Shown piece by piece: positions 1-64,000 of a stretch of 64,000 bases of DNA (position 1 is the first letter of the stretch; each line of letters opens with the position of its first letter). Source of the DNA: Isoetes taiwanensis. Taxonomy: Eukaryota > Streptophyta > Lycopodiopsida > Isoetales > Isoetaceae. A program made the position numbers and the translations under genes. The notes below the pieces were generated by a model. The model had not been told where the DNA came from and ran no database searches. It worked only from the letters and a program-made list of their open reading frames with translations. Location of the stretch: contig JAJEKV010000054.1 of assembly GCA_021234155.1 (NCBI GenBank), forward strand, positions 9,196,655 to 9,260,654, written 5' to 3'.

Positions 1-781
1 GCTTCAACACGTTTTGGAGCATTAAACAACCACCTTTCAAATTGTTACTAGGCCCCGCAACGTCGGGCACCATAACTAGTTATCCTTTATTTCCATATAA
101 GTAAATGTCTTTGGGTTGCAATAGGGCAAGCTAGGGGCAAGAGTTGCAGAGGATCAAAGATACGACGTGTTGTTTAGATTTGTGTTGAAAATAATCGTTG
201 TTGTATAAGTTGAGATATCCATTTAATATTTAGAAGTTTGGCCTTATATTATTTATCAAATCCTAAGAGGAAATTATGAGGGATTCATTTAATATTCAGG
301 CAGTTTTTATGTCCATAGAACCCAAACGGGTTATGGGATGGGTATATACAAAGGGCAAGGGACTAAGCCCAGCCCCAAATACAGTCGGGGCATAAAGCTC
401 GAACACAGACATAATACAATACCTATACATATAACTAAATGCCGCCCAGTCAAGTGTTCTAGGACCACCTATCCCGAACAATAGCTGCTTCCCCTCTATA
501 AACTGCCCATTTTTGTTGTAGTTGTGCTTCCCTGGCTTTACATAATTTTTCGCATTGTCAAAACAGTTCCATATGGAGAATGAATGAATAAATATAATTT
601 TATCGCCTACGAAGATCAGGTGGCCTGTATGACCCAAACAAAGAGGGCAACAAACATATTAATGTTAGGATCAAGAAATCCTCACCTAGAAGGGTTTTGG
701 AGGGAAAAGTTTAGCAGTAATAAGCATATTGAGAAATTGTAGAATGATGTAGTAGGGTACATTTTAATGTCGTGTCGGAGT
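1..781. other. No supported gene; one unassigned ORF
   Basis: I recognise no gene, RNA or repeat here. A 113-residue open frame runs on the minus strand from 637 to 296. It contains short readable stretches such as GGPRTLDWAAF and LSPLPFVYTHP, but I recognise no family. It has no partner exon that I could place, so it may be chance or an eroded exon. Confidence 0.3.
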
Positions 782-1110
782 TCATATCTGCTTGTGCAAA
801 TCCATGATCTTTTCAAGGTATGATCCCAGTAATCCCATTGAGACTGTGTCTAATAGCAAATGTAGCTCCTGATTAGGTGGGACTAACTTAACATAGCGTA
901 TAGTTGAATGCCAGACAATTCTGAAGCGGGTAGCGTTCATCCTCAATAGCTCCCTATTGTCGGCACTGACAGAACCTGTCCTCGCAGGCCTCTCAAATCC
1001 ATTTGCATGTCTTAATTCAGAGGCGATGCGCACTTGTGCAAATTGAAGTTATCACTCTGTGCTTCTTCATGGGCAAATGCGCACGCAGGTAGAGTTGTGG
1101 ACCTCACGCA
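782..1110 (-). pseudogene. Second, degenerate copy of a LINE 3' end
   Basis: The 83-residue frame at 782-1033 ends GLLGSYLEKIMDLHKQ, matching SLGSYLQEVLDLRT at the C-terminus of the neighbouring LINE ORF at 1449-1895. At DNA level 820-1110 aligns loosely with about 1497-1800, including cgcacgcaggtagagttgtgg against gaacgcaggtaaaactgtgg. The cysteine/histidine cluster seen in the neighbour is lost here by frameshift. This is therefore an older, more decayed copy of the same LINE tail in the same orientation. It could be an independent insertion or one arm of a local duplication. Confidence 0.6.
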
Positions 1111-1448
1111 AGCACAAGATTGATCTGCTGCAAGTAGTGTGGCATTTTGGCCAAGGTTTTCCTTAAGGAAAATCTATGGGTGGCTAAGTTTATATGTGGT
1201 GAATTATGTCTTTTAGAGGTACTGGAGTTTCTTGTTTAATATGAGGTATAACATAGCATCTAAGGAAGGAAGGAAGGTTCTTTTATCGTCCGCGGAGGCC
1301 AATCGGCCTATGGGACCCAAATTACACGGGTGCAGCAAGCCTGTTGCTACCGGATTAACCCCCCGCCCCTTAGGAAGGAAAAATCGTCGCAGCAACAAGC
1401 CTGCTGGCAGCTGTACAAATATATATACATACATGAATTCCCGGCACC

Positions 1449-2890
1449 TCAGATAGGCGCCTGGGAGCAGAGGTGAGTCCGCAGATCCAAAACCTCCTGG
1501 AGGTAGGAGCCAAGGGATCGAACTGACGGCGTACTGAGTAGCTCGTGCAGGGGCAGACCAGGTCGCACCAAGAGAATGTAGTGAGCCCGAATCTGACTAT
1601 AGGCTGGACAGCTCTGGAAGGCATGGCTCTCATCCTCAACAACTCCCAGCGGGCAACACTGACAAAGCCTGTCCTGGCGCGGCTCTCCAACCCACCGACC
1701 CGTCTCAAGCCAAAGATGGTGGGCCCTAGTTCGAATGGACGCGATGATCCTGTGCTTCTTCATGGGCAACTGAGAACGCAGGTAAAACTGTGGGCCTCGA
1801 ACTAGGGTGGAGTTTATGTGATGTTTGTAGTGTGCCACCTTTACCTGTTCCAGAGCATGGTGGTCCCAGAGCTTCCCCAGGAAACAAGAGTCCAAGTACC
1901 CCCTCAGCCTATCCCGGCTATCCCTCTGGGCACACTGGACGCACCTACGCGTCTACGTTCCAGCGTGCCAGCCACTGGGCTCTCTTGTCCTTCCAACAAG
2001 CCCTGAGTCATTGCGGACTCATCGCCACAGCGTAAGCCAAGTGCGGGAGCCGAGTGTCGCCTATGCTGGCCACCGAAATAAACAATGTGTCTATCGAGGG
2101 CCGCATGCCGCGGGGGGCATGAATCTGCTCTCGCAACAAGATCTGATATGGAACTGAGGGCTTAACCCCAAGTGCCCGCGTCAAAAATGCCTTCTGGACC
2201 TGCTCTAAGTCATTCCAAGTCGCCAAAGACACCACTGGGCCCCACACCTCGACCCCATACAGAAGAACTGGCTCCACCAGTGCCCGGAACAAATGTGACT
2301 GGTGGCCCCTACCATACAAGCTACGCCTGCAGGACTATTGTTTTGCATTTGCGTAGCGCCTTCCAACCTGCGGTCACCCGAAGGCGAATGGATGCATCCC
2401 AATACATTGAGGACGGAAATTCCACCCCCAGGTACTTGTAGCTGGGTGTGACCTCTACCATCTGCCCCTGATAAGTGAGTGCCGGAGGTGCTGGATGGCG
2501 TGAGGAGGATATGAGGACCCCTTAGTCTTGGCCAGGTTGACACGCATGTCCGTCGCCTGGCAGAATGTGTCCAGGGCATCTAGGTGTGCATGCATGCCCT
2601 CTAGTGTATGGGCCAAGAGGTCCACATCATCCGCATAGATGAGCTGCCGGATGACCTGGTGCAAGAGCTGTATACCGTCCCCCCCATTGGCAGCAAGCCA
2701 GGCTTCCAACTGGTCAATGTAAAGTCCAAAGTGTGTGGGTGAGAGAGGACAACCTTGCTTAACTCCAATGCTACTGGCAAATGACTGTCCTTCCGGTTGC
2801 ATGCGCTCGCGGCACTCTCGCAGATACCAGACAACAAGGCTCAAGCAGATCCATAGGGAGCGGATGATGGTGCAATCTAAAGCCCACAAC
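1449..2890 (-). pseudogene. 5'-truncated LINE reverse transcriptase (L1-like), frameshifted
   Basis: Three overlapping minus-strand frames together cover the second half of a non-LTR retrotransposon ORF2. Near 2760 the frame shows GVKQGCPLSP, the RT block around motif B, followed by the catalytic LIYADDVDLL near 2630 and an LAKTKG block. A middle frame (2319-2008) shows LVEPVLLYGVEVWGP, typical of the LINE post-RT domain. The last frame (1895-1449) holds CQCCPLGVVEDESHAFQSCP, a C-C-H-C cluster like the C-terminal zinc motif of L1 ORF2. The endonuclease and RT N-terminus are absent: homology stops near 2890. The reading frame changes at least twice, so it is dead. Family assignment is firm, clade is not. 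Confidence 0.85.
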
Positions 2891-3869
2891 TTTTTTACAG
2901 GTGGAATGATTTGAAAATAGATATAATGAAAAATAAAAGCATGTTTATTATTGTGTTTTATCTTCAAAGAGGCAAATTTTATAACTATAAGTAATACTCA
3001 ACATAAACTAGAATCCCTTTGAGCATAAACTATTCAACAAATGCTAGCCAGATCAAGATTTATAGAAGGTTGTAAACAAAGATATACAATATGTTATACT
3101 CAATATGGACCAACTCTTCAACATATTCTGAATAAAAACTCATAATTGATAGAAAAATTATGTAACAATACCTGAGTCATTCAACTCAATGGATTCCATC
3201 CCGTGGATTCAACATGAGCCAATTCTGCAATACTTTCGATTGTTGATGCACAACCATTACAAGAGCAAACACTTGAAATATTCCTAGTTCAAATATGACC
3301 TTACCTAAGAGTTAACAAACTCTTTGCATCAGCTGAACACGAAAGGATCATAATGTTAGCTCTATTTTAATGTTCGGAAATATTTGGAAGCTTGCACAAG
3401 AACTACAACAAAAATATGTATTTATAAACTATATTCGATGTAGTTTAATACCCAACTATTGTAGGGACACTTCGGGGACATTTATTAAAGAAGTACAAAA
3501 GATGTATTGCATCACAAGATTTGTACATCATTTGATAACTTCCTTTCATGTGCACAACTATAGAACTTGTTTACAAGTTATAGAATTATAATTGATCTCA
3601 TGCAGTTTACCAATATAAGTAGATCCATCACATGTATAAACGCTCAATCTAAATTTTGAAATGTGCATCCTATCATTGTGAAGCCCCGATGGGCAAAGAG
3701 AATGTGCAGATGACTGAGGGTGTCCCCATTACAGCAAAATTGGGTTTTGGAAAATGAAAGTGCACCATATACAATTAGGATCTAAGGGCTAGATTCCACT
3801 ATCGGCAATGGCACTTGGGAACAAATTCTCACACCGTAGCGGCAATTAGTTCAAAAATTTAAAAAAAAT
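2891..3869. other. AT-rich intergenic sequence, nothing recognised
   Basis: This stretch separates the truncated LINE from the copia LTR. I saw no long ORF with family features, no tandem repeat and no RNA gene. Confidence 0.4.
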
Positions 3870-4043
3870 TGTTAGAGTATGATGATGACTGTGCATGCTG
3901 AGTCATCACTTGTTGCTGACATGGCACTCTATATTAGCCATAGTCACGCCTCATTCTGTGGAGTTCACTCTCTAGGAGCTAGTAGGTGCTTACGCTTCTG
4001 TCCTTGTCTTTCCTCCATCCTTCAGGATTTCCTCAGGCTATCA
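3870..4043 (+). repeat. Short copia 5' LTR (174 bp)
   Basis: The sequence begins TGTTAGAGTATG after an A-rich run and ends GGCTATCA immediately before TGGTATCAGAGC. TG...CA ends and direct abutment with the primer site define it. The right edge is secure; the left edge is the first TG that gives a plausible LTR start. At 174 bp it is short for a plant copia LTR, in the range seen in small derivatives. Confidence 0.7.
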
Positions 4044-4055
4044 TGGTATCAGAGC
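4044..4055 (+). other. Primer binding site, initiator tRNA-Met
   Basis: TGGTATCAGAGC is the exact 12-base sequence complementary to the 3' end of plant initiator methionine tRNA. It is the usual primer site of plant Ty1-copia elements and lies directly behind the LTR. Confidence 0.92.
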
Positions 4056-4620
4056 CTATCTGAAGGGGGAGGTTAGCATGTCGATCACGGTTGATCTTCA
4101 AAATTCTCAGTGAGTTTTTTGATTTGGAAGCTAAGCTCTCAAAGGCTTGGTCAGTTTGACACAGATTTTATGAGAAATCTTGGTATAGATGTTCTAAGAA
4201 ATCTGGTGTGGATTGAACCAGTGAAACTCGAGTCAATTTCTTGGCAAGATTTCTTGCAAGATCAATTGGCTGCAAAGGAGCAAAGCTCTGAATGAGCGTT
4301 TGCTGCATTGTGTGGATTTGGTGCGGATCTACACCACAAGGTTGAAGAAGGATCGGTCGGTTTGCTCGGATCTGGAGCTTGCCGGAGCGGATCTTGTCGG
4401 ATTTGTGGCATATGGCAAATCGACAGTAATCGGAAAAATATTGCATGCCAGAGTTATTTTTTTTTGGGGTGAAAAAAAAAAATTTGCATGCCGCAGTTAT
4501 TTTTGGCTGGGTGAATCCTTTGCGGATTTGGTCGGATAGGGCCACACTTGGAGGAACGGCACCGAATTTAGAACTTGGAGCCCGATTTGGCTCTGGATTT
4601 GGTTGGATCTGGCTTTTGCG

Positions 4621-4936
4621 GCACACTTCTTGCCGGATCTCAAGTTTCTTTGTCTTGGGATCTCAAGTTTGGGCTAGGATCTGGGCTTTATGGGCAGTTG
4701 GCTCAAGATTTGCATCTTTTGTTTGGGAGGACTTATAGTTTTTGCTAGCATTTGTGCAATTATTTGCACGGTTATTGATGCACACTTCTTGCCGGATCTC
4801 AAGTTTGCTGTGCCGGATCTCAAGTTTGGGCTAGGATCTGGGCTTTATGGGCAGTTGGCTCAAGATTTGCATCTTTTGTTTGGGAGGACTTATAGTTTTT
4901 GCTAGCATTTGTGCAATTATTTGCACGGTTATTGAT
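4621..4936 (+). repeat. Tandem duplication of a ~159-bp leader segment
   Basis: The segment from GCACACTTCTTGCCGGATC through GCACGGTTATTGAT occurs twice in direct tandem, at 4621-4779 and 4780-4936. The copies differ mainly by a few bases and a 2-bp length change near their starts. They lie between the primer site and the gag-like ORF of the copia element. Close identity points to a recent duplication. Confidence 0.9.
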
Positions 4937-4969
4937 AATCAAAAGCACATAGATCAATAGTAGGACTGT

Positions 4970-6292
4970 ATGCTGGGTGGATCTATGGACCTCTACGGGC
5001 AGATGCCATCAGCATATGATTGGGCTTCATTTGAGTTCTTAGCGCATGAAAATTATTCTAGCTGGCAAATTTTCATGCATAAGCTTCTTTACTCCTATGG
5101 ACAGGAACATTTGGATATTGTTCTTGGGAAGCATACACGGTTAGATGCAGAAGACAAGCACAAGTTTGATGCAGTAGATGAAATTGCTTTGAGCACTATT
5201 CGCTTGGCAATTGATAAAGAAATACATCCTTGGGTATTAGATGTGTTCTCTAGTTCTAAGGAACTATGGGATTCCTTGCAGTTTAAATTTGAAATAGATG
5301 CAGTTATGGCAACCATGATAGCTGACACAGATGTTCATCAAGAAGATATTCTGATACATTTCCCCAATGATGATTATAAAATTGTGGAAAACCTTGGAGA
5401 AGCGCAAGCTGCACGGATCAAACACGAGCATACTATGTCCAATGAAGATAATGTTCACGATATTAGTCCATCTTCTATGATCCAAACTTCATTCGACATA
5501 GCAGATTATGCTGTAACAGAGATGCTCTTGGAGTCTTCATCACTATATATTGCTCCTGTACCTGCTCTGCAGGGTGCACTGATTCAGGATATTTGCAATG
5601 AGATAGAAGACAAGCACATGGTAGTCTCATGTGAATGGAGTGCTGATTTTTCTGAACAAGATATACTTTCTGATCTTATCATGGACACAGCTCCTGATGT
5701 ACCTCTAGGGTATATACGAGCTGCATGTTTTGAAAATGACCACAAGCTTACATTGCAAAGTGCTTCAGATGCTCTCACTAGTTTATGTCTCCTAGAAGAT
5801 CATGTACAGCAAGGTCAAAATAATTCATATATGGAAACAGTTGCACCTACAGACTTAGAACAAGACCAAGATGTTATAGTTGAATCTGAACAAGATGATT
5901 TGCATGTGGCTTGTCTGCATGAGCATAGGGATGAAATATTTGAGCATCAAGCGTATACTGCAGATTTCAAAGATGAGTTGGTTCTTCAACTTCCTTGGAT
6001 GGATATATATGAGCAGAATGCTGTTTTTAGTTCCATAATCACCAAGGTTAGTAAACATGAAGTCGATTTTCCACTTTATATTCATCTACATATTCCATTT
6101 GCTTGCACACATGATGGGAAGGTGGAGGATCATTCTAACTTGGATGACTGTTTGGGGTATATTTCTTACCCTGGTATTGGAGGATTCACCAATAGGCTAA
6201 AGGTAAATTACAGATGCTTGCATGTGAGAAAATCTATGGCATCTGCTCTCTACTTGGCAGGAATCCAGCCTACGGCAATTATCATAATCTAA
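4970..6292 (+). CDS. Copia gag-like protein with long acidic C-terminal region (440 aa)
   Basis: This is an uninterrupted 440-codon ORF in the position of gag. Residues about 18-105 look like the N-terminal domain of copia Gag (UBN2-type): ENYSSWQIFMHKLLYSYG, then an alpha-helical stretch, then SSKELWDSLQFKFE, matching the usual helix ending in 'W..L...'. From about residue 110 onward the protein is acidic and Asp/Glu/His-rich with no zinc knuckle, no protease D[ST]G and no integrase motif. The zinc knuckle normally found after this domain is missing. The first ATG (4970) has a second in-frame ATG six codons later; either could start. An intact frame of this length in an otherwise incomplete element is notable. 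The C-terminal two thirds are unidentified; they may be non-element sequence fused in frame. Confidence 0.6.
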   Translation: MLGGSMDLYGQMPSAYDWASFEFLAHENYSSWQIFMHKLLYSYGQEHLDIVLGKHTRLDAEDKHKFDAVDEIALSTIRLAIDKEIHPWVLDVFSSSKELWDSLQFKFEIDAVMATMIADTDVHQEDILIHFPNDDYKIVENLGEAQAARIKHEHTMSNEDNVHDISPSSMIQTSFDIADYAVTEMLLESSSLYIAPVPALQGALIQDICNEIEDKHMVVSCEWSADFSEQDILSDLIMDTAPDVPLGYIRAACFENDHKLTLQSASDALTSLCLLEDHVQQGQNNSYMETVAPTDLEQDQDVIVESEQDDLHVACLHEHRDEIFEHQAYTADFKDELVLQLPWMDIYEQNAVFSSIITKVSKHEVDFPLYIHLHIPFACTHDGKVEDHSNLDDCLGYISYPGIGGFTNRLKVNYRCLHVRKSMASALYLAGIQPTAIIII

Positions 6293-7610
6293 AAGTTACG
6301 GCAGTGCTCCCCTGATAGTTAACCGAGTGTTTTGCAACTACATGTGAGAGTTTTCAGTTTTGAAGGCAGCGTTTTGCTAAGTGCTAACTGGGGTAGTGGA
6401 ATCATCGTCGAAGCTTCAAATTTGAGATGCCATCAAAGGATTGGTGTTCAGTTAATCGACACGCCCATAACTGTGCCAGTGGAATCTCAGCCTAAGACTC
6501 CTGACCTGAAACCAATGGAAGAAGACAAAGAAGTTCGAATCTGCCGAATCGTTGCAAGAAGGCATTGTGAGGGGACCTTTGAGTTTTTAGGGAAGCTTTT
6601 ACTTCCAAAGAATTTGAAGTTGCCTTTACGACATCAGGTGGAGGGAAATTCAGTTTTTTGTCTTCACTTGAGATGGCAAAAAGCAAGGTTCTGTTACAGC
6701 CTAATAATGGGGAGGCCTTTGAATGGGTGGATAGATGGGACCCAACACAATTCAAAGGGCTGCTTCTTCCCTACCTAAAGGGCAAATTTCATGTCCATCA
6801 CAATTGCTTTTCAGGCAAATTTCTTGTCCATTTTGCAGAATTCATGATACAATAAGATCTTTAACTCTATAATCTTAAACCACATCTCAAAAAGTAACCA
6901 TGATCTAGCCATTGTCTTGATAATCTCCCAAACCAGATCATATGAGTTTTTACATAATTTGAGGAAAAGGCACAGCAATGAGCTGCAACATCGTTGAAGC
7001 TGTATACTTGGCCTTATCTATTCTAACCAATCAATCCTTCTGCAATACACATTCTTCCAAAAGATCTTCAATTTTCAACTTTGATTGCCGGCATGCAGAA
7101 AAGACTATCCTGCCATCTCCAGATCCTGGATGGCCAGACTTTAATGGTTGCTCGCTTCCTCAAGCTTCAAAAATATGTTAGGATCTGATTCATCCATTTA
7201 AAATACCTTCAAGACTCCTACATGGATAATTTCTCGCCCTATACCCTGAGATCATGGATATCAAGGGGCTGGTTAACCTGCTCATCTTCAATAATTCTAT
7301 CAACTAAATGTTGGCTCATAGGTTTGGCAGGAGAAAAAAGGAGAGCACCAATGGAATAATTTGCTTCTTTATTTGGCAATCTCTTTCATTTGTTTCGACT
7401 CAATTAGTGGGAGGACGTGCATGTGTATGTCCTAATGTGATTCTCATATGTACAATATGCTCCATCTGCCAGCGGTATGTCCGTAACACGGGGCAAACTT
7501 TGACAGCTAAATACAACTAGATTGGCAATCAGAGTAAGAAATGGGATGTACTATAATTATACAGGATATGAATGAGCTCCATCGTGTGGGAAACTCGTGT
7601 ATACAAGAAG
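6293..7610. other. No assigned gene downstream of the gag-like ORF
   Basis: A 148-residue plus-strand frame (6332-6778) follows the gag-like ORF closely. It could be a continuation of the same element, but no domain is visible. The rest is AT-rich and lies 3' of the minus-strand host gene, so part of it is probably that gene's 3' UTR and terminator region. Confidence 0.3.
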
Positions 7611-9747
7611 CTATCCATTTTTTATTACAACCTTACCATCATCTTGGGTTACTTCATCTTTCACATCCTGCTCCCTATGGACTTCAGCTGCTTCCTCCAC
7701 CATTCTTTCATCCAAAAACGTTCCATCTTGAAATCTCAATCTATGATATTCTATAACTTCATGAAGAAACCGATTCTCTCTAGCATAACTCGCATTCTCT
7801 TGAGCAAGTCGAGATTTTTCTGCAACAAGAGTCTCTAATTGCGCTCTCACCTTATGAATGAAACAAGGCAAATGGTTAATTCCACAAATGAAGACATGAG
7901 AGAGACATCTACCTACAGCTGAATATGACAATGTGCAAATACGGAAACTCCTTATACCACTTGTCAAAATTTGCCATTAAATACAAGATTGCTACATGGA
8001 AAAGTAAGCCAAAATTGAAACATATAATAATCACCAAAACTCATGACCTACAATTGACACCTTTACATGGTTAGAATGCCATGAAAATGTTAGTCCCATG
8101 GGCAGAATTATACTGCATCATAATATGATTAGCAACCTACCAGATCATCTTCCCCGTGCCGAATACCATCTGCCAAGGATTCCCTTAGCTTTCTGTTTTC
8201 TTCTTCTAGTTGTAAGCACCTGGCATCCATAAATGCTAAATTCTTTTTTGCAGATTTCAGCTCCCGTTGGAGGAGCTTCACCTTTTCGGCCATTGCCATT
8301 GCTACCTATTGCATTAATCAGTTACTTAGAGCTAATTTCTTAGACACGCAAACAAAATCATCAATGCCTTCATCAGAAGCATATTTCATACAAATCAAAC
8401 TAAAAGCATAGAAAAGAAGATGCAGGAACATGACCACCTTACGTCGCGGGAAGCCTTCAGCTGAGTATCACTATCCAATTCCACCATTCTCTGGTAACAG
8501 TTTGAAGAATTCAAATTATCTGCCTCCTTCACCGATATCTTACTATCTGGTATGACACCCTTGGTGTCTGAAGCAATAAGGTTCAGTCCCTCCTAGAAAG
8601 AACATTATTGTTAAATCAGATTACATTGTGACCATGTGCTCAACATGGTAACTGGATTGTGGATGAATGGCAATACAGTGGAAACGCACCTCAATGGCAT
8701 TGCCGAGTGTTCCACTGATGAGGGATAAGGACGAAGCAATTGTGCCGCGTCCTTTCTGTGATGGAGTTCCCTGCAGTTTTTGCTTCGAATTTTGTGATGG
8801 CCGTGAAAGCTGCATAATGGATAAATTATTAACATCAACCTGCTCTGCATTGGCACAGCATCAAAAGGCTAAGAGTGTAGGCTACAAACATGTTGCTTTG
8901 TTAATGCACTTTGTAGATGCTTCTCATCACCTGCATCGTCTTTGGTCCACACTGATTCTTGTGGAATGCCATCTTCTAGCAAAATTTCTTTTGCTTTTTT
9001 TGCAAAACTACCCCAGAATCCTGGTTCCCATTTTTTCAAATCCATGCAAGGAAGTGCTCTACAGGCCTCCACCGCTGCAACACAGCATGGTATCATAGCT
9101 TAGAAAAACGAAACTTTAAGAAATCAACAAAAAATACATAAGGTAACAGAAAGAGAACAGAACATAACTGACAAGACAAGAACATGATTATTACAGGAAA
9201 GGACATGATTCACAAATACGTTCACTCTAGTAACAATATCCTAAAAGCAAATGCTCCAGATGATCAAGAGATCAAAAAGGCAATTGTACTCTTATGTCTG
9301 TCACGGATAAGATGATCAACTAGTGGTAGTTGCAGGCCATGGCAGAGTTATAAGCACCAAGCTATCTTTTGAGAAAAAAGGGCCTCTTGTCATTAATTTC
9401 AATAATTAGAGAAGCGTATAAAGTATAATGCTAGTTGATGGTTTAAAATCGCATTAATTTCACCAATTTAAGATTTTCCCCAAATTCACAACAGCAGATA
9501 GGAACACTTACTTGTCTCATGACATCATCAAGATTAATCGTAATGTAACTAAACATACTTGGGTCATTCTAAAGTGTATTCTACCTCGAAATTTGCATGC
9601 ATATCATGTCCATAACTTAAACTCGGGATTCATCTTAAAATATGATGATAAGTAAGATAGGGAATGCAACTTCTTACCTGATTCGAACAAAGCTACCGAT
9701 AAATGTATACAGTCATCCAACTGTAACAAGGACAGATCGGCCGGCAT
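7611..9747 (-). CDS. Six-exon host gene for a 314-residue coiled-coil protein, function unknown
   Basis: I assembled six exons on the minus strand, each bounded by GT...AG: 9747-9678, 9074-8910, 8844-8690, 8592-8443, 8305-8141 and 7850-7611. Together they give 945 nt, an open frame of 314 residues plus TAG. The start ATG ([12 protein letters not shown]) has an in-frame TGA three codons upstream. Exons 1-2 encode an N-terminal domain with [20 protein letters not shown] and [14 protein letters not shown]. Residues about 80-180 are polar and probably disordered. Residues about 181-265 (exons 5-6) are heptad-rich ([45 protein letters not shown]), a clear coiled coil, followed by an acidic tail ending VVIKNG. 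No signal peptide or membrane segment. The pattern resembles conserved plant coiled-coil proteins, but I cannot name it. Splice sites were inferred by eye; the in-frame joins and intact protein make the model strong. Confidence 0.85.
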
Positions 9748-12700
9748 CGAACTTCAATAAATGCTCCGAAGATACAACGATTCCGATTTGGGGGAATGGG
9801 GATGGAGAGCGCATTCCCAAGCCTCAGATTTGGTAAGGCGGAGCTTGGGGCCGGCTCAAGGTAAAGAATAGCAGGCACGTTGGACCTCCATATACCTTTT
9901 ACCAATTCACCCTCTTTAAGACATTATTTTTACCCGGTCCATATTGAGGCATCAAAATGTTTGCACACAGTTTCACTACCTTCGTATATATTCGTTATAT
10001 GGCATAATCCTGGACGCAAAGATCAAAAGTCTCAGTTTCTAATGGTTTGCAAATTGTATCGGTTGAAAAGTTGCTATAATTAGGATTTTTTGCAAGGAAC
10101 CATTAGATATTTGTGTGTTTTTTTTAGATCAAAATTATAGGCTTGGTATTTTTTGGATGGGCAAGGGATTTTCTCATGGCATGCGTGTCAAGCATGGCTG
10201 GATTCTTGAGAACTTCCATTCCGGTAAGGTGCTTCTTAATCCTATCTATTTGGTCTGGTGTCGGTGGTGTTTTGTGTTTGTTTTGGCTGTGGAGTCTACC
10301 CAACCCTGCGCCTCTGTGGCTTTTGTCCATTGTGGTTCTATTCTGGTTTTTTGTGAAGATGTCGGTACCTCTACCTGGTAAGGGCAGTTGCAGCGATTTG
10401 GCTTGTCAGTGGCTTAGGAGATTTGGTTCTGTCTAGGTATGTTCCTTGTCTTTACAAAATTTGTTTGCAGACGGGTTTCTAGAGGAAGAAAGGCCTGACT
10501 AGTGGAAATTGCAAGGCCTGATATGTTCCTTCCAAACTAGTCCCTAGTTTTGGCATGTCCTCCTCTGATCCTATTGAAGCTCCCAATCCCTTTAATGAAA
10601 GCCCCACATTTCCTATGCATGTGACTCTTGAGCCGATGTGCAGATCTTGGAGATTGAACATCTTCTGAATGTGGATGGTCTCTATGACAAGCTATCTGCC
10701 TTTGTCGGTCAGCTTTGTAATACCATGGGAAATATAAATTGTTGTGTAGATTTGTGGTTCACCTGCATAGATACGGGTGGGAGGCATCCAATTGTCAGTT
10801 AGGTTATAATCACGAGAGCAGCTCTTAGTAGAGCTAGGGCTGTCGTGCATAGGAACATGAGAAGATATGATATGCTTTGGCACTCTTGTATGAATGGACA
10901 TATGAACTAAATTGATGGTTTTGGTTGATCTGTTGATAATGTGTTTTGATTTATGTTTTTGGTTTGCTGGTTTTTGGGTTGGAACTTGTGGTGGCGAGGT
11001 GATGGCACCACTACAGTATGATTATGCTTTGGATGTGTGATGGCAGGTGATAATGCCACCACACTTATGGTTGATGTGTCGTGTTCTGTATCATGAAGAA
11101 CTCCTATGTTTTTATGATACTGTTAATGTGACCTATAAAAGATGTAGGGTCTGTGGTTTTACTGGATAGCTGCAGATGGTACTGGATGACGATGAAATCA
11201 AACTTTGGAATATCGAGTTAAGACGCCAGGTATGTAAAAATGTGTTGGCAATACTTGGGTTTGATTCCCAAGGACCTTATTCAACTCCATTCCTTTGTGT
11301 AGAGTAAGATTCAAGTTCATACAAAGTGTTAAGTAGCAACTCATTGCAATTGTGTCGGACAAGATGTTAGATAGCAATTGATGTCTTTGGAACCTGCTAA
11401 GTGTGTTTACCATTTATATTCTGTTCAGAGTGTACTATACGAAGAAGGTACATGCGAGTGTACTATGTGAGCATATCCATATTGTATTCGTGTATTAATT
11501 TAGTTGAACCATTGTGTATTCATAGCATAAGTTTGTTTTTTTGGCGTATTTTTATACTCTTGGTATTCTGGAATTAGGGTTTCTACGACAGTGGTTGGGA
11601 TTTAATTTCAAGAGGAATATTCCAGTTTAAAGCTGGCCCGAAGGGCCACGATTTAGCCACAAGGACTTAAGATGACACCATTGGACAACAAAAGTTTCCC
11701 ATAAATTGACATGAATTCGGTCATTCAATGAAAAAGCCCAGGAATGTGCCGTAGTGTGCCCAATGTGAGGGGATTGACGAGCCCCCTCGTGGATCCACCT
11801 TCCCCTCCACCAGGGCAATTGTCACCACGTACTGCGGCATGTTGCATCCACCATGGTGGGTAGGGGCCCACTACCGAGGGGCATAGAGCCCTGCGACCAC
11901 ACAAGGTTGACAGGTATCGAGGTCGTGCCATTCCCCCTCCGCGCCTCACCAATACTCCATACGCAGCATCCACTTCCCTTTGAGCTTCCCTTATCTAGGT
12001 ACCGAGGGTCAAATGGCCAAGCTTTGTGGCTAATTTTTGCCCAAATTCATCCAACCACCTATCTTTCTTGTGAATAGCATTTGATTACGGACTGCAATTA
12101 AGAGGATCAGACCACTTTATATCCAATTCACATCACTTCTCAGCACTAATTTCTCCAATTAACAGCAAAAGAAGCTACGGGCAAATCATGTGGTGGTGGA
12201 ATTGTTTGTATAAGACAATCCCAAGACATGAAGTCCCTAAATCTTCTAGTGCTAATGTGCCAAGTATAAGTGCCTGCCATTGATTTGCTGAGCGAGAGGT
12301 ATTCCTATGTCCTTTTCTCATAGTAGTTTGTGACGTCATTCTTGCCTGAGCAGTCTGTCATGCATGCCAGGGAGTCTACCATGGTCTTCACCAAAGTTTA
12401 CTGGCCATGAAGGATGGGAAGAAGACAATGGCACAAGCAAGGATGAAGGAAAGGGAAAACATGAAGAGAGATGATGCTTAAATGTTGAGGACTTCAAGAC
12501 TAAGCTTGCACATCTCGTTGAGCAGATAGATTCCTCAGCGCCCCGCATTGCTGAAAAAGCAGCTGGCTCAAGAGAGGCAACACATTTCAAGCATGGAATT
12601 TTGCATGCATCCATTTGATAGTTGCTTTGACCTTGCATAGTTGAATGCTGCCAGGCTAGTCAGACATTAGAAGCTCCAAACTAATCTTGCCACGACATCT

Positions 12701-13549
12701 AATAGGCTCGACATCTGCTCCAAACTATAGAATGCTTTGATTAGGAAGGAAATATTTCTCAACTCCATACATGTGTCTTGGAGATGGATAGTAAGATCTA
12801 CTGAACTGTCAAACAACTTCCATGGATAGTCAAATCCAGCATGTTCAAGCCTTGAAAGACATGATCAATACTTCGGAAAGGCTAATTTTTCCAAAAATAC
12901 TAACATAGTAACCAGGCCTTTAAGATTGGAGGAAAGCTCCTCAAGTTAGGATCTTGCAATGCGAGAACTGGAAAAGACAGTAGCTTTGCAAATGTAAAGG
13001 ACTTCATGCTGATGCACATGCTATGCAAATGCACATAAGCTTATTATGTTGAATGCTAATATTAACCTTGCAGCCAATTGCCTAAGCAACTATTACTCAA
13101 TAGGGGAGCAAAAATTGTGAAATTCCCGTATAGAGCAGAGCATGTGAGACATATGTTGCAGAGTCTTGCATGCATTTGAGACTGCAGAAAAGCGAGTCTA
13201 TCAAAGTCTAGCTCAGCCAAGCAACAAATCCACTCAACATTAAGTTTGGAATCTCTATCTGACGCTTTTGTCCTGGACATTCCATGCAATCTAAATATTT
13301 ATTTAGTAAATAGCAAGGCAGTATCGAGTGCGGTATTAGTAGTATGACATAGCAAGAGGTATGCCAAAGATAGTTTGTTGATCACAACCATTAAGGCATC
13401 GTGGCCCCTTTTGTTATAACCTCCACAGCATCAAGAATGCCCAAGAGTACCAATTCCTCTAGAATTTGGAGTTGCTCCACCTTTGTTTCCTGAATTAGCT
13501 AGCGTTCGCAGATGTATTGATCAATCTGCTTCTTCCTCCTGAAATAGTA
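9748..13549. other. Intergenic, no supported gene
   Basis: The first ~150 bp hold the likely 5' UTR and promoter of the coiled-coil gene (minus strand). Beyond that I found only short frames without family features. At 12,300-12,650 the plus strand reads as short helix-like peptide (for example KLAHLVEQIDSSAPRIAEKA) broken by stops, perhaps an eroded pseudogene. 11,730-11,990 is locally GC-rich with no clear content. Confidence 0.35.
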
Positions 13550-14180
13550 GTAACTACTTGAAATCTTGAAATAAGTTTTCATAAACCCTACATGATAATC
13601 GATCTGGCTATCATGCATATCATGGATAACAAGTTTTCTTACTCCAGATGATTCAGGCACAAACAACTTAGCTTTAAAGTATAGGAGTTTGCCTTCCTTC
13701 GTAAAATGTTTGAAGGTCCTTTCTCCTTGTCCGTTCTTGATGCTTTACGTAGCCTAACTCATTGTTCCTTGAACTCTTTACTTGTTGTTAAAGTCTCTTT
13801 GATTTTCTTTCCAAACTCGCTTGCAAGAGTTGAACCTGTGTTGCAATGAATTCTTGTCAAGGAATGACATGGTATGGTGGTGTCATCAACCACATTAAGC
13901 TTTCCTGACTTATTTGTTATCTTGAAATCATACTCTTCAAGAAATTTCATCCATCTTCTTCACCTCAGATTGAGGTGTGATTGCATAAAGATGTATTAGG
14001 CTCTGTAATCAGTATAAGTAAAATCCACATCCTCTTCTTTGATTCTAATTTGATGATATCCAGATCTCAAGTTGATCTTGGAGAAGAACTTTGCTCCTTG
14101 AAGTTGGTCCATCAGATCAAGGGCCATTGTTTGCAAGAATGAGCATCAACTTCTCTGTAAATACCGGATAACATCAAATA
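13550..14180 (-). pseudogene. Ty3-gypsy pol remnant with internal deletion
   Basis: Reading the minus strand from about 14,150: an RT segment with [20 protein letters not shown], the conserved block before the catalytic aspartates, runs into a stop. After a short gap the frame at 13,950-13,759 reads MKFLEEYDFKITNKSGKLN, the end of the RNase H domain. Around 13,700-13,560 follows KLFVPESSGVRKLVIHDMHD, which resembles the H2C2 zinc-binding start of integrase. The order RT, RNase H, integrase is that of Ty3-gypsy. The RT catalytic YVDD region and the RNase H core have been deleted between the first two blocks, so the copy is dead. No LTRs were found for it. Confidence 0.8.
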
Positions 14181-14317
14181 TGTTTTTAGAATTCAAATGC
14201 TATTTACTTTTTGAAGTACTTTACTAAGGCACTTTCAATCAACTCATGACCTCAATCTTAAGCTCCATTTAACAAACATCATACCCAATAGTACTTCTTG
14301 AATCGGGTGTCAAAGAT

Positions 14318-15119
14318 TCAGGAGGTGAATGTTAGAGAAGGACAACAAAAATTATCCATAAAGAGAGGGGTATAATTTGGCACCTCAATCTTCTCGCCAT
14401 TTTCATCTTTTAATTGGTCATCCACAAACTTGTCCACCGCTTCACACATCAAATCCCATGTTTCATCATCTAAGTAAACAAAGTAACTCAATCCCTGATG
14501 TTCTTTGTTGGATGGATAGTTTGTTTGGCATATATTAGTAAGGTGGACTATTGTTTCTGTTAAGTGAACACAAATTTCTATATTGAAATTGGGGCGGCCA
14601 TCCAATTTGTTGACTCATAATAGAGCGGTTTGAAGGATAAGGTAAGAACGGACTAACCTTATAAGGCTTTGTAAGTGCTTTTCTTTGTAGTCGCTTATCT
14701 GGCTTCCCACAGAACGCCCACTAGTGGCGCAGTTGTTGAATTTTCTCCATGTACACATTCTTATGGATGGTATTCTTTGTAATGTCATCTGGCTGATGTT
14801 CATATAATATTTAGTAGGTCTGCTAGTACCCTCTTTCTTTTTGTATAAAAAAATTGAACATGCATGAAACTTTTGTCTTTTTGGTAGCGTCTTATTTGCT
14901 TGGAATATCAGTATATTTGCAACATGTGTCAATTCAAAACTTGGCACCTTCAAGATCATCAACTTCCTTCCAATTAAGAGCCATCCCAGTAGTTGGATTA
15001 AATGGTACCACATCCACACATGGAGAGCACATTTGAATATTTGTGAATGAGTCATGCAATCTCCTCACATGCTCGACACTTATCACCTCGTACGTCATGT
15101 TTGTCGGAGTTTTATGCAT
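14318..15119 (-). other. Unassigned, frameshifted coding-like stretch
   Basis: Three minus-strand frames (15119-14934, 15055-14615, 14605-14318) follow one another. They contain protein-like segments such as MCSPCVDVVPFNPTTGMALN and FVYLDDETWDLMCEAVDKF. I recognise no family. The arrangement suggests one former gene or element ORF with frameshifts. It lies just upstream, in minus-strand sense, of the gypsy remnant and could be part of the same element. Confidence 0.35.
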
Positions 15120-16264
15120 TAAATAATATCAATGACAATTTCATTATAATTGTCAAGTGGAAACATCCTTTCCCTTGAAGCAAAAGCGACTTGACAGCTC
15201 GAAGGCAGGTGGTGTGGCTGAGCTTTAAAAGAACTACCTTGTCTCCCCCTTTTTTATTCTTTCCCTCCCTTTTTTTCTCCAGGAGGATCATAGCTATTTC
15301 TCTGCCCTTTTTCGTTCTTTTACTGCTAGACCTTTCCACTTGCCCTTGCCCTTGACCTGGACCTCTTATATAAAGAATCCTCATTCTCACTTTGTGTCTT
15401 ACTCTCCCTGGCTATAGCATGAATGCCTTTGTGTTCTAGCGACAAACAACTTTTTTTTAGTGTTAAATGCAGAATCCACTCCCCAAGACTTGTTGTGGCT
15501 TTTTTACAGTTTCTAGCTATATCATCAACCTAGCTACCTTTTAGAGTGCCTATTTTCTCATGTTCACTCTTTGTATGGTATCCTTGCACTACTATGCGTC
15601 ATTGTAGGTAGCCTCTTTCTATGACACTTATTGTATAAAGTCTTGAAACATGTTTGCTTGTGATCCAAAGGCGAGTACTTGACATTGATAAACCCCATCA
15701 ATAATATCATCTTCCTCAGCCATATCTCCTTCGATCCTTCTCTAAGAGCTAGCTAGCTCCCTTCAGAATAGCAGACTGTGCCGAGTTTGCAATGTTTAAC
15801 AACATCAGTGACGGGTCAAAATTTTATAGAGGAATCTGATACACCAGAAAGATCTTGTTAACAACATCTTCTATAATACAACCTAATCTTACCCTCCTTT
15901 TCCAACTTGTACATGTCAGTCAGAAGAAATGCCATGGTTCTACTGCAATAAAAATAAAAAAGCTCATTCCTAGGATGGAGACATCATTTATGCTATATTT
16001 TATGTGCTTGTCTCCCTTTTGTAATCGTTGGTGCTCTCTAGCTTCTTTCTGAAATGCCCTACCTTGGATGCTCCTTCTTCTTTCAATCTCTTTCATTTGA
16101 GTTAAGTTCTACTGCTCCTACCAGAGGTTCAGGTTTCGTTGGTTTTAGTAGGATTGGTGCTTCAGAGTCACTAGATCGCGTTCAGAGTCCCATGTCTCTT
16201 GTCTTCGCTTTAATAATAGCTTAGGTATCGATACATATGGTGTAAGGGTTTTTGGCTTGAGAAT
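15120..16264. other. AT-rich flank of the large gypsy insertion
   Basis: No gene is supported. 15,240-15,300 is a T/C-rich tract that reads as Lys/Glu-rich on the minus strand. The right edge is the insertion site of the 22.5-kb gypsy element. Confidence 0.35.
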
Positions 16265-16269
16265 TCTGG

Positions 16270-16838
16270 TGTTTGGGGTCTGGGTTCGGGAACTCCTGCA
16301 AGACAGCCCTCTGTGAGGACCCGTGGATCTAACAGGAGAGTCCGGGGGACTATGTCACGCGGGATTTGCAAGAAAAGAACAAGAAGAAGAAAACGAAACA
16401 GAAAAGAAAAATGAGAGGAAAATGATAAGCTTCCTTGATATCAATGATGAACATACATGAGCTCTCGCAATCGAGAGAAGACTGAAGAGAGACAAGACTC
16501 AAAACTCATCTAGCCCTCATATGCTAGCTCTACTCATATATATAGTACAATGGCCTCTGGCCCAATATAGACACTCTGACTGATCTCGGTGCCGACTCCT
16601 GGAAGGAGGCCTGTTTTGCAGGAATGTTGGCGGTGCCTCTTGAAATGCCTAGAATCACGCTGACGCTGACGCGGGCGGTGACGGCCCATCACTTGTCTGA
16701 GCGGCGCCTCTTGATAGGCTGCTGCTTGGTCTTCTGCGGGGCCTTGGATGGCTGACCCGTGGTTGGATCATGGATCCTTGAGCTTGACCTGGTCCGTCAG
16801 ATGCATGAATAGTCCTGCATCAGAGGCACAGACTAACA
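16270..16838 (-). repeat. 3' LTR of the large gypsy element (569 bp)
   Basis: In minus sense it begins TGTTAGTC and ends CCCCAAACA. It matches 38229-38798 almost base for base over the first ~480 plus-strand bases. A few differences cluster between about 16,760 and 16,838. A TATATATAG run at 16536-16544, read on the minus strand, is a plausible TATA box for the element promoter. Confidence 0.93.
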
Positions 16839-16848
16839 CTCCCCCACC
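16839..16848 (-). other. Polypurine tract of the large gypsy element
   Basis: On the minus strand GGTGGGGGAG lies directly against the TG start of the 3' LTR. That is the expected place and composition for plus-strand priming in an LTR retrotransposon. Confidence 0.8.
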
Positions 16849-17009
16849 AAACAACACTCCGGGTGAAGAAAAAGGAGGAAGTGTCTCCGAGGGCTGAAGC
16901 CCTCGGTCCTGAAAGTGATCCTCGGGGGAGTGAGGACGGGCACCATTATGGTAATCGCTAATGAGATCTGGCGTTTTTTGAAGAGCAGGAGGAGTGTTGA
17001 GCCCAAGGG

Positions 17010-18300
17010 CGGGGATCAGCCAATGAGAAAATGAGAGCGCACCATGTCTTCAAGGGCCGCATGGGCTTTAAGAAACAAACCGGCACTCCATGAGGAGGTG
17101 AAAACCGGAGACCGAAAGCACCGACGCCGGCATTCGGATTGGCAAAAAAAAGATGGGCCGATTTGAGGAGTCGACGGGGAGGCTCTTGAGAGCAAAGACA
17201 CTAAACCCGGCCGGGCGGTGGGTGGATCAAGGGTCGGGGGAGGTGGCAAAGATGTCGCAAGAAGGTGTCGAGGCCATAAATGGCATCCTCGGGTCGTTGC
17301 CAACCACGCACATTGGCAATATAGATCCAGGTTTCAGTAGTGTCTAAGGTGGCATTATCCTCCCAAGCCGGATCGCGACGAGGCCGGGGGATCCCACCGA
17401 GATCCGGCCGAGATTTGAGGCGAGTGGATCCCGCTGCGGGCCATCCATGACCTTGGTCCAAGGGAAGACGCCAATCAGAAGTAAGAAACCCGGGGTGGAG
17501 GGGCACCCGGCAGAAGCATCGAGAGGGAGCGGTGCCCTGGGGCTGCTTGAGCCCGCTCGCCCGAATTCACCGACAAGGGCAGGATCTAGAGCCTTGCACC
17601 AACGATCCCACTCGGAAGCGAGGAGCCGAGAGTAAAACAGAGGGCTATCCCAACCCGTGGGAACTGTCTTGCTATCCAGAAGAGCACGCAGTTGATTGTA
17701 ACCGGCCAGTGGCTGCATGTAAACTTGTGCAAAGGGAAGATCCTCGGGATGTCCCAGATACTTCCTTATTTGTTGCAAATACCAGCTTGCCGGAGAGGCA
17801 AATGATGAGCAAGCTCCGAGATGTATTCTTGATGAAGAGCATGTGTCCGGGTCATGATTAGGCAGATAGGGGTTGTTATCCAAAAGCAACCATTGAAGTG
17901 TGGGGTCACCCTGAAAGTTCTGATGTGGCCCATCTCGAAATTTGTCCTGTGTATCTGCCAGATAGAAATCATGAAAAATGTATGCCATTGGCTGAACAAC
18001 TCGAAGGTGATCATATCCCGGATCGCCACGTTGAATGAGATCAAAGACTAAAAGGGCACAAAATAAACCTTTGTCTTCAAAGAGAGTTCAGGCCAGATCC
18101 GAAGAAAATCCTGCGTCTAGTGGGAACATCAACGAGACCATCAGCCGTATGCCACTTGGGGAAGAAAGAGGTGGCGGCGGGCCACCACATAGTCGATAAC
18201 TGGAAGGAATAGGGTAGTCAACAGGCAGGTTGAGAGCAATGGTAATGTAGCCTTCAAGTTTTGTGCGAGCGCGCATCGGCCAGGCCCGAATAGTTTGCAC
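17010..18300 (-). pseudogene. Second extra ORF of the gypsy element, frameshifted
   Basis: Minus-strand frames at 18300-18088, 17988-17344, 17506-17201 and 17303-17016 appear to be pieces of one former protein downstream of the 445-residue ORF. Readable blocks include AYIFHDFYLADTQDKF, LQWLLLDNNPYLPNHDPDT, WYLQQIRKYLGHPEDLPFA and ETWIYIANVRGWQRPEDAIY. No gag or pol motif is present and I recognise no family. It lies between the first extra ORF and the 3' LTR. Frame changes near 18,000 and 17,350 mean it cannot be made as a single protein from this copy. Confidence 0.5.
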
Positions 18301-18487
18301 TAGTCGTTGTTCGAGGTCACGGATCCCGTGGTCCTTTTCTAATAGGGGCGTGTCCGGTCACGGACCCGTTCGGAGAAGTGTTAACTGTGTGAGGAGGCTT
18401 GCCGGGGGCATTGAGTCGGCACGGCAATCTCAGCGTCATCAAGAAGTTTACATTTTTGAACCTCCGTAAGCTGATCTTGGAGGGATG

Positions 18488-19825
18488 TTAGTTTGAGAAG
18501 TCTGCGTGGAGAGCCGAGCCGTCAAAGAGGCAATGGGCGGCCACGCCAGTAAGGTGTTGAACTTGAGTACTGTAATTTTCACAAAGCTCGGAGTACAAAG
18601 CGTTGAGTTTAGCAATATCTTTCTCCTTGTCACTAAGGAGGGTGTCTTTGGACTTGTGTTGCTCCAATAAGGCCTGAAGTTCGGATTGAAGCTGAGCCTG
18701 TTGATCTGCAAGTAGGCTGGTCTGATCCTGTGCACTTTTGAGATCTATGCGGGCCTGTAAGAGAGCCCCATGCTTTTCTTGAAGTTGGGCTTCCAAAGTT
18801 TGAACTTGTGCGATTGCGACTTGAAGGTTACTGTCCAACCGATCCGAGGGCCGTCGAGGGCGGTGAACCCCATTCATAAGAGCTTCTTGGGATTCTTGTA
18901 ACTTGAGAACAAGGCGGCTTGAGCATCCTAGCGATCTCGATACAACAAATGACGAGGGTCTTTGTGGTGGTGGAGCCAGCTGTTGCCTTGTTTGTGACGT
19001 TTGGGACACATGATGAGAACTAGAGTGCTTGGTTTCTGTAGAGGAGGAGGAGACAGTGACATGCGTGTGTTGAAGGTTGACATGACCAGAAGAAGAAGGG
19101 CGTGAAGTGCCAACGTGATGAGTCTTAGGAAGGGACTGCTGAGTGGAATTTTGAGAATGAGAGTTTGTGGGAGGAAAGTAATGACAGATGAGGGCTTGAA
19201 GATGGCCTCCCACGGAAGTTTCAGAGGGAGAAGTGGCAGCCCGAAGACGGTCTACTTCTTGGAGAAGACGGTAGAACAGCAATTGGGGCCAATCAATGTG
19301 GTGGGTTGAGCGAGTAGCAGTGACTACGATATTATAGAAAGGTTTATTGATATGGGTGTTCTTGATAGAATACCCAAGGTACTTGCGCCACAGAAACTTA
19401 ACAAAAATTTCATGGGGCTTGTCAATATTTGTGAGGCGATGCACGTTTGCATGATAAGCAGGTGCACCAAACTCAGTGACATCAAGATCCTGTATGGCAG
19501 ACCAAGATAAACAAGGGGTTTGCAAAGGAATATGGAATACCTCAGAAATCAGGTGTTGAGTCAGCGAAATGGTGGTGCCATCGACCACTGTGGTGTATCC
19601 ATGCGGGCTGTTGACGATGTTAGCGATGAACTGCTTCAACTGGTCAGGATTTGGAGCCGGAAGTTCCATTTGAGAGAATTCGTAGAGTTTCGCGCGTTCT
19701 GCGACTGCACGATTCGGGCCAACAAGGGCTTCACGGAAAGTGGGCGTCAAGAAAGAGACAGACTCGAAAAGAGCCAGTTCCCTGGGAGCAGTAGCTTGAA
19801 GTGTAGGAAATTTTGGTGCAGCCAT
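18488..19825 (-). CDS. Intact 445-residue extra ORF in the gypsy element
   Basis: An uninterrupted frame starts at ATG 19825 in a strong context (GCCATGGCTG). It reads in the same sense as gag and pol, but lies about 12 kb beyond pol and about 1.6 kb before the 3' LTR. Residues about 1-230 form a globular domain with VVDGTTISLTQHLISEVFHI, a pattern like the plant transposon-associated or plant-mobile-type domains found as extra ORFs in large plant elements. Residues about 230-315 are Ser/His/Thr-rich and disordered. Residues about 340-425 are a coiled coil (VQTLEAQLQEKHGALLQARI, LQSELQALLEQHKSKDTLL). No zinc knuckle, protease, RT or integrase motif. It is intact while gag and pol are broken. 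Function unknown; a structural or accessory role is speculation. Confidence 0.7.
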   Translation of the reverse strand: MAAPKFPTLQATAPRELALFESVSFLTPTFREALVGPNRAVAERAKLYEFSQMELPAPNPDQLKQFIANIVNSPHGYTTVVDGTTISLTQHLISEVFHIPLQTPCLSWSAIQDLDVTEFGAPAYHANVHRLTNIDKPHEIFVKFLWRKYLGYSIKNTHINKPFYNIVVTATRSTHHIDWPQLLFYRLLQEVDRLRAATSPSETSVGGHLQALICHYFPPTNSHSQNSTQQSLPKTHHVGTSRPSSSGHVNLQHTHVTVSSSSTETKHSSSHHVSQTSQTRQQLAPPPQRPSSFVVSRSLGCSSRLVLKLQESQEALMNGVHRPRRPSDRLDSNLQVAIAQVQTLEAQLQEKHGALLQARIDLKSAQDQTSLLADQQAQLQSELQALLEQHKSKDTLLSDKEKDIAKLNALYSELCENYSTQVQHLTGVAAHCLFDGSALHADFSN

Positions 19826-20064
19826 GGCAAAGATTGGCGGAAAAGAACAGTGATTCCAAGCACACTCACCCCGGTTTTTGGTCCACTGTTGAAAACATCA
19901 GTTTTGGTAGGTCTACATGTCCTGTTTTCAAAGAATCCTACATGTGGATTTGTGAAGGTATGGTTTTGTTCGATAATGGTGTTCTTTTTTCAGTGGACTA
20001 AAACATCCACTGTTGTTTTGTAGTTTCTTCTATTGTGACATGTCATTTTATAATACAATCCACT

Positions 20065-20540
20065 GTAGGAAAGAGTACTTGAATTTCTACATGTCTAATA
20101 ATTCTATTGTCACATGTCTTTATAGATGTAGGAAAGAATATTTGATTCTCTACATGTCCTATACTTCCATTCACATGTCTTTATAGTAGTAGGACAGAGT
20201 ACTTTATTTGCTAAGGCATTGTAGGAAAGAATACATGAATTACGACATGTGTAATACTTCTATTGTCACATGTCTTTATAGAAGTCGGAAAGAATACTTG
20301 ATTCTCTACATGTCATATGCTTCCATGTCACATGTCTTTATAGTAGTAGGACGATGAGTACTTTATTTGCTAAGGCATTGTAGGAAAGAATACATGAATT
20401 ATGACATGTGTAATACTTCTATTCTCACATGTCTTTATAGAAGTAGGAAAGAGTACTTGATTCTCTACATGTCCTATCCTTCCATATCGGGTCTTTATAG
20501 TGGTAGGACAGAGTACTTGATTTGCTACATGTGATGCGTG
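20065..20540 (+). repeat. Three tandem ~160-bp units with internal sub-repeats
   Basis: Units start with GTAGGAAAGA at 20065, 20221 and 20380. Each contains about three shorter sub-repeats of the form 'guanine-rich AGGAAAGA...TACTTGATT...ACATGTC...CTTTATAG'. The third unit diverges at its end. The array sits inside the post-pol region of the gypsy element, just upstream in plus coordinates of the first minisatellite array. Confidence 0.85.
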
Positions 20541-20631
20541 CACGATCACATGTTCTTATACTAGTATTCCATGTAACACAAGTTACTTCAACTACTTCAA
20601 TTACTTAACACCTATTTTTGCATAACGTGGG

Positions 20632-22125
20632 CACCAACATGCCAAGGTGGCTCTACCATGCCACCTAGGCTCAAACATGCCAAGGTGGCTCCAACATGCC
20701 ACCTAGGCTCCAACATGACAAAATGGCTCAAACATGCCACCCAGGCTCCAACGTGCTCAAACATGCCACGCAGCTCCAACATGCCACCTATGCTCCAACT
20801 TGCCAAGGTGGCTCAAATATGCCACGGGCTCCCAACATGCCACCTAGGCTCCAACATTCCTAGGTGGCTCAAACATGCCACATAGGCTCAAACATGCCAT
20901 GCGGGGCTCACTTAAACTCCAACATGCCAAGGTGGCTCCAACATGCCACCTAGGCTCAAACATGCCAAGGTGGCTCAAACATGCCACCTAGGCTCCCCAA
21001 CATGCCACCTAGGCTCAAACATGCCGTGGCTCAAACATGCCAAGGTGGGCTCAAACATGCCACCTAGGCTCCAACATGCCACCTAGGCTCAAACATGCCA
21101 AGGTGGCTCAAACATGCCACGTGGGCCTCCACCATGCCACCTAGCCTCCAACATGCCAAGGTGGCTCACAACATGCCACCTAGGGCTTAAAATATGCCAA
21201 GTTGGCTCAAACATGCCACCTAGGCTCCAACATGCCACCGTGGCTCTAACCACGCCACCTAGGCTCAAACATGCCATGGGCTCCAACATGCCCGTGCCAA
21301 GGTGGCTCCAACATGCCACCTAGGCTCCAACATGCTCAAACATGCCACGCTGGGCTCTAACATGCCACCTATGCTCCAACTTGTCAAGGTGGCTCAAATA
21401 TGCCACGTGGGCTCCAACATGCCAAGGTGGCTCAAGCATGCCACCTGAGGGCTCCAACATGCCACCTAGGCTCCCAACATGGCAAGGTGGCTCAAACATG
21501 CCCACGTGGTCTCCAACATGCCACCTAGGCTCCAATATGCCAAGGTGGCTCCAACATGCCAAGGTGGCTCAAACATGCCACCCAGGCTCCAACGTGCTCA
21601 AACATGCCAAGGTGGCTCAAACATGCCGTGGGCTCCAACATGCCAAGGTGGCTCAAACATGCCACCTAGGCTCAAACATGCCAAGGTGGCTCAAACATGC
21701 CACCTAGGGTCGCGAACATGACAAAATGGCTCAAACATGCCACCTAGGCTCCAACGTGCTCAAACATGCCACGCGGGCTCCAACATACCACCTATGCTCC
21801 AACTTGCCAAGGTGGCTCAAATATGCCACGCGTGGGCTCCAACATGCCACCTAGGCTCCAACATTCCTAGGTGGCTCCAAACATGCCATCTAGGCTCCAA
21901 CATGCCACCCGGGGCTCAAACATGCCGGTGGCTCAAACATGCCAAGGTGGGCTCAAACATGCCACCTAGGCTCCAACATGCCAAGGTGGCTCAAACATGC
22001 CGTGGACTCCATAATGCCCGTGGGCTCCAACATGCCAAGGTGGCTCCAACATGCCATGCAGGGCTCCAACATGCCAAGGTGGCTCGGGCATGCCACCTAG
22101 TCTCAAGCATGCCACCTAGGCACCC
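20632..22125 (+). repeat. Minisatellite array A, unit about 18-19 bp
   Basis: Nearly every line is built from two alternating related units, CATGCCACCTAGGCTCCAA and CATGCCAAGGTGGCTCAAA. They vary by point changes and small indels, with interspersed variants such as CATGCCACGTGGGCTCC. Both units contain or nearly contain a short palindrome (CCTAGG, CCAAGG/CCTTGG). The array spans about 1.5 kb inside the gypsy element. Open frames across it (peptides such as NMPPRLQHAKVAQTCHLGS) are a by-product of the repeat, not genes. Confidence 0.95.
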
Positions 22126-22258
22126 CAAGTGGTGACATGGCATGCCAAAGCAAGGTCAAGTTTTGACTAGGCCAAAAAAAAACCAAAGATGTCCATCTTT
22201 GGTCTTTTCATTGGGTGATGTTGGCAAGTTTTAGGTGACATGGCTAGATGATGGTGAC
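22126..22258 (+). repeat. ~130-bp module bordering array A
   Basis: This stretch starts CAAGTGGTGACATGG and ends ATGATGGTGAC. It recurs as its reverse complement at 26119-26250 and again, same inverted sense, at 27921-28038. Shared landmarks are the gactaggcc, ccaaagatg and catgtcaccactt blocks. The copies border the minisatellite arrays, so array plus module behaves as a composite repeat unit. Confidence 0.85.
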
Positions 22259-22342
22259 ATGGACCTTGGATGTCTTTGCAAACAAGGCGGGGCACCTTTG
22301 GCCCCTTTCTTGTGAAGGGGAGTCTTGAAAGGTATATATGCT

Positions 22343-25180
22343 GGTGCATTTTCTTTTTTGCGTATCGTCATCTTGCACATCCACCGCCAAGATTTCACCT
22401 TTTTGAGACCGGATTTTTATCGTGCTTTTCTTTGTGTTTATGCTCAGGAAATTCATAATTAATGCATGGGGGGGGAAAAATCCTGGTTTTCAACCAGCCA
22501 GCTGGCTTGCCAAGTGGCCCGGAGAGTATAGGAAAATCCCACCATTATTTCGGATGAGTTTTAGACCCTCGATTTTTTATTGGGATGGCCGGCGTTGGCC
22601 CGACAAGGTTTAGACACGTTTTCGATTTTGGGGCATGGAGGAGGCCCGGTTGGCGATCCGACCTGCATGGCGTCGTCCGGAATCCATGCGAAATTACCCT
22701 ATGGGACAAGTTCCACGGCGAGTTTTCCTGGGGGATCAATCACTTACCCCTCACTAGGAGGTATGCAAACATCCACCTCCATGCCAATTGACTACAAGTG
22801 TGTAGTAAGCGACCTACTTTGGCATTTCTTGAGAGGGGGGTGGTCTTCGCCCCTAAACTTGGTCCCCTAGGTAATGGGGATGTTCGGGTCCATTGGCGGA
22901 GCCAGGTTCGATTTCGGTGAGTGAGGGTCCGGCCAGATCCTTAGCCCCGACTTGGACTAGCAACTGCGAGAACAAGATACTTGGGGTTCACCACGAGGCC
23001 CCTGGTAGAAGATTGAAGTGAGAATAGCAGCACTAGGACTGCTAGGTGGTATACATGAGACCACGGAGAAGCAAAGCTAGCTCCACTACCTAGTAGGGCC
23101 GTTAAGGCAGTGGTCTTCGGAAGGGGGTTGGCTCGGGCTTCGTCTCATGCCTCGCTTGTGCTTCCATTGCGGTGCATTTTCTCTTGCGTGTCGCGGCGTC
23201 ATCTTTGCACATCACATAAGATTTCACCTTTTTTGAGACCGAATTTTTATACATTGCTTTTCTTTGTGTTTATGCTCAGGAAATTCATAATTAATGCATG
23301 GGGCGGGGAAAAATCCTGGTTTTCAGCCGGCTGGCTTGCCAAGTGGCCCCGAGAGTATAGGAAAATCCCGGTATTTCGGATGAGTTTTAGACCCTCGATT
23401 TTTTATTGTGATGGCCACCGTTGGCCTTGGCGGGGGGTTTAGACCACGTTTTTGATTTTGGGGCATGGAGGAGGCCCGGTTGGCGATCCGACCTCGCCCG
23501 TCGTCCGGAACAATGAAATTACCCTAGGGGACAAGTTCCACGGCGAGTTTTCCTGGGGGATCAATCACTTACCCCTCACTGGGAGGTATTGGCATCCACC
23601 TCCATGCCAATTGACTACAAGTGTGTAGTAAGCGACCTACTTTGGCGTTTCTTGGGAGGGGGTGGTCTTCTGCCACGAAACTTGGTCCCCTAGGTAATGG
23701 GGATGTTAGGGTCCATTGGCGGAGCCAGTTCGGTTCCGAGTGGGGGTCCAGCCCGTCCCTCGGCCCCGGCTTGGATTAGCCCACGCAAGAACAAGATACT
23801 TGGGGTTCACCACGAGGCCTGGTAGAAGATTGAAGTGACAATAGGAGCACTAGGACTGCTAGGTGGTATACATGTGACCACCGGAGAAGAAAAGCTAGCT
23901 CCACTTCTCCGGTGGGGCATTCACCAGGCCGGTGGCCTCGAGAAAGGGGTTGGCTGGGAAGCTCGTCTCATGCCTCTGCTTGTGCTTCTATTTCGGTGCA
24001 TTTTTCTCTTGCGTGTGCAGCGTCATGTTGCATATCTGCCAAGATTTCACCTTTTTGAGACCGGATTTTTTATCGTGTTTTTTGTGTTTATGCTTCCGGA
24101 AATTCATAATTAATGCATGGGGCGGGGAAAAATCCTGGTTTTCAGCCAGCTGGCTTGCCAAGTGGCCCCGAGTATAAAGGCAAATCCCGGTATTTTGAGG
24201 GTGAGCTTTAGACCCTCGATTTTTGATTGGGATGGCCAGTTGGCCAGCGGCGAGTTTAGACCACGTTTTTCGATTTTGGGGCATGGAGGCCCGGTTGGCG
24301 ATCCGACCTCTCCACATCAAAATGCGGAAGCCAAAATTACCCTAGAGGACAAGTTCCACTACCCGGTTTTTCAGGGGGATCAATCACTTACCCCCACTAG
24401 GAGGTATTGACATCCACCTCCATGCCAATTGACTACAAGTGTGTAGTAAAGCGACCTACTTTGGCGTTTCTTGGAGGGGGTGGTCTTACGCCTTACGAAA
24501 CTTGGTCTCCTAGGTAATGGGGATGTTCGGGTCCATTGGCGAGCCCGGTTCTCGATTCGGTGGGGGTCCGGCCCGTCCTCATTGACTTGGACTAGCCTGC
24601 GAGAACAAGATACTTGGGGTCACCACGAGAATACGATAGAAGATCGAAAGTGAGAATAGCAGCACTAGGGACTGCTGGGTGGTATACATGTGACCCGCGG
24701 AGAAGCAAAGCTAGCTCCAGCGCCCGATGGGGCGTTACCAGGCCGGTGGCCTCGGGAAGGGGTTGGCTCGAGGCTTCGTCTCATGCCTCTGCTTGTGCTT
24801 CTATTGCGGTGCATTTTTCTCTTGCGTGTGCGGCGTCATGCACATCCATGCCAAGATTTCACCTTTTTCGAGACCGGATTTTTATCATTGCTTTTCTTTG
24901 TGTTTATGATCCGAGAAATTCATGATTAATGCATGGGGCGGGGAAAAATCATGGTTTTCAGCCAGCTGGCTTGCCAAGTGGCCCCGGCGTCTGAGGAAAA
25001 TCCCGGTATTTCGGGTGAGATTTAGACCCTCGATTTTTGATTGGGATGGCCACCGTTGGCCACGGCGGGGTTTAGACCACGTTTTTGATTTTGGGGCATG
25101 GAGGAGGCCCCGGTTGGCGATCCGACCTCTCCATGTCATCACGGAGCGAAATTACCCTAGGGGACAAGTTCCACGGCCCT
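22343..25180 (+). repeat. Higher-order tandem repeat, ~820-bp unit, ~3.4 copies
   Basis: The landmark GGTGCATTTTCT occurs at about 22343, 23171, 23995 and 24808; AATTAATGCATGGGG and GGGGCATGGAGGAGGCCCGG also recur once per unit. The first unit starts at the GGTGCATTTT landmark and the fourth is cut off near 25180. Copies are highly similar but carry many short indels, especially in G- or C-rich stretches. No protein domain was recognised in any frame. It lies in the middle of the gypsy post-pol region. Confidence 0.9.
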
Positions 25181-25199
25181 CTTGATCAGAGGAGCATCC

Positions 25200-26030
25200 C
25201 CAGAATGTAAACCCTATCAAACCCTAGGGTTTGCTAGGGTTTACATCTCAGCGTCAAGGCAGGAGACTAACACATCGAAACTTTGCATGGAGTTCTCTGT
25301 GTATGCTCACGGGGACCATGCGGGAGATGGGGTCAAATCCCCTAGCGGCATGCTTTTCCGGAACTCCCTTCTTTGGAAAGGGGCTTGTGAAGGGAGTCTC
25401 AGAAAGGTATCTTTTTGCTTTGGGAAATTTGGCTCTGTCTCCCGGTGCCATGAGGGTAATCCGGCCACGGGTATTCCGCGTCGGATCCACGGGCCCCCAC
25501 GGGTCGCCGGGCATCCCGAATGTAAACCCTATCAAACCCTAGGGTTTGCTAGGGTTTACATCTCAGCGATCAAGGCGGAGACTCACACATCGAAACTTTG
25601 CATGGAGTTCTCGTGTATGCTCGGGGACCATGCGGGAGATGGGGTCGAATCCCCCTGCCCCAGCGACATGCTTTTCGAGACTCCTTCTTTGGAAAGGGGC
25701 TTGTGAAGGGGAGTCTCGAAAAGGTATCTTTGCGCCGGGGAAATTTGGCTCTGTCTCCCGGTGCCATGAGGGTAATCCAAAGACGGGTATTCCGTGGGAT
25801 CACGGGCCCTCACGGGTCATCGGACATCCCAGAATGTAAACCCTATCAAACCCTAGGGTTTGCTGGGGTTTACATCTCAGCGTCAAGGCGGAGACTCACA
25901 CATCAGAAACTTTGCATGGAGTTCTCATTGTGGTATGCTCTGAGGGACCATGCTTTGGGAGATGGGGTCGAATCCCCTAGCGCCCAACATGATGATCGGA
26001 CTCCCCTTCTTTGGAAAGGGGCTTGTAGAG
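25200..26030 (+). repeat. Tandem ~315-bp units each with a telomere-like palindrome
   Basis: Three units are spaced 315 and 314 bp apart. Each opens with a 40-bp near-perfect palindrome (25206-25245, 25521-25560, 25835-25874) made of AAACCCTA motifs on one arm and TAGGGTTT on the other. After it come CATCTCAGCG, ACTTTGCATGGAGTTCTC and CTTTGGAAAGGGGCTTGT. The third unit is incomplete and runs into CTCTACAAAAATTTC. AAACCCTA equals the plant telo-box and telomere unit. Confidence 0.9.
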
Positions 26031-26118
26031 TTCTCCAAGATCCTTCTATTCTATCCCTTGCCAAACTCCTCTACAAAAATTTCAAAGGTTATCATATTTC
26101 TTGCATAAAGTCCTAGTC

Positions 26119-26250
26119 GTCACCACCATCTAGCCATGTCACCCAAAATTTGCCAACATCACCCAATGAAAAGACCAAAGATGGACATCTTTTCATTTTG
26201 GCCTAGTCAAAACTTGGCCTTGCTTACTTGACATGCCATGTCACCACTTG
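26119..26250 (-). repeat. Inverted copy of the ~130-bp module
   Basis: This is the reverse complement of 22126-22258 with scattered differences, recognised by gtcaccaccatctagcc, ccaacatcacccaatg and catgtcaccacttg. With 22126-22258 it makes an inverted repeat around the 820-bp and 315-bp arrays. Confidence 0.85.
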
Positions 26251-27920
26251 AAGTGCCTAGGTGGCATGCTTGAGCCTAGGTGGCATGCACGAGCCACCTT
26301 TGCATGTTGGAACCTGGGTGGCATGTTGGAGCCTCATTGGCATATGGAGCCACATTGACATGTTTGAGCTTGGCTCCAACATGCCAAGGTGGCTCCAACA
26401 TGCCACCTAGGCTCCAACATGCCACCTATGCTTCAAACATGCCACGTGGGCTCCAACATGCCACCTAGCATGCCACCCAGGCTCCAACATGCCACACGGG
26501 CTCCAACATGCCGCGTGAGGCTCCAACATGCCACATAGGCTCTAACATGCCAAGTTGGCTCCAGCGTGCCACCTAGGCTCCAACATGCCACCTAGCATGC
26601 CACCTAGGCTCCAACATGCCACCTAGACTCCAACATGCCACACAGGCTCCAATATGCCGCGTGAGCTCCCACATGCCACCTAGGCTCCAACATGCCACCA
26701 CGCTCCAACATGCCACATGGGCTCCAACATGCGACCCTAGCATGCCCACGGGCTCCAACATGCCACGTGAGCTCTAACATGCCACCTAGGCTCCAACATG
26801 TCAGGTGGCTCCAACATGCCACCTAGGCTCCAACATGCCAAGGTGGCTCCAACATGCCACCTAGGCTCCAACATGCCACCTACGGCTCCAAAGATGCCCC
26901 GTGGGCTCCAACATGCCACCTAGCATGCCACCTGAGGCTTCAACATGCCACGGGCTCCAACATGCCGCGTGAGCTCCAACATGCCACATAGGCTCCAACA
27001 TGCCAGGTTGGCTCCAACGTGCCACCTAGGCTCAAGCATGCCAAGGTGGCTCAAATATGCCACCTAGGCTCCAACATGCCACCAAGGCTTCAACATGCCA
27101 CGTAGGCTCCAACATGCCACCTAGGCTCCAACATGCCAAGGTTGGCTCCAACATGCCACCTAGGCTCCAACGTGCTCAAACATGCCAAGGTGGCTCAAAC
27201 ATGCCACGTGGCTCCAACATGCCATGTGGGCTCCAACATGCCAAGGTGGCTCAAACATGCCACCTAAGCTCAAACATGCCAAGGTGGCTCCCACATGCCA
27301 AGGTGGCTCCAACATGCCACCTAGGCTCGAACATGCCACCTAGGCTCAAACATGCCAAGGTGGCTCAAACATGCCACCTAGGCTCAAACGTGACAAAATG
27401 GCTCAAACATGCCACCTAGGCTCAAACGTGCTCAAACATGCCATGCTGGCTCCAACATGCCACCTATGCTCCAACTTGCCAAGGTGGCTCAAATATGCCA
27501 CGTGGGCTCCAACATGCCACCTAGGCTCCAACATACCTAGGTGGCTCAAACATGCCACCTAGGCTCAAACATGCCATGCATGCTCACTTAGGCTCCAACA
27601 TGCCACCTAGGCCCCAAACATGCCAGGTAGCTCAAACATGCCACCTAGGCCCCAACATGCCACCTAGGTGTTTGAGCCACCCGCAACATTGGAGCCCACG
27701 TGGCATGGTTGAGCCACCTTGGCATGTTGGAGCCCGGTGGCGTATTGGACCTAGGTGGCATGTTTGAGCTTCCTTGGCATGTTGGATCCTAAATGGCATG
27801 TTTGAGCCATATTGGCATGTTGGATGCCACGTGGCATGGTTGAGCCACCTTGGCGTGTTAGAGCCAAGGTGGCATATTTTGAGCCTAGGTGGCATGTTTG
27901 GGCCACCTGGCATGTTGCCG
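26251..27920 (+). repeat. Minisatellite array B, with strand switches
   Basis: It is built from the same ~18-19-bp units as array A. The first ~120 bp (to about 26370) and the last ~250 bp (from about 27663) run in the opposite sense (TAGGTGGCATG, TTGGCATGTTGGAGCC). The long middle part runs as CATGCCACCTAGGCTCCAA. The two switch points are internal junctions where unit polarity reverses without foreign sequence between. Confidence 0.93.
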
Positions 27921-28038
27921 TGCCATGTCACCCAAATTTGCCAACGTCCCCACGAAAAAACCAAAGATGTACATCGTTTCATTAGTGGCCTAGTCAAAAC
28001 TTGACCTTGCTTACTTAGCATGCCATGTCACCAATTGG
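27921..28038 (-). repeat. Third copy of the ~130-bp module
   Basis: It carries the same blocks as 26119-26250 in the same orientation (gccatgtcacccaaattt, ccaaagatg, cctagtcaaaacttga, catgtcaccaattgg), slightly shorter. It closes array B on the right. Confidence 0.82.
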
Positions 28039-31000
28039 AGGTCACATCATCTTTTCCATGCTCTTTGCTTGTATTGCAAGTGTAACGACATCAAGATCCC
28101 ATTATACCTCTAGCATTTATTTCCTATGGGTTTGTAGGCGACTTTATAAACAATGTTTCAAGGGTTATCAGGAGAATCGTTTTAGAAGTACAAAGGACCA
28201 AGGATTGATCATATCATGGCCTACAAGTTTACCTTGTATTATATATGGCGCCGTATTATTGGACATGCATATAACCTTCTCATATTCATTTCCTTTCCTC
28301 CTAGTTTGTTGAAGTGTTACAGGTTAGAAGCTCTCAATTTGGACTCACGAGATTCAACAACTCAAAAATTTAACAACTCCTTCACGAGTCGTCCATGTGA
28401 ATCAAAACAGGGGAAATGGAATTTCGTTCCATTATATGACTTAAGAAACTCGAAGTCCTAAGGGATAGGGCAATTGGGGGATTCTTAACTCCTTGTGGAT
28501 GGAATTCAACTATTGAAAATGGGTGAAAATAATCGTACCCTAGTTTTGATGATTCTTTCGCATGGTATTCCTTCCAGCGGAATCACCAATTAAGAAATTA
28601 CGTAGATGGAATCATTTGCCCAAACTATGCAGTAACACAGTAATTACGCATTTTGAGGGAAATTTCTTACCCTCTGAATGAATCCATAGGCACTCGAGCA
28701 GGTTTTTGGTTTGCATGGATGACCTCCTCTAATCCATCTTATTCTGACCCTCATACAAGTCATCCGAACCAACCTGGAGCTCAATCGACTGAGATATTCA
28801 TGCTCAAAGATTTGAGCAAAAACGCGAAAAAGGAATACCATGCGATGTAATCACCAAAACCCGGGGCGGATTATTTTCATCCCTTGAGAGTGTAAGCATG
28901 GGAATGCCCATGGCGACATGGCCATTAAGGTGCGAGCAACATTTGAATTGCAAAGTACATTATAGCTAAATGGGAGTTGGAGTTAGAATGTCTAGGAAAA
29001 AATAAAATAAAAATACTAATAGGGGCTATATTTTCCTTAGGATGAAAAACAACTTATTTTTTATACATGCATAGTAATTTGTCATTTTATTCAGCGGTAA
29101 AGATGAGCGGCGAGGATCTTGATCCACATCCTATGATTTTATTGGCTCGATAATTAATGGTTAGATTAAAGGCAGCCGAGATCAGCGTCACGGATCTTGA
29201 TCCCTCTCCTTTAATCTTATTGGCTTAGAGTAAAGGCACATTTAACCCTTGTAATTTTCCCGCCTAAGTTTTGTGCTTTTGTGCCCCTTTTACCTAGTTT
29301 TTGCCTCTGCGACTACAATTTTGAAGAAACACAGATCGGCCTTCGCATGGCTATGGCGATGGCGCTTTAATTTGGACTTCGCGGCTATGTAACCGCATGG
29401 CTATGGCGATGGCGCTTCCAGCAATCGTAGTGGCGCTGGCGCTGGACTTTTCTCCAGCTATGGCCGTAGCATCTGGTAGCTCTTCCTCAGATTCTACCTT
29501 TCTTGTTGCTTTTGATTTTTTTTGTTTCAAATCAATCACAAGATCTTGCTATTTATTTGAAACAGGGATTGTGATAGTCGTTGTGGCGCTGAGCGGTAGC
29601 CCTAAAAGAGCCAAGGCAGATCGGATCACGGCTTGCAAGATCTTTCTATGACGAGGTTTGGTAGAAAAACTCATCTAACAACAATCGATACAAAATAATT
29701 GTTCTAACTTGGCATGGCGAATTTTTCTTAGCGGATGGTCAATTTGTTCTATTGTGTGAATGGCGGTGGCTTCAAATATGGCTGTGGCTTTGGTTATCAA
29801 ACATATAAATTTTACGGATGCGCATATGGGCAGAAAATCTGCATACATTACGTGCTATGGCAATAAAAACCCTCTCCGGATGTGCGGTTGGGATAATATT
29901 TTGAAACTAGGTTTCAAGGCAATGATAAAGCTTCGATGAAGCAAACACATTTGGATAAGATTTCGGATAAGGTAGTAGCGGACGAAAATATGATGATGGT
30001 ATGTGCCCAATCAATCATGTTGTTGTAGCGGATGGATCTCTATTATAGCGGATGGATCTCTATTATGAAGCTTGTTAAATCTGGAAAAGAAAAGGGTTTC
30101 CTTGTGGCAAAATTATATAGGTAAAGGGTCTTCAAGAGCCCAAACAATTTGATACGCCATTCTATTATTAAATATTCTTGTTTATCTTTGATGAATCATT
30201 TGTAGCCATTTGTTTATCTTTGATGAATCAATAACATGGATCGAGTTGTTCTAAAATGAGCCTTCATGATTTGCGTAGTTTTAGTGGCCTATTCTTGCAA
30301 CTGCAATAACCAATGTTTAATAAAACTGCGCTTTTGCAATAACCAATGTTTAATAAGCGGGCCGCACATTTATTTCTTCTTAAACAATGTATGCCCGTGT
30401 TAATATATCATTAGCTAGGATAGCTAGGATAGGAGATATATTAGAAATGTGTTTTTTCTATGCGTTGTAATGGTGCATTTTTAATTTTGAAAGTATGCCA
30501 CGTGTTAATATTCTATTTGCTAAAATGCATATTAGCTTTTAAATCATAATATATTAACTTTTAAATTGTGGTCTATAATAATTTTTTTTTAATGTGTGCC
30601 ACGTGTCAACATTTGATTTGTTAGAAGATATATTATAAACAATACTTTATTTTTCCTACGTGTAGTAATAATGCTTTATTATTTAAAAAGTATGCCATGT
30701 GTCCATATTTGATTAGCTAGAATAATGTTTTATTATTTAAAAAGTATGCCACGTGTCAATATCTCATTAGTTAAATAACCACATTAGAAATTTACGTTTT
30801 TTCTACATGTTATAATATTACTTTTTATATGTCCTTATTTTAGGAAAACAATAGCTAAATTTCAATAACATATGTAGTGTTTTATAAATTAAAAAAAAGG
30901 CCATGCGTGATTTTTTTAATTTTGCAAAAACAACACTTGAAACGACGTGTCGTTATTGAGGAAAAGAACAGTTGAAAACATCATATTTCTATTTCCTACG

Positions 31001-32250
31001 TGTTCTTTTCTTTGTAGTCCTTTATTTCTAGTGTTGTAATTTAATTTTTCAGGTGTAGTAAAATTAAAACCTATGCGTGCGATTTTGCATGGTTCCACAA
31101 AAAACAACATCGAAGGAAAAAAGTACACGTTGACAAAAATTCACAAAAACTATGTTAATTTTTTCAGCGTGGAATTTTCCCGCCAAAAAACCACCTTGTC
31201 TCTTTTGTGCAAATCCGGATAAAAGCGACCCCGCGTGGACTTTTGGGACCATTTGGTGTTGTTTTGGCATAAAACAACACCTCAGTACAAGTAAAAACAA
31301 GCGTGGTCCAAAAATTGGGGTCGGTGTGAAGGCAGAGGACGAAGCAAAGAAGCGAGGACGAAGGCGCCAGAGAGACGAAAAAGGTTTAGGGGCGCCGCAA
31401 AGATGGGGAAGGGGCATGATAAGGGCTAAGCTGCAACCGTGGATGGTGCCAGTGTCGAGGAAGGATGCTAAGGGGCGATTGAGAGGCAAAAATTTGGCTA
31501 AGTCCCCAAACAACAAAGGGAGAAGCAATGAACGGTGGAGATGAGGCGGAGAGAATGAGGGGATGTGACAGTGGGCAAAGGACACACATTAATGTCCGAC
31601 GGGCGTGAAAAGAAGAAATGGCATTCAACTTTGGTAACTTCGAAGTGGGATATCATTAAAAGGAATGTGTCAAGGTACCATGGCTAGATATGCTACGGGA
31701 GAAAAGATTCTCATTTTAGAAAAAAACCTTGCATTGCAAAACACGTTGGCGATTGTTGTGATTGGTCCACATCGACAAGGAGTTCCTCGCTTGGCTATAT
31801 AAGACTAACCGAGTGAAGCAAAGGTATCCGATGGCGCCAAAGATGGTCGCCGCCGGGTTTGAACGAGGACCGCACTATGCCCACGTAACCGCCGGGAGTG
31901 GATTACCCGCAAGATGAATTGGCCGACCTCTCGGCGCCGCCACAATCGTGGCGTGAGAATGGACGGCTGGTGTGCGGGATGGTCAACATCCCGACCAAGA
32001 CCAACGGATGGAGGTGGTTCGCACCTTTTGGGATCCCTGAAGCGTAACCTCCTCTACCACCTCCTCCAAGATCACCTGCCCGAACCCGGGAGTAGAGGGT
32101 TTTTCCTCTTAGGTTTTAGTAGATGGGGCTCTGAGCCCATTTTTGTATATAGGGCGGTGCCCATATTTTAATTAGATGGGCCGTGCCGCATTTTGTAAAA
32201 ATATCCACTATAATATAAGATGCCGCCTTTCTAGTCACTGTGGTGTTTGC
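28039..32250. other. Low-complexity post-pol region of the gypsy element
   Basis: No protein family was recognised. Near 30,480-30,790 a degenerate AT-rich repeat occurs about four times, each carrying ATGCCACGTGTCAA followed by TTATTATTTAAAAAG-like sequence. At 29,340-29,420 GGCTATGGCGATGGCGCT is repeated. At 29,104 and 29,190 a short block (gatcttgatcc...ttattggct) is repeated. 31,790-32,200 is GC-richer, with TATATAAG at about 31,796 on the plus strand followed by an 85-codon frame; this could be an unrelated nested promoter or LTR piece, but no boundaries were found. Confidence 0.5.
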
Positions 32251-32259
32251 TTCTTGAAC

Positions 32260-33400
32260 TCAGACCGTTTTGTTGATTGTCGCTTTTACGGTGATGAAAT
32301 GTTTTGAGGCTAAAACCATTAACCAATGTAGGTAATGGAGTGCCATCTAACTCAGCCGGTTGGAAAACGCCGGGTCGAACCACTTGAATAATGTGATAAG
32401 GCCCAAGCCAATGAAACTTAAGTTTGCGGGAAAATTTTTGTACACGGAATCATAAAGAAGAACCAAATCGCCTTCTTTGAATGTTTTGTCTTGGACATTT
32501 GTCATGTAAAGATTTTTGCAACTATTTGTCCATGAAGGACTCGAATATAAGCATCCCTTCTAAGTTCATCCAACTATTTCCAACCGATAGACCCTTTCTT
32601 TGAGTGCGCGGTGGATTATTGGTAGTAGCTAGTTGAAAAGCGGAGTGTTGGAAGGATGTATTCAAAGCGGCATGAGAGCTTCGACCATAAACCAATTTGA
32701 AAGGAGTGTGTCCCCAGAGCAATTTTGAAACAAGTATTGTAGGCCCACGACAAAGTAGGAAGTTTTGTTTGCCGGTTTGTGCGTGAAGCGTCACAAATTT
32801 TCTTGAATGGTGACCGAGTTTTGTTGGTGCTTTTGCCAAACCATTACCTTGAGGATAGTAAGGTGTGCTCTTGTGATGATGTATCGGGGAGATAATCCGC
32901 CGGTTCCTTGATGGTATGATTGATAAAGTGGACACCACGATCAGCGACCAGCTCTCAGGGGCAGCCGAGGCAGCGTGATGATTTGTTGATAAAGGACCCG
33001 GCCGTGTTTGCTGCAGGTGTTATGCGGAAGTCACGCAAGCTTCCGCCCATTTAGTAAGCGAGTCGGTGAGAACGAATAGGACGTAACGCACGCGTGTGCC
33101 GCAGAGGGTCGATGGGTCCCACAAAATCCATTCCCATTTCTTTGAAGGGAAGCGGCGTGGCAACCGGCGCCAAGGGAAGAGCCGCCACGGGCGCCACCGC
33201 CCCACACGCCGGCAAGCATCACACGCGGGCGCGGGCGTGAGCGTCTTTGAAGAGCGTGGGCCAAAAATACCAAGCAAGAAGGATTTTTGCGTCGTGGTGT
33301 CACCATGAAAATGACCACCACCTAGCCCTTGATGAGCCTCTCGAACAATATCACGGTACTTCATGAGGTAGAAACACAGTCGCCGAAGGATGGTGTCCTT
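32260..33400 (-). pseudogene. Gypsy integrase, frameshifted
   Basis: The frame from 33364 shows an H2C2 zinc-binding start (EAHQGLGGGH followed by CDAC), then the beginning of the catalytic core with KKWEWILWDPS and VLTDSLTKWAEA. The frame at 32938-32522 continues with STPYYPQGNGLAKAPTK, the block around the third catalytic residue; here it reads LAKA where Glu is usual. At about 32,430-32,300 the sequence KFHWLGPYHIIQVV and AELDGTPLPTLVNGF marks the C-terminal GPY module. At least two frame changes interrupt it. No chromodomain was seen. Integrase following RT is the Ty3-gypsy order. Confidence 0.85.
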
Positions 33401-33566
33401 ACCCTTTTGTAGAGATGTCCCGCAACCATGGTGTAGTCACGGACCTGCGTGAGGAGAAATTGATGTCGACGGGATTGCCGCTTGGAGAGAGGCGTCGCCT
33501 TACGGTGGGAGAGCACCGTGAGGAAGTAACGCTGAAAATCATGGAACCAATGTGGTGTTGCCGTGA

Positions 33567-35034
33567 CTAAAAAAAGAGCCGAGCATCGGGAAAGGCGCCT
33601 CGAGACTCAGTTGAGGGATCATCTGCGGTGTATGCGTGAAAGATAATCCGGGGACGACATGAGATTTTTGCCGCCTTATGAAGCGATTTCAAAAAGGGCA
33701 AATTCTTGAGAAGAAGGACCCAACGAGCAATGCGGCCCGTGGGCGTGGACTTGTTGATCAGATAAAGGAGTGCTTGGTGGTCCACAAAGAACTTGATTTG
33801 ACTTCCCAAAAGGTAGTGAGGGAAGCGTTGAACACAGAAAATGAGACCCAAAGCTTCACGCCTGCGGGCGGAATAGTTGCGCCAATGAAATTGAGTTTTC
33901 GGCTGGCGTATCGATTTGGTTTGTCAGTGTGCGCATCATATTCTTGCGAAAGAACAGCTCCAATAGCAAACGCCGAGACATCGACATGAACATGAAAGGG
34001 TTTGTCCCATTGAGGAGGAACAAGAACCGGGGCCTGAGTAAGCAAAAGCTTCAACTGTTGGAAAGCAGCATCCGCCTGGGAATTCCAAGCCCAGGTGGAT
34101 TCGTCACCCGTGAGTTTATGAATGGGATCTGCAATGGCTGCTAGTCCAGGAATGAAGGTGGAGTAATAATTGACCTTACCCAGGAAAGAGCGTGTCTCCT
34201 TGATATTGGCTGGTGCTTGAGCCTTGAGCACACAACTGATTTTGGCAGGATCGGTGGTGATACCTGCTTTGCTGACAACGTGGCCTAACAGAACTCCTGA
34301 GGTGACGCAAAAGGTGCATTTCTCAGGATTGAGACTAATGCCTGACTCATCACATTTCTGGAAGACGAGTTCCAATTTATCCAAATGGTCACCATGGAAT
34401 CAGAGGCGAGAAATCATCTTGAAAAATTTGTAAGAAGGGATTTTCCTTCATGAAATCATGAAAAACTGAGAGCATGATGCGTTGAAATGTGGATGGAGAG
34501 TTTGATAAGCCAAAAGGAACCACCTTGTAGGCAAAAGTGCCCCACGGGGTGGTGAAAGTAGTCTTGAGTTGATCAGATTCTTTGATTGAGATCTGATTGT
34601 AGCCAGAAAAACCATCCATGAAGGAGTACATCTCATGTCCAAATGACCTCTTCGAACCACGGTTACGTGAAGGAAGTGAAAAATGATCACGCCCCGTGGC
34701 TTTGATTGAGTTTTCGGTAGTCCACATGAATACCGGATCTTACCATTGTGTTTGAGTGCAATGACAATAGGGCTCACCCATTCAGAATGTTTGACCTCAT
34801 AGATCAAACCTGCAGCAAGGAGCTTGTCAATTTCTGCCTTGACGCGATCACGGTAGTTGGGGTTGAGCCGGTACTGTCGTTGCTAAACTGGACGTGCATC
34901 AGACTTGGTAGGAATGGTGAGTTCCCCAAGCTTTTGTTGATGCCGAAGATCTCTGTAGCTCGGTAAAATGTGTTTGAATTTTTTAAGCGGTGGACGCCCC
35001 TGATACGATAAGGGGTAGGAAGATTGGCAAACAA
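33567..35034 (-). pseudogene. Gypsy reverse transcriptase and RNase H, frameshifted
   Basis: RT begins near 35,030 and continues in a second frame with GLIYEVKHSEWVSPIVIAL and MYSFMDGFSGYNQISIKE. Then comes FGLSNSPSTFQRIM. The catalytic block reads FLQIFQDDFS rather than the usual Y-x-D-D, so it is altered or frame-disturbed. The following 208-residue frame (34384-33758) holds CTFCVTSGVLLGHVVS, FLGKVNYYSTFIPG and the RNase H start FHVHVDVSAFAIGAVLSQ. The frame from 33851 continues RNase H (DHQALLYLI). Four or more frames are used, so the protein cannot be made intact. Confidence 0.88.
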
Positions 35035-35342
35035 TGCGCGACAAAGCTAATTGTTGCCCACGCCCACGATCACCGACTTCGTGGAGTCTGAATATGAGGT
35101 ATCACTTCTGTGTCCTGGACAATATGTGCAGGTGGTTGAAGCATAACAGGATGCGTGGCACTCTGCGTGGTGAAAAAGAGAGGTTGCTGAGTTTCATCCA
35201 GCAGAGGTTGCTTCATGACAGCGGCGTGGGGACAGCGAAGTTGCGGGGAGGTTCAAGATTCGCAAAGTGATCAACACGTTGGATTCTATTGCAAGGAGCC
35301 AGGTAAAGGGTCAAAAACAAAGCGCCCACAACCGGTCCCCGA

Positions 35343-35943
35343 TCAAGAGTCATTTCTCCCAAGGATCGATATGGCCGGGTAGGATGACGAGGCGCACTTC
35401 GCGGTGGAGCCTGAACGCGTGATAAATATTCCCGAGCTTCCCTTTAATCTGTGGTCCGAGAGAGAGGGTTCAGCATGTTCAACGTAAATGATCTTGCCCG
35501 CTTGTAAGTCCATGGTGGCATTGAGGTGACCATCGTGATGACCAACCGATCCGCGGGCCCAAGAATGGATACTCTTGGCTCGGCGGAGAAAAGGTCGGCC
35601 AACCAACATTTCATAATCACCAGGATCTTCTCCATCCTTCCAAACTCCAAATTCCATTGGGAATCGGAGTTCACCAATGTTGATGTGAAGAAGAGGCGTG
35701 ACGCCTTGAGGTCTGGTGATATGGCCATTAGCAAACTTGATGTCATATGGGGAGCCCGAAAAGAGTTGTTTGATGCCCATTTGTTTCAAGGAGTTTATCC
35801 GTGATGAGATTGACTGCGCTACCTCCGTCTATTTGTACATGGTTGACTTGCTGGTTACCCACCGTGGCATGGACCGTGGGTGTAGAGGTAATGACCCCAA
35901 CTAAAACGGTTGGGGAGTGGTAATCGGTCCTTGAGAGCAAGAC
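35343..35943 (-). pseudogene. Gypsy aspartic protease region
   Basis: The frame 35940-35743 carries QIDGGSAVNLIT, the aspartic protease active-site block with DGG in place of the common D[ST]G. The next frame (35789-35343) carries the second half with DYEMLVGRPFLRRA, matching the usual 'ILGRPFL' block. The two halves are in different frames, so a frameshift lies near 35,750. It overlaps the 3' end of gag by about 90 bp. Confidence 0.82.
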
Positions 35944-38181
35944 AGAGTTTCAAAATGGTTGCCAAGCTTAAGGGAATTTTGATCTTAGCGAGCTCCTCTT
36001 GGAGTTCTAGAGGCACATGAGAAAAAGGATCTGCTGGTTCCACGGGTGCTGGAGTGCGTGGTAGTGAAGCAGCAACTTCTTTGAGTAAGTCAACCTCTGC
36101 AGCAATATTGGGATATGTCTGAGAGCGTGGAGGTTGAGATGTGGAAGGTGTATCATGTCGTTGTTGAGCCCTGGTGGTGGCATGAACATTTGCTAGCGTG
36201 CGGCCTTCAGCAGCTTGCATGAGATTCAAAATGCTTTGGCGAACTTTAGGCATGACATGTGGCATGAGTTTCTCCAAGTCAGGTGCAAAATGAACCTTTT
36301 TTTCTTCCTCATGAGGAATGGTGTCAACTGCAAAGGCAGATTGCGTGCCATTTGGAATAATGGTCAAGGGACGTGATGCCCTGGTCTGGCGTGAAACCAA
36401 ACCTACCCAATTTGATGGCTGGACTGGAGGATTAAGTGCCTGAAAAATTTCCTCCTGTGCTTGTTGATCCAGCGGAGGGTGATTTGCGGGAGCTGGTTGA
36501 TAGCGTGATTGCTGAGGCGCTCTTGGTGGCTTCTTAAGAACTGGTCTCGGGCCTTGTTTGCCATTAGCAATCCAGAGTTGGTAAGCCGTGAGGCGGACTG
36601 ATGTGGTCTGATTGGTGCCAGGAAGCTGTACCTGAACTTGTGGAAGTTGAGGACACGCCGTGGTGGTATGACCCCATTCTTGACAGTGGTAACACTGAGC
36701 TTTTGAAGGATCAAAAGGAGGACGTGGGTTTGGTCCCCGTTGTTGCTCCTGTTGCGGATAAAGTGGAGTTGGTTGCGCCTGAAGTGGTGGCTGCTGATAG
36801 TGCGATTGTTGCTGAGGTGTGGTTTGCACTTGATAAACAAGTTTGTTGCGGAATGGTGTAGGATGAGTGCGAGTGCACTCTTCCGTGGCATGATTGCACA
36901 TGTTGCAGCGCTTGCAATGAGGTGGGCCATTGGTGGAGTTGCATTCATTCGCCAAATGGCCTTGGTATTTGCAAATATGGCACCAGATCTGACTGCGCTG
37001 TGGATTAGCGTGTTGAGGCTGGACAGCCGTCTGTGGAACCATGACAGGTGGAATGAAAGGGAGCTCTTGAAGAGCCACGCCACGGGAGGAAACATTGACT
37101 GAGTGATTGACGAGGTCGATAGCCTGCTCCAAAGTCTTGGGACGCAGGTATTCAGTCATGAGTCGAATAGCTGGAGGAAGTCCTTGGAGAAACCAGACCA
37201 AAATCTGGCTCTGTGTTGGGTACTCCTTGAGCTTACTTAGCAGAATGTGAAGTCGATCCGCAAAATCCCGGGCAGACTCCGTGGGCTCTTGTTGAAGTTC
37301 ATTGAGTTGCTTGAGATGAAGTTGATCATCATCCGTGGTCCCGTAATGAGAAAGAAAAGCAGTTCGCATCTCGGACCAATCTTGTTTCCAGTGGCTTTTG
37401 TTGGACATGAGCCATTGATGAGGAGAACCACGCAGGGTGGTAGAAAAGATGTGGAATTTCAGTTGAGGTTGCGCATGACCATTTAGGACAGCTAGAGCCT
37501 CAAATTCTTCCATGTGGGCCCGAAAGCACTTTGGTCTAAGGGTTTGCCTTCGTGTTGCCAAAGGTGGGATAAGCCGGCCAGAGTCCAAAAGGTAGATGTG
37601 AAAGTGCTTGGCTGGACAGGAACAGTATAGTGAGGATATTGAGGTTGAGTTTGAGGTGGCATGGTGCCTGAAGGACCCTGATGAAGGGGTGACTGCGGTT
37701 GAGGAACTGAAGGTACCTGAGCATTGGTTTTGAGATCTGTAAGGTTGTAAACAGGAAGTGCAGTGGGAAAGGTAGGGAAAGGAAATTCTTGGGGAGGCGC
37801 AAAAGAGACTTGTGGATATCCCTGCCCACCCGGGGGAGATGATGGTTGTGAAGGAAGAGGCGTATGGCCTGAAGAGTGATGGATGTAGGCATGTTCAGGG
37901 GTATGAAAGTACGGTTGAGAAGGTTGAGCCTGATAGAGCTCCTGATAGTGATGAGGAGACTGAGGCTGTGAGCAATGTTTGCACGCTTGAGGTGGGGAAT
38001 TTGGACGAGACATGACACGAGGGGTGGGTGGCGCCGACTGAGCCCTAGACCGAATGTGGCCTCCCTCAATGTCATAAGTAGATCCATACATGTCGCGAAC
38101 AGTTTCCCGACGCTGATGGCGCTCCAAGCGAGATGCCGTCTGAGAAAGGAGTTCTTCTGGCGTGAAGTTTCGGACAGACAT
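35855..38181 (-). pseudogene. Gypsy gag with three zinc knuckles, one frameshift
   Basis: Translation would start at 38181 (MSVRNFTPEELL). Residues up to about 215 are Pro/Gln/Ser-rich and low in complexity. A single frameshift near 37,530 joins this frame to the 577-residue frame (37588-35855). That frame holds the gag core (FHIFSTTLRGSPHQWL, ELQQEPTESARDFADRL, WFLQGLPPAIRL) and three C-x2-C-x4-H-x4-C knuckles: CHICKYQGHLANEC, CKRCNMCNHATEEC and CYHCQEWGHTTTAC. Three knuckles are more than the usual one. A second frame change separates gag from protease near 35,930 and might be either programmed or mutational. Confidence 0.88.
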
Positions 38182-38211
38182 GGCGACAGAAGAAAGTAGG
38201 ATTGAATCAGA

Positions 38212-38227
38212 CCCGGCAGCGGCGACA
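38212..38227 (-). other. Primer-binding-site-like sequence (tRNA-Asp type)
   Basis: One base inside the 5' LTR the minus strand reads TGTCGCCGCTGCCGGG. The common plant gypsy primer site TGGCGCCGTTGCCGGG, complementary to tRNA-Asp, differs at two of these sixteen positions. Position and similarity support its role; the tRNA identity is inferred. Confidence 0.65.
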
Positions 38228-38228
38228 G

Positions 38229-38798
38229 TGTTTGGGGTCTGGGTTCGGGAACTCCTGCAAGACAGCCCTCTGTGAGGACCCGTGGATCTAACAGGAGAGT
38301 CCGGGGGACTATGTCACGCGGGATTTGCAAGAAAAGAACAAGAAGAAGAAAACGAAACAGAAAAGAAAAATGAGAGGAAAATGATAAGCTTCCTTGATAT
38401 CAATGATGAACATACATGAGCTCTCGCAATCGAGAGAAGACTGAAGAGAGACAAGACTCAAAACTCATCTAGCCCTCATATGCTAGCTCTACTCATATAT
38501 ATAGTACAATGGCCTCTGGCCCAATATAGACACTCTGACTGATCTCGGTGCCGACTCCTGGAAGGAGGCCTGTTTTGCAGGAATGTTGGCGGTGCCTCTT
38601 GAAATGCCTAGAATCACGCTGACGCTGACGCGGGCGGTGACGGCCCATCACTTGTCTGAGCGGCGCCTCTTGATAGGCTGCTGCTTGGTCTTCTGCGGGG
38701 CCTTGGATGGCTGACCCGTGGTTGACTGCGGATCCTTGAGCTTGACCTGGTCCGTCGTATGCATGAATAGTCCTGTACCAGGAGGCACAGGACTAACA
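38229..38798 (-). repeat. 5' LTR of the large gypsy element (570 bp)
   Basis: It has the same sequence as 16270-16838 with a few differences clustered near its upper end. In minus sense it begins TGTTAGTCCTGTGCC and ends CCCAAACA. The near identity of the two LTRs implies a fairly recent insertion, or later gene conversion. Confidence 0.93.
38495..38503 (-). promoter_or_regulatory. TATA-like element in the 5' LTR
   Basis: On the minus strand CTATATATATGAG lies about 300 bp from the LTR start and about 270 bp before its end, a normal place for the U3/R border. It would drive the element transcript toward gag. Confidence 0.5.
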
Positions 38799-40055
38799 TC
38801 TGCTATGTCATATGGTCAGGTGCTAAAGCATATACATCTTGATTTTCAGTTGTAAAGTTGGATCGATGTATGTTGTGGTGTATTATTTTTTGATTTAGCA
38901 TGCAATAGCTTGGTTATACTACGTTGATTTCACCTAGGTAAACGTTTTGGACAAATGTTGAAGAATGGAAATGTACCTTCTTCGAAACAGAGCTCGAAGT
39001 TGAGACTTTATTATACTAATCGTGATCGTTTAAATGTTAAGCTTCTCATCGTCTATCAGGAGGCTCCTACTGCTTTGCCGATTTCACTACATAGCCAGAG
39101 GAAGCAAGTTGCTACTAGCTCCCATTCTCTGTGCCTCCCACTTGTCACCCTCGTGTTCCTCATGCCATTGCATTACCTGATGTGCCAATCAATCGGACCT
39201 TTGTTATCTCAGTTGGTCCACTTCCTTTGATGGTGTCTTCCACATGAGTCTTGCTCCTTATGGTTTGACTTCTTCTTTGTCTAGTCTATCTTGCATTGTT
39301 CCCTCTAGGTTTGCTTCTTCTATTCTAGTTCATATTGTTTCTCCAATTACGACATGCCCCTCTACTGGTTATAGCCATTCCTTACCAAACAGTGAGTTGT
39401 GCGGCCCCTGTATTTTCCTTCTCATGCAGTACGTCCATCTGTTGATTTCAGTTTTTTTATGTCTATGATGCGTTTTGCAACCTCTATATTTTTTCCACCT
39501 ATGTTGGGCACTTATGTTCTGGTTAGCCAGCCATTGCCTACCATGGCGTCATCTTGGTCCTCCTTAGAGATTATACCACACTCATTTGCTTACTTTAAAT
39601 TTTACAGCTGCAGATGTCACGATTCAGAAGCACCAGTCTTCTCTTATTAGTAATGCATCTATTCATGAGCAGATTGAGGTTTTCAGACAAGAGATGTGGG
39701 AATATGCTTTGTGTTGGGAGTCTTTACGACATCAAATATGAGATTTTTTGTGCAATATGGGCCATATTTTATGAGTTCAATGCTTGCTTGATGTCATCAT
39801 GTCCCGGTATCTCAGATGCTGTGCTCTTGATTATTGAGGAAGGAATAAAGGTCACCGCTTCGCAACAAATGAAACTCTTAATCATAGACGATCGAGAGGG
39901 TTATGATATTGCATTAGATTTTGACGATCATGTTAGCCCTGCTTTATCTGCTGATGATTCTCATAGTTTAAAATTGGTTTAGTAGATGCTCTGGAATTGC
40001 CGCTCACCTTTCATCAGACCAGTTGGTTCATCTGCTAGCTTTGCCTCCCCTTTTT
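38799..40055 (+). other. Possible remnant of a plus-strand LINE
   Basis: Broken plus-strand frames (38955-39230, 39399-39650, 39614-39982) cover this stretch. Near 39,610-39,720 a helix-like segment (SSLISNASIHEQIEVFRQ) precedes, at about 39,981, a frame starting MLWNCRSPF. That resembles the first residues of an L1 ORF2 endonuclease (W-N-C-R). I infer an ORF1 tail plus ORF2 start cut off by the minus-strand LINE at 40056. Support is weak. Confidence 0.3.
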
Positions 40056-43000
40056 CATTTTTTTTTGTAAGAGTAGATTTTTTCATTAATTAGAAAAAGT
40101 TATACAAGCCATATAACAATCTGCTAAGTGAGCAGAGAGGTATAGAAGTGGGAGATGACATCATAAGACAAAAAACGTTATCAACAAAGGTAACCAAAAG
40201 TTGATTCCCTTAAACTTAGTTTGTAGTTAATGTACACTTAGAAGGTGTCCAATAGCTGCATATCCCCTTGACTTTATTGTCTGCTACTATACTAGGCAAG
40301 TGACCAGTCTACAAGAACCTGTAAAAGCAAAACCAAAATACCAACCATGATCTCAATTTGATGAGGAGCAAAATTAAATTTGGCCAGGATTATATGAGGA
40401 TGAAGCTAGGAGAAGTTAATGGATTTCTATGGAAGTCGGATCTAGTCAGCCAACTGAACATCAAAACAGTCATTGTAGTGTCTGTAGAATTCCCTAGTCG
40501 AGCCATGAATATATCTTTTGTGCTCAGAGCTATTTTGGATGAAGAGTGATGATATGCTTTCTTTTGCCATGAGGAGGAGGAATGTACCATAAAGATCTGC
40601 CAAAAGCTTGTGACTGTAGTACATCTCTCTGTATGTGCTCAGCTGTCTCTCAGTCATACTGAAATATGCCATGTAAAGGAATTCAAACAAATAATACATC
40701 TGAACCACTTCCTTGCAGTAGATTCTTACCCATTCTGCTTCTCTTGGTCTAGATCTTTCAATTTCTTGTATAAATTCATCTGTGGCAGCACAAAGTTCTC
40801 GCAGAGTGAGATGCTTTCCTATGCTTTTTGGCTAGTAGAGAGAAGCCTCATAACTATCCAGATCAGTGTCGAACTTATGTGTTCCCTGACCCTTAAGGAA
40901 GTCCAGATATTCTGTCATAGTCAGAGAAGGGTGCATTAGAATCAATAATATTTTAATTAGATATGAAAGTATCAAATGAGCCCCCGTAAAGTCCAATTGG
41001 GTCCCAATTCCGTTGTAGTTCTCCTCGTGCTTTCTTTTGTGAGCAGTAGCAATGGATTCAATATCAAGATAACAATGCATTTTTATCCAGAAAATGGAAA
41101 AAGACTTGGCACTATAAATAACTCTATTTTTTTCTTTCCATATGTTCCATAAAACAGTATACACTAGTATTTGCAAAAGTATCACCTTGTTGCAGGAAGG
41201 AAAGAATGTTATTTATGCCCCTATAGTGCAGATATCTATAAAAAATGCCAGAGAACCATGACTAGAATGGTATAAGTTTTGGGCAAAGAAAAATGTGTTC
41301 CATAGATTCCTCCTGCAAATAACCAGAATGGCATATTGGAGAAACATCCATTCTTTTAGATAAAGACAGTAGATTAGTCAAACTTTTTTGAGCAAAAAAC
41401 CAAATGAAGAAACTGATCTTAAGGGTACAATAGGGATTCCATATGTTGCTAAAGAGAGAGAGAATTCCTGTATCAGGTAAAGACCATTTATGAATGGCTT
41501 TAACAGGAGCATCCACTTGACTAAGAATGGAATAAATCTCACTTACCTTGTAGATGTGTTTACCATTCAGTGCCCATCCCAAGGGACTATTATCAGCAGA
41601 GTAATTTATGAATGAAGCAAGGATGTTTTTGAAATGAGCATATAACTTTTTGTCACTAGAAGTGCCTCTAATAATAGATTTCAAGGATGTCCAGGAGGTA
41701 AAGGAATTGTTATCTCTATAAAGGTCTTCAATTCTCAGAATTCCTTTCTCAGCCCATTTGTTACAGATTTTGGGATGCTTGATGGCTAGCACCTTAAAGT
41801 GTGATGATTTTGGAAAATAGGAGACCAGAAGAGATTGGTATTTATAGTAGCATCAGTCATCTTGACACTTTGAAAGCAAGTTTGAACTTTATTCCAAGCC
41901 ATAATCAGATTATACATCAAAGGGGAGGAGTTTTAAGCAGGGTGCAGATGCACAAAGGCAGATTCAGGTAGGCAATGCTTAATTGAAGGATGGCCTGAGG
42001 GGTAGGAGGAATTTAACCAGTAATTAATAAACTTGGAGGCAGGAGATGCATTCCCAGTGAGAGATCTCCATATGTACTTCTCAGCTAAAGAACAAGCCTG
42101 GACATGCAAATTCTTACAACCTAGATCCCCAAAATTTTTTGGCCTAGAAACCGTGCTCCAATTAACTAAGTGAGAACCACTCCAGATGAAGTTCCTGATG
42201 ATTTTCTCCAGATCAGCATAGATAGATCTAGGGGCAATTAGAGCAGAATAGTACACATGAGTAGAGGTCAACACAGAGTTTGCAATCAAAGTTCTACCAG
42301 CAAAAGATAAGCAGCTCCTATAATTATTCAACTTCTTTTTTATTCTCTTCATAATAGGATTCCATAGATCTTCAAGACTCGGATTGAGAGAAAGAGGCAT
42401 CCCAAGCAAATTAAAGGCTTGCACGGTACTGAGAACAAGTACGTCACAGATAGAGGTTTTTTTTTTTTTTTTTTTTTTTTTGTAGAAACGGCAGTGGTAT
42501 TATATTACATGTAATACATAGTAATACAAAAAAGAACAGAGTGAAACTCTGTTATAGGGGCCACAACTTGGCCTGACTCTCCAGAGGAGGAAAATTCAGC
42601 TAAAATGAAACACTGTTTAAAGGATTAAAAACAAGATAACCAAAATTATAGTTTTAAGCAAGACACTGAAAGAGATGGTTCAGTTGAGCACTATCTGCTA
42701 TTGCCTCATTCGTCAATAACTCCATCAAGAGTTATAATTGCAAAGGCATGATCTGTGTACTTGAAGAGCAGATTATCGAGTTCAATCGCCCCATATGCAG
42801 AGGAATCGAGAATGTAGAGAATCCACGACTCTCTTGCCCCTTCGCAGATGCCAAGTTTCTCTTCAAAATATGGTTTGAGCTCCTGCTTGAACTGCCAAAT
42901 ATCCTCGTCCATCAAAACCCGCTTCAGAGTTTGGATCATGATAGTTTCAGTCTTGACCCATAGAAGAGCTTCCAAAACCTCCTGGTGTCACAGATAGAGG

Positions 43001-44080
43001 TTTGACTAATATCTCCAATAATTTTACTCTTTGCAAGATTTAGATGAACTTCAGAGGCTACAAAGAACTGTTTAATTAAATCAAGGAAGATATTAATGTT
43101 ATAAGAGTAGATTGAAAATGATCAACACATCTAGTAAGCATCTTTGCAACCGCAATAAATAAATAAGGAGTCAAAGGACAGCCTTGTCTCACCCCCTTAG
43201 CAAGAGGGGAAAAATTGGTTGTGGAGCCACTGTGTCAATGAAGTCCCATTTAACAGTATCAAAAGCTCTTTTAAAATATAGCTTGAGAAGGACACAAGTC
43301 TGCTTAGATGTTTTGTTCCAATGAAGTCCCTCCATAGCAGTTATATAGTTATCAAGGATAACTCTCTTCGGCAGGAAAGCAGGTTGTTTGTGAGTGATAA
43401 TTTTCTGCAAAAAAGGTTGGACTCTTTGAGCAATTATCTTAGCACAAAGCTTGTAGGTAGCATTAGTTACGGAAATTGGCCTCCATTCAGCAAAGGAACT
43501 CGGATTTTCCACCTTAGGCACTAAAGCAATAAATCCAGTAGAGATAGAGGGATGGAAGTAGTTTGAGTTCCAAAAGCCATGAACAAGACCAATCAAATAT
43601 AACTTAATTGTATTCCAGAGGTGGAGATAGAACTTTGGTGGAAATCCATCAGGTCCATCCCTTTACTAAAGCTCGTAAAAGTATTAAAATTCATCTTCAA
43701 TTGGGATACTAGCAAGGGATGCATCTATAGCATCAACTGGAGTGGGCAGGATATTATCCAACTGAGAGATGAAACTATCTTTACTTATCACATCATTTGC
43801 AGTAAGAACAGAGTTGGCAAAAAGAGAGGCATAATTCTCATAAAAAAAAATTTGATGTCAGAATTGGAGCTAAGAGTACTACCTGAGTCAGTCTTAACCT
43901 AAGCAATTCAGTTCTTGAGAAGCCTATTCCTTGCACCCCTAAAGAAAAACTTGGAGCTGCCATAGTCCATTTCACTATTATATTTGATTTTGCACTTAAT
44001 TGCTGCACACTTGGCCTCCCTCTCTTCTATGTTTTTCAGATGACTCTCTAACTTTTCATTAGGGCAGATTTGGGATCTCA
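40056..44080 (-). mobile_element. L1-like LINE, decayed, with nested retrocopy
   Basis: Minus-strand fragments in order: a pre-RT linker with YNSEMDYGSSKFFFRGARN (~43,970), RT with GFIALVPKVENPSSFAEWRP and FDTVKWDFID (43596-43189), VRQGCPLTPYLF (~43,170), post-RT FAGRTLIANSVLTSTHVYY (42424-41933), the zf-RVT domain (41792-41262, with CHSGYLQEESMEHIFLCP) and the tail LWNIWKEKNRVIY (41185-40832). A T-run at about 40,055-40,066 on the plus strand could be its poly(A) tail. The endonuclease is not seen. A foreign insert at 42460-42986 splits the RT region; without it the LINE is continuous. Stops and frame changes make it inactive. Confidence 0.85.
42460..42986 (-). pseudogene. Processed retrocopy of a host mRNA, nested in the LINE
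   Basis: The insert is flanked by a perfect 17-bp direct repeat, GTCACAGATAGAGGTTT, at 42443-42459 and 42987-43003. On the minus strand it ends in about 25 A, i.e. a T-run at 42457-42481 (its first bases overlap the repeat). From the 5' junction an open frame runs about 92 codons (LMDEDIWQFKQELKPYFEEK, ESWILYILDSSAYG) to a stop at 42706, followed by a ~225-bp untranslated stretch and the tail. There are no introns. These are the marks of a 5'-truncated mRNA copied and inserted by LINE machinery. I do not recognise the parent protein. Confidence 0.85.
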
Positions 44081-44600
44081 AAATGGCTCATAACTTGGAT
44101 GCTAGAATTCCACGTCATGTTTCTCGCAACCAATGAGGTTTGCGCATGTTTCAAAGTCAGTATTAGTAGGCAAGTAGAGGAAGGAGCAGGCTACTTGGCA
44201 TCTACATGATGGAATTTCATAGGACATGTTTGCTCATTGATTGCAACCACATTAATGGCCCGCATTTTTTGGAGATCATAATGGCTACTTTATCTGCCTA
44301 CTGTGCACATGCCCACATGCACCAACCACCTGATCAAATTTTGGCGCCAAGATTTCTATTGTTCACTCTAGCACCGCTATGTGCATCCTCTCCGCCTTCA
44401 CTCTTCATTTGGAATCTATGTCTCTAGTAGTGTCTGTGTTTTTGCCCCATTTACAGAACACTCAAGGTCTAAGAAGTGGGAGGTTATGTCTCCATAGGTT
44501 TATGGGTGAGTATGTTTTACCATCAACAGGCGGGCATAGAGTTAAGCGATAAGGGCGAGGCGATGTGCGGACAAGCAAACATACACAACGAAAAAAGTGC
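44081..44600. other. No supported gene
   Basis: Only short unassigned frames occur here. The sequence flanks the 5' end of the minus-strand LINE. Confidence 0.3.
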
Positions 44601-45110
44601 CTAAATCCCCTGGAAAATCCCCCATTGAGGAACCGGGGGACTTGAGAGCAACGGGTTATTTTCTTTGCAATGGAGAATTTTGGAATAAAAGGGTATATAC
44701 TATGGGGGGAAATTACTGGAAACAGGGGATTCTTGAACAAAAAGGGTGTATCCTAATGGGGGAAATTAGTAGCTACGAGGGAAAATTAGTAGAAACAGAG
44801 GATTCTTGTACAAAAAGGGTATATCCTAATGGGGGGAATTAAAAGAAATAGGGAATTGCAAATGCACATCGTGGTATTTTCAAGAAAGAGAGATTGGGAT
44901 GAAGGGGAATTTGCAGATGGATTGGGGTATTCTTAAGAAAGAGGGATTGGTCCAAAACGGGGATTACTATGTAACAGAGGATTATTTATGAATATTAGAG
45001 TATTTTCAAATAAAAGAGGGAATTGCAAAAAAAAAAGGGTATTGCAATCAATTTCAAGCAAAAAGTAGTTACCAATAAAAAGGGTATTTTCAATAAAAAA
45101 ATTTTATGGT
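44600..45110 (+). repeat. Purine-rich degenerate repeat block, left
   Basis: The plus strand is strongly purine-biased and reiterates phrases such as GGGTATATCCTAATGGGGG, GGGGATTCTTG and AAAAAGGGTAT. Units are irregular, about 60-90 bp. A matching block occurs at 46620-46990. Confidence 0.65.
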
Positions 45111-46619
45111 TGTATATATTTCAAGCCAGCTTGTATTTTCAAGCCAGTTTTGCCTCCGCGTGGCAACCAATTGGATGAAGACCTTTTTTTTTTCTCTTTA
45201 TGTTTCTCTTCGACGATGGCGGCCGGCTGCCTAAAGCAGCGTGTTTTTCTTCGGCGCTCGGGTAAAACTCGATGGCGCTGGCATTTTTTCTTAAAAATCT
45301 TTGCTCTTCATTTGACATTTTACTTATATAGATTTCAAGATTTGGAATGTTTTGTCGATTTCTTGCTCCCGGAAGGTAAATCACCTTGCTGCTTTGTTTC
45401 TTTCTTGATCTTTTGGTTTTTTTGCTTGCTTCTAATGTTCTACAATCTTGTCAAGCTCTATTTGCTCATTTTGGCGATTTACTCTTGTCAGAATGTTTTT
45501 ACCTTAGCCTCGGTTGGTTTTGCATTTTTATTTGCGAAGTTTTTTCAGGCGCTGCCATTCCGCTTATGGAGTCAGATCTGCAACTCAAAGCTTGGATTCG
45601 ACTTTACTTAGGCTTGGCTACGCTCCCTCATTCCAACGTCTTGCTGTGATCATTTCTTTTTCGCTAAGAGTCTGCCTTAGTCTTTTATTTTCTTAGTCTT
45701 AATGAGTGTTACGGGTTTCTTTTGTATTTTCTTACAAAGCTTTGCAGGTTTGTGAGGGTTTTTGGTTGATTTTTCCTTGTGCGATGCATGGCAGAAGCAA
45801 AGGCTTTTTCTTTGATAGTAGGCGTTGCTTTTTCTTTGACAGTAGGCGGGGCGGTAAAATTTTGGTGCTCCATGATCCTATGCCTTTTTCACTTTAATTC
45901 TTCCACAGCAAATGATGTCTGGAATTCCGGCAAAGCATTCTGTTGAAATGTTGACTCTATTCTTAGAGTTTCAGATGACGGATCCAACTCCAGATCGTTA
46001 ATGCAGATTCTAAAATAGTATGGTCCATCAGAGGAAATGTTTTGGCTCTTGAATTGACATAATCGGGTGTTTTATGGCAGAGTTTTGATCACTCAAATGA
46101 TATTTGGTTGCCGGGACAGATTCTAAAATAGGACATACAACTTGCAGCGGCCAATTCAAGCTATTCTGAAAAATATTCTTTGTTTGTGGAGCCTGCAAGC
46201 GTGGTGCTCTATTCAACCTATTCAGATCTCCCTGTTGCCCCATTGGGTTTATACATTTGAAGCCCAGACTTCAAATTATAGCTGGGCAATGCTGAAATAT
46301 TCATGTGATTTATCCTATTTGGCTTGTTGTGTGTCTACTGGCTCAGCTCAGCTCCTATTGTTGACAAGACAAATAGAATATGAAGTAAGTTTAGGAAGTT
46401 TAACTATGATTTTTAAAGACGAGTTCAGGAAATAGCTGTGTAGATGATACTTGGATGCTATGAAATACTTTTGTACTGGAACTGATTCTTTTGTAATGAA
46501 AAATAACTTTTAACTGTAAATATAGATGTGAAATGTAAGTTTAGAATCCGAATACCAAATTTGGGTGAGCGGCCCATAAAATATATGGAACCAAGTTGCT
46601 CAAAAATAGTTATCAGTGA
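45111..46619 (+). other. Segment between two purine-rich blocks; unassigned
   Basis: A 153-codon plus-strand frame (45150-45611) is hydrophobic and Phe/Leu-rich in a T-rich background. It includes MAAGCLKQRVFLRRSGKTR. I could not link it to a family and the T-rich composition makes chance openness likely. Nothing else was recognised. Confidence 0.25.
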
Positions 46620-46990
46620 AACATACACTATAGGGGATGAGAAAAAGGGGATTATGGCAACAAATGAGGAAAGAGGGCATTTTAGCTGAATGTAGTAGCA
46701 GGGTATTATTTTTGAAAGGGGGGATTATAGTCGCAGGGTATTATTTTTAGAAAGGGGGATTTATGGTAAAATGTAACATGGTATTATCTTACAAATAAAG
46801 AAAAGGGGGATTATGGTTAGATCTAAGAGGGTATTATTTTAGAAACGGGAAAAGGGGAGTTTATGGCAAATGTAACAGGGTAATATCTTACAAATGAGGA
46901 AAAGGGGTATTATGGCCAAATACCCCGATTCCAATTTTTCACTTTATACCCCGTTATTCTACTGAAAAGGGGGATTCTGTAGGCAATTTT
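46620..46990 (+). repeat. Purine-rich degenerate repeat block, right
   Basis: Repeats of AAAAGGGGGATTATGG, GGGTATTATTTT and TGTAACAGGGTA occur at irregular spacing. Style and motifs match the block at 44600-45110, so the two flank 45111-46619 in direct orientation. Confidence 0.7.
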
Positions 46991-47389
46991 GCGGGGTATT
47001 TCTTGGGGTATTAGAGCACTTTTTTCATTGTGATATATTACATGCCATGTTCTTAATTACTATCTAAATTTTCATTTTGAGGTTTTCCTACTTTTCAATT
47101 CTGCCCATTCATCGTATTGCTCCCTGCCATTCATTCTTAACGATCCAATGCCCGATCTATATCTCTGGTTGCATCCATCATTTCTCCTAATACTCCTACA
47201 TTTCATCACTTACAAAAAAATGAAGGCATGACGGTGGAAGGATATGTATCCATCTAGGCTCGTGGGTGAGAATGTTATTCTTAACGAGGAGTGACCATGG
47301 AGTTACATCGTCAAAGTGACATTCATACGCAATGAATAGGTAGAAGTATAGGCTTCAAAATAAATGCTATGGATAGTATATTGCAAAAA

Positions 47390-47432
47390 GGGGGGGTGGG
47401 GGAGGGGGTGGGGGTGGGGGGGGGGGGAGGGG
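47390..47432 (+). repeat. Long G-run tract, quadruplex-capable
   Basis: About 43 bp consist almost only of G, broken by single T or A. More than four runs of five or more G lie together. This satisfies the simple G-quadruplex pattern. Confidence 0.9.
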
Positions 47433-47479
47433 ATTTTCAAGAGGAGGATATTTGCAAATTTGCACCCCCAATAATACAT

Positions 47480-49347
47480 GGATCACACCATGCAAAAATG
47501 CATATGCACTTTGTAAATGTGCAGTGAGATTTCGCGTCATGTGATCCTGGCTTCTCTCTTCTATTCTATTCTATTCTTGATTTATATTCACTCACTGAAT
47601 CAATTATTTTTCTTTGGGCTATGTTTATCAGATGTCGATGATTGAGACTAGGGAAAAGCGTCACTAGCATTCTTGTTGTCTAACATGTGGACATAAGGGA
47701 CATGCTTTTCCAAGCTATACATTCAAGGCAATGGGCATCTAATTTTACATTGTGAAGTTGTGGCAGCCGAGCTTGAAAGTCGTCCCATGACCTCTTTTAA
47801 GTGAATTGTGCAAGCCTCAAAGTTATGAGAATGATGCTCTTGCAATGAAGAAGTGTTTGATAAGATGTGCAGCCAGGGATGTACAAAATATTTGCTTCGT
47901 TAGAGGTGTTTATTAATGCCACGACACAAAAGCTCCAAAGACATAATGTGTAAAATGTTGCATTCGTGAGCCTTTGGGTCAGTTAAAAAAGTGTCACATA
48001 TGGAAAGATTGTTGGCTTTGATAAAATAACATAAAAATCTTATTTAATAAAGCTTTGGTTGTTGGTAAAGTGTTGGTTTATTTATTAAGTATTTTGTATT
48101 TTGCTTTTGTGACCCTCTTTGAAAAAATTTAATTCATAAAACATAATATAACTTACAATGATACATATGTTATATGCAAATGGGAGACCATTGATGAGGG
48201 ACTTGATGTTATTAGTGGATCACACCATGCAAATCTAGTGTATTCTAACTTTTTAGCATATACATAATTCGCTTGGTGTGATCTTTTTGGAAAAAAATGA
48301 CTTCCAATAGTAAAATTACTTTGATTATCTTTTATAAACGAAATATATATGTTCTTATTTTAAGTAAAGTGTGGGTATGTGACGTGCTCATTTATTAAAG
48401 TACTTGCACTTGGGGTGATAAAGTATTTTAGATGCAAATAGGAAGGTGTACTTGTGTTTAACTTTAAATTGACAACAAGTAAGAAAGCGTAACACCATGC
48501 AAAATTATTGTGTTCCATTTTTTTTGCATATGTATTATCCGCTTGGTGTGATCTTTTTTTTAAAAAGATATGCTCTTTGAAAGTGGCTAATAACTTTATG
48601 TACTTGGGGTGGTAAAGCAGTAAATAAAGGGGTATTTGTGTTTAATTTTAATTTGACAAAGAATAAGAAAGTGGATCACACCATGCGAATCTAGTGTGTT
48701 CCATTTTTTTTGCATAAGTACTATTCGCTTGATGTGATCCTTCCTGAAAAAGGATATGCTCTTTGAAAAGGGCTAATAACTTATGTACTTGAGGGTGATA
48801 ATGTATTTTAGATGCAAATAGGAATGGGTACTTGTGTTTAATTTTAATTTGACAACAAATAAGAAAGCGGATCACGCCATGTGAATTTAGTGTGGCCCTT
48901 TTTTTTTTTGCATATGTATTATTCGCTTGGTGTGATCCATCTTGAAAAAAACAGCTTTCAAGTAAAATGAAAGAAAAAAATATTTTATTTAAAGTGTAGT
49001 GTTGGTTTATTAAGAAGGTGTTTGCTATTTGAAATAGGTTTGGAACTTCACATGCAAATGGGAGGCTATTGAATGGGTATTTGTATTTATATTATATTTA
49101 AGTTAACAACAAACAAAAAAGTAGGTCACACCATACAACTTTGCTATGTTTTATCTTGATGTTATGTTATACAGAAATAACATTAAAATCTGTTTTAAAG
49201 TAAAGTGTAAGTAAGAGACTATTTGCTAACCTTAAGTTGTAAGTTCAATATTTGTATTTCTATTTACTTTTTTACGGAAGGATCACACCATGCGAATTTC
49301 TTATGTGCAATTATTTTTGCACATAAAGATTTTGCGTCGTACGATCC
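47480..49347. repeat. Series of seven imperfect hairpins with GGATCACACC arms
   Basis: A ~65-70-bp inverted repeat with left arm GGATCACACCATGCGAAT and right arm ATTCGCTTGGTGTGATCC recurs at 47480-47547, 48217-48284, 48487-48553, 48673-48740, 48869-48938, 49123 (left arm only) and 49280-49347. From 48.2 to 48.9 kb the spacing is 180-270 bp. The sequence between also repeats (tgtgtttaattttaatttgac, tatgctctttgaaa). These may be palindromic tandem units or a family of small foldback elements. No coding sequence was seen. Confidence 0.85.
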
Positions 49348-50613
49348 TCTTTAAACAAGGATGGCTTTGACGTGCAATGTTCATAAGTTTTATGAATGGT
49401 TAATGTCACATATCATATTTTCTCAAAAAATGGTCATTGAATGGATAATAAGTCAAAGAGTTCTTCTACTTTAATATAGCAATGAATTTTTAAAGGAATC
49501 TATTGTGAAAATTAGTCAAAGACTTCTTGTATGAGGTATCTAAACACAAACACCATAACTTTTGTACTTCATGAATGTATGAACCCTTTGCGTTGCAAAG
49601 TATAACATCATTTATTAGCATCTTCACGGACATTTCCCCTTCTTTAAAGGGGTACTTCTTTGATCGATGCTATTCCGTTGATCTCCTCGTCTTCAACACA
49701 ATAAGTTCTTTTGGCATAGCTATTAATCATATCTCCATTCTGTCATATAGAGTTGGTGGCTATTTTTCCTCCACCCCTTTCAGTGCTTCTATGAAAAAAG
49801 CTACCTTGGGTGCTTGTGGGATTTCTCCATGCCTTGTTCACTCCATAACTGTCCCATTGCTAAAAAAAACCAAGTGCATGCGCCCTAGAAGGTGCATGCA
49901 CCTAGGGGCTTCCACAAACCTCTTTGCATCTTGTTCTTTGAGATGTATTTGAAGAAAATAGAGCTATGATAGCAATCTAGTCTAGACAATTCAAAGATAA
50001 AATTGAATGTCTATACAAGCCACATAATTTACTCAACAACAATAATGCAATGATCTTTCAATATCAACTATAATGCAATGGTCTTCATATTTAAAGATTT
50101 GATGATAAATCTCGAACCATTGTATTGCTACAGTAATAATAACACTGTAGCTAAGGTATTGACTTAGCTACTGTAGCAGTGCTGACCAATCTTGAACAGC
50201 CCAAGCAATTCCCGAATCGCCTTGGGAACACCTGCAAATCAATCATACATAGCCGAATACCACATTAGATCCTTCTTTCATATTTAAGATCAGGTTCCGG
50301 CCGCTATGGCGAGCCGAATGATCCCCTGTGGCAGGAACAAGCAAGTTTCCATTTTTACAAGGCTAATTCCCTCCAGAACAAAATATCCCACATTCAATGG
50401 TCTCTCTAAATGATGCCCCCCTTTTTTAATATATTGAACCATCATGCAACTTTAGGTTTAAACCTTCAACCATATATCTTTCTTCAACTTAGGTAACCTC
50501 GACCTTTTCAACCTAGATCTTAATCAACTAGGTCATAATAATCCAATTTGGTTGGTACTTTGTTTGCAGAAGTTCTCACAGCTCTGATGATTATAACATG
50601 ATCAATTTTCACA
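49348..50613 (-). other. Probable 3' LTR and flank of the copia element
   Basis: On the minus strand a purine tract GAAGGGGGAA (50614-50623) is followed by TGTGAAAATTGATC starting at 50613, the expected purine tract plus LTR start downstream of the copia RNase H. The lower LTR edge was not located. At 50126-50186 an imperfect palindrome (TTGCTACAGT...ACTGTAGCAG) occurs. A 125-codon plus frame at 49575-49952 has no recognisable features. Confidence 0.5.
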
Positions 50614-50666
50614 TTCCCCCTTCATGTTATAATCATATCAAAGAGTTTAACTCTGTCAGCTTTACT

Positions 50667-53600
50667 TCATGCAAGTTTATGAAGACACAGTTGTTCCCCC
50701 TGCACATTGTAATCCCTGCACTGAATTTTCTTCTTCAACTCTGTGAACTTTCCTTCAGACAGAGCTTTTGTTAAGATGTCAGCTAACTGTATTGCAGTGT
50801 TCACATATACAAGTTTGACAACATTTTTCTTCACAACTTCTCTAATGAAATGCAACTCTAATTCTATGTGTTTAGTTCTTTCATGAAGAACTGGATCTCT
50901 GGTCATAGCAATACAACTGGTGCTATCACAATATAATTCAGTAGCCTTGGATTGATTATAACCAAGCTCAAATAGAAGCCTTCTCTCCCATATTAATTCT
51001 TCGGTAGCTAAAGCTACTGAGGCATATTCAGCTTCAGCACTAGACATGGCTATTGCATTCTGTTTTTTGCACTTCCATGCAACTGGAGCTCCTCCCAAAA
51101 ATGTTAAATAACCTGAGGTAGATTTCCTTGTGTCAATATCCCCTCCCCAATCTGCATCACAGTAAGCATTCAGTTGCATGTTCTCTGTACTATATTTAAT
51201 TCCATCATTCATTGTACCTTAAAGGTACCTTAATACTCTTTTAGCTGCTATCCAATGATCCCTCCCTGGATCATTGTTATACCTGCTCAACATATTGACT
51301 GCATAGGCTATATCTGGACGTGTGCAGTTCATGGTTACCCGGAACCGGAACGGGAACCGGAACGACACCCCAAAAACTGGAACCGGAACGGGAACACTTC
51401 GGAACGGGAACATCCAACTTTGAAAAAAAATAAATTTTGAAATCAGATTTGGCGTTCCCATGGGCTAATTAACCTATTGAACTAGTTTTCAAGTTTAAAA
51501 TGTCAAAGGGTGATGTATAATAATGGCCAAATGGAAATAAGACTTTACCGTATTACATTCTGTTATAAATATATGAAAAAACATTAGATAATTTGTGTTT
51601 CATGACAAATATTTCTTCAAAATCAAATCATCATCATAAAGAGCAATTTTACTGTCATAGCAAATGTTTATATGGCATGACAGCTTTAAAACATACTCAT
51701 AGTAAAATAAAGTAGCATCTTATGATATAAAGCATCAACAAAAAGTATTTTTCAAACAATAATTTTATGGCAATGCTATTAAAAGTAGTAGCACTAACTA
51801 ATCGATTCACGAGGGAAGAAGATGCTAATACGATGACATCATTAGTATCACCATTACCTTCTTCAACATCACTTTCTTTGTCCTTACAATGTTCGGCATC
51901 ATTGTCATTGTCATTGTCGTTATCATCTTCACATGCTTACATGCCTTGGTATATATCATAGAGGTTTAAGTATGCATTGTTGCGTTGAATTTTATAATGC
52001 CGCCGCTCCTTTATGGCCCGATCTGCATGGATCTTAATCGAATTCTTTAGAGAGATGGTTGTGTCTCAGCCAAATAGAAACAGATAGAGAAGAGTCTGCC
52101 TTATTACGAATAAGAAAGGAGCAAAAAAAAGTTCGAGATTTCCAAAAATAACAGGGAAAATAAAAAAAAAATTGTGAAAAAAAGGGCAAAAAATATTTGA
52201 TAGTTGGGAACAACGTTCTCAACTTACCGGAACATTCTTGGAACGCCGTTCCGAGTAGCATGCACATTTGGAACGGGAACAAAAGTTCCTTTAAGGCGTG
52301 GCATGCCCCGAACAATGTCCCCGGAACGGGATCATTGTTGTTCTAACGCCGCTCCCGTTAGGAACTATGGTGCAGTTTGCTACATAGGATAGACATCCTA
52401 TTAGTGATATGTATGGTATATTTTGCATTTCTTCCCTTTCTTCTGTTTTAGGACTCATTTTTGCAGTCCTGGCACAATTGGAGTTTTAGAGATATTGCAA
52501 TTCCTCATATTAAATTTATCAAGCATGCCTTCTATCTGACCCTTTTGAGTGAGTGTTAATATTTTATTCAATCTGTCTCTGTGCACCTCAATTCCCAAAA
52601 ATTTCCTCAGCTCGCCTGGATCTGACATCTTAAATTTATTGTTCAGAACATTTTTGCAATGCTCCAAAACTTTAACTCCATTTGAAATCATTATGTTGTC
52701 ATCAACATAAAGTGCAATTATACACCATTCATCCCCTGCCACATATTTATAGAGATTACCATCATTCTGAAGCTTAACAAAATTTTGTTCTCTAAGATAA
52801 GATTCTATACATTTGTACCATTCCCTTGGAGATTGCTTGAGGCCATACACTGCTCTTTTTAACTTCTAGACCTTTCCAATTTCTACTTCAAAACCTGCTG
52901 GTTGTCTCATATAAATTTCCTCTTCAAGTTTTGCATTTAGAAAGGCTGTGTTTACATCCATATGATGTATCTCCATGTTTGATGCATTAGCAATGGCAAG
53001 AAGTATTCTTATGCTATTCATTTTCACAAGGGATGAAAATGTTTCTTCATAATCTTGGCCATACCTTTGTGAAAAACCTTGAGCAACTAGACGTGCCTTG
53101 AACTTTGGAGTTTTCCCATCTGTCCCTGTCTTAATCTTATACAGCCATTTGCTTCCTACAATATTCCTGTCATTTGGTGCATCTACTAATTCATATGTGT
53201 CAGTTCTATGAAAAGAACTCATTTCTTCTTTCATAGCTTGCAACAACTGTTTGCTATTAGCAGAAACAATAGCTTCTCCATATGTTTTTGGAACTGAGAT
53301 ATCTAGGTGCATTAAAATTTCAAACAGTCCAATAATCTCACCTTCATTATCCCTGAGCCTTTTGCTTTTGCCCAAGTCATCCCTTCCAAATTTGTCATAG
53401 TTGGTTATGCCTTCATCTTGAATTATCTCAGCTTCTGTTCTTTTCTTCTTTCTCACTTGGCTGACTTGCTTTTCTCCTTGTTGATCACCTAGGTCTTCAA
53501 TCTGCACATGCTCAAGATGATCATTAGGGTTAGGCAATACTTGTTTAATGTTTAAATCTTCTTCATCATCTGTATCAACAACCATTGTAGGCTTGTCCAA

Positions 53601-54533
53601 TTTTTTTTCGATCTGCACTCTTTTGGTAACCCTGCATTTATCCATATTTTCATGACTGTTGATTCTAGGCAGAATTTTATAAAATTGTTCCTCATCAAAC
53701 AGCACATCCCTACTTATTATAATCTTTCTCTTGCTTGGATCATATAACCTATAAGCTTTAGATTGCTGATCATATCCTACCAAGTAGGTTATGTAGGCCC
53801 TATCATCAAGTTTTTTTCTCAGTTCCTCAGGAACATGTACATATGCTAAGCAACCATAGGCTTTTAATCTGGAGTAATCAGGTTTTTTTGAAGACCATAA
53901 AGTCAAGGGAATTTCTCCTTTAATGCTTATAGAGGGCAACGGGTTTTGCACAAACACTGTTGTTTTGATAGCCTCTTCCCAAAGGAAGTTTGGTAATCCA
54001 GAGTACTTGAGCATGCTTCTAACTGCATTGAGTATAGTTCTATTCCTCCTCTCAGCAATCCCATTTTGTTGAGGGGAGAACCTGCATGTCAACTGCCTTT
54101 TGATGCCAAGTTCATTGCAATAACTCTTAAATTCATTTGATAAGAATTCACCTCCCCTATCTGTACGTAGGCATTTGACCTTTCTTCCAGTTTCTAACTA
54201 TACCTCATTCACAAAGTGTCTAAATTCTTGAAGTGCCAGATCCTTTGTACTCAAACAGTAAACCTTTGCCATCCTGCTAAAGTCATCTACAAAAGTTATA
54301 AAATATCTCTTCCCTGATAGGCTGGTTACATTTAATGGCCCACACAAGTCAGAATGAATTAAGTCCAATACTCCTTTTGCTCTTTTTAATGATTTCTTGA
54401 AAGGCGGCCTTGTATGCTTGCCTAGGATGCATCCTGCACATTTAAACTTCTCCTCCTTAATTTCAGATGTTTCAATCAGAGACCAAGCAAATTTTGCATT
54501 CTCCAATTGTCTGATCTGATCCTTGCTGTGCAA
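50667..54533 (-). pseudogene. Ty1-copia pol, broken by stops and a DNA-element insertion
   Basis: In minus order: end of the GAG-pre-integrase domain (CAGCILGKHTRPPFKK), integrase core (LIHSDLCGPLNV, FVDDFSR, then PQQNGIAERRNRTI), RT (GSKWLYKIKTGTDGK, FKARLVAQGFSQ, MDVNTAFLNA, then VYGLKQSPREWY and ALYVDDNIMIS) and RNase H (YCDADWGGDIDTRKSTSGYL, SSAEAEYASVA, HIELELHFIREVV). Integrase before RT is the copia order. In-frame stops lie at 54198, 52866 and 51219, and there is a one-base frame change near 52,450. A 1,040-bp insert splits the gene at 51330-52369. gag and protease are missing above 54,540. Dead element. Confidence 0.9.
51330..52369. mobile_element. Non-autonomous hAT-like element in copia (1,040 bp)
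   Basis: Perfect 8-bp direct repeats, GTGCAGTT, flank it at 51322-51329 and 52370-52377. Removing the insert and one repeat restores the copia frame ([13 protein letters not shown]). Its ends are short imperfect inverted repeats, CATGGTTACC and CATAGTTCCT. Subterminal regions at both ends are full of GGAACGGGAAC or its complement. 8-bp duplications, C-A-type termini and clustered subterminal motifs are hAT features. No transposase is encoded. Confidence 0.85.
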
Positions 54534-56045
54534 ACGGCAGACGCTGCCTTCTTGCTGGGTGCTACCTTGCCCCAGATTTATACACGTGTCGTGCTCACAT
54601 CCCCAATTTTAAGAAGCAAGGCCCCTGCTTTTGTGGGACGAAGGAATCTTGCCACCAATAATTATATATGTTAGATATACATGGATATTAACCATCTCAC
54701 TAATACATCATCTATGGCTCAACATCTACATATACAATTTGTTAAGAAATACTTGAAGTTAATGACTTGCACGGAAGTCTTGGGGTTGGGGGAATATAAT
54801 AGTTTGTTTTAAGGGTCTATGATGATATGCTATTTGGGGTGCATTTATGGGTATAACATTGCATATAGCCAATTAAATGGTACGTAAAGCCAATGCATGG
54901 CTAGACCACCTCCATGAAATGCTGAATTGTATTGGTTGTTAACATATTGAAACCCTTCATGAGATGCCGAATAATGCCATCATATGTAGGAATGGTGATG
55001 GGATGCCATCATTGAAGCAAAATATGAAGTTAATGAAGTCCATAAGTTGTTTGTACATATATTTTGTTGAGGAGGTAGATGACCGGCAATGTTAAGACCT
55101 GTGTTGAAAAACTCGTTGCTTATCATTATCGTGCAGTACACGAGCACAAAGTCTCACTATGTTGTTTCCTTTAAAGTCTAAAAATATGTAAGATTACAAT
55201 AGTAGTGTTTAATGACTTTAAAAGATGATTTTTGTGTTATTGAACTACCATGTAGGAATGCATGATGTCTTGTACGATGTCGACAAAGTTGTCATAAGCA
55301 AAATGAGAACGATAATGACTTAAAGGTGGACTGATAATGAGTTATTGTAGACAATAATAGTTGCAAAGCGTAGATGCTTCTTGGATTTTTATTTTGGAAT
55401 AGACCAAATATTTTATGCTCAAAATAGCCCTTTAAGTTGCATTTAACACACATCATTGAACATTTATAGTGCTCAAAATAGCCCTTTTTATTACGCTCAA
55501 TATTTGTTACACTCGATGTATGTTTCAATATTGGTGGGCTTTTAACAGTCATTGATATGTCCCAATATTAGTGGTCTTTGACAACCATTGATAATATGAA
55601 AGCTTGCTTGTAGACTAGAGAATATAATAGAGTTTTTATGGCGTATAGGCCTATCGGAGATCCCATAAGCCTATGAGATCTTTCTCTCTAGGCCTAATCT
55701 TCAGTAAGTTTATGTGCAAGATAAATATGGCATTTATGGCATTTATGCATTGAGCAATTTCTTGCATTGCCAACATGCAAAGAAAAAGCTCAAATCAGGC
55801 TTTAGCAGTGATAAGTTATGTTGAGGATATTGACAAAAGCAAAAGAGTCATCAAATAACATTGATATAAATCAAACTGTGTTGCATAACAATCTGAAAAA
55901 CCTTGTAATGAATACATGCCATGAGCTGCTCTTTAGAAGGCAAATGATCTATTGCAAAGTTGTCATTAGAAGAACAACGCGTGCCTTTCTAGATCTAGAA
56001 GCTAAATTGAGGAGATAGCTACGGTTAAACGAACCAAAACATATG
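54534..56045. other. No supported gene
   Basis: AT-rich sequence with short frames only. A 66-codon plus-strand frame at 55818-56018 ends just before the copia fragment at 56,050 and could be part of its linker, but no motif is visible. Confidence 0.3.
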
Positions 56046-56420
56046 ATTGCCTGAAAGAATATGGTAGGCAACAAATGGATCCATAAAATTAAGCAAGGCA
56101 CAGATGGAAAATCACCAAAATATAAGGCAAGACTTGTGACACAAGTGTTTTCGCAGAAAAAGGTGTAGATCATGATGAAACCTTCTCGACTATAGTAAAG
56201 CTCATGGTTCTGGCAATAGCAAATGCTTTAGACCTAGAGTTGCATCACATGGATGTCAGTACTGCATTTATAAATGCCGAGTTAGATGAAGAGATATACA
56301 TGAAACAAGCAACTAGTTATGAAGTAGGGGATAATTGGTTTGGAAATTAAACCAAGCTATCTATGGCTTAAAGCAGGCACCAAGACAGTAATATAAGTGT
56401 ATGGATTCTTTCCTGAAGTA

Positions 56421-56644
56421 ATAAGATAGATAGATAGTAGTTTTAACGTCACGCCACTAGGCAGCATCCAACTGGACATGTGACCACACACCACACTACA
56501 TTGCTTGGTTGGGCCCTGCCCCCAACCACCTTACATTGCGTCTGTTGGGATTTGACCCCCAACAGTACCGAGTGCGATTCTGGGCGATCTCGAACTCGAG
56601 ACCACATTGCTAAGGAACTAGTGTGTTACCACTAGACCAAGCAG
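56421..56644 (-). mobile_element. tRNA-derived SINE
   Basis: On the minus strand the head reads CTTGGTCTAGTGGTAACACA, with a pol III A box TGGTCTAGTGG (plus 56629-56639). About 40 bases further comes GAGTTCGAGATC, a B-box match around the GTTCGA core (plus 56586-56597). A tRNA-unrelated body follows, and the element ends in a short TATC-type repeat tail near 56,421-56,440. Head-to-tail length is about 220 bp, normal for a plant SINE. Target duplications were not confirmed. Confidence 0.75.
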
Positions 56645-56778
56645 ATTACTAGCTGAGCTTGGCATTAGGAAAACTAACCCTACAAGAACATACAGTGATA
56701 GTTCCAGTTGTATTGCTATGGCCAAGAATTTTATCATGCATGAGAGGACAAAGCACATAGAAATTGAAATGCACTTTG

Positions 56779-56779
56779 T

Positions 56780-56862
<83 letters not shown>
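56779..56862 (+). repeat. (AGAT)n microsatellite, ~21 units
   Basis: An uninterrupted tetranucleotide run of about 84 bp sits within the copia RNase H remnant. It is separate from the short AGAT tail of the SINE at about 56,423. Confidence 0.95.
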
Positions 56863-57016
56863 TAAGAGAAATGATAGATCGGGGATTAATCCAGCTAGAA
56901 TTTGTAAGTACAGGCTTGCAACGCATAGACATATTCATTAAAGCTTTAGTGGAGAAGAAATTTGTTCAGCTGAGGAAATTGATTGGTTGCACAGGTTATA
57001 TTACATGAAAGGAGGA

Positions 57017-57433
57017 TGTTAAATATTAATGTCATATGCAATATTCAATGGTTCACTGGTTAATATGCTTATAGAAAGAGATGATTTGGCTAAGGGATCG
57101 AATGGCTGAATGACAAACAACCAAGAAAAAAATAGCAAGTATTGGATACTTCAAATGGTACGTCTTGGAGATGCATTGGGAACCGATCAACAAAAGGAAG
57201 CCATGAAGTAAGAAAGAAGGTCAGATTTGTAGAAGATCATGCCGCGAAGCAAGAAGGAAGTCGGATTTGCATAAACTGGCAGTGTGCTTGGGCTATTGAA
57301 GACTAGGGAAGTGAATAAATGAATTTGCAATTGTGTAGAATGCACAATGGTCAGATCAATGTATTTGAACAGTGATTTTGAGTCATAGTTCCAATTCTTC
57401 TAAAGCATTTATTTATTCTAGCATTTGTCTACG
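57017..57433 (+). repeat. 3' LTR of the second copia remnant
   Basis: A purine tract (TGAAAGGAGGA, 57006-57016) leads into TGTTAAATATTAATG. The sequence ends near GCATTTGTCTACG. It matches, in reverse complement, 58884-59284 over its whole length with substitutions and small indels. Confidence 0.85.
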
Positions 57434-58870
57434 GGAATGGGCTTAAGCTTTAACATTTGTAACTCCATTTGCTAGAGATCAAATCTTGACTATTGCTAAC
57501 CAAACACAGTATTGGCAGACCACTTTTTAGATTGCTACTACATAATATTATTAATTTTGTGTTTTGCCTTATTGCCATAGGTCCTTGATGTTTCGGATTT
57601 GATTGCTCTGCAACAGGTCATGAAGACGAGATAGAAGGCTGCCTATCTTTTAAGTATAGGAATATTTTTAGGATTGAGTAAGCTTATTTATATTAATAAG
57701 AGCAATTTATTGAACCTAGATGTCTATATATGGTATAGTTTGAATAAAGGTATTAAATTATCGGCGAAGATAACAGAATTTAATAGTAGCAAGCACTATA
57801 TTTGACATACAACAGAGGGTTATATATACAATCTTATTGTGTGCAGTTTTAATGTATAAGCTAATGCATAAGTTGTCAATAGAAAACCTCTTTAATAATG
57901 TCTTGGAGAAAAGGGGAGCGCATAAGAATTTCTTTAGTAAGCCTGAATGAGGGTAATCCCTTTGTTGCGACGTGGATAGCAAAAAATCCCCTTCCTAGCA
58001 ATACAACATGGAAATTGGGTCCCATTTTTTGTCGGAAGAGGAATTTTGTGCTGCCACATGGCATATCCCTACAATCCAGAATGTAAATTGGGAAGCCAAT
58101 TTCGTGCAGAGCAAAAGTTATAGGTTACAACCGGTTAGAGCATTACCACTGGTTAGAGCACTACCACTGTGGGATTTGAACCGACAAATACGAGAAAGTA
58201 TTGTGGTAAAAATCTGGCTATGGCATCATCAAAATGAAGTCCCAAACTTCTTGGGAGCAAATGAAAACTTTAAGAATAAAAAGCAACCAACAAATGAATG
58301 TTGGCTTCCAGGCAAAAAATCTGCTAAAAAGCAGTGGGATTAAGAACAAAATACCTACATATAATAGAATAAGTATCGACAAGTTTTGTTGCCATTGCTG
58401 GAGCTTCTAAGGTCTATGCAGATGACAAAACAGAGAAGTAGAAACCTCGAGCATGAAGCTCCTTTTTATCTGTGCTTCTGATCAAGGGCATGAATGGTTG
58501 CATGGCTCCTACTCTCGCATGCCCATTACATGGCCACAACCCTCTATTATAACTATAAAGCTGAGAGACTAAGCTGGCTTCGTTCGACCGTGGAATGACA
58601 AAAGTGTCGAATGAAGAACAAAAGATTTACAGATCTGAAACAAAAGCACAAAAAAACTGCAGCGAAAACACTGGGTTAAGCAAGAAATGAAATAAATTAA
58701 AAGAAATGAAGGGAATCTGGCAGCTACATATCTAGAAAGAAAGCAGAAGTGAAGAAGCTCGAAAGAACCTAGAGAGAAGCGGTTTATCTTTCCATACCTG
58801 GAAACCAGGTTCTCCTTCATATTGTGTTCAACAAGGATGCTCCAAATCGTGTTGCCATGTTAAGCGTATA
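57434..58870. other. Sequence between two opposed LTRs; unassigned
   Basis: The upper part (58,870 downward, minus sense) should be the leader of the element whose 5' LTR is at 58884-59284; an ATG at 58,834 opens only 13 codons. No gag domain could be read. The minus frame 58064-57876 (FHVVLLGRGFFAIHVATKGL) is protein-like but not identified. Confidence 0.35.
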
Positions 58871-58882
58871 GCTCTGATACCA
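58871..58882 (-). other. Primer binding site, initiator tRNA-Met
   Basis: On the minus strand TGGTATCAGAGC, one base after the LTR end, is the standard copia primer site. It fixes the orientation of the LTR at 58884-59284 as a minus-strand 5' LTR. Confidence 0.92.
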
Positions 58883-58883
58883 G

Positions 58884-59284
58884 TGTAGACAAATGCTAGA
58901 ATAAATAGATGCACTAGAAGAATTAGAACTATGATTCAAAATCTGTTCAAATATATTGATCTGACCATTGTGCATTCTACACAATTGCAAATTCATTTAT
59001 TCACTTGCCTAGTCTTCGATAGCCCAAGCACAATGCTAGTTTCCTTCTTGCTTCACGGCATGATCTTATACAAATCCGACCTTCCTTCTTGCTTTATGGC
59101 TTCCTTCTGCTGATCAGTTCCCAATGCATCTCCAAGACGTACCCATTTGAAGTATCCAATACTTGCTATTTTTTCCTTAGTTGTTTGTCATTCAGGCATT
59201 CGACCCCTTAGCCAAATCATCTCTTTCTATAAGCATATTAACCAGTGAACCATTGAATATTGCATACGACAGTAATATTTAACA
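58884..59284 (-). repeat. 5' LTR of a minus-strand copia element (401 bp)
   Basis: In minus sense it begins TGTTAAATATTACTG and ends TTTGTCTACA, then C and the primer site. It belongs to the same family as the plus-strand 3' LTR at 57017-57433. Together they form an inverted LTR pair about 1.45 kb apart. Confidence 0.87.
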
Positions 59285-59680
59285 ACAAAAACTATTTAGT
59301 ACTTCAGTATGGAAACTTCAGGTTTATGTAGGTCTGAGTTACAGTATAAGAAATGATGAAATGAAGTTCTCACATGTAATGCTTTAGGGAACCCCGTGGA
59401 AAGTGAGTTCATATTGCCTAATATGCTGAAAATGACATCTTAACATGAATATAACATATCTAAGTACTGCTATGAAAATATGGACATTATGACATTTCAC
59501 TTCCTGGATGGCACATTTTGAAAACTTCTCCTGGATGTACATCTTGAATCTCCACAGCATGACACAGGAAGACGTTTCTGTGACATCCAACTGGTAATAA
59601 AAGGCATACTTATCTGACCTATCTTGCTTTTTTAAGCAATTTGCTCCTTGCGCAACTGATAAGCCTGCAATTAACAAGTT

Positions 59681-59785
59681 AGAATAGAATAGAATAGAAT
59701 AGAATAGAATAGAATAGAATAGAATAGAATAGAATAGAATAGAATAGAACAGAATAGAACAGAATAGAATAGAATAGAATAGAGT
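59681..59785 (+). repeat. (AGAAT)n microsatellite, ~21 units
   Basis: A pentanucleotide run of about 105 bp has a few AGAAC variants and a decayed right end (AGAGTAGAGA). Confidence 0.95.
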
Positions 59786-61363
59786 AGAGAATCTAATTTA
59801 TTGCAACTTTTTTCAAATTTTATTATTGTATATTTAAGACAATGCAATCTCCTGACAGTTTGAATGTTTGAATCTTCATGCAACTGTTTTATAAAATATT
59901 CCATGACAATGTAACTTTGAGCTTTTGTTTGCATTGAATGGGAAACAATGGGTAGAAAATTGAGCTGCTTACCTAGAGAGATAGATGGTATGTAATTGCT
60001 CAAAGAAATGTTGCAATGGGATGCTTTTTATATTGATAAGCAAAAGAGAATGAGTCACACTTGCATGCAAACAAAATTTATGCATGTTAAATAGAAACAA
60101 AGAAATGAAGGCAGCTATCATTCATTCAAAATATGGAGAGAAGTTCGCTTTTTCAGAAAAAACAATTGCACATGCAAATAGCTCAAATGGGTATCTCGTT
60201 GATGTCAATGGCTGGATGCCACAAATCCGAGCTGGATTAGAATGTTGTAGTGCAACCTCATCCTTTCTACCTAGGAGACTTTCGATTAACTTTTAAACAA
60301 CATACTTTCGATTAACTTTTAAACAACAGAAATTCTTGATTTATTTGCGTCACACTTAGTTTATAAAAGAAACATTATATGGACACAAATTCTTGATTCT
60401 ATTTGCGTCACACTACATTATATGGAACCCATAGGTATGATGTTGACATTGGATAAGCAGATGCTATTTAACAATTTAGAAACATATTGGGAGCTTTACG
60501 TCGTGTCTCTGCTTGTTATCCTTAATAATTGGTATTAAGGCCTAACTCCATTTCAACTTGTGTTGCACTACTTTGTCGTATCTCTTGTTGCAAGAAACTT
60601 TTTCTTTGAAGACGACAAAGAAATTATTTGGCATATAGTTGTGTTGTAAGCAATGCCCTATTGGATTTTGCAACGATCGAAATGCCAGTTGTTGGAGGAA
60701 GCTAATATAAATTTTATCAATGGTTGCAAAGAAACTAGTCCTAACAACCCATTTTGAGCGATGAGTTGAATTGAAAATTCAACTAATATTGTTTCTATCA
60801 TGCAAACAAATAATTCTAGTCTGCAAACTATTATTGTAGCACCAAAACGCCAATTGGAGCAAAGTATCTGAGCACGACAGAGATGGGACCCTAAAAAGTA
60901 ATGAGAAAAGAGGGATGGCTTTCGAAGATGCCTTTCTTATGTGGTGGGCAGCCCAGTTGAATATTCATCCTCTGCTGTACAATGCATTTAAGAAGCCACA
61001 TGCTTTAGCACTTGATTAGGCTTTTGTATAGTCCAGAAATTGCATGTGCTAAGCGGTTTTGTTTAGATTTGTTTAGCATGACACAGATCAACAGGTGCTG
61101 CAAAACGTCGTCCAGCCCCTTTTCTGCGATGACCTGTGCAAAAATTTACAGTCTAGAAATTCATATTATTTTGTTGCCATTCTGTTGCTCTGTTTTGCCT
61201 ACTTCCATGCCTCTCTTTCGGCCTTTTTTGGGGGTTTGTCTTTTGTGCCCTATGTTCCGGCTATGGCAACCCCATGTTAGCTGGCAGAATTTTCCAGACT
61301 GATTATAGCCTTGCTTCTCAAGGCTAGATCTAGAAAGGAGTACAGTGGTCGAAAGCTTCAAAA
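59786..61363. other. Intergenic and upstream region of the XTH gene
   Basis: No gene is supported. A short direct repeat CTTTCGATTAACTTTTAAACAA occurs twice at about 60,280-60,325, and ATTCTTGATT...TTTGCGTCACACT twice at about 60,331-60,413. The last few hundred bases should hold the XTH promoter and 5' UTR; no TATA box could be assigned. Confidence 0.4.
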
Positions 61364-62655
61364 ATGGTAGAAGCTGACACTAAATTTGGCATGGCTTCTT
61401 TGAAACAGCGCCTATCTGGTGCATCTGGATCTCTGAATGCTGTGTCATTTACCAAGAAATTGGTTGTTGCAGCTGTGATCGTTGTTTCTTTGCTTGCCCT
61501 AGTAATTGGGCTTTCTGTTGGCCTCACCAGAAAGGTTTCTTCGCGAAGAAAGGAGGAAAATGGCAGATTTGATCATAATTATGCCATTACATGGGCCCCT
61601 GATCATGTTAAACTCCTTGATGATGGCCATGTGGTACAATTAGCACTAGACCAAACATCAGGTACGATGATAGGAAACTTATCTAGATACTCTGTTAAGT
61701 GATTTCCAAGTTCAAATTCAAATGCACATTTGCAGGGTAATATGCTTATATAGATACTCAGGTGATATACAAGTTGAAATTGAAATTCTTGGAAATGCAC
61801 ATCTGCAGGGTCAGGTTTTGGATCTAAGAATAAGTATTTGTATGGCAACTTGGGGATGCAACTTAAACTTGTATCCAACAACTCAGCTGGAACAGTTACT
61901 GCGTTTTATGTAAGTATGCATTCTATGAAGAGAGCAGAATCTTGCCAAAATTTCTAAAACAGAAAGGACATGCTTGCAATGCAGATGTCTTCTTTAACAG
62001 ATGATAGAAGTGAATTTGATTATGAATTCCTAGGCAATGTATCAGGCCAGCCTTACATACTTCAAACCAATATATATGTAAATGGGGTAGGGAACCGTGA
62101 AGAACGTATATTTCTATGGTTTGATCCTACAGCAGATTTCCACACATACACTGTTCGTTGGAACGAACATCAGTTAACGTAAGTTTCATCTTAATAGCAA
62201 GCAAGCAGACATACTGATGAGCTTTGCCTCTAACTTAAGTTGATGATTCACATTTGTTGTGCAGATTTCTTGTTGATGATATACCAATTCGAGTTTACAG
62301 AAACAACAGTGGTTTAGGTATTCCATATCCCTATGAGCAGCCAGTGGGGATTTATTCAAGCATATGGAATGGCGATCAATGGGCCACCCGCGGCGGACTT
62401 GACAAAGTTAACTGGACATATGCTCCCTTCATAGCTTCTTACAGGAATTTTGAAATTAGTGGCTGCCAGTGGACAGGTTTCTTAGAAAACTGTCTATCTC
62501 ACAAGGGCTGGTGGAATGATGGAAAATATCACTATCTAGATCAGCAACAAATGGAAAAGTTGAACTGGGTGAAGCAGAATTACATGATCTATAATTATTG
62601 CACCGACACGAAAAGATTTTCACCCTTGCCCTCAGAATGTGGTGCTAACCCATGA
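61364..62655 (+). CDS. XTH: Xyloglucan endotransglucosylase/hydrolase (GH16), four exons
   Basis: Exons 61364-61661, 61809-61909, 61985-62178 and 62265-62655 all have GT/AG borders and join in frame to 327 residues. GH16 XTHs cut and rejoin xyloglucan in the cell wall. The catalytic block is [10 protein letters not shown] (E143, D145, E147 of the E-x-D-x-E motif), with the conserved N-glycosylation site N151-V-S right behind. [45 protein letters not shown] and the XET C-terminal [16 protein letters not shown] with four cysteines are all present. The usual block is HDEIDFEFLG, so Ile and Phe are replaced by Phe and Tyr. The N-terminus is odd: about 31 residues precede a ~22-residue hydrophobic stretch (33-54) flanked by KK and RK/RRK, more like a signal anchor than a cleaved signal peptide. 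The enzyme looks functional; which XTH clade is not decided. Confidence 0.93.
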
Positions 62656-62909
62656 TAGAACTTCAACTTGACAAACATAACTTCCAGAGTGTAGTATGTA
62701 ATTAATAGTTACGAGGCTTAGATATCAGCAGCAATTGATTGGCAAATGAAACAAGAGTGATTTTTTGAACCCAGTGCCACCAGTTTTCTGGAGAATAAAT
62801 TGACAGCTTAAAGCTTGATGTAATGCTCAATGTATAAGCATTATAGACTAGTCCACAATACCTCAAAAATGTTTCATCGCGAACATTACAGAGCCCGTTG
62901 AAGTATAGT

Positions 62910-63039
62910 ACTTCAACTGTCTACTCTGGATATATTTGCTGCTAAAATGTATTCAAACAATTCTTTAGGCCATGGGACTTCAACTGTCTACTCTGGATAT
63001 ATTTGCTGCTAAAATGTATTCAAACAATTCTTTAGGCCA
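62910..63039 (+). repeat. Tandem 67-bp duplication behind the XTH gene
   Basis: A block from ACTTCAACTGTCTACTCTGG to TCTTTAGGCCA occurs at 62910-62972 and identically at 62977-63039, separated by TGGG. It lies about 250 bp after the XTH stop, in its likely 3' UTR or just beyond. Complete identity indicates a recent event. Confidence 0.9.
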
Positions 63040-63230
63040 CCCATGGATGTGAAAAATACAAGAAAATATAAAGGCACAAATGGCACACAAATGGTTTAAT
63101 TATGCTCTTTAGAATGGTAACTATACCATAGGCAACTAGATTGAGCGTTTCCTTATTAAAATTCCATTCATTAGGGGAGCGTGGCCACCTATTGTGCGCC
63201 TCCCATCGGCACACGTGGAAAACCCATTAC

Positions 63231-63326
63231 GGGTGGAAAACCCATTATGGATTTTTTAGGGCTCCGATTAATAAGGTACGGGTGGAAAATCCATTATGGG
63301 TTTTTTAGGGCTCCGATTAATAAGGT
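63231..63326 (+). repeat. Tandem 49-bp duplication
   Basis: GGGTGGAAAA...AATAAGGT occurs at 63231-63277 and 63280-63326 with three single-base differences. A shorter partial copy (cgtggaaaacccattac) precedes it. Confidence 0.85.
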
Positions 63327-63859
63327 TGCGCACAGGAAGGTGGAGGCTTTTATCACAACCAATCGCCATAGCTTGCTCGGCGTTAGGTATGTCTTCTGGA
63401 GCCATCCGTTAGCTCAAATCAAGCACATAATGCTGCTTCAAAGTCACAGCTTCTATACGAGAGGCCATATCCGGCATCACATGCAGAGGATTCGTAGACA
63501 ATTACTTCACTTCTAGCTGCACGGTCACATTCATAGGAGCTGCTTCATCGGGGCACTTTTTATTGCAGTAGACCATACCATAGTTGCTGCCATGCTAACT
63601 CCAGCTGACACAGTTTTTTCTGCAAGCCTCTCACATAGATCAGTGGCAGCATTCTTAAAGGCAATACTTCATTTCGTTTTTTCTTGCTGGTAATAATTCT
63701 TGCAACTTTATTTCATACTGTAGGTATTAATTCTTTGTAGCTTTGTCTGATGCTCTATTTTGTGTCCATGTTTTGTGTCCATGTTGAAAGTCTTTAAACC
63801 CATTTCTTGGTATTAAGTCATCTTTAATCCATTTGACAATGTTGATATGCTCTTGCAGC
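63327..63859. other. No supported gene
   Basis: Only short unassigned frames. A 14-bp phrase (ttttgtgtccatgt) is repeated at about 63,756-63,785. Confidence 0.3.
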
Positions 63860-64000
63860 TTGTTCCTAGGCAAGATTCACCAGACCAAGACTTATTGCTT
63901 CCTGACCGTATGCCAACATAAAAGGAGTAGCTTTCGTGGTGACCTTATGTGCTATTCTATAAGCCCCATATAATAACCTCTTATCCTAGTCAGTGTGGTT
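63860..64000 (-). pseudogene. Ty3-gypsy integrase fragment at the window edge
   Basis: The minus strand reads LYGAYRIAHKVTTKATPFML followed by AYGQEAI, the conserved integrase core end ('WAYRT..K..T..TPF.L.YG.EA'). A stop lies upstream and another just after. The fragment probably continues past the window edge. Confidence 0.8.

Follow-up and report, generated by a model that had tools for sequence, protein, structure and literature searches.

An ATG-to-stop frame of 445 codons (18488-19825, minus strand) is found in a retroelement of Isoetes taiwanensis. The earlier note on this DNA placed it on the gag-pol strand, between the remnants of pol and the 3' LTR, and the mapped coordinates bear this out. 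The locus raises the question of whether such a frame is a gene of the element, a captured piece of the host genome or a relic of decay that codes for nothing. Its length exceeds chance, i.e. none of 100 random 64-kb sequences with the dinucleotide make-up of the ORF reached 445 codons, the longest frame being 281. A comparison of related copies shows that the frame is the truncated front of a longer gene, here called ORF3, which is the third gene of an abundant Ty3/gypsy family.

The carrier element

The window, i.e. the whole stretch of 64,000 nucleotides that was analysed, contains the following features of the element.

16269..16838, minus strand: 3' LTR (self-BLAST)
16689..16838, minus strand: U3 segment of the 3' LTR that matches the last 47-57 codons and the stop of ORF3; frame broken in the window copy
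16839..18487, minus strand: rest of ORF3 in the window copy, split among at least two frames (18091-18357, 17347-18087, others)
18488..19825, minus strand: reported frame, truncated 5' part of ORF3, with N-terminal domain, Ser/His/Gln-rich linker and coiled coil
19861..31328, no strand assigned: insertion of 11,468 bp with CACAC-type terminal inverted repeats and a 3-bp target duplication, CTT
31329..32300, minus strand: spacer of about 0.9 kb between pol and ORF3, largely non-coding; the coordinate of the pol end is approximate
32350..35828, minus strand: pol (protease, RT, RNase H, integrase), with RVT_1 and RT_RNaseH matches; split among several frames in the window copy
35858..38181, minus strand: gag, ATG at 38181, with a Retrotrans_gag match; at least one frameshift in the window copy
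38228..38798, minus strand: 5' LTR, 571 bp (self-BLAST), 98.1% identical to the 3' LTR

Judged by the LTRs, gag and the order PR-RT-RH-INT, the carrier can be classified as a Ty3/gypsy LTR retrotransposon, with the reservation that the protease matches, seen in sibling copies, are below the cut-off. The sibling pol frames show the succession RT-RNaseH-H2C2-rve. The two LTRs of the window copy differ by a K2P divergence of 0.0179 (9 transitions, 1 transversion, 3 gap columns). In gag there is an open stretch of 679 codons from stop to stop (37894-35858; Retrotrans_gag E 2e-12), and the ATG frame derived from gag, with 552 codons (35855-37513), is longer than the reported one, which therefore is not the only intact ORF of the element, as had been thought. 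A site at 38209-38228, after the 5' LTR, resembles what we take to be the complement of the tRNA-Asp 3' end; such a primer-binding site would fit a non-chromovirus.

No chromodomain was found in the one sibling integrase frame that was scanned to its end (L009), which gave only a weak SH3_Tf2-1 match. By the usual mark of the chromoviruses, a chromodomain at the integrase end, the carrier would not be counted among them. Pfam revealed no second RNase H in the sibling gag-PR-RT and RT-RH-INT frames, a search that is not a dedicated test; an additional RNase H of the Tat type in a separate ORF is described for some structures in a portion of PMC10508981. The non-chromovirus elements Selgy (Selaginella) and Phygy (Physcomitrella) are described in the relevant part of PMC6317226 as short, with a polyprotein that spans nearly the whole internal part. 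The carrier does not fit the Selgy type, since ORF3 takes up about 3 kb between pol and the LTR.

What sets pol so far apart from the ORF in the window copy is not native to the element; it is the 11,468-bp insertion with its CTT duplications, which sits just upstream of ORF3. The matches of all 20 siblings (L009-L028, selected by similarity to the ORF) to the window begin at 19860 or 19854 and never earlier. In the seven siblings compared with the whole window the alignment runs to 31329-31391 and resumes at 19860 or 19854, and in the two closest ones (L009, L010) the two flanking matches overlap by three bases. The inverted ends are alike in 23 of their first 30 bases, and large minisatellite arrays with a 19-bp unit lie between them in both orientations. 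The end of the insertion belongs to a repeat family: the 40 matches that were scored out of 1,112 candidates, the window included, are all 81-100% identical. Six ORFs of the insertion gave no Pfam match at E 0.01. By its ends and the 3-bp duplication it may be a non-autonomous DNA transposon of the CACTA type.

The full length of ORF3 and its end in U3

The reported frame had been described as intact. In the siblings L009-L028 the frames continue, with open stretches over the ORF position of up to 817 codons from stop to stop, although, as judged by eye, the L020 frame begins and the L028 frame (P0002) ends with residues that lie outside the frame of the family. When the N domain (224 residues) was used as query in a protein search, the best 150 of 6,205 candidates all matched it, at 80-100% identity. 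In 133 of these 150 the N domain is free of stops, and eight lie in open frames of at least 1,000 residues (hand counts); as the best-scored copies, the 150 are biased toward intact ones, and they are counted irrespective of their position relative to pol.

The distal 1.4 kb of the eight long copies (one of them L043) was compared. In seven the frame stays open through the polypurine tract and reaches its stop 47-57 codons into the 3' LTR, so that ORF3 has 1,043-1,062 residues, counted from the start of the N domain to the stop. The last residues are KRRRSDK in six copies and KKRRLDK in one, and the LTR part varies in length; the eighth copy (L052) is not open at the LTR end. Three of the first 20 siblings (L009, L017, L025) are also open across the start of the LTR to the same end, and the remaining ones are broken there or are without the LTR part. 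It is thus well supported by the aligned copies that the end of ORF3 is encoded inside U3 of the 3' LTR. In the window copy the polypurine tract, at about 16839-16848, lies within the remainder of ORF3. Vertebrate retroviral accessory genes such as nef also run into U3. They resemble ORF3 as 3' genes that end in the 3' LTR; this is an analogy of layout only, and no sequence relation is claimed.

The window copy is broken by comparison, i.e. about 20 residues ahead of its stop it departs from the frame of the family, and two short patches farther upstream are out of frame as well (both by eye). The pieces at 18091-18357 and 17347-18087 appear unrelated, yet they match in-frame parts of the sibling ORF3 protein. 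The start is well preserved: the context CATGGC, rated as strong in the earlier note, is the same in all 17 copies aligned at this point, i.e. the window copy and 16 siblings.

The whole ORF3 thus comprises about 1,045 residues: a conserved N domain of about 215 residues, a Ser/His/Gln-rich linker, a coiled coil at about 300-520, another orphan region from about 520 to 990 and finally a basic tail, about 50 residues long, from U3. The earlier division into a globular domain, a linker and a coiled coil fits the visible part; the coiled coil is not the C terminus, as about 520 residues follow it in the family.

The ORF3 protein and its possible role

The N domain was aligned in 15 copies that are open there (L011, open with a shifted start, was excluded), and 13 of the 14 other copies are 89-97% identical to the window, L030 being 75% identical. 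It gave no match above chance in Pfam, NCBIfam, PHROGs and PDB sequences, and the Pfam profile search of the N-terminal part, proposed earlier as a check, agrees with the earlier remark that the ORF could not be matched. Outside the coiled coil the chance-level matches included Ribosomal_S16 (E 0.16, N domain) and phrog_13048 (E 0.047). The C-terminal 486 codons of L017, searched in the same four libraries, gave nothing beyond HTH_23 (E 0.22). Relatives in viral contigs were found neither by tblastn with P0002 nor with the N-domain alignment, and hhalign with very shallow profiles detected no relation of the N domain to the element's own gag or to the C-terminal region. An AlphaFold2 model of the window N domain alone, from a single sequence, had a mean pLDDT of 39, too poor for use. 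Residues 301-520 have a hydrophobic periodicity of 3.5 residues, as high in none of 1000 shuffles, and match coiled coils of the SMC, Rad50 and FPP type, all below the cut-off. The middle of ORF3 is accordingly predicted to be a coiled coil.

The Pfam families Transposase_32, PMD, Transposase_28 and ATHILA had no match up to E 10 in the ORF3 frames. The same four were silent in the genome, but they were silent in the control genomes as well, so their absence from the genome is not established. The ORF3 stretch VVDGTTISLTQHLISEVFHIP recalls PF20167, which we take to be an impression only.

We propose, tentatively, that ORF3 encodes a nuclear accessory protein of the element. Its translation would begin at an ATG of its own, on a sense RNA that is spliced or subgenomic, as is suggested by the largely non-coding spacer that separates ORF3 from pol. 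Such RNA is reported for Bagy2 in a review (PMC7264820). No splice acceptor kept in all copies was seen, by eye, in the aligned 5' flank of ORF3. The coiled coil suggests that the protein may oligomerise, and the basic C-terminal tail, whose nuclear localization signal is a motif judged by eye, would bring it to the nucleus. There it could act for the element in the import of the integration complex, in tethering or in countering silencing, and the evidence does not choose among these. Nuclear and regulatory roles have been suggested for antisense extra ORFs (PMC7264820, in part).

The last of these functions may be taken as an alternative to import and tethering, i.e. ORF3 could be an anti-silencing factor directed against host DNA methylation or RNA silencing. 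A protein that is soluble by hydropathy, probably oligomeric and furnished with a basic tail is consistent with this, but the libraries searched gave no domain match to known anti-silencing proteins, and we consider such a specific function unlikely, if less so than the other alternatives. Considerably less probable is a function of ORF3 in transfer from cell to cell or by particles, as an envelope-like protein of the sort put forward for Athila and SIRE. Its place and strand are those of env-like ORFs (PMC7264820, in part) and it has a central coiled coil, but it ends in the basic KRRRSDK and has no match to the ATHILA family of Pfam. Moreover, no segment of transmembrane grade was detected on a simple hydropathy scale, used in place of a dedicated predictor, in the window ORF and four sibling frames that cover the protein: the highest 19-residue value was 1.53, and this maximum falls in the out-of-frame end of L028. 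An envelope role is unlikely for this reason, and ORF3 would not be env-like in the sense of having a transmembrane segment.

Additional ORFs that lie in sense orientation between pol and the 3' LTR are already known as a kind, and the comparisons that follow draw on parts of the papers cited. The sunflower Athila 14 3'aORF(+) has 487 residues, a partial similarity to Transposase_32/PF20167 and a predicted NLS (PMC11728184). The Athila sense extra ORFs (aORF-3S, "env-like") resemble ORF3 in strand, in their place from pol to the 3' LTR, in their Ty3/gypsy carrier and in the predicted NLS. Unlike the sunflower ORF, ORF3 has about 1,045 residues, a coiled coil, no PF20167/PF03078 match and an end inside U3. 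The Retand/Grande extra ORFs (Transposase_28/TRP28) are antisense to gag-pol, with a suggested regulatory or nuclear role (PMC11963269). They share with our element the long region from pol to the LTR and the suggested nuclear/regulatory role, but ORF3 is sense, and PF04195 was found neither in ORF3 nor in the genome (control genomes silent too). The extra ORFs of Ogre, likewise in a non-chromovirus Ty3/gypsy element, carry the plant mobile domain PF10536 (PMC6317226), which was not found in ORF3 or the genome either (controls again silent); an additional RNase H, a further point of the Ogre comparison, had no match in the pol frames scanned here. In the parts of the literature compared we found no plant retrotransposon gene that ends inside U3, which is not proof of absence. 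We would put the chances at about even that this lycophyte Ty3/gypsy family has evolved a large accessory gene which extends over the polypurine tract into U3, has a nuclear-targeting tail there, is convergent with retroviral 3' genes and contains two protein regions of unknown fold.

Distribution of ORF3 in the family

Copies chosen by similarity to the ORF are bound to contain it, so a sample was also drawn by pol: 40 of 3,519 candidates from a DNA search with the RT-INT region were scored, and a 2.5-kb piece downstream of pol was examined for 16 of the 39 places other than the window. ORF3 follows pol at the expected place in 13 of the 16. In 12 of these the longest match has at least 560 nt with 76-90% DNA identity, and in L042 only the first 72 nt of ORF3 are present. 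The exceptions are L029, which is rearranged, L032, which is without ORF3, and L036, in which the piece ends before the place. By these data ORF3 qualifies as a sense extra ORF, also named aORF-3S or eORF-3'F, in the common sense, i.e. at least 250 codons downstream of pol in most copies of a family. Absence of the ORF from all other members, named earlier as the observation that would count against it, is not what we see.

The same counts bear on the suggestion that the 445-codon frame is a host gene, or a fragment of one, recently captured in the window copy alone. The ORF is without similarity to known retroelement proteins, as a captured gene might be, but 13 of the 16 copies chosen by pol have the same frame downstream of it, the N domain is present in all 150 scored matches (with the above caveat as to position), and constraint persists out to a dS of about 0.9 (see below). 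A recent capture as stated is thus refuted and we regard it as very improbable; an old capture of a host gene is possible.

The 40 nearest copies by ORF3 and the 40 nearest by pol largely differ, with three listed places in common besides the window. This small overlap hints at recombination between subfamilies.

Selection on ORF3

dN/dS was calculated by simple pairwise codon counts without a tree, and the copies are not independent of each other. Over the 985 codons of ORF3 before the LTR the value was 0.36 (21 copies). By parts it was 0.27 in the N domain (95% interval 0.20-0.37), 0.37 in the linker, 0.34 in the coiled coil, 0.46 in the part 521-640, and 0.34 and 0.43 in the C-terminal parts; in shifted frames the parts before the LTR gave 0.73-1.47. 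The last 337 codons of gag had 0.40, the 649-codon RT-RH-INT frame 0.30 and the integrase 0.36; for the spacer the values were 1.00 and 0.66 in two parts, the frames tried there spanning 0.60-1.02. These gag, pol and spacer values are from 16 copies, i.e. the window and 15 of the 20 siblings, since L015, L016, L020, L023 and L027 were excluded as short or unmatched upstream. L022, whose 3' part is missing, was retained with gaps in the dN/dS and homopolymer counts and dropped from the CG count. From these values ORF3 is under purifying selection, similar to gag and pol.

We also considered a second coding frame in the spacer. L028 has a 175-codon open stretch there (4664-5188), stop-free in 11 of 16 copies; its dN/dS was neutral in its own frame (1.00) and 0.60 in the +1 frame, and the candidate was dropped.

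The differences between copies are of two kinds. Those in the N domain that are common to at least two copies concentrate at third codon positions (23/21/62 for the first, second and third position), whereas those private to single copies do not (42/31/36; Fisher p 0.0002). The contrast is also significant in the linker (p 0.044) and the L020 part (p 0.008) and not significant in the coiled coil, the part 521-640, the last C part and the tail (p 0.21-0.82). When 11 of the 13 pol-chosen ORF3 copies (not L040 and L042) were added, giving 32 copies, the N-domain dN/dS was 0.48 where dS is below 0.1 and dropped to 0.15 at a mean dS of 0.89; residues 216-425 stayed at 0.34-0.53 throughout the depth range. 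The contrast between shared and private changes, together with the fall of dN/dS with depth, is the pattern of a gene that selection maintains in the replicating lineage and that is released in each inserted copy.

In the U3 tail the dN/dS was 0.43 (0.22-0.78) against 0.99 and 1.03 in the shifted frames, in ten tails selected because they are open. The signal was weaker, 0.58 (95% interval 0.35-0.95), with shared sites at 18/16/21, in the unselected copies, of which 20 out of 21 possess the tail. The U3 tail is therefore probably coding.

The selection suspected earlier is thus seen, at the level of the family, but not for the reason that had been given: the frame was thought to be conserved against a broken gag-pol, whereas ORF3, gag and pol are under similar constraint, the ORF3 of the window copy is broken too and the gag frame is longer. 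Neutral decay in sibling copies, which the earlier note wished to see checked, does occur among the private changes; the shared ones speak against it, most clearly in the N domain. Most sampled copies, the window copy included, are broken somewhere, and indels show no bias to multiples of three, which would agree with a frame that codes for nothing and that such decay has left open by chance. The selection tests, with 0.27-0.46 for the true frame and 0.73-1.47 for the shifted ones, refute this reading, the random sequences described above also speak against it, and its probability is practically nil.

We are highly confident of what the compared copies show of the gene, its extent, the purifying selection on it, the relaxed private changes and the well-supported end encoded in U3; the explanation as a whole, i.e. 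a third gene with a nuclear accessory protein, we hold to be rather probable. The family is a clear case of its kind: many copies carry the sense ORF of about 1,045 codons, its constraint is like that of gag and pol, and its end is LTR-encoded. An end in the LTR also ties the evolution of the accessory protein to that of the promoter (U3).

Frameshifts and other features of the window

Many copies are frameshifted in ORF3, as in pol. Of the indels common to at least two copies, few have a length divisible by three (8 of 142 in ORF3, 2 of 85 in pol), and they are therefore no sign of a kept ORF3 frame. Homopolymers are not strongly enriched at the breaks, in counts that are inflated by the gap of L022. 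A CG lies within 4 nt of 48 of the 67 1-nt deletions in pol and of 66 of the 111 in ORF3, but of only 0.23-0.32 of background positions; in L009-L028 such deletions are thus near CG about two to three times as often as the background, recurrent ones included. The Isoetes taiwanensis assembly is, according to the section of PMC8566536 concerned, a Nanopore draft polished with Illumina reads. As 1-nt deletions lie near CG, some breaks, perhaps those of the window copy too, may be assembly errors, and since the draft is Nanopore-based, such errors could arise from basecalling at methylated CG. If so, the elements would look more broken than they are.

Two further retroelement pieces are present in the window. 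The one at 4970-6292 (plus strand) has a weak copia gag match below the cut-off, and the one at 52866-54014 (minus strand) has a copia RT (RVT_2) with SH3_retrovirus.
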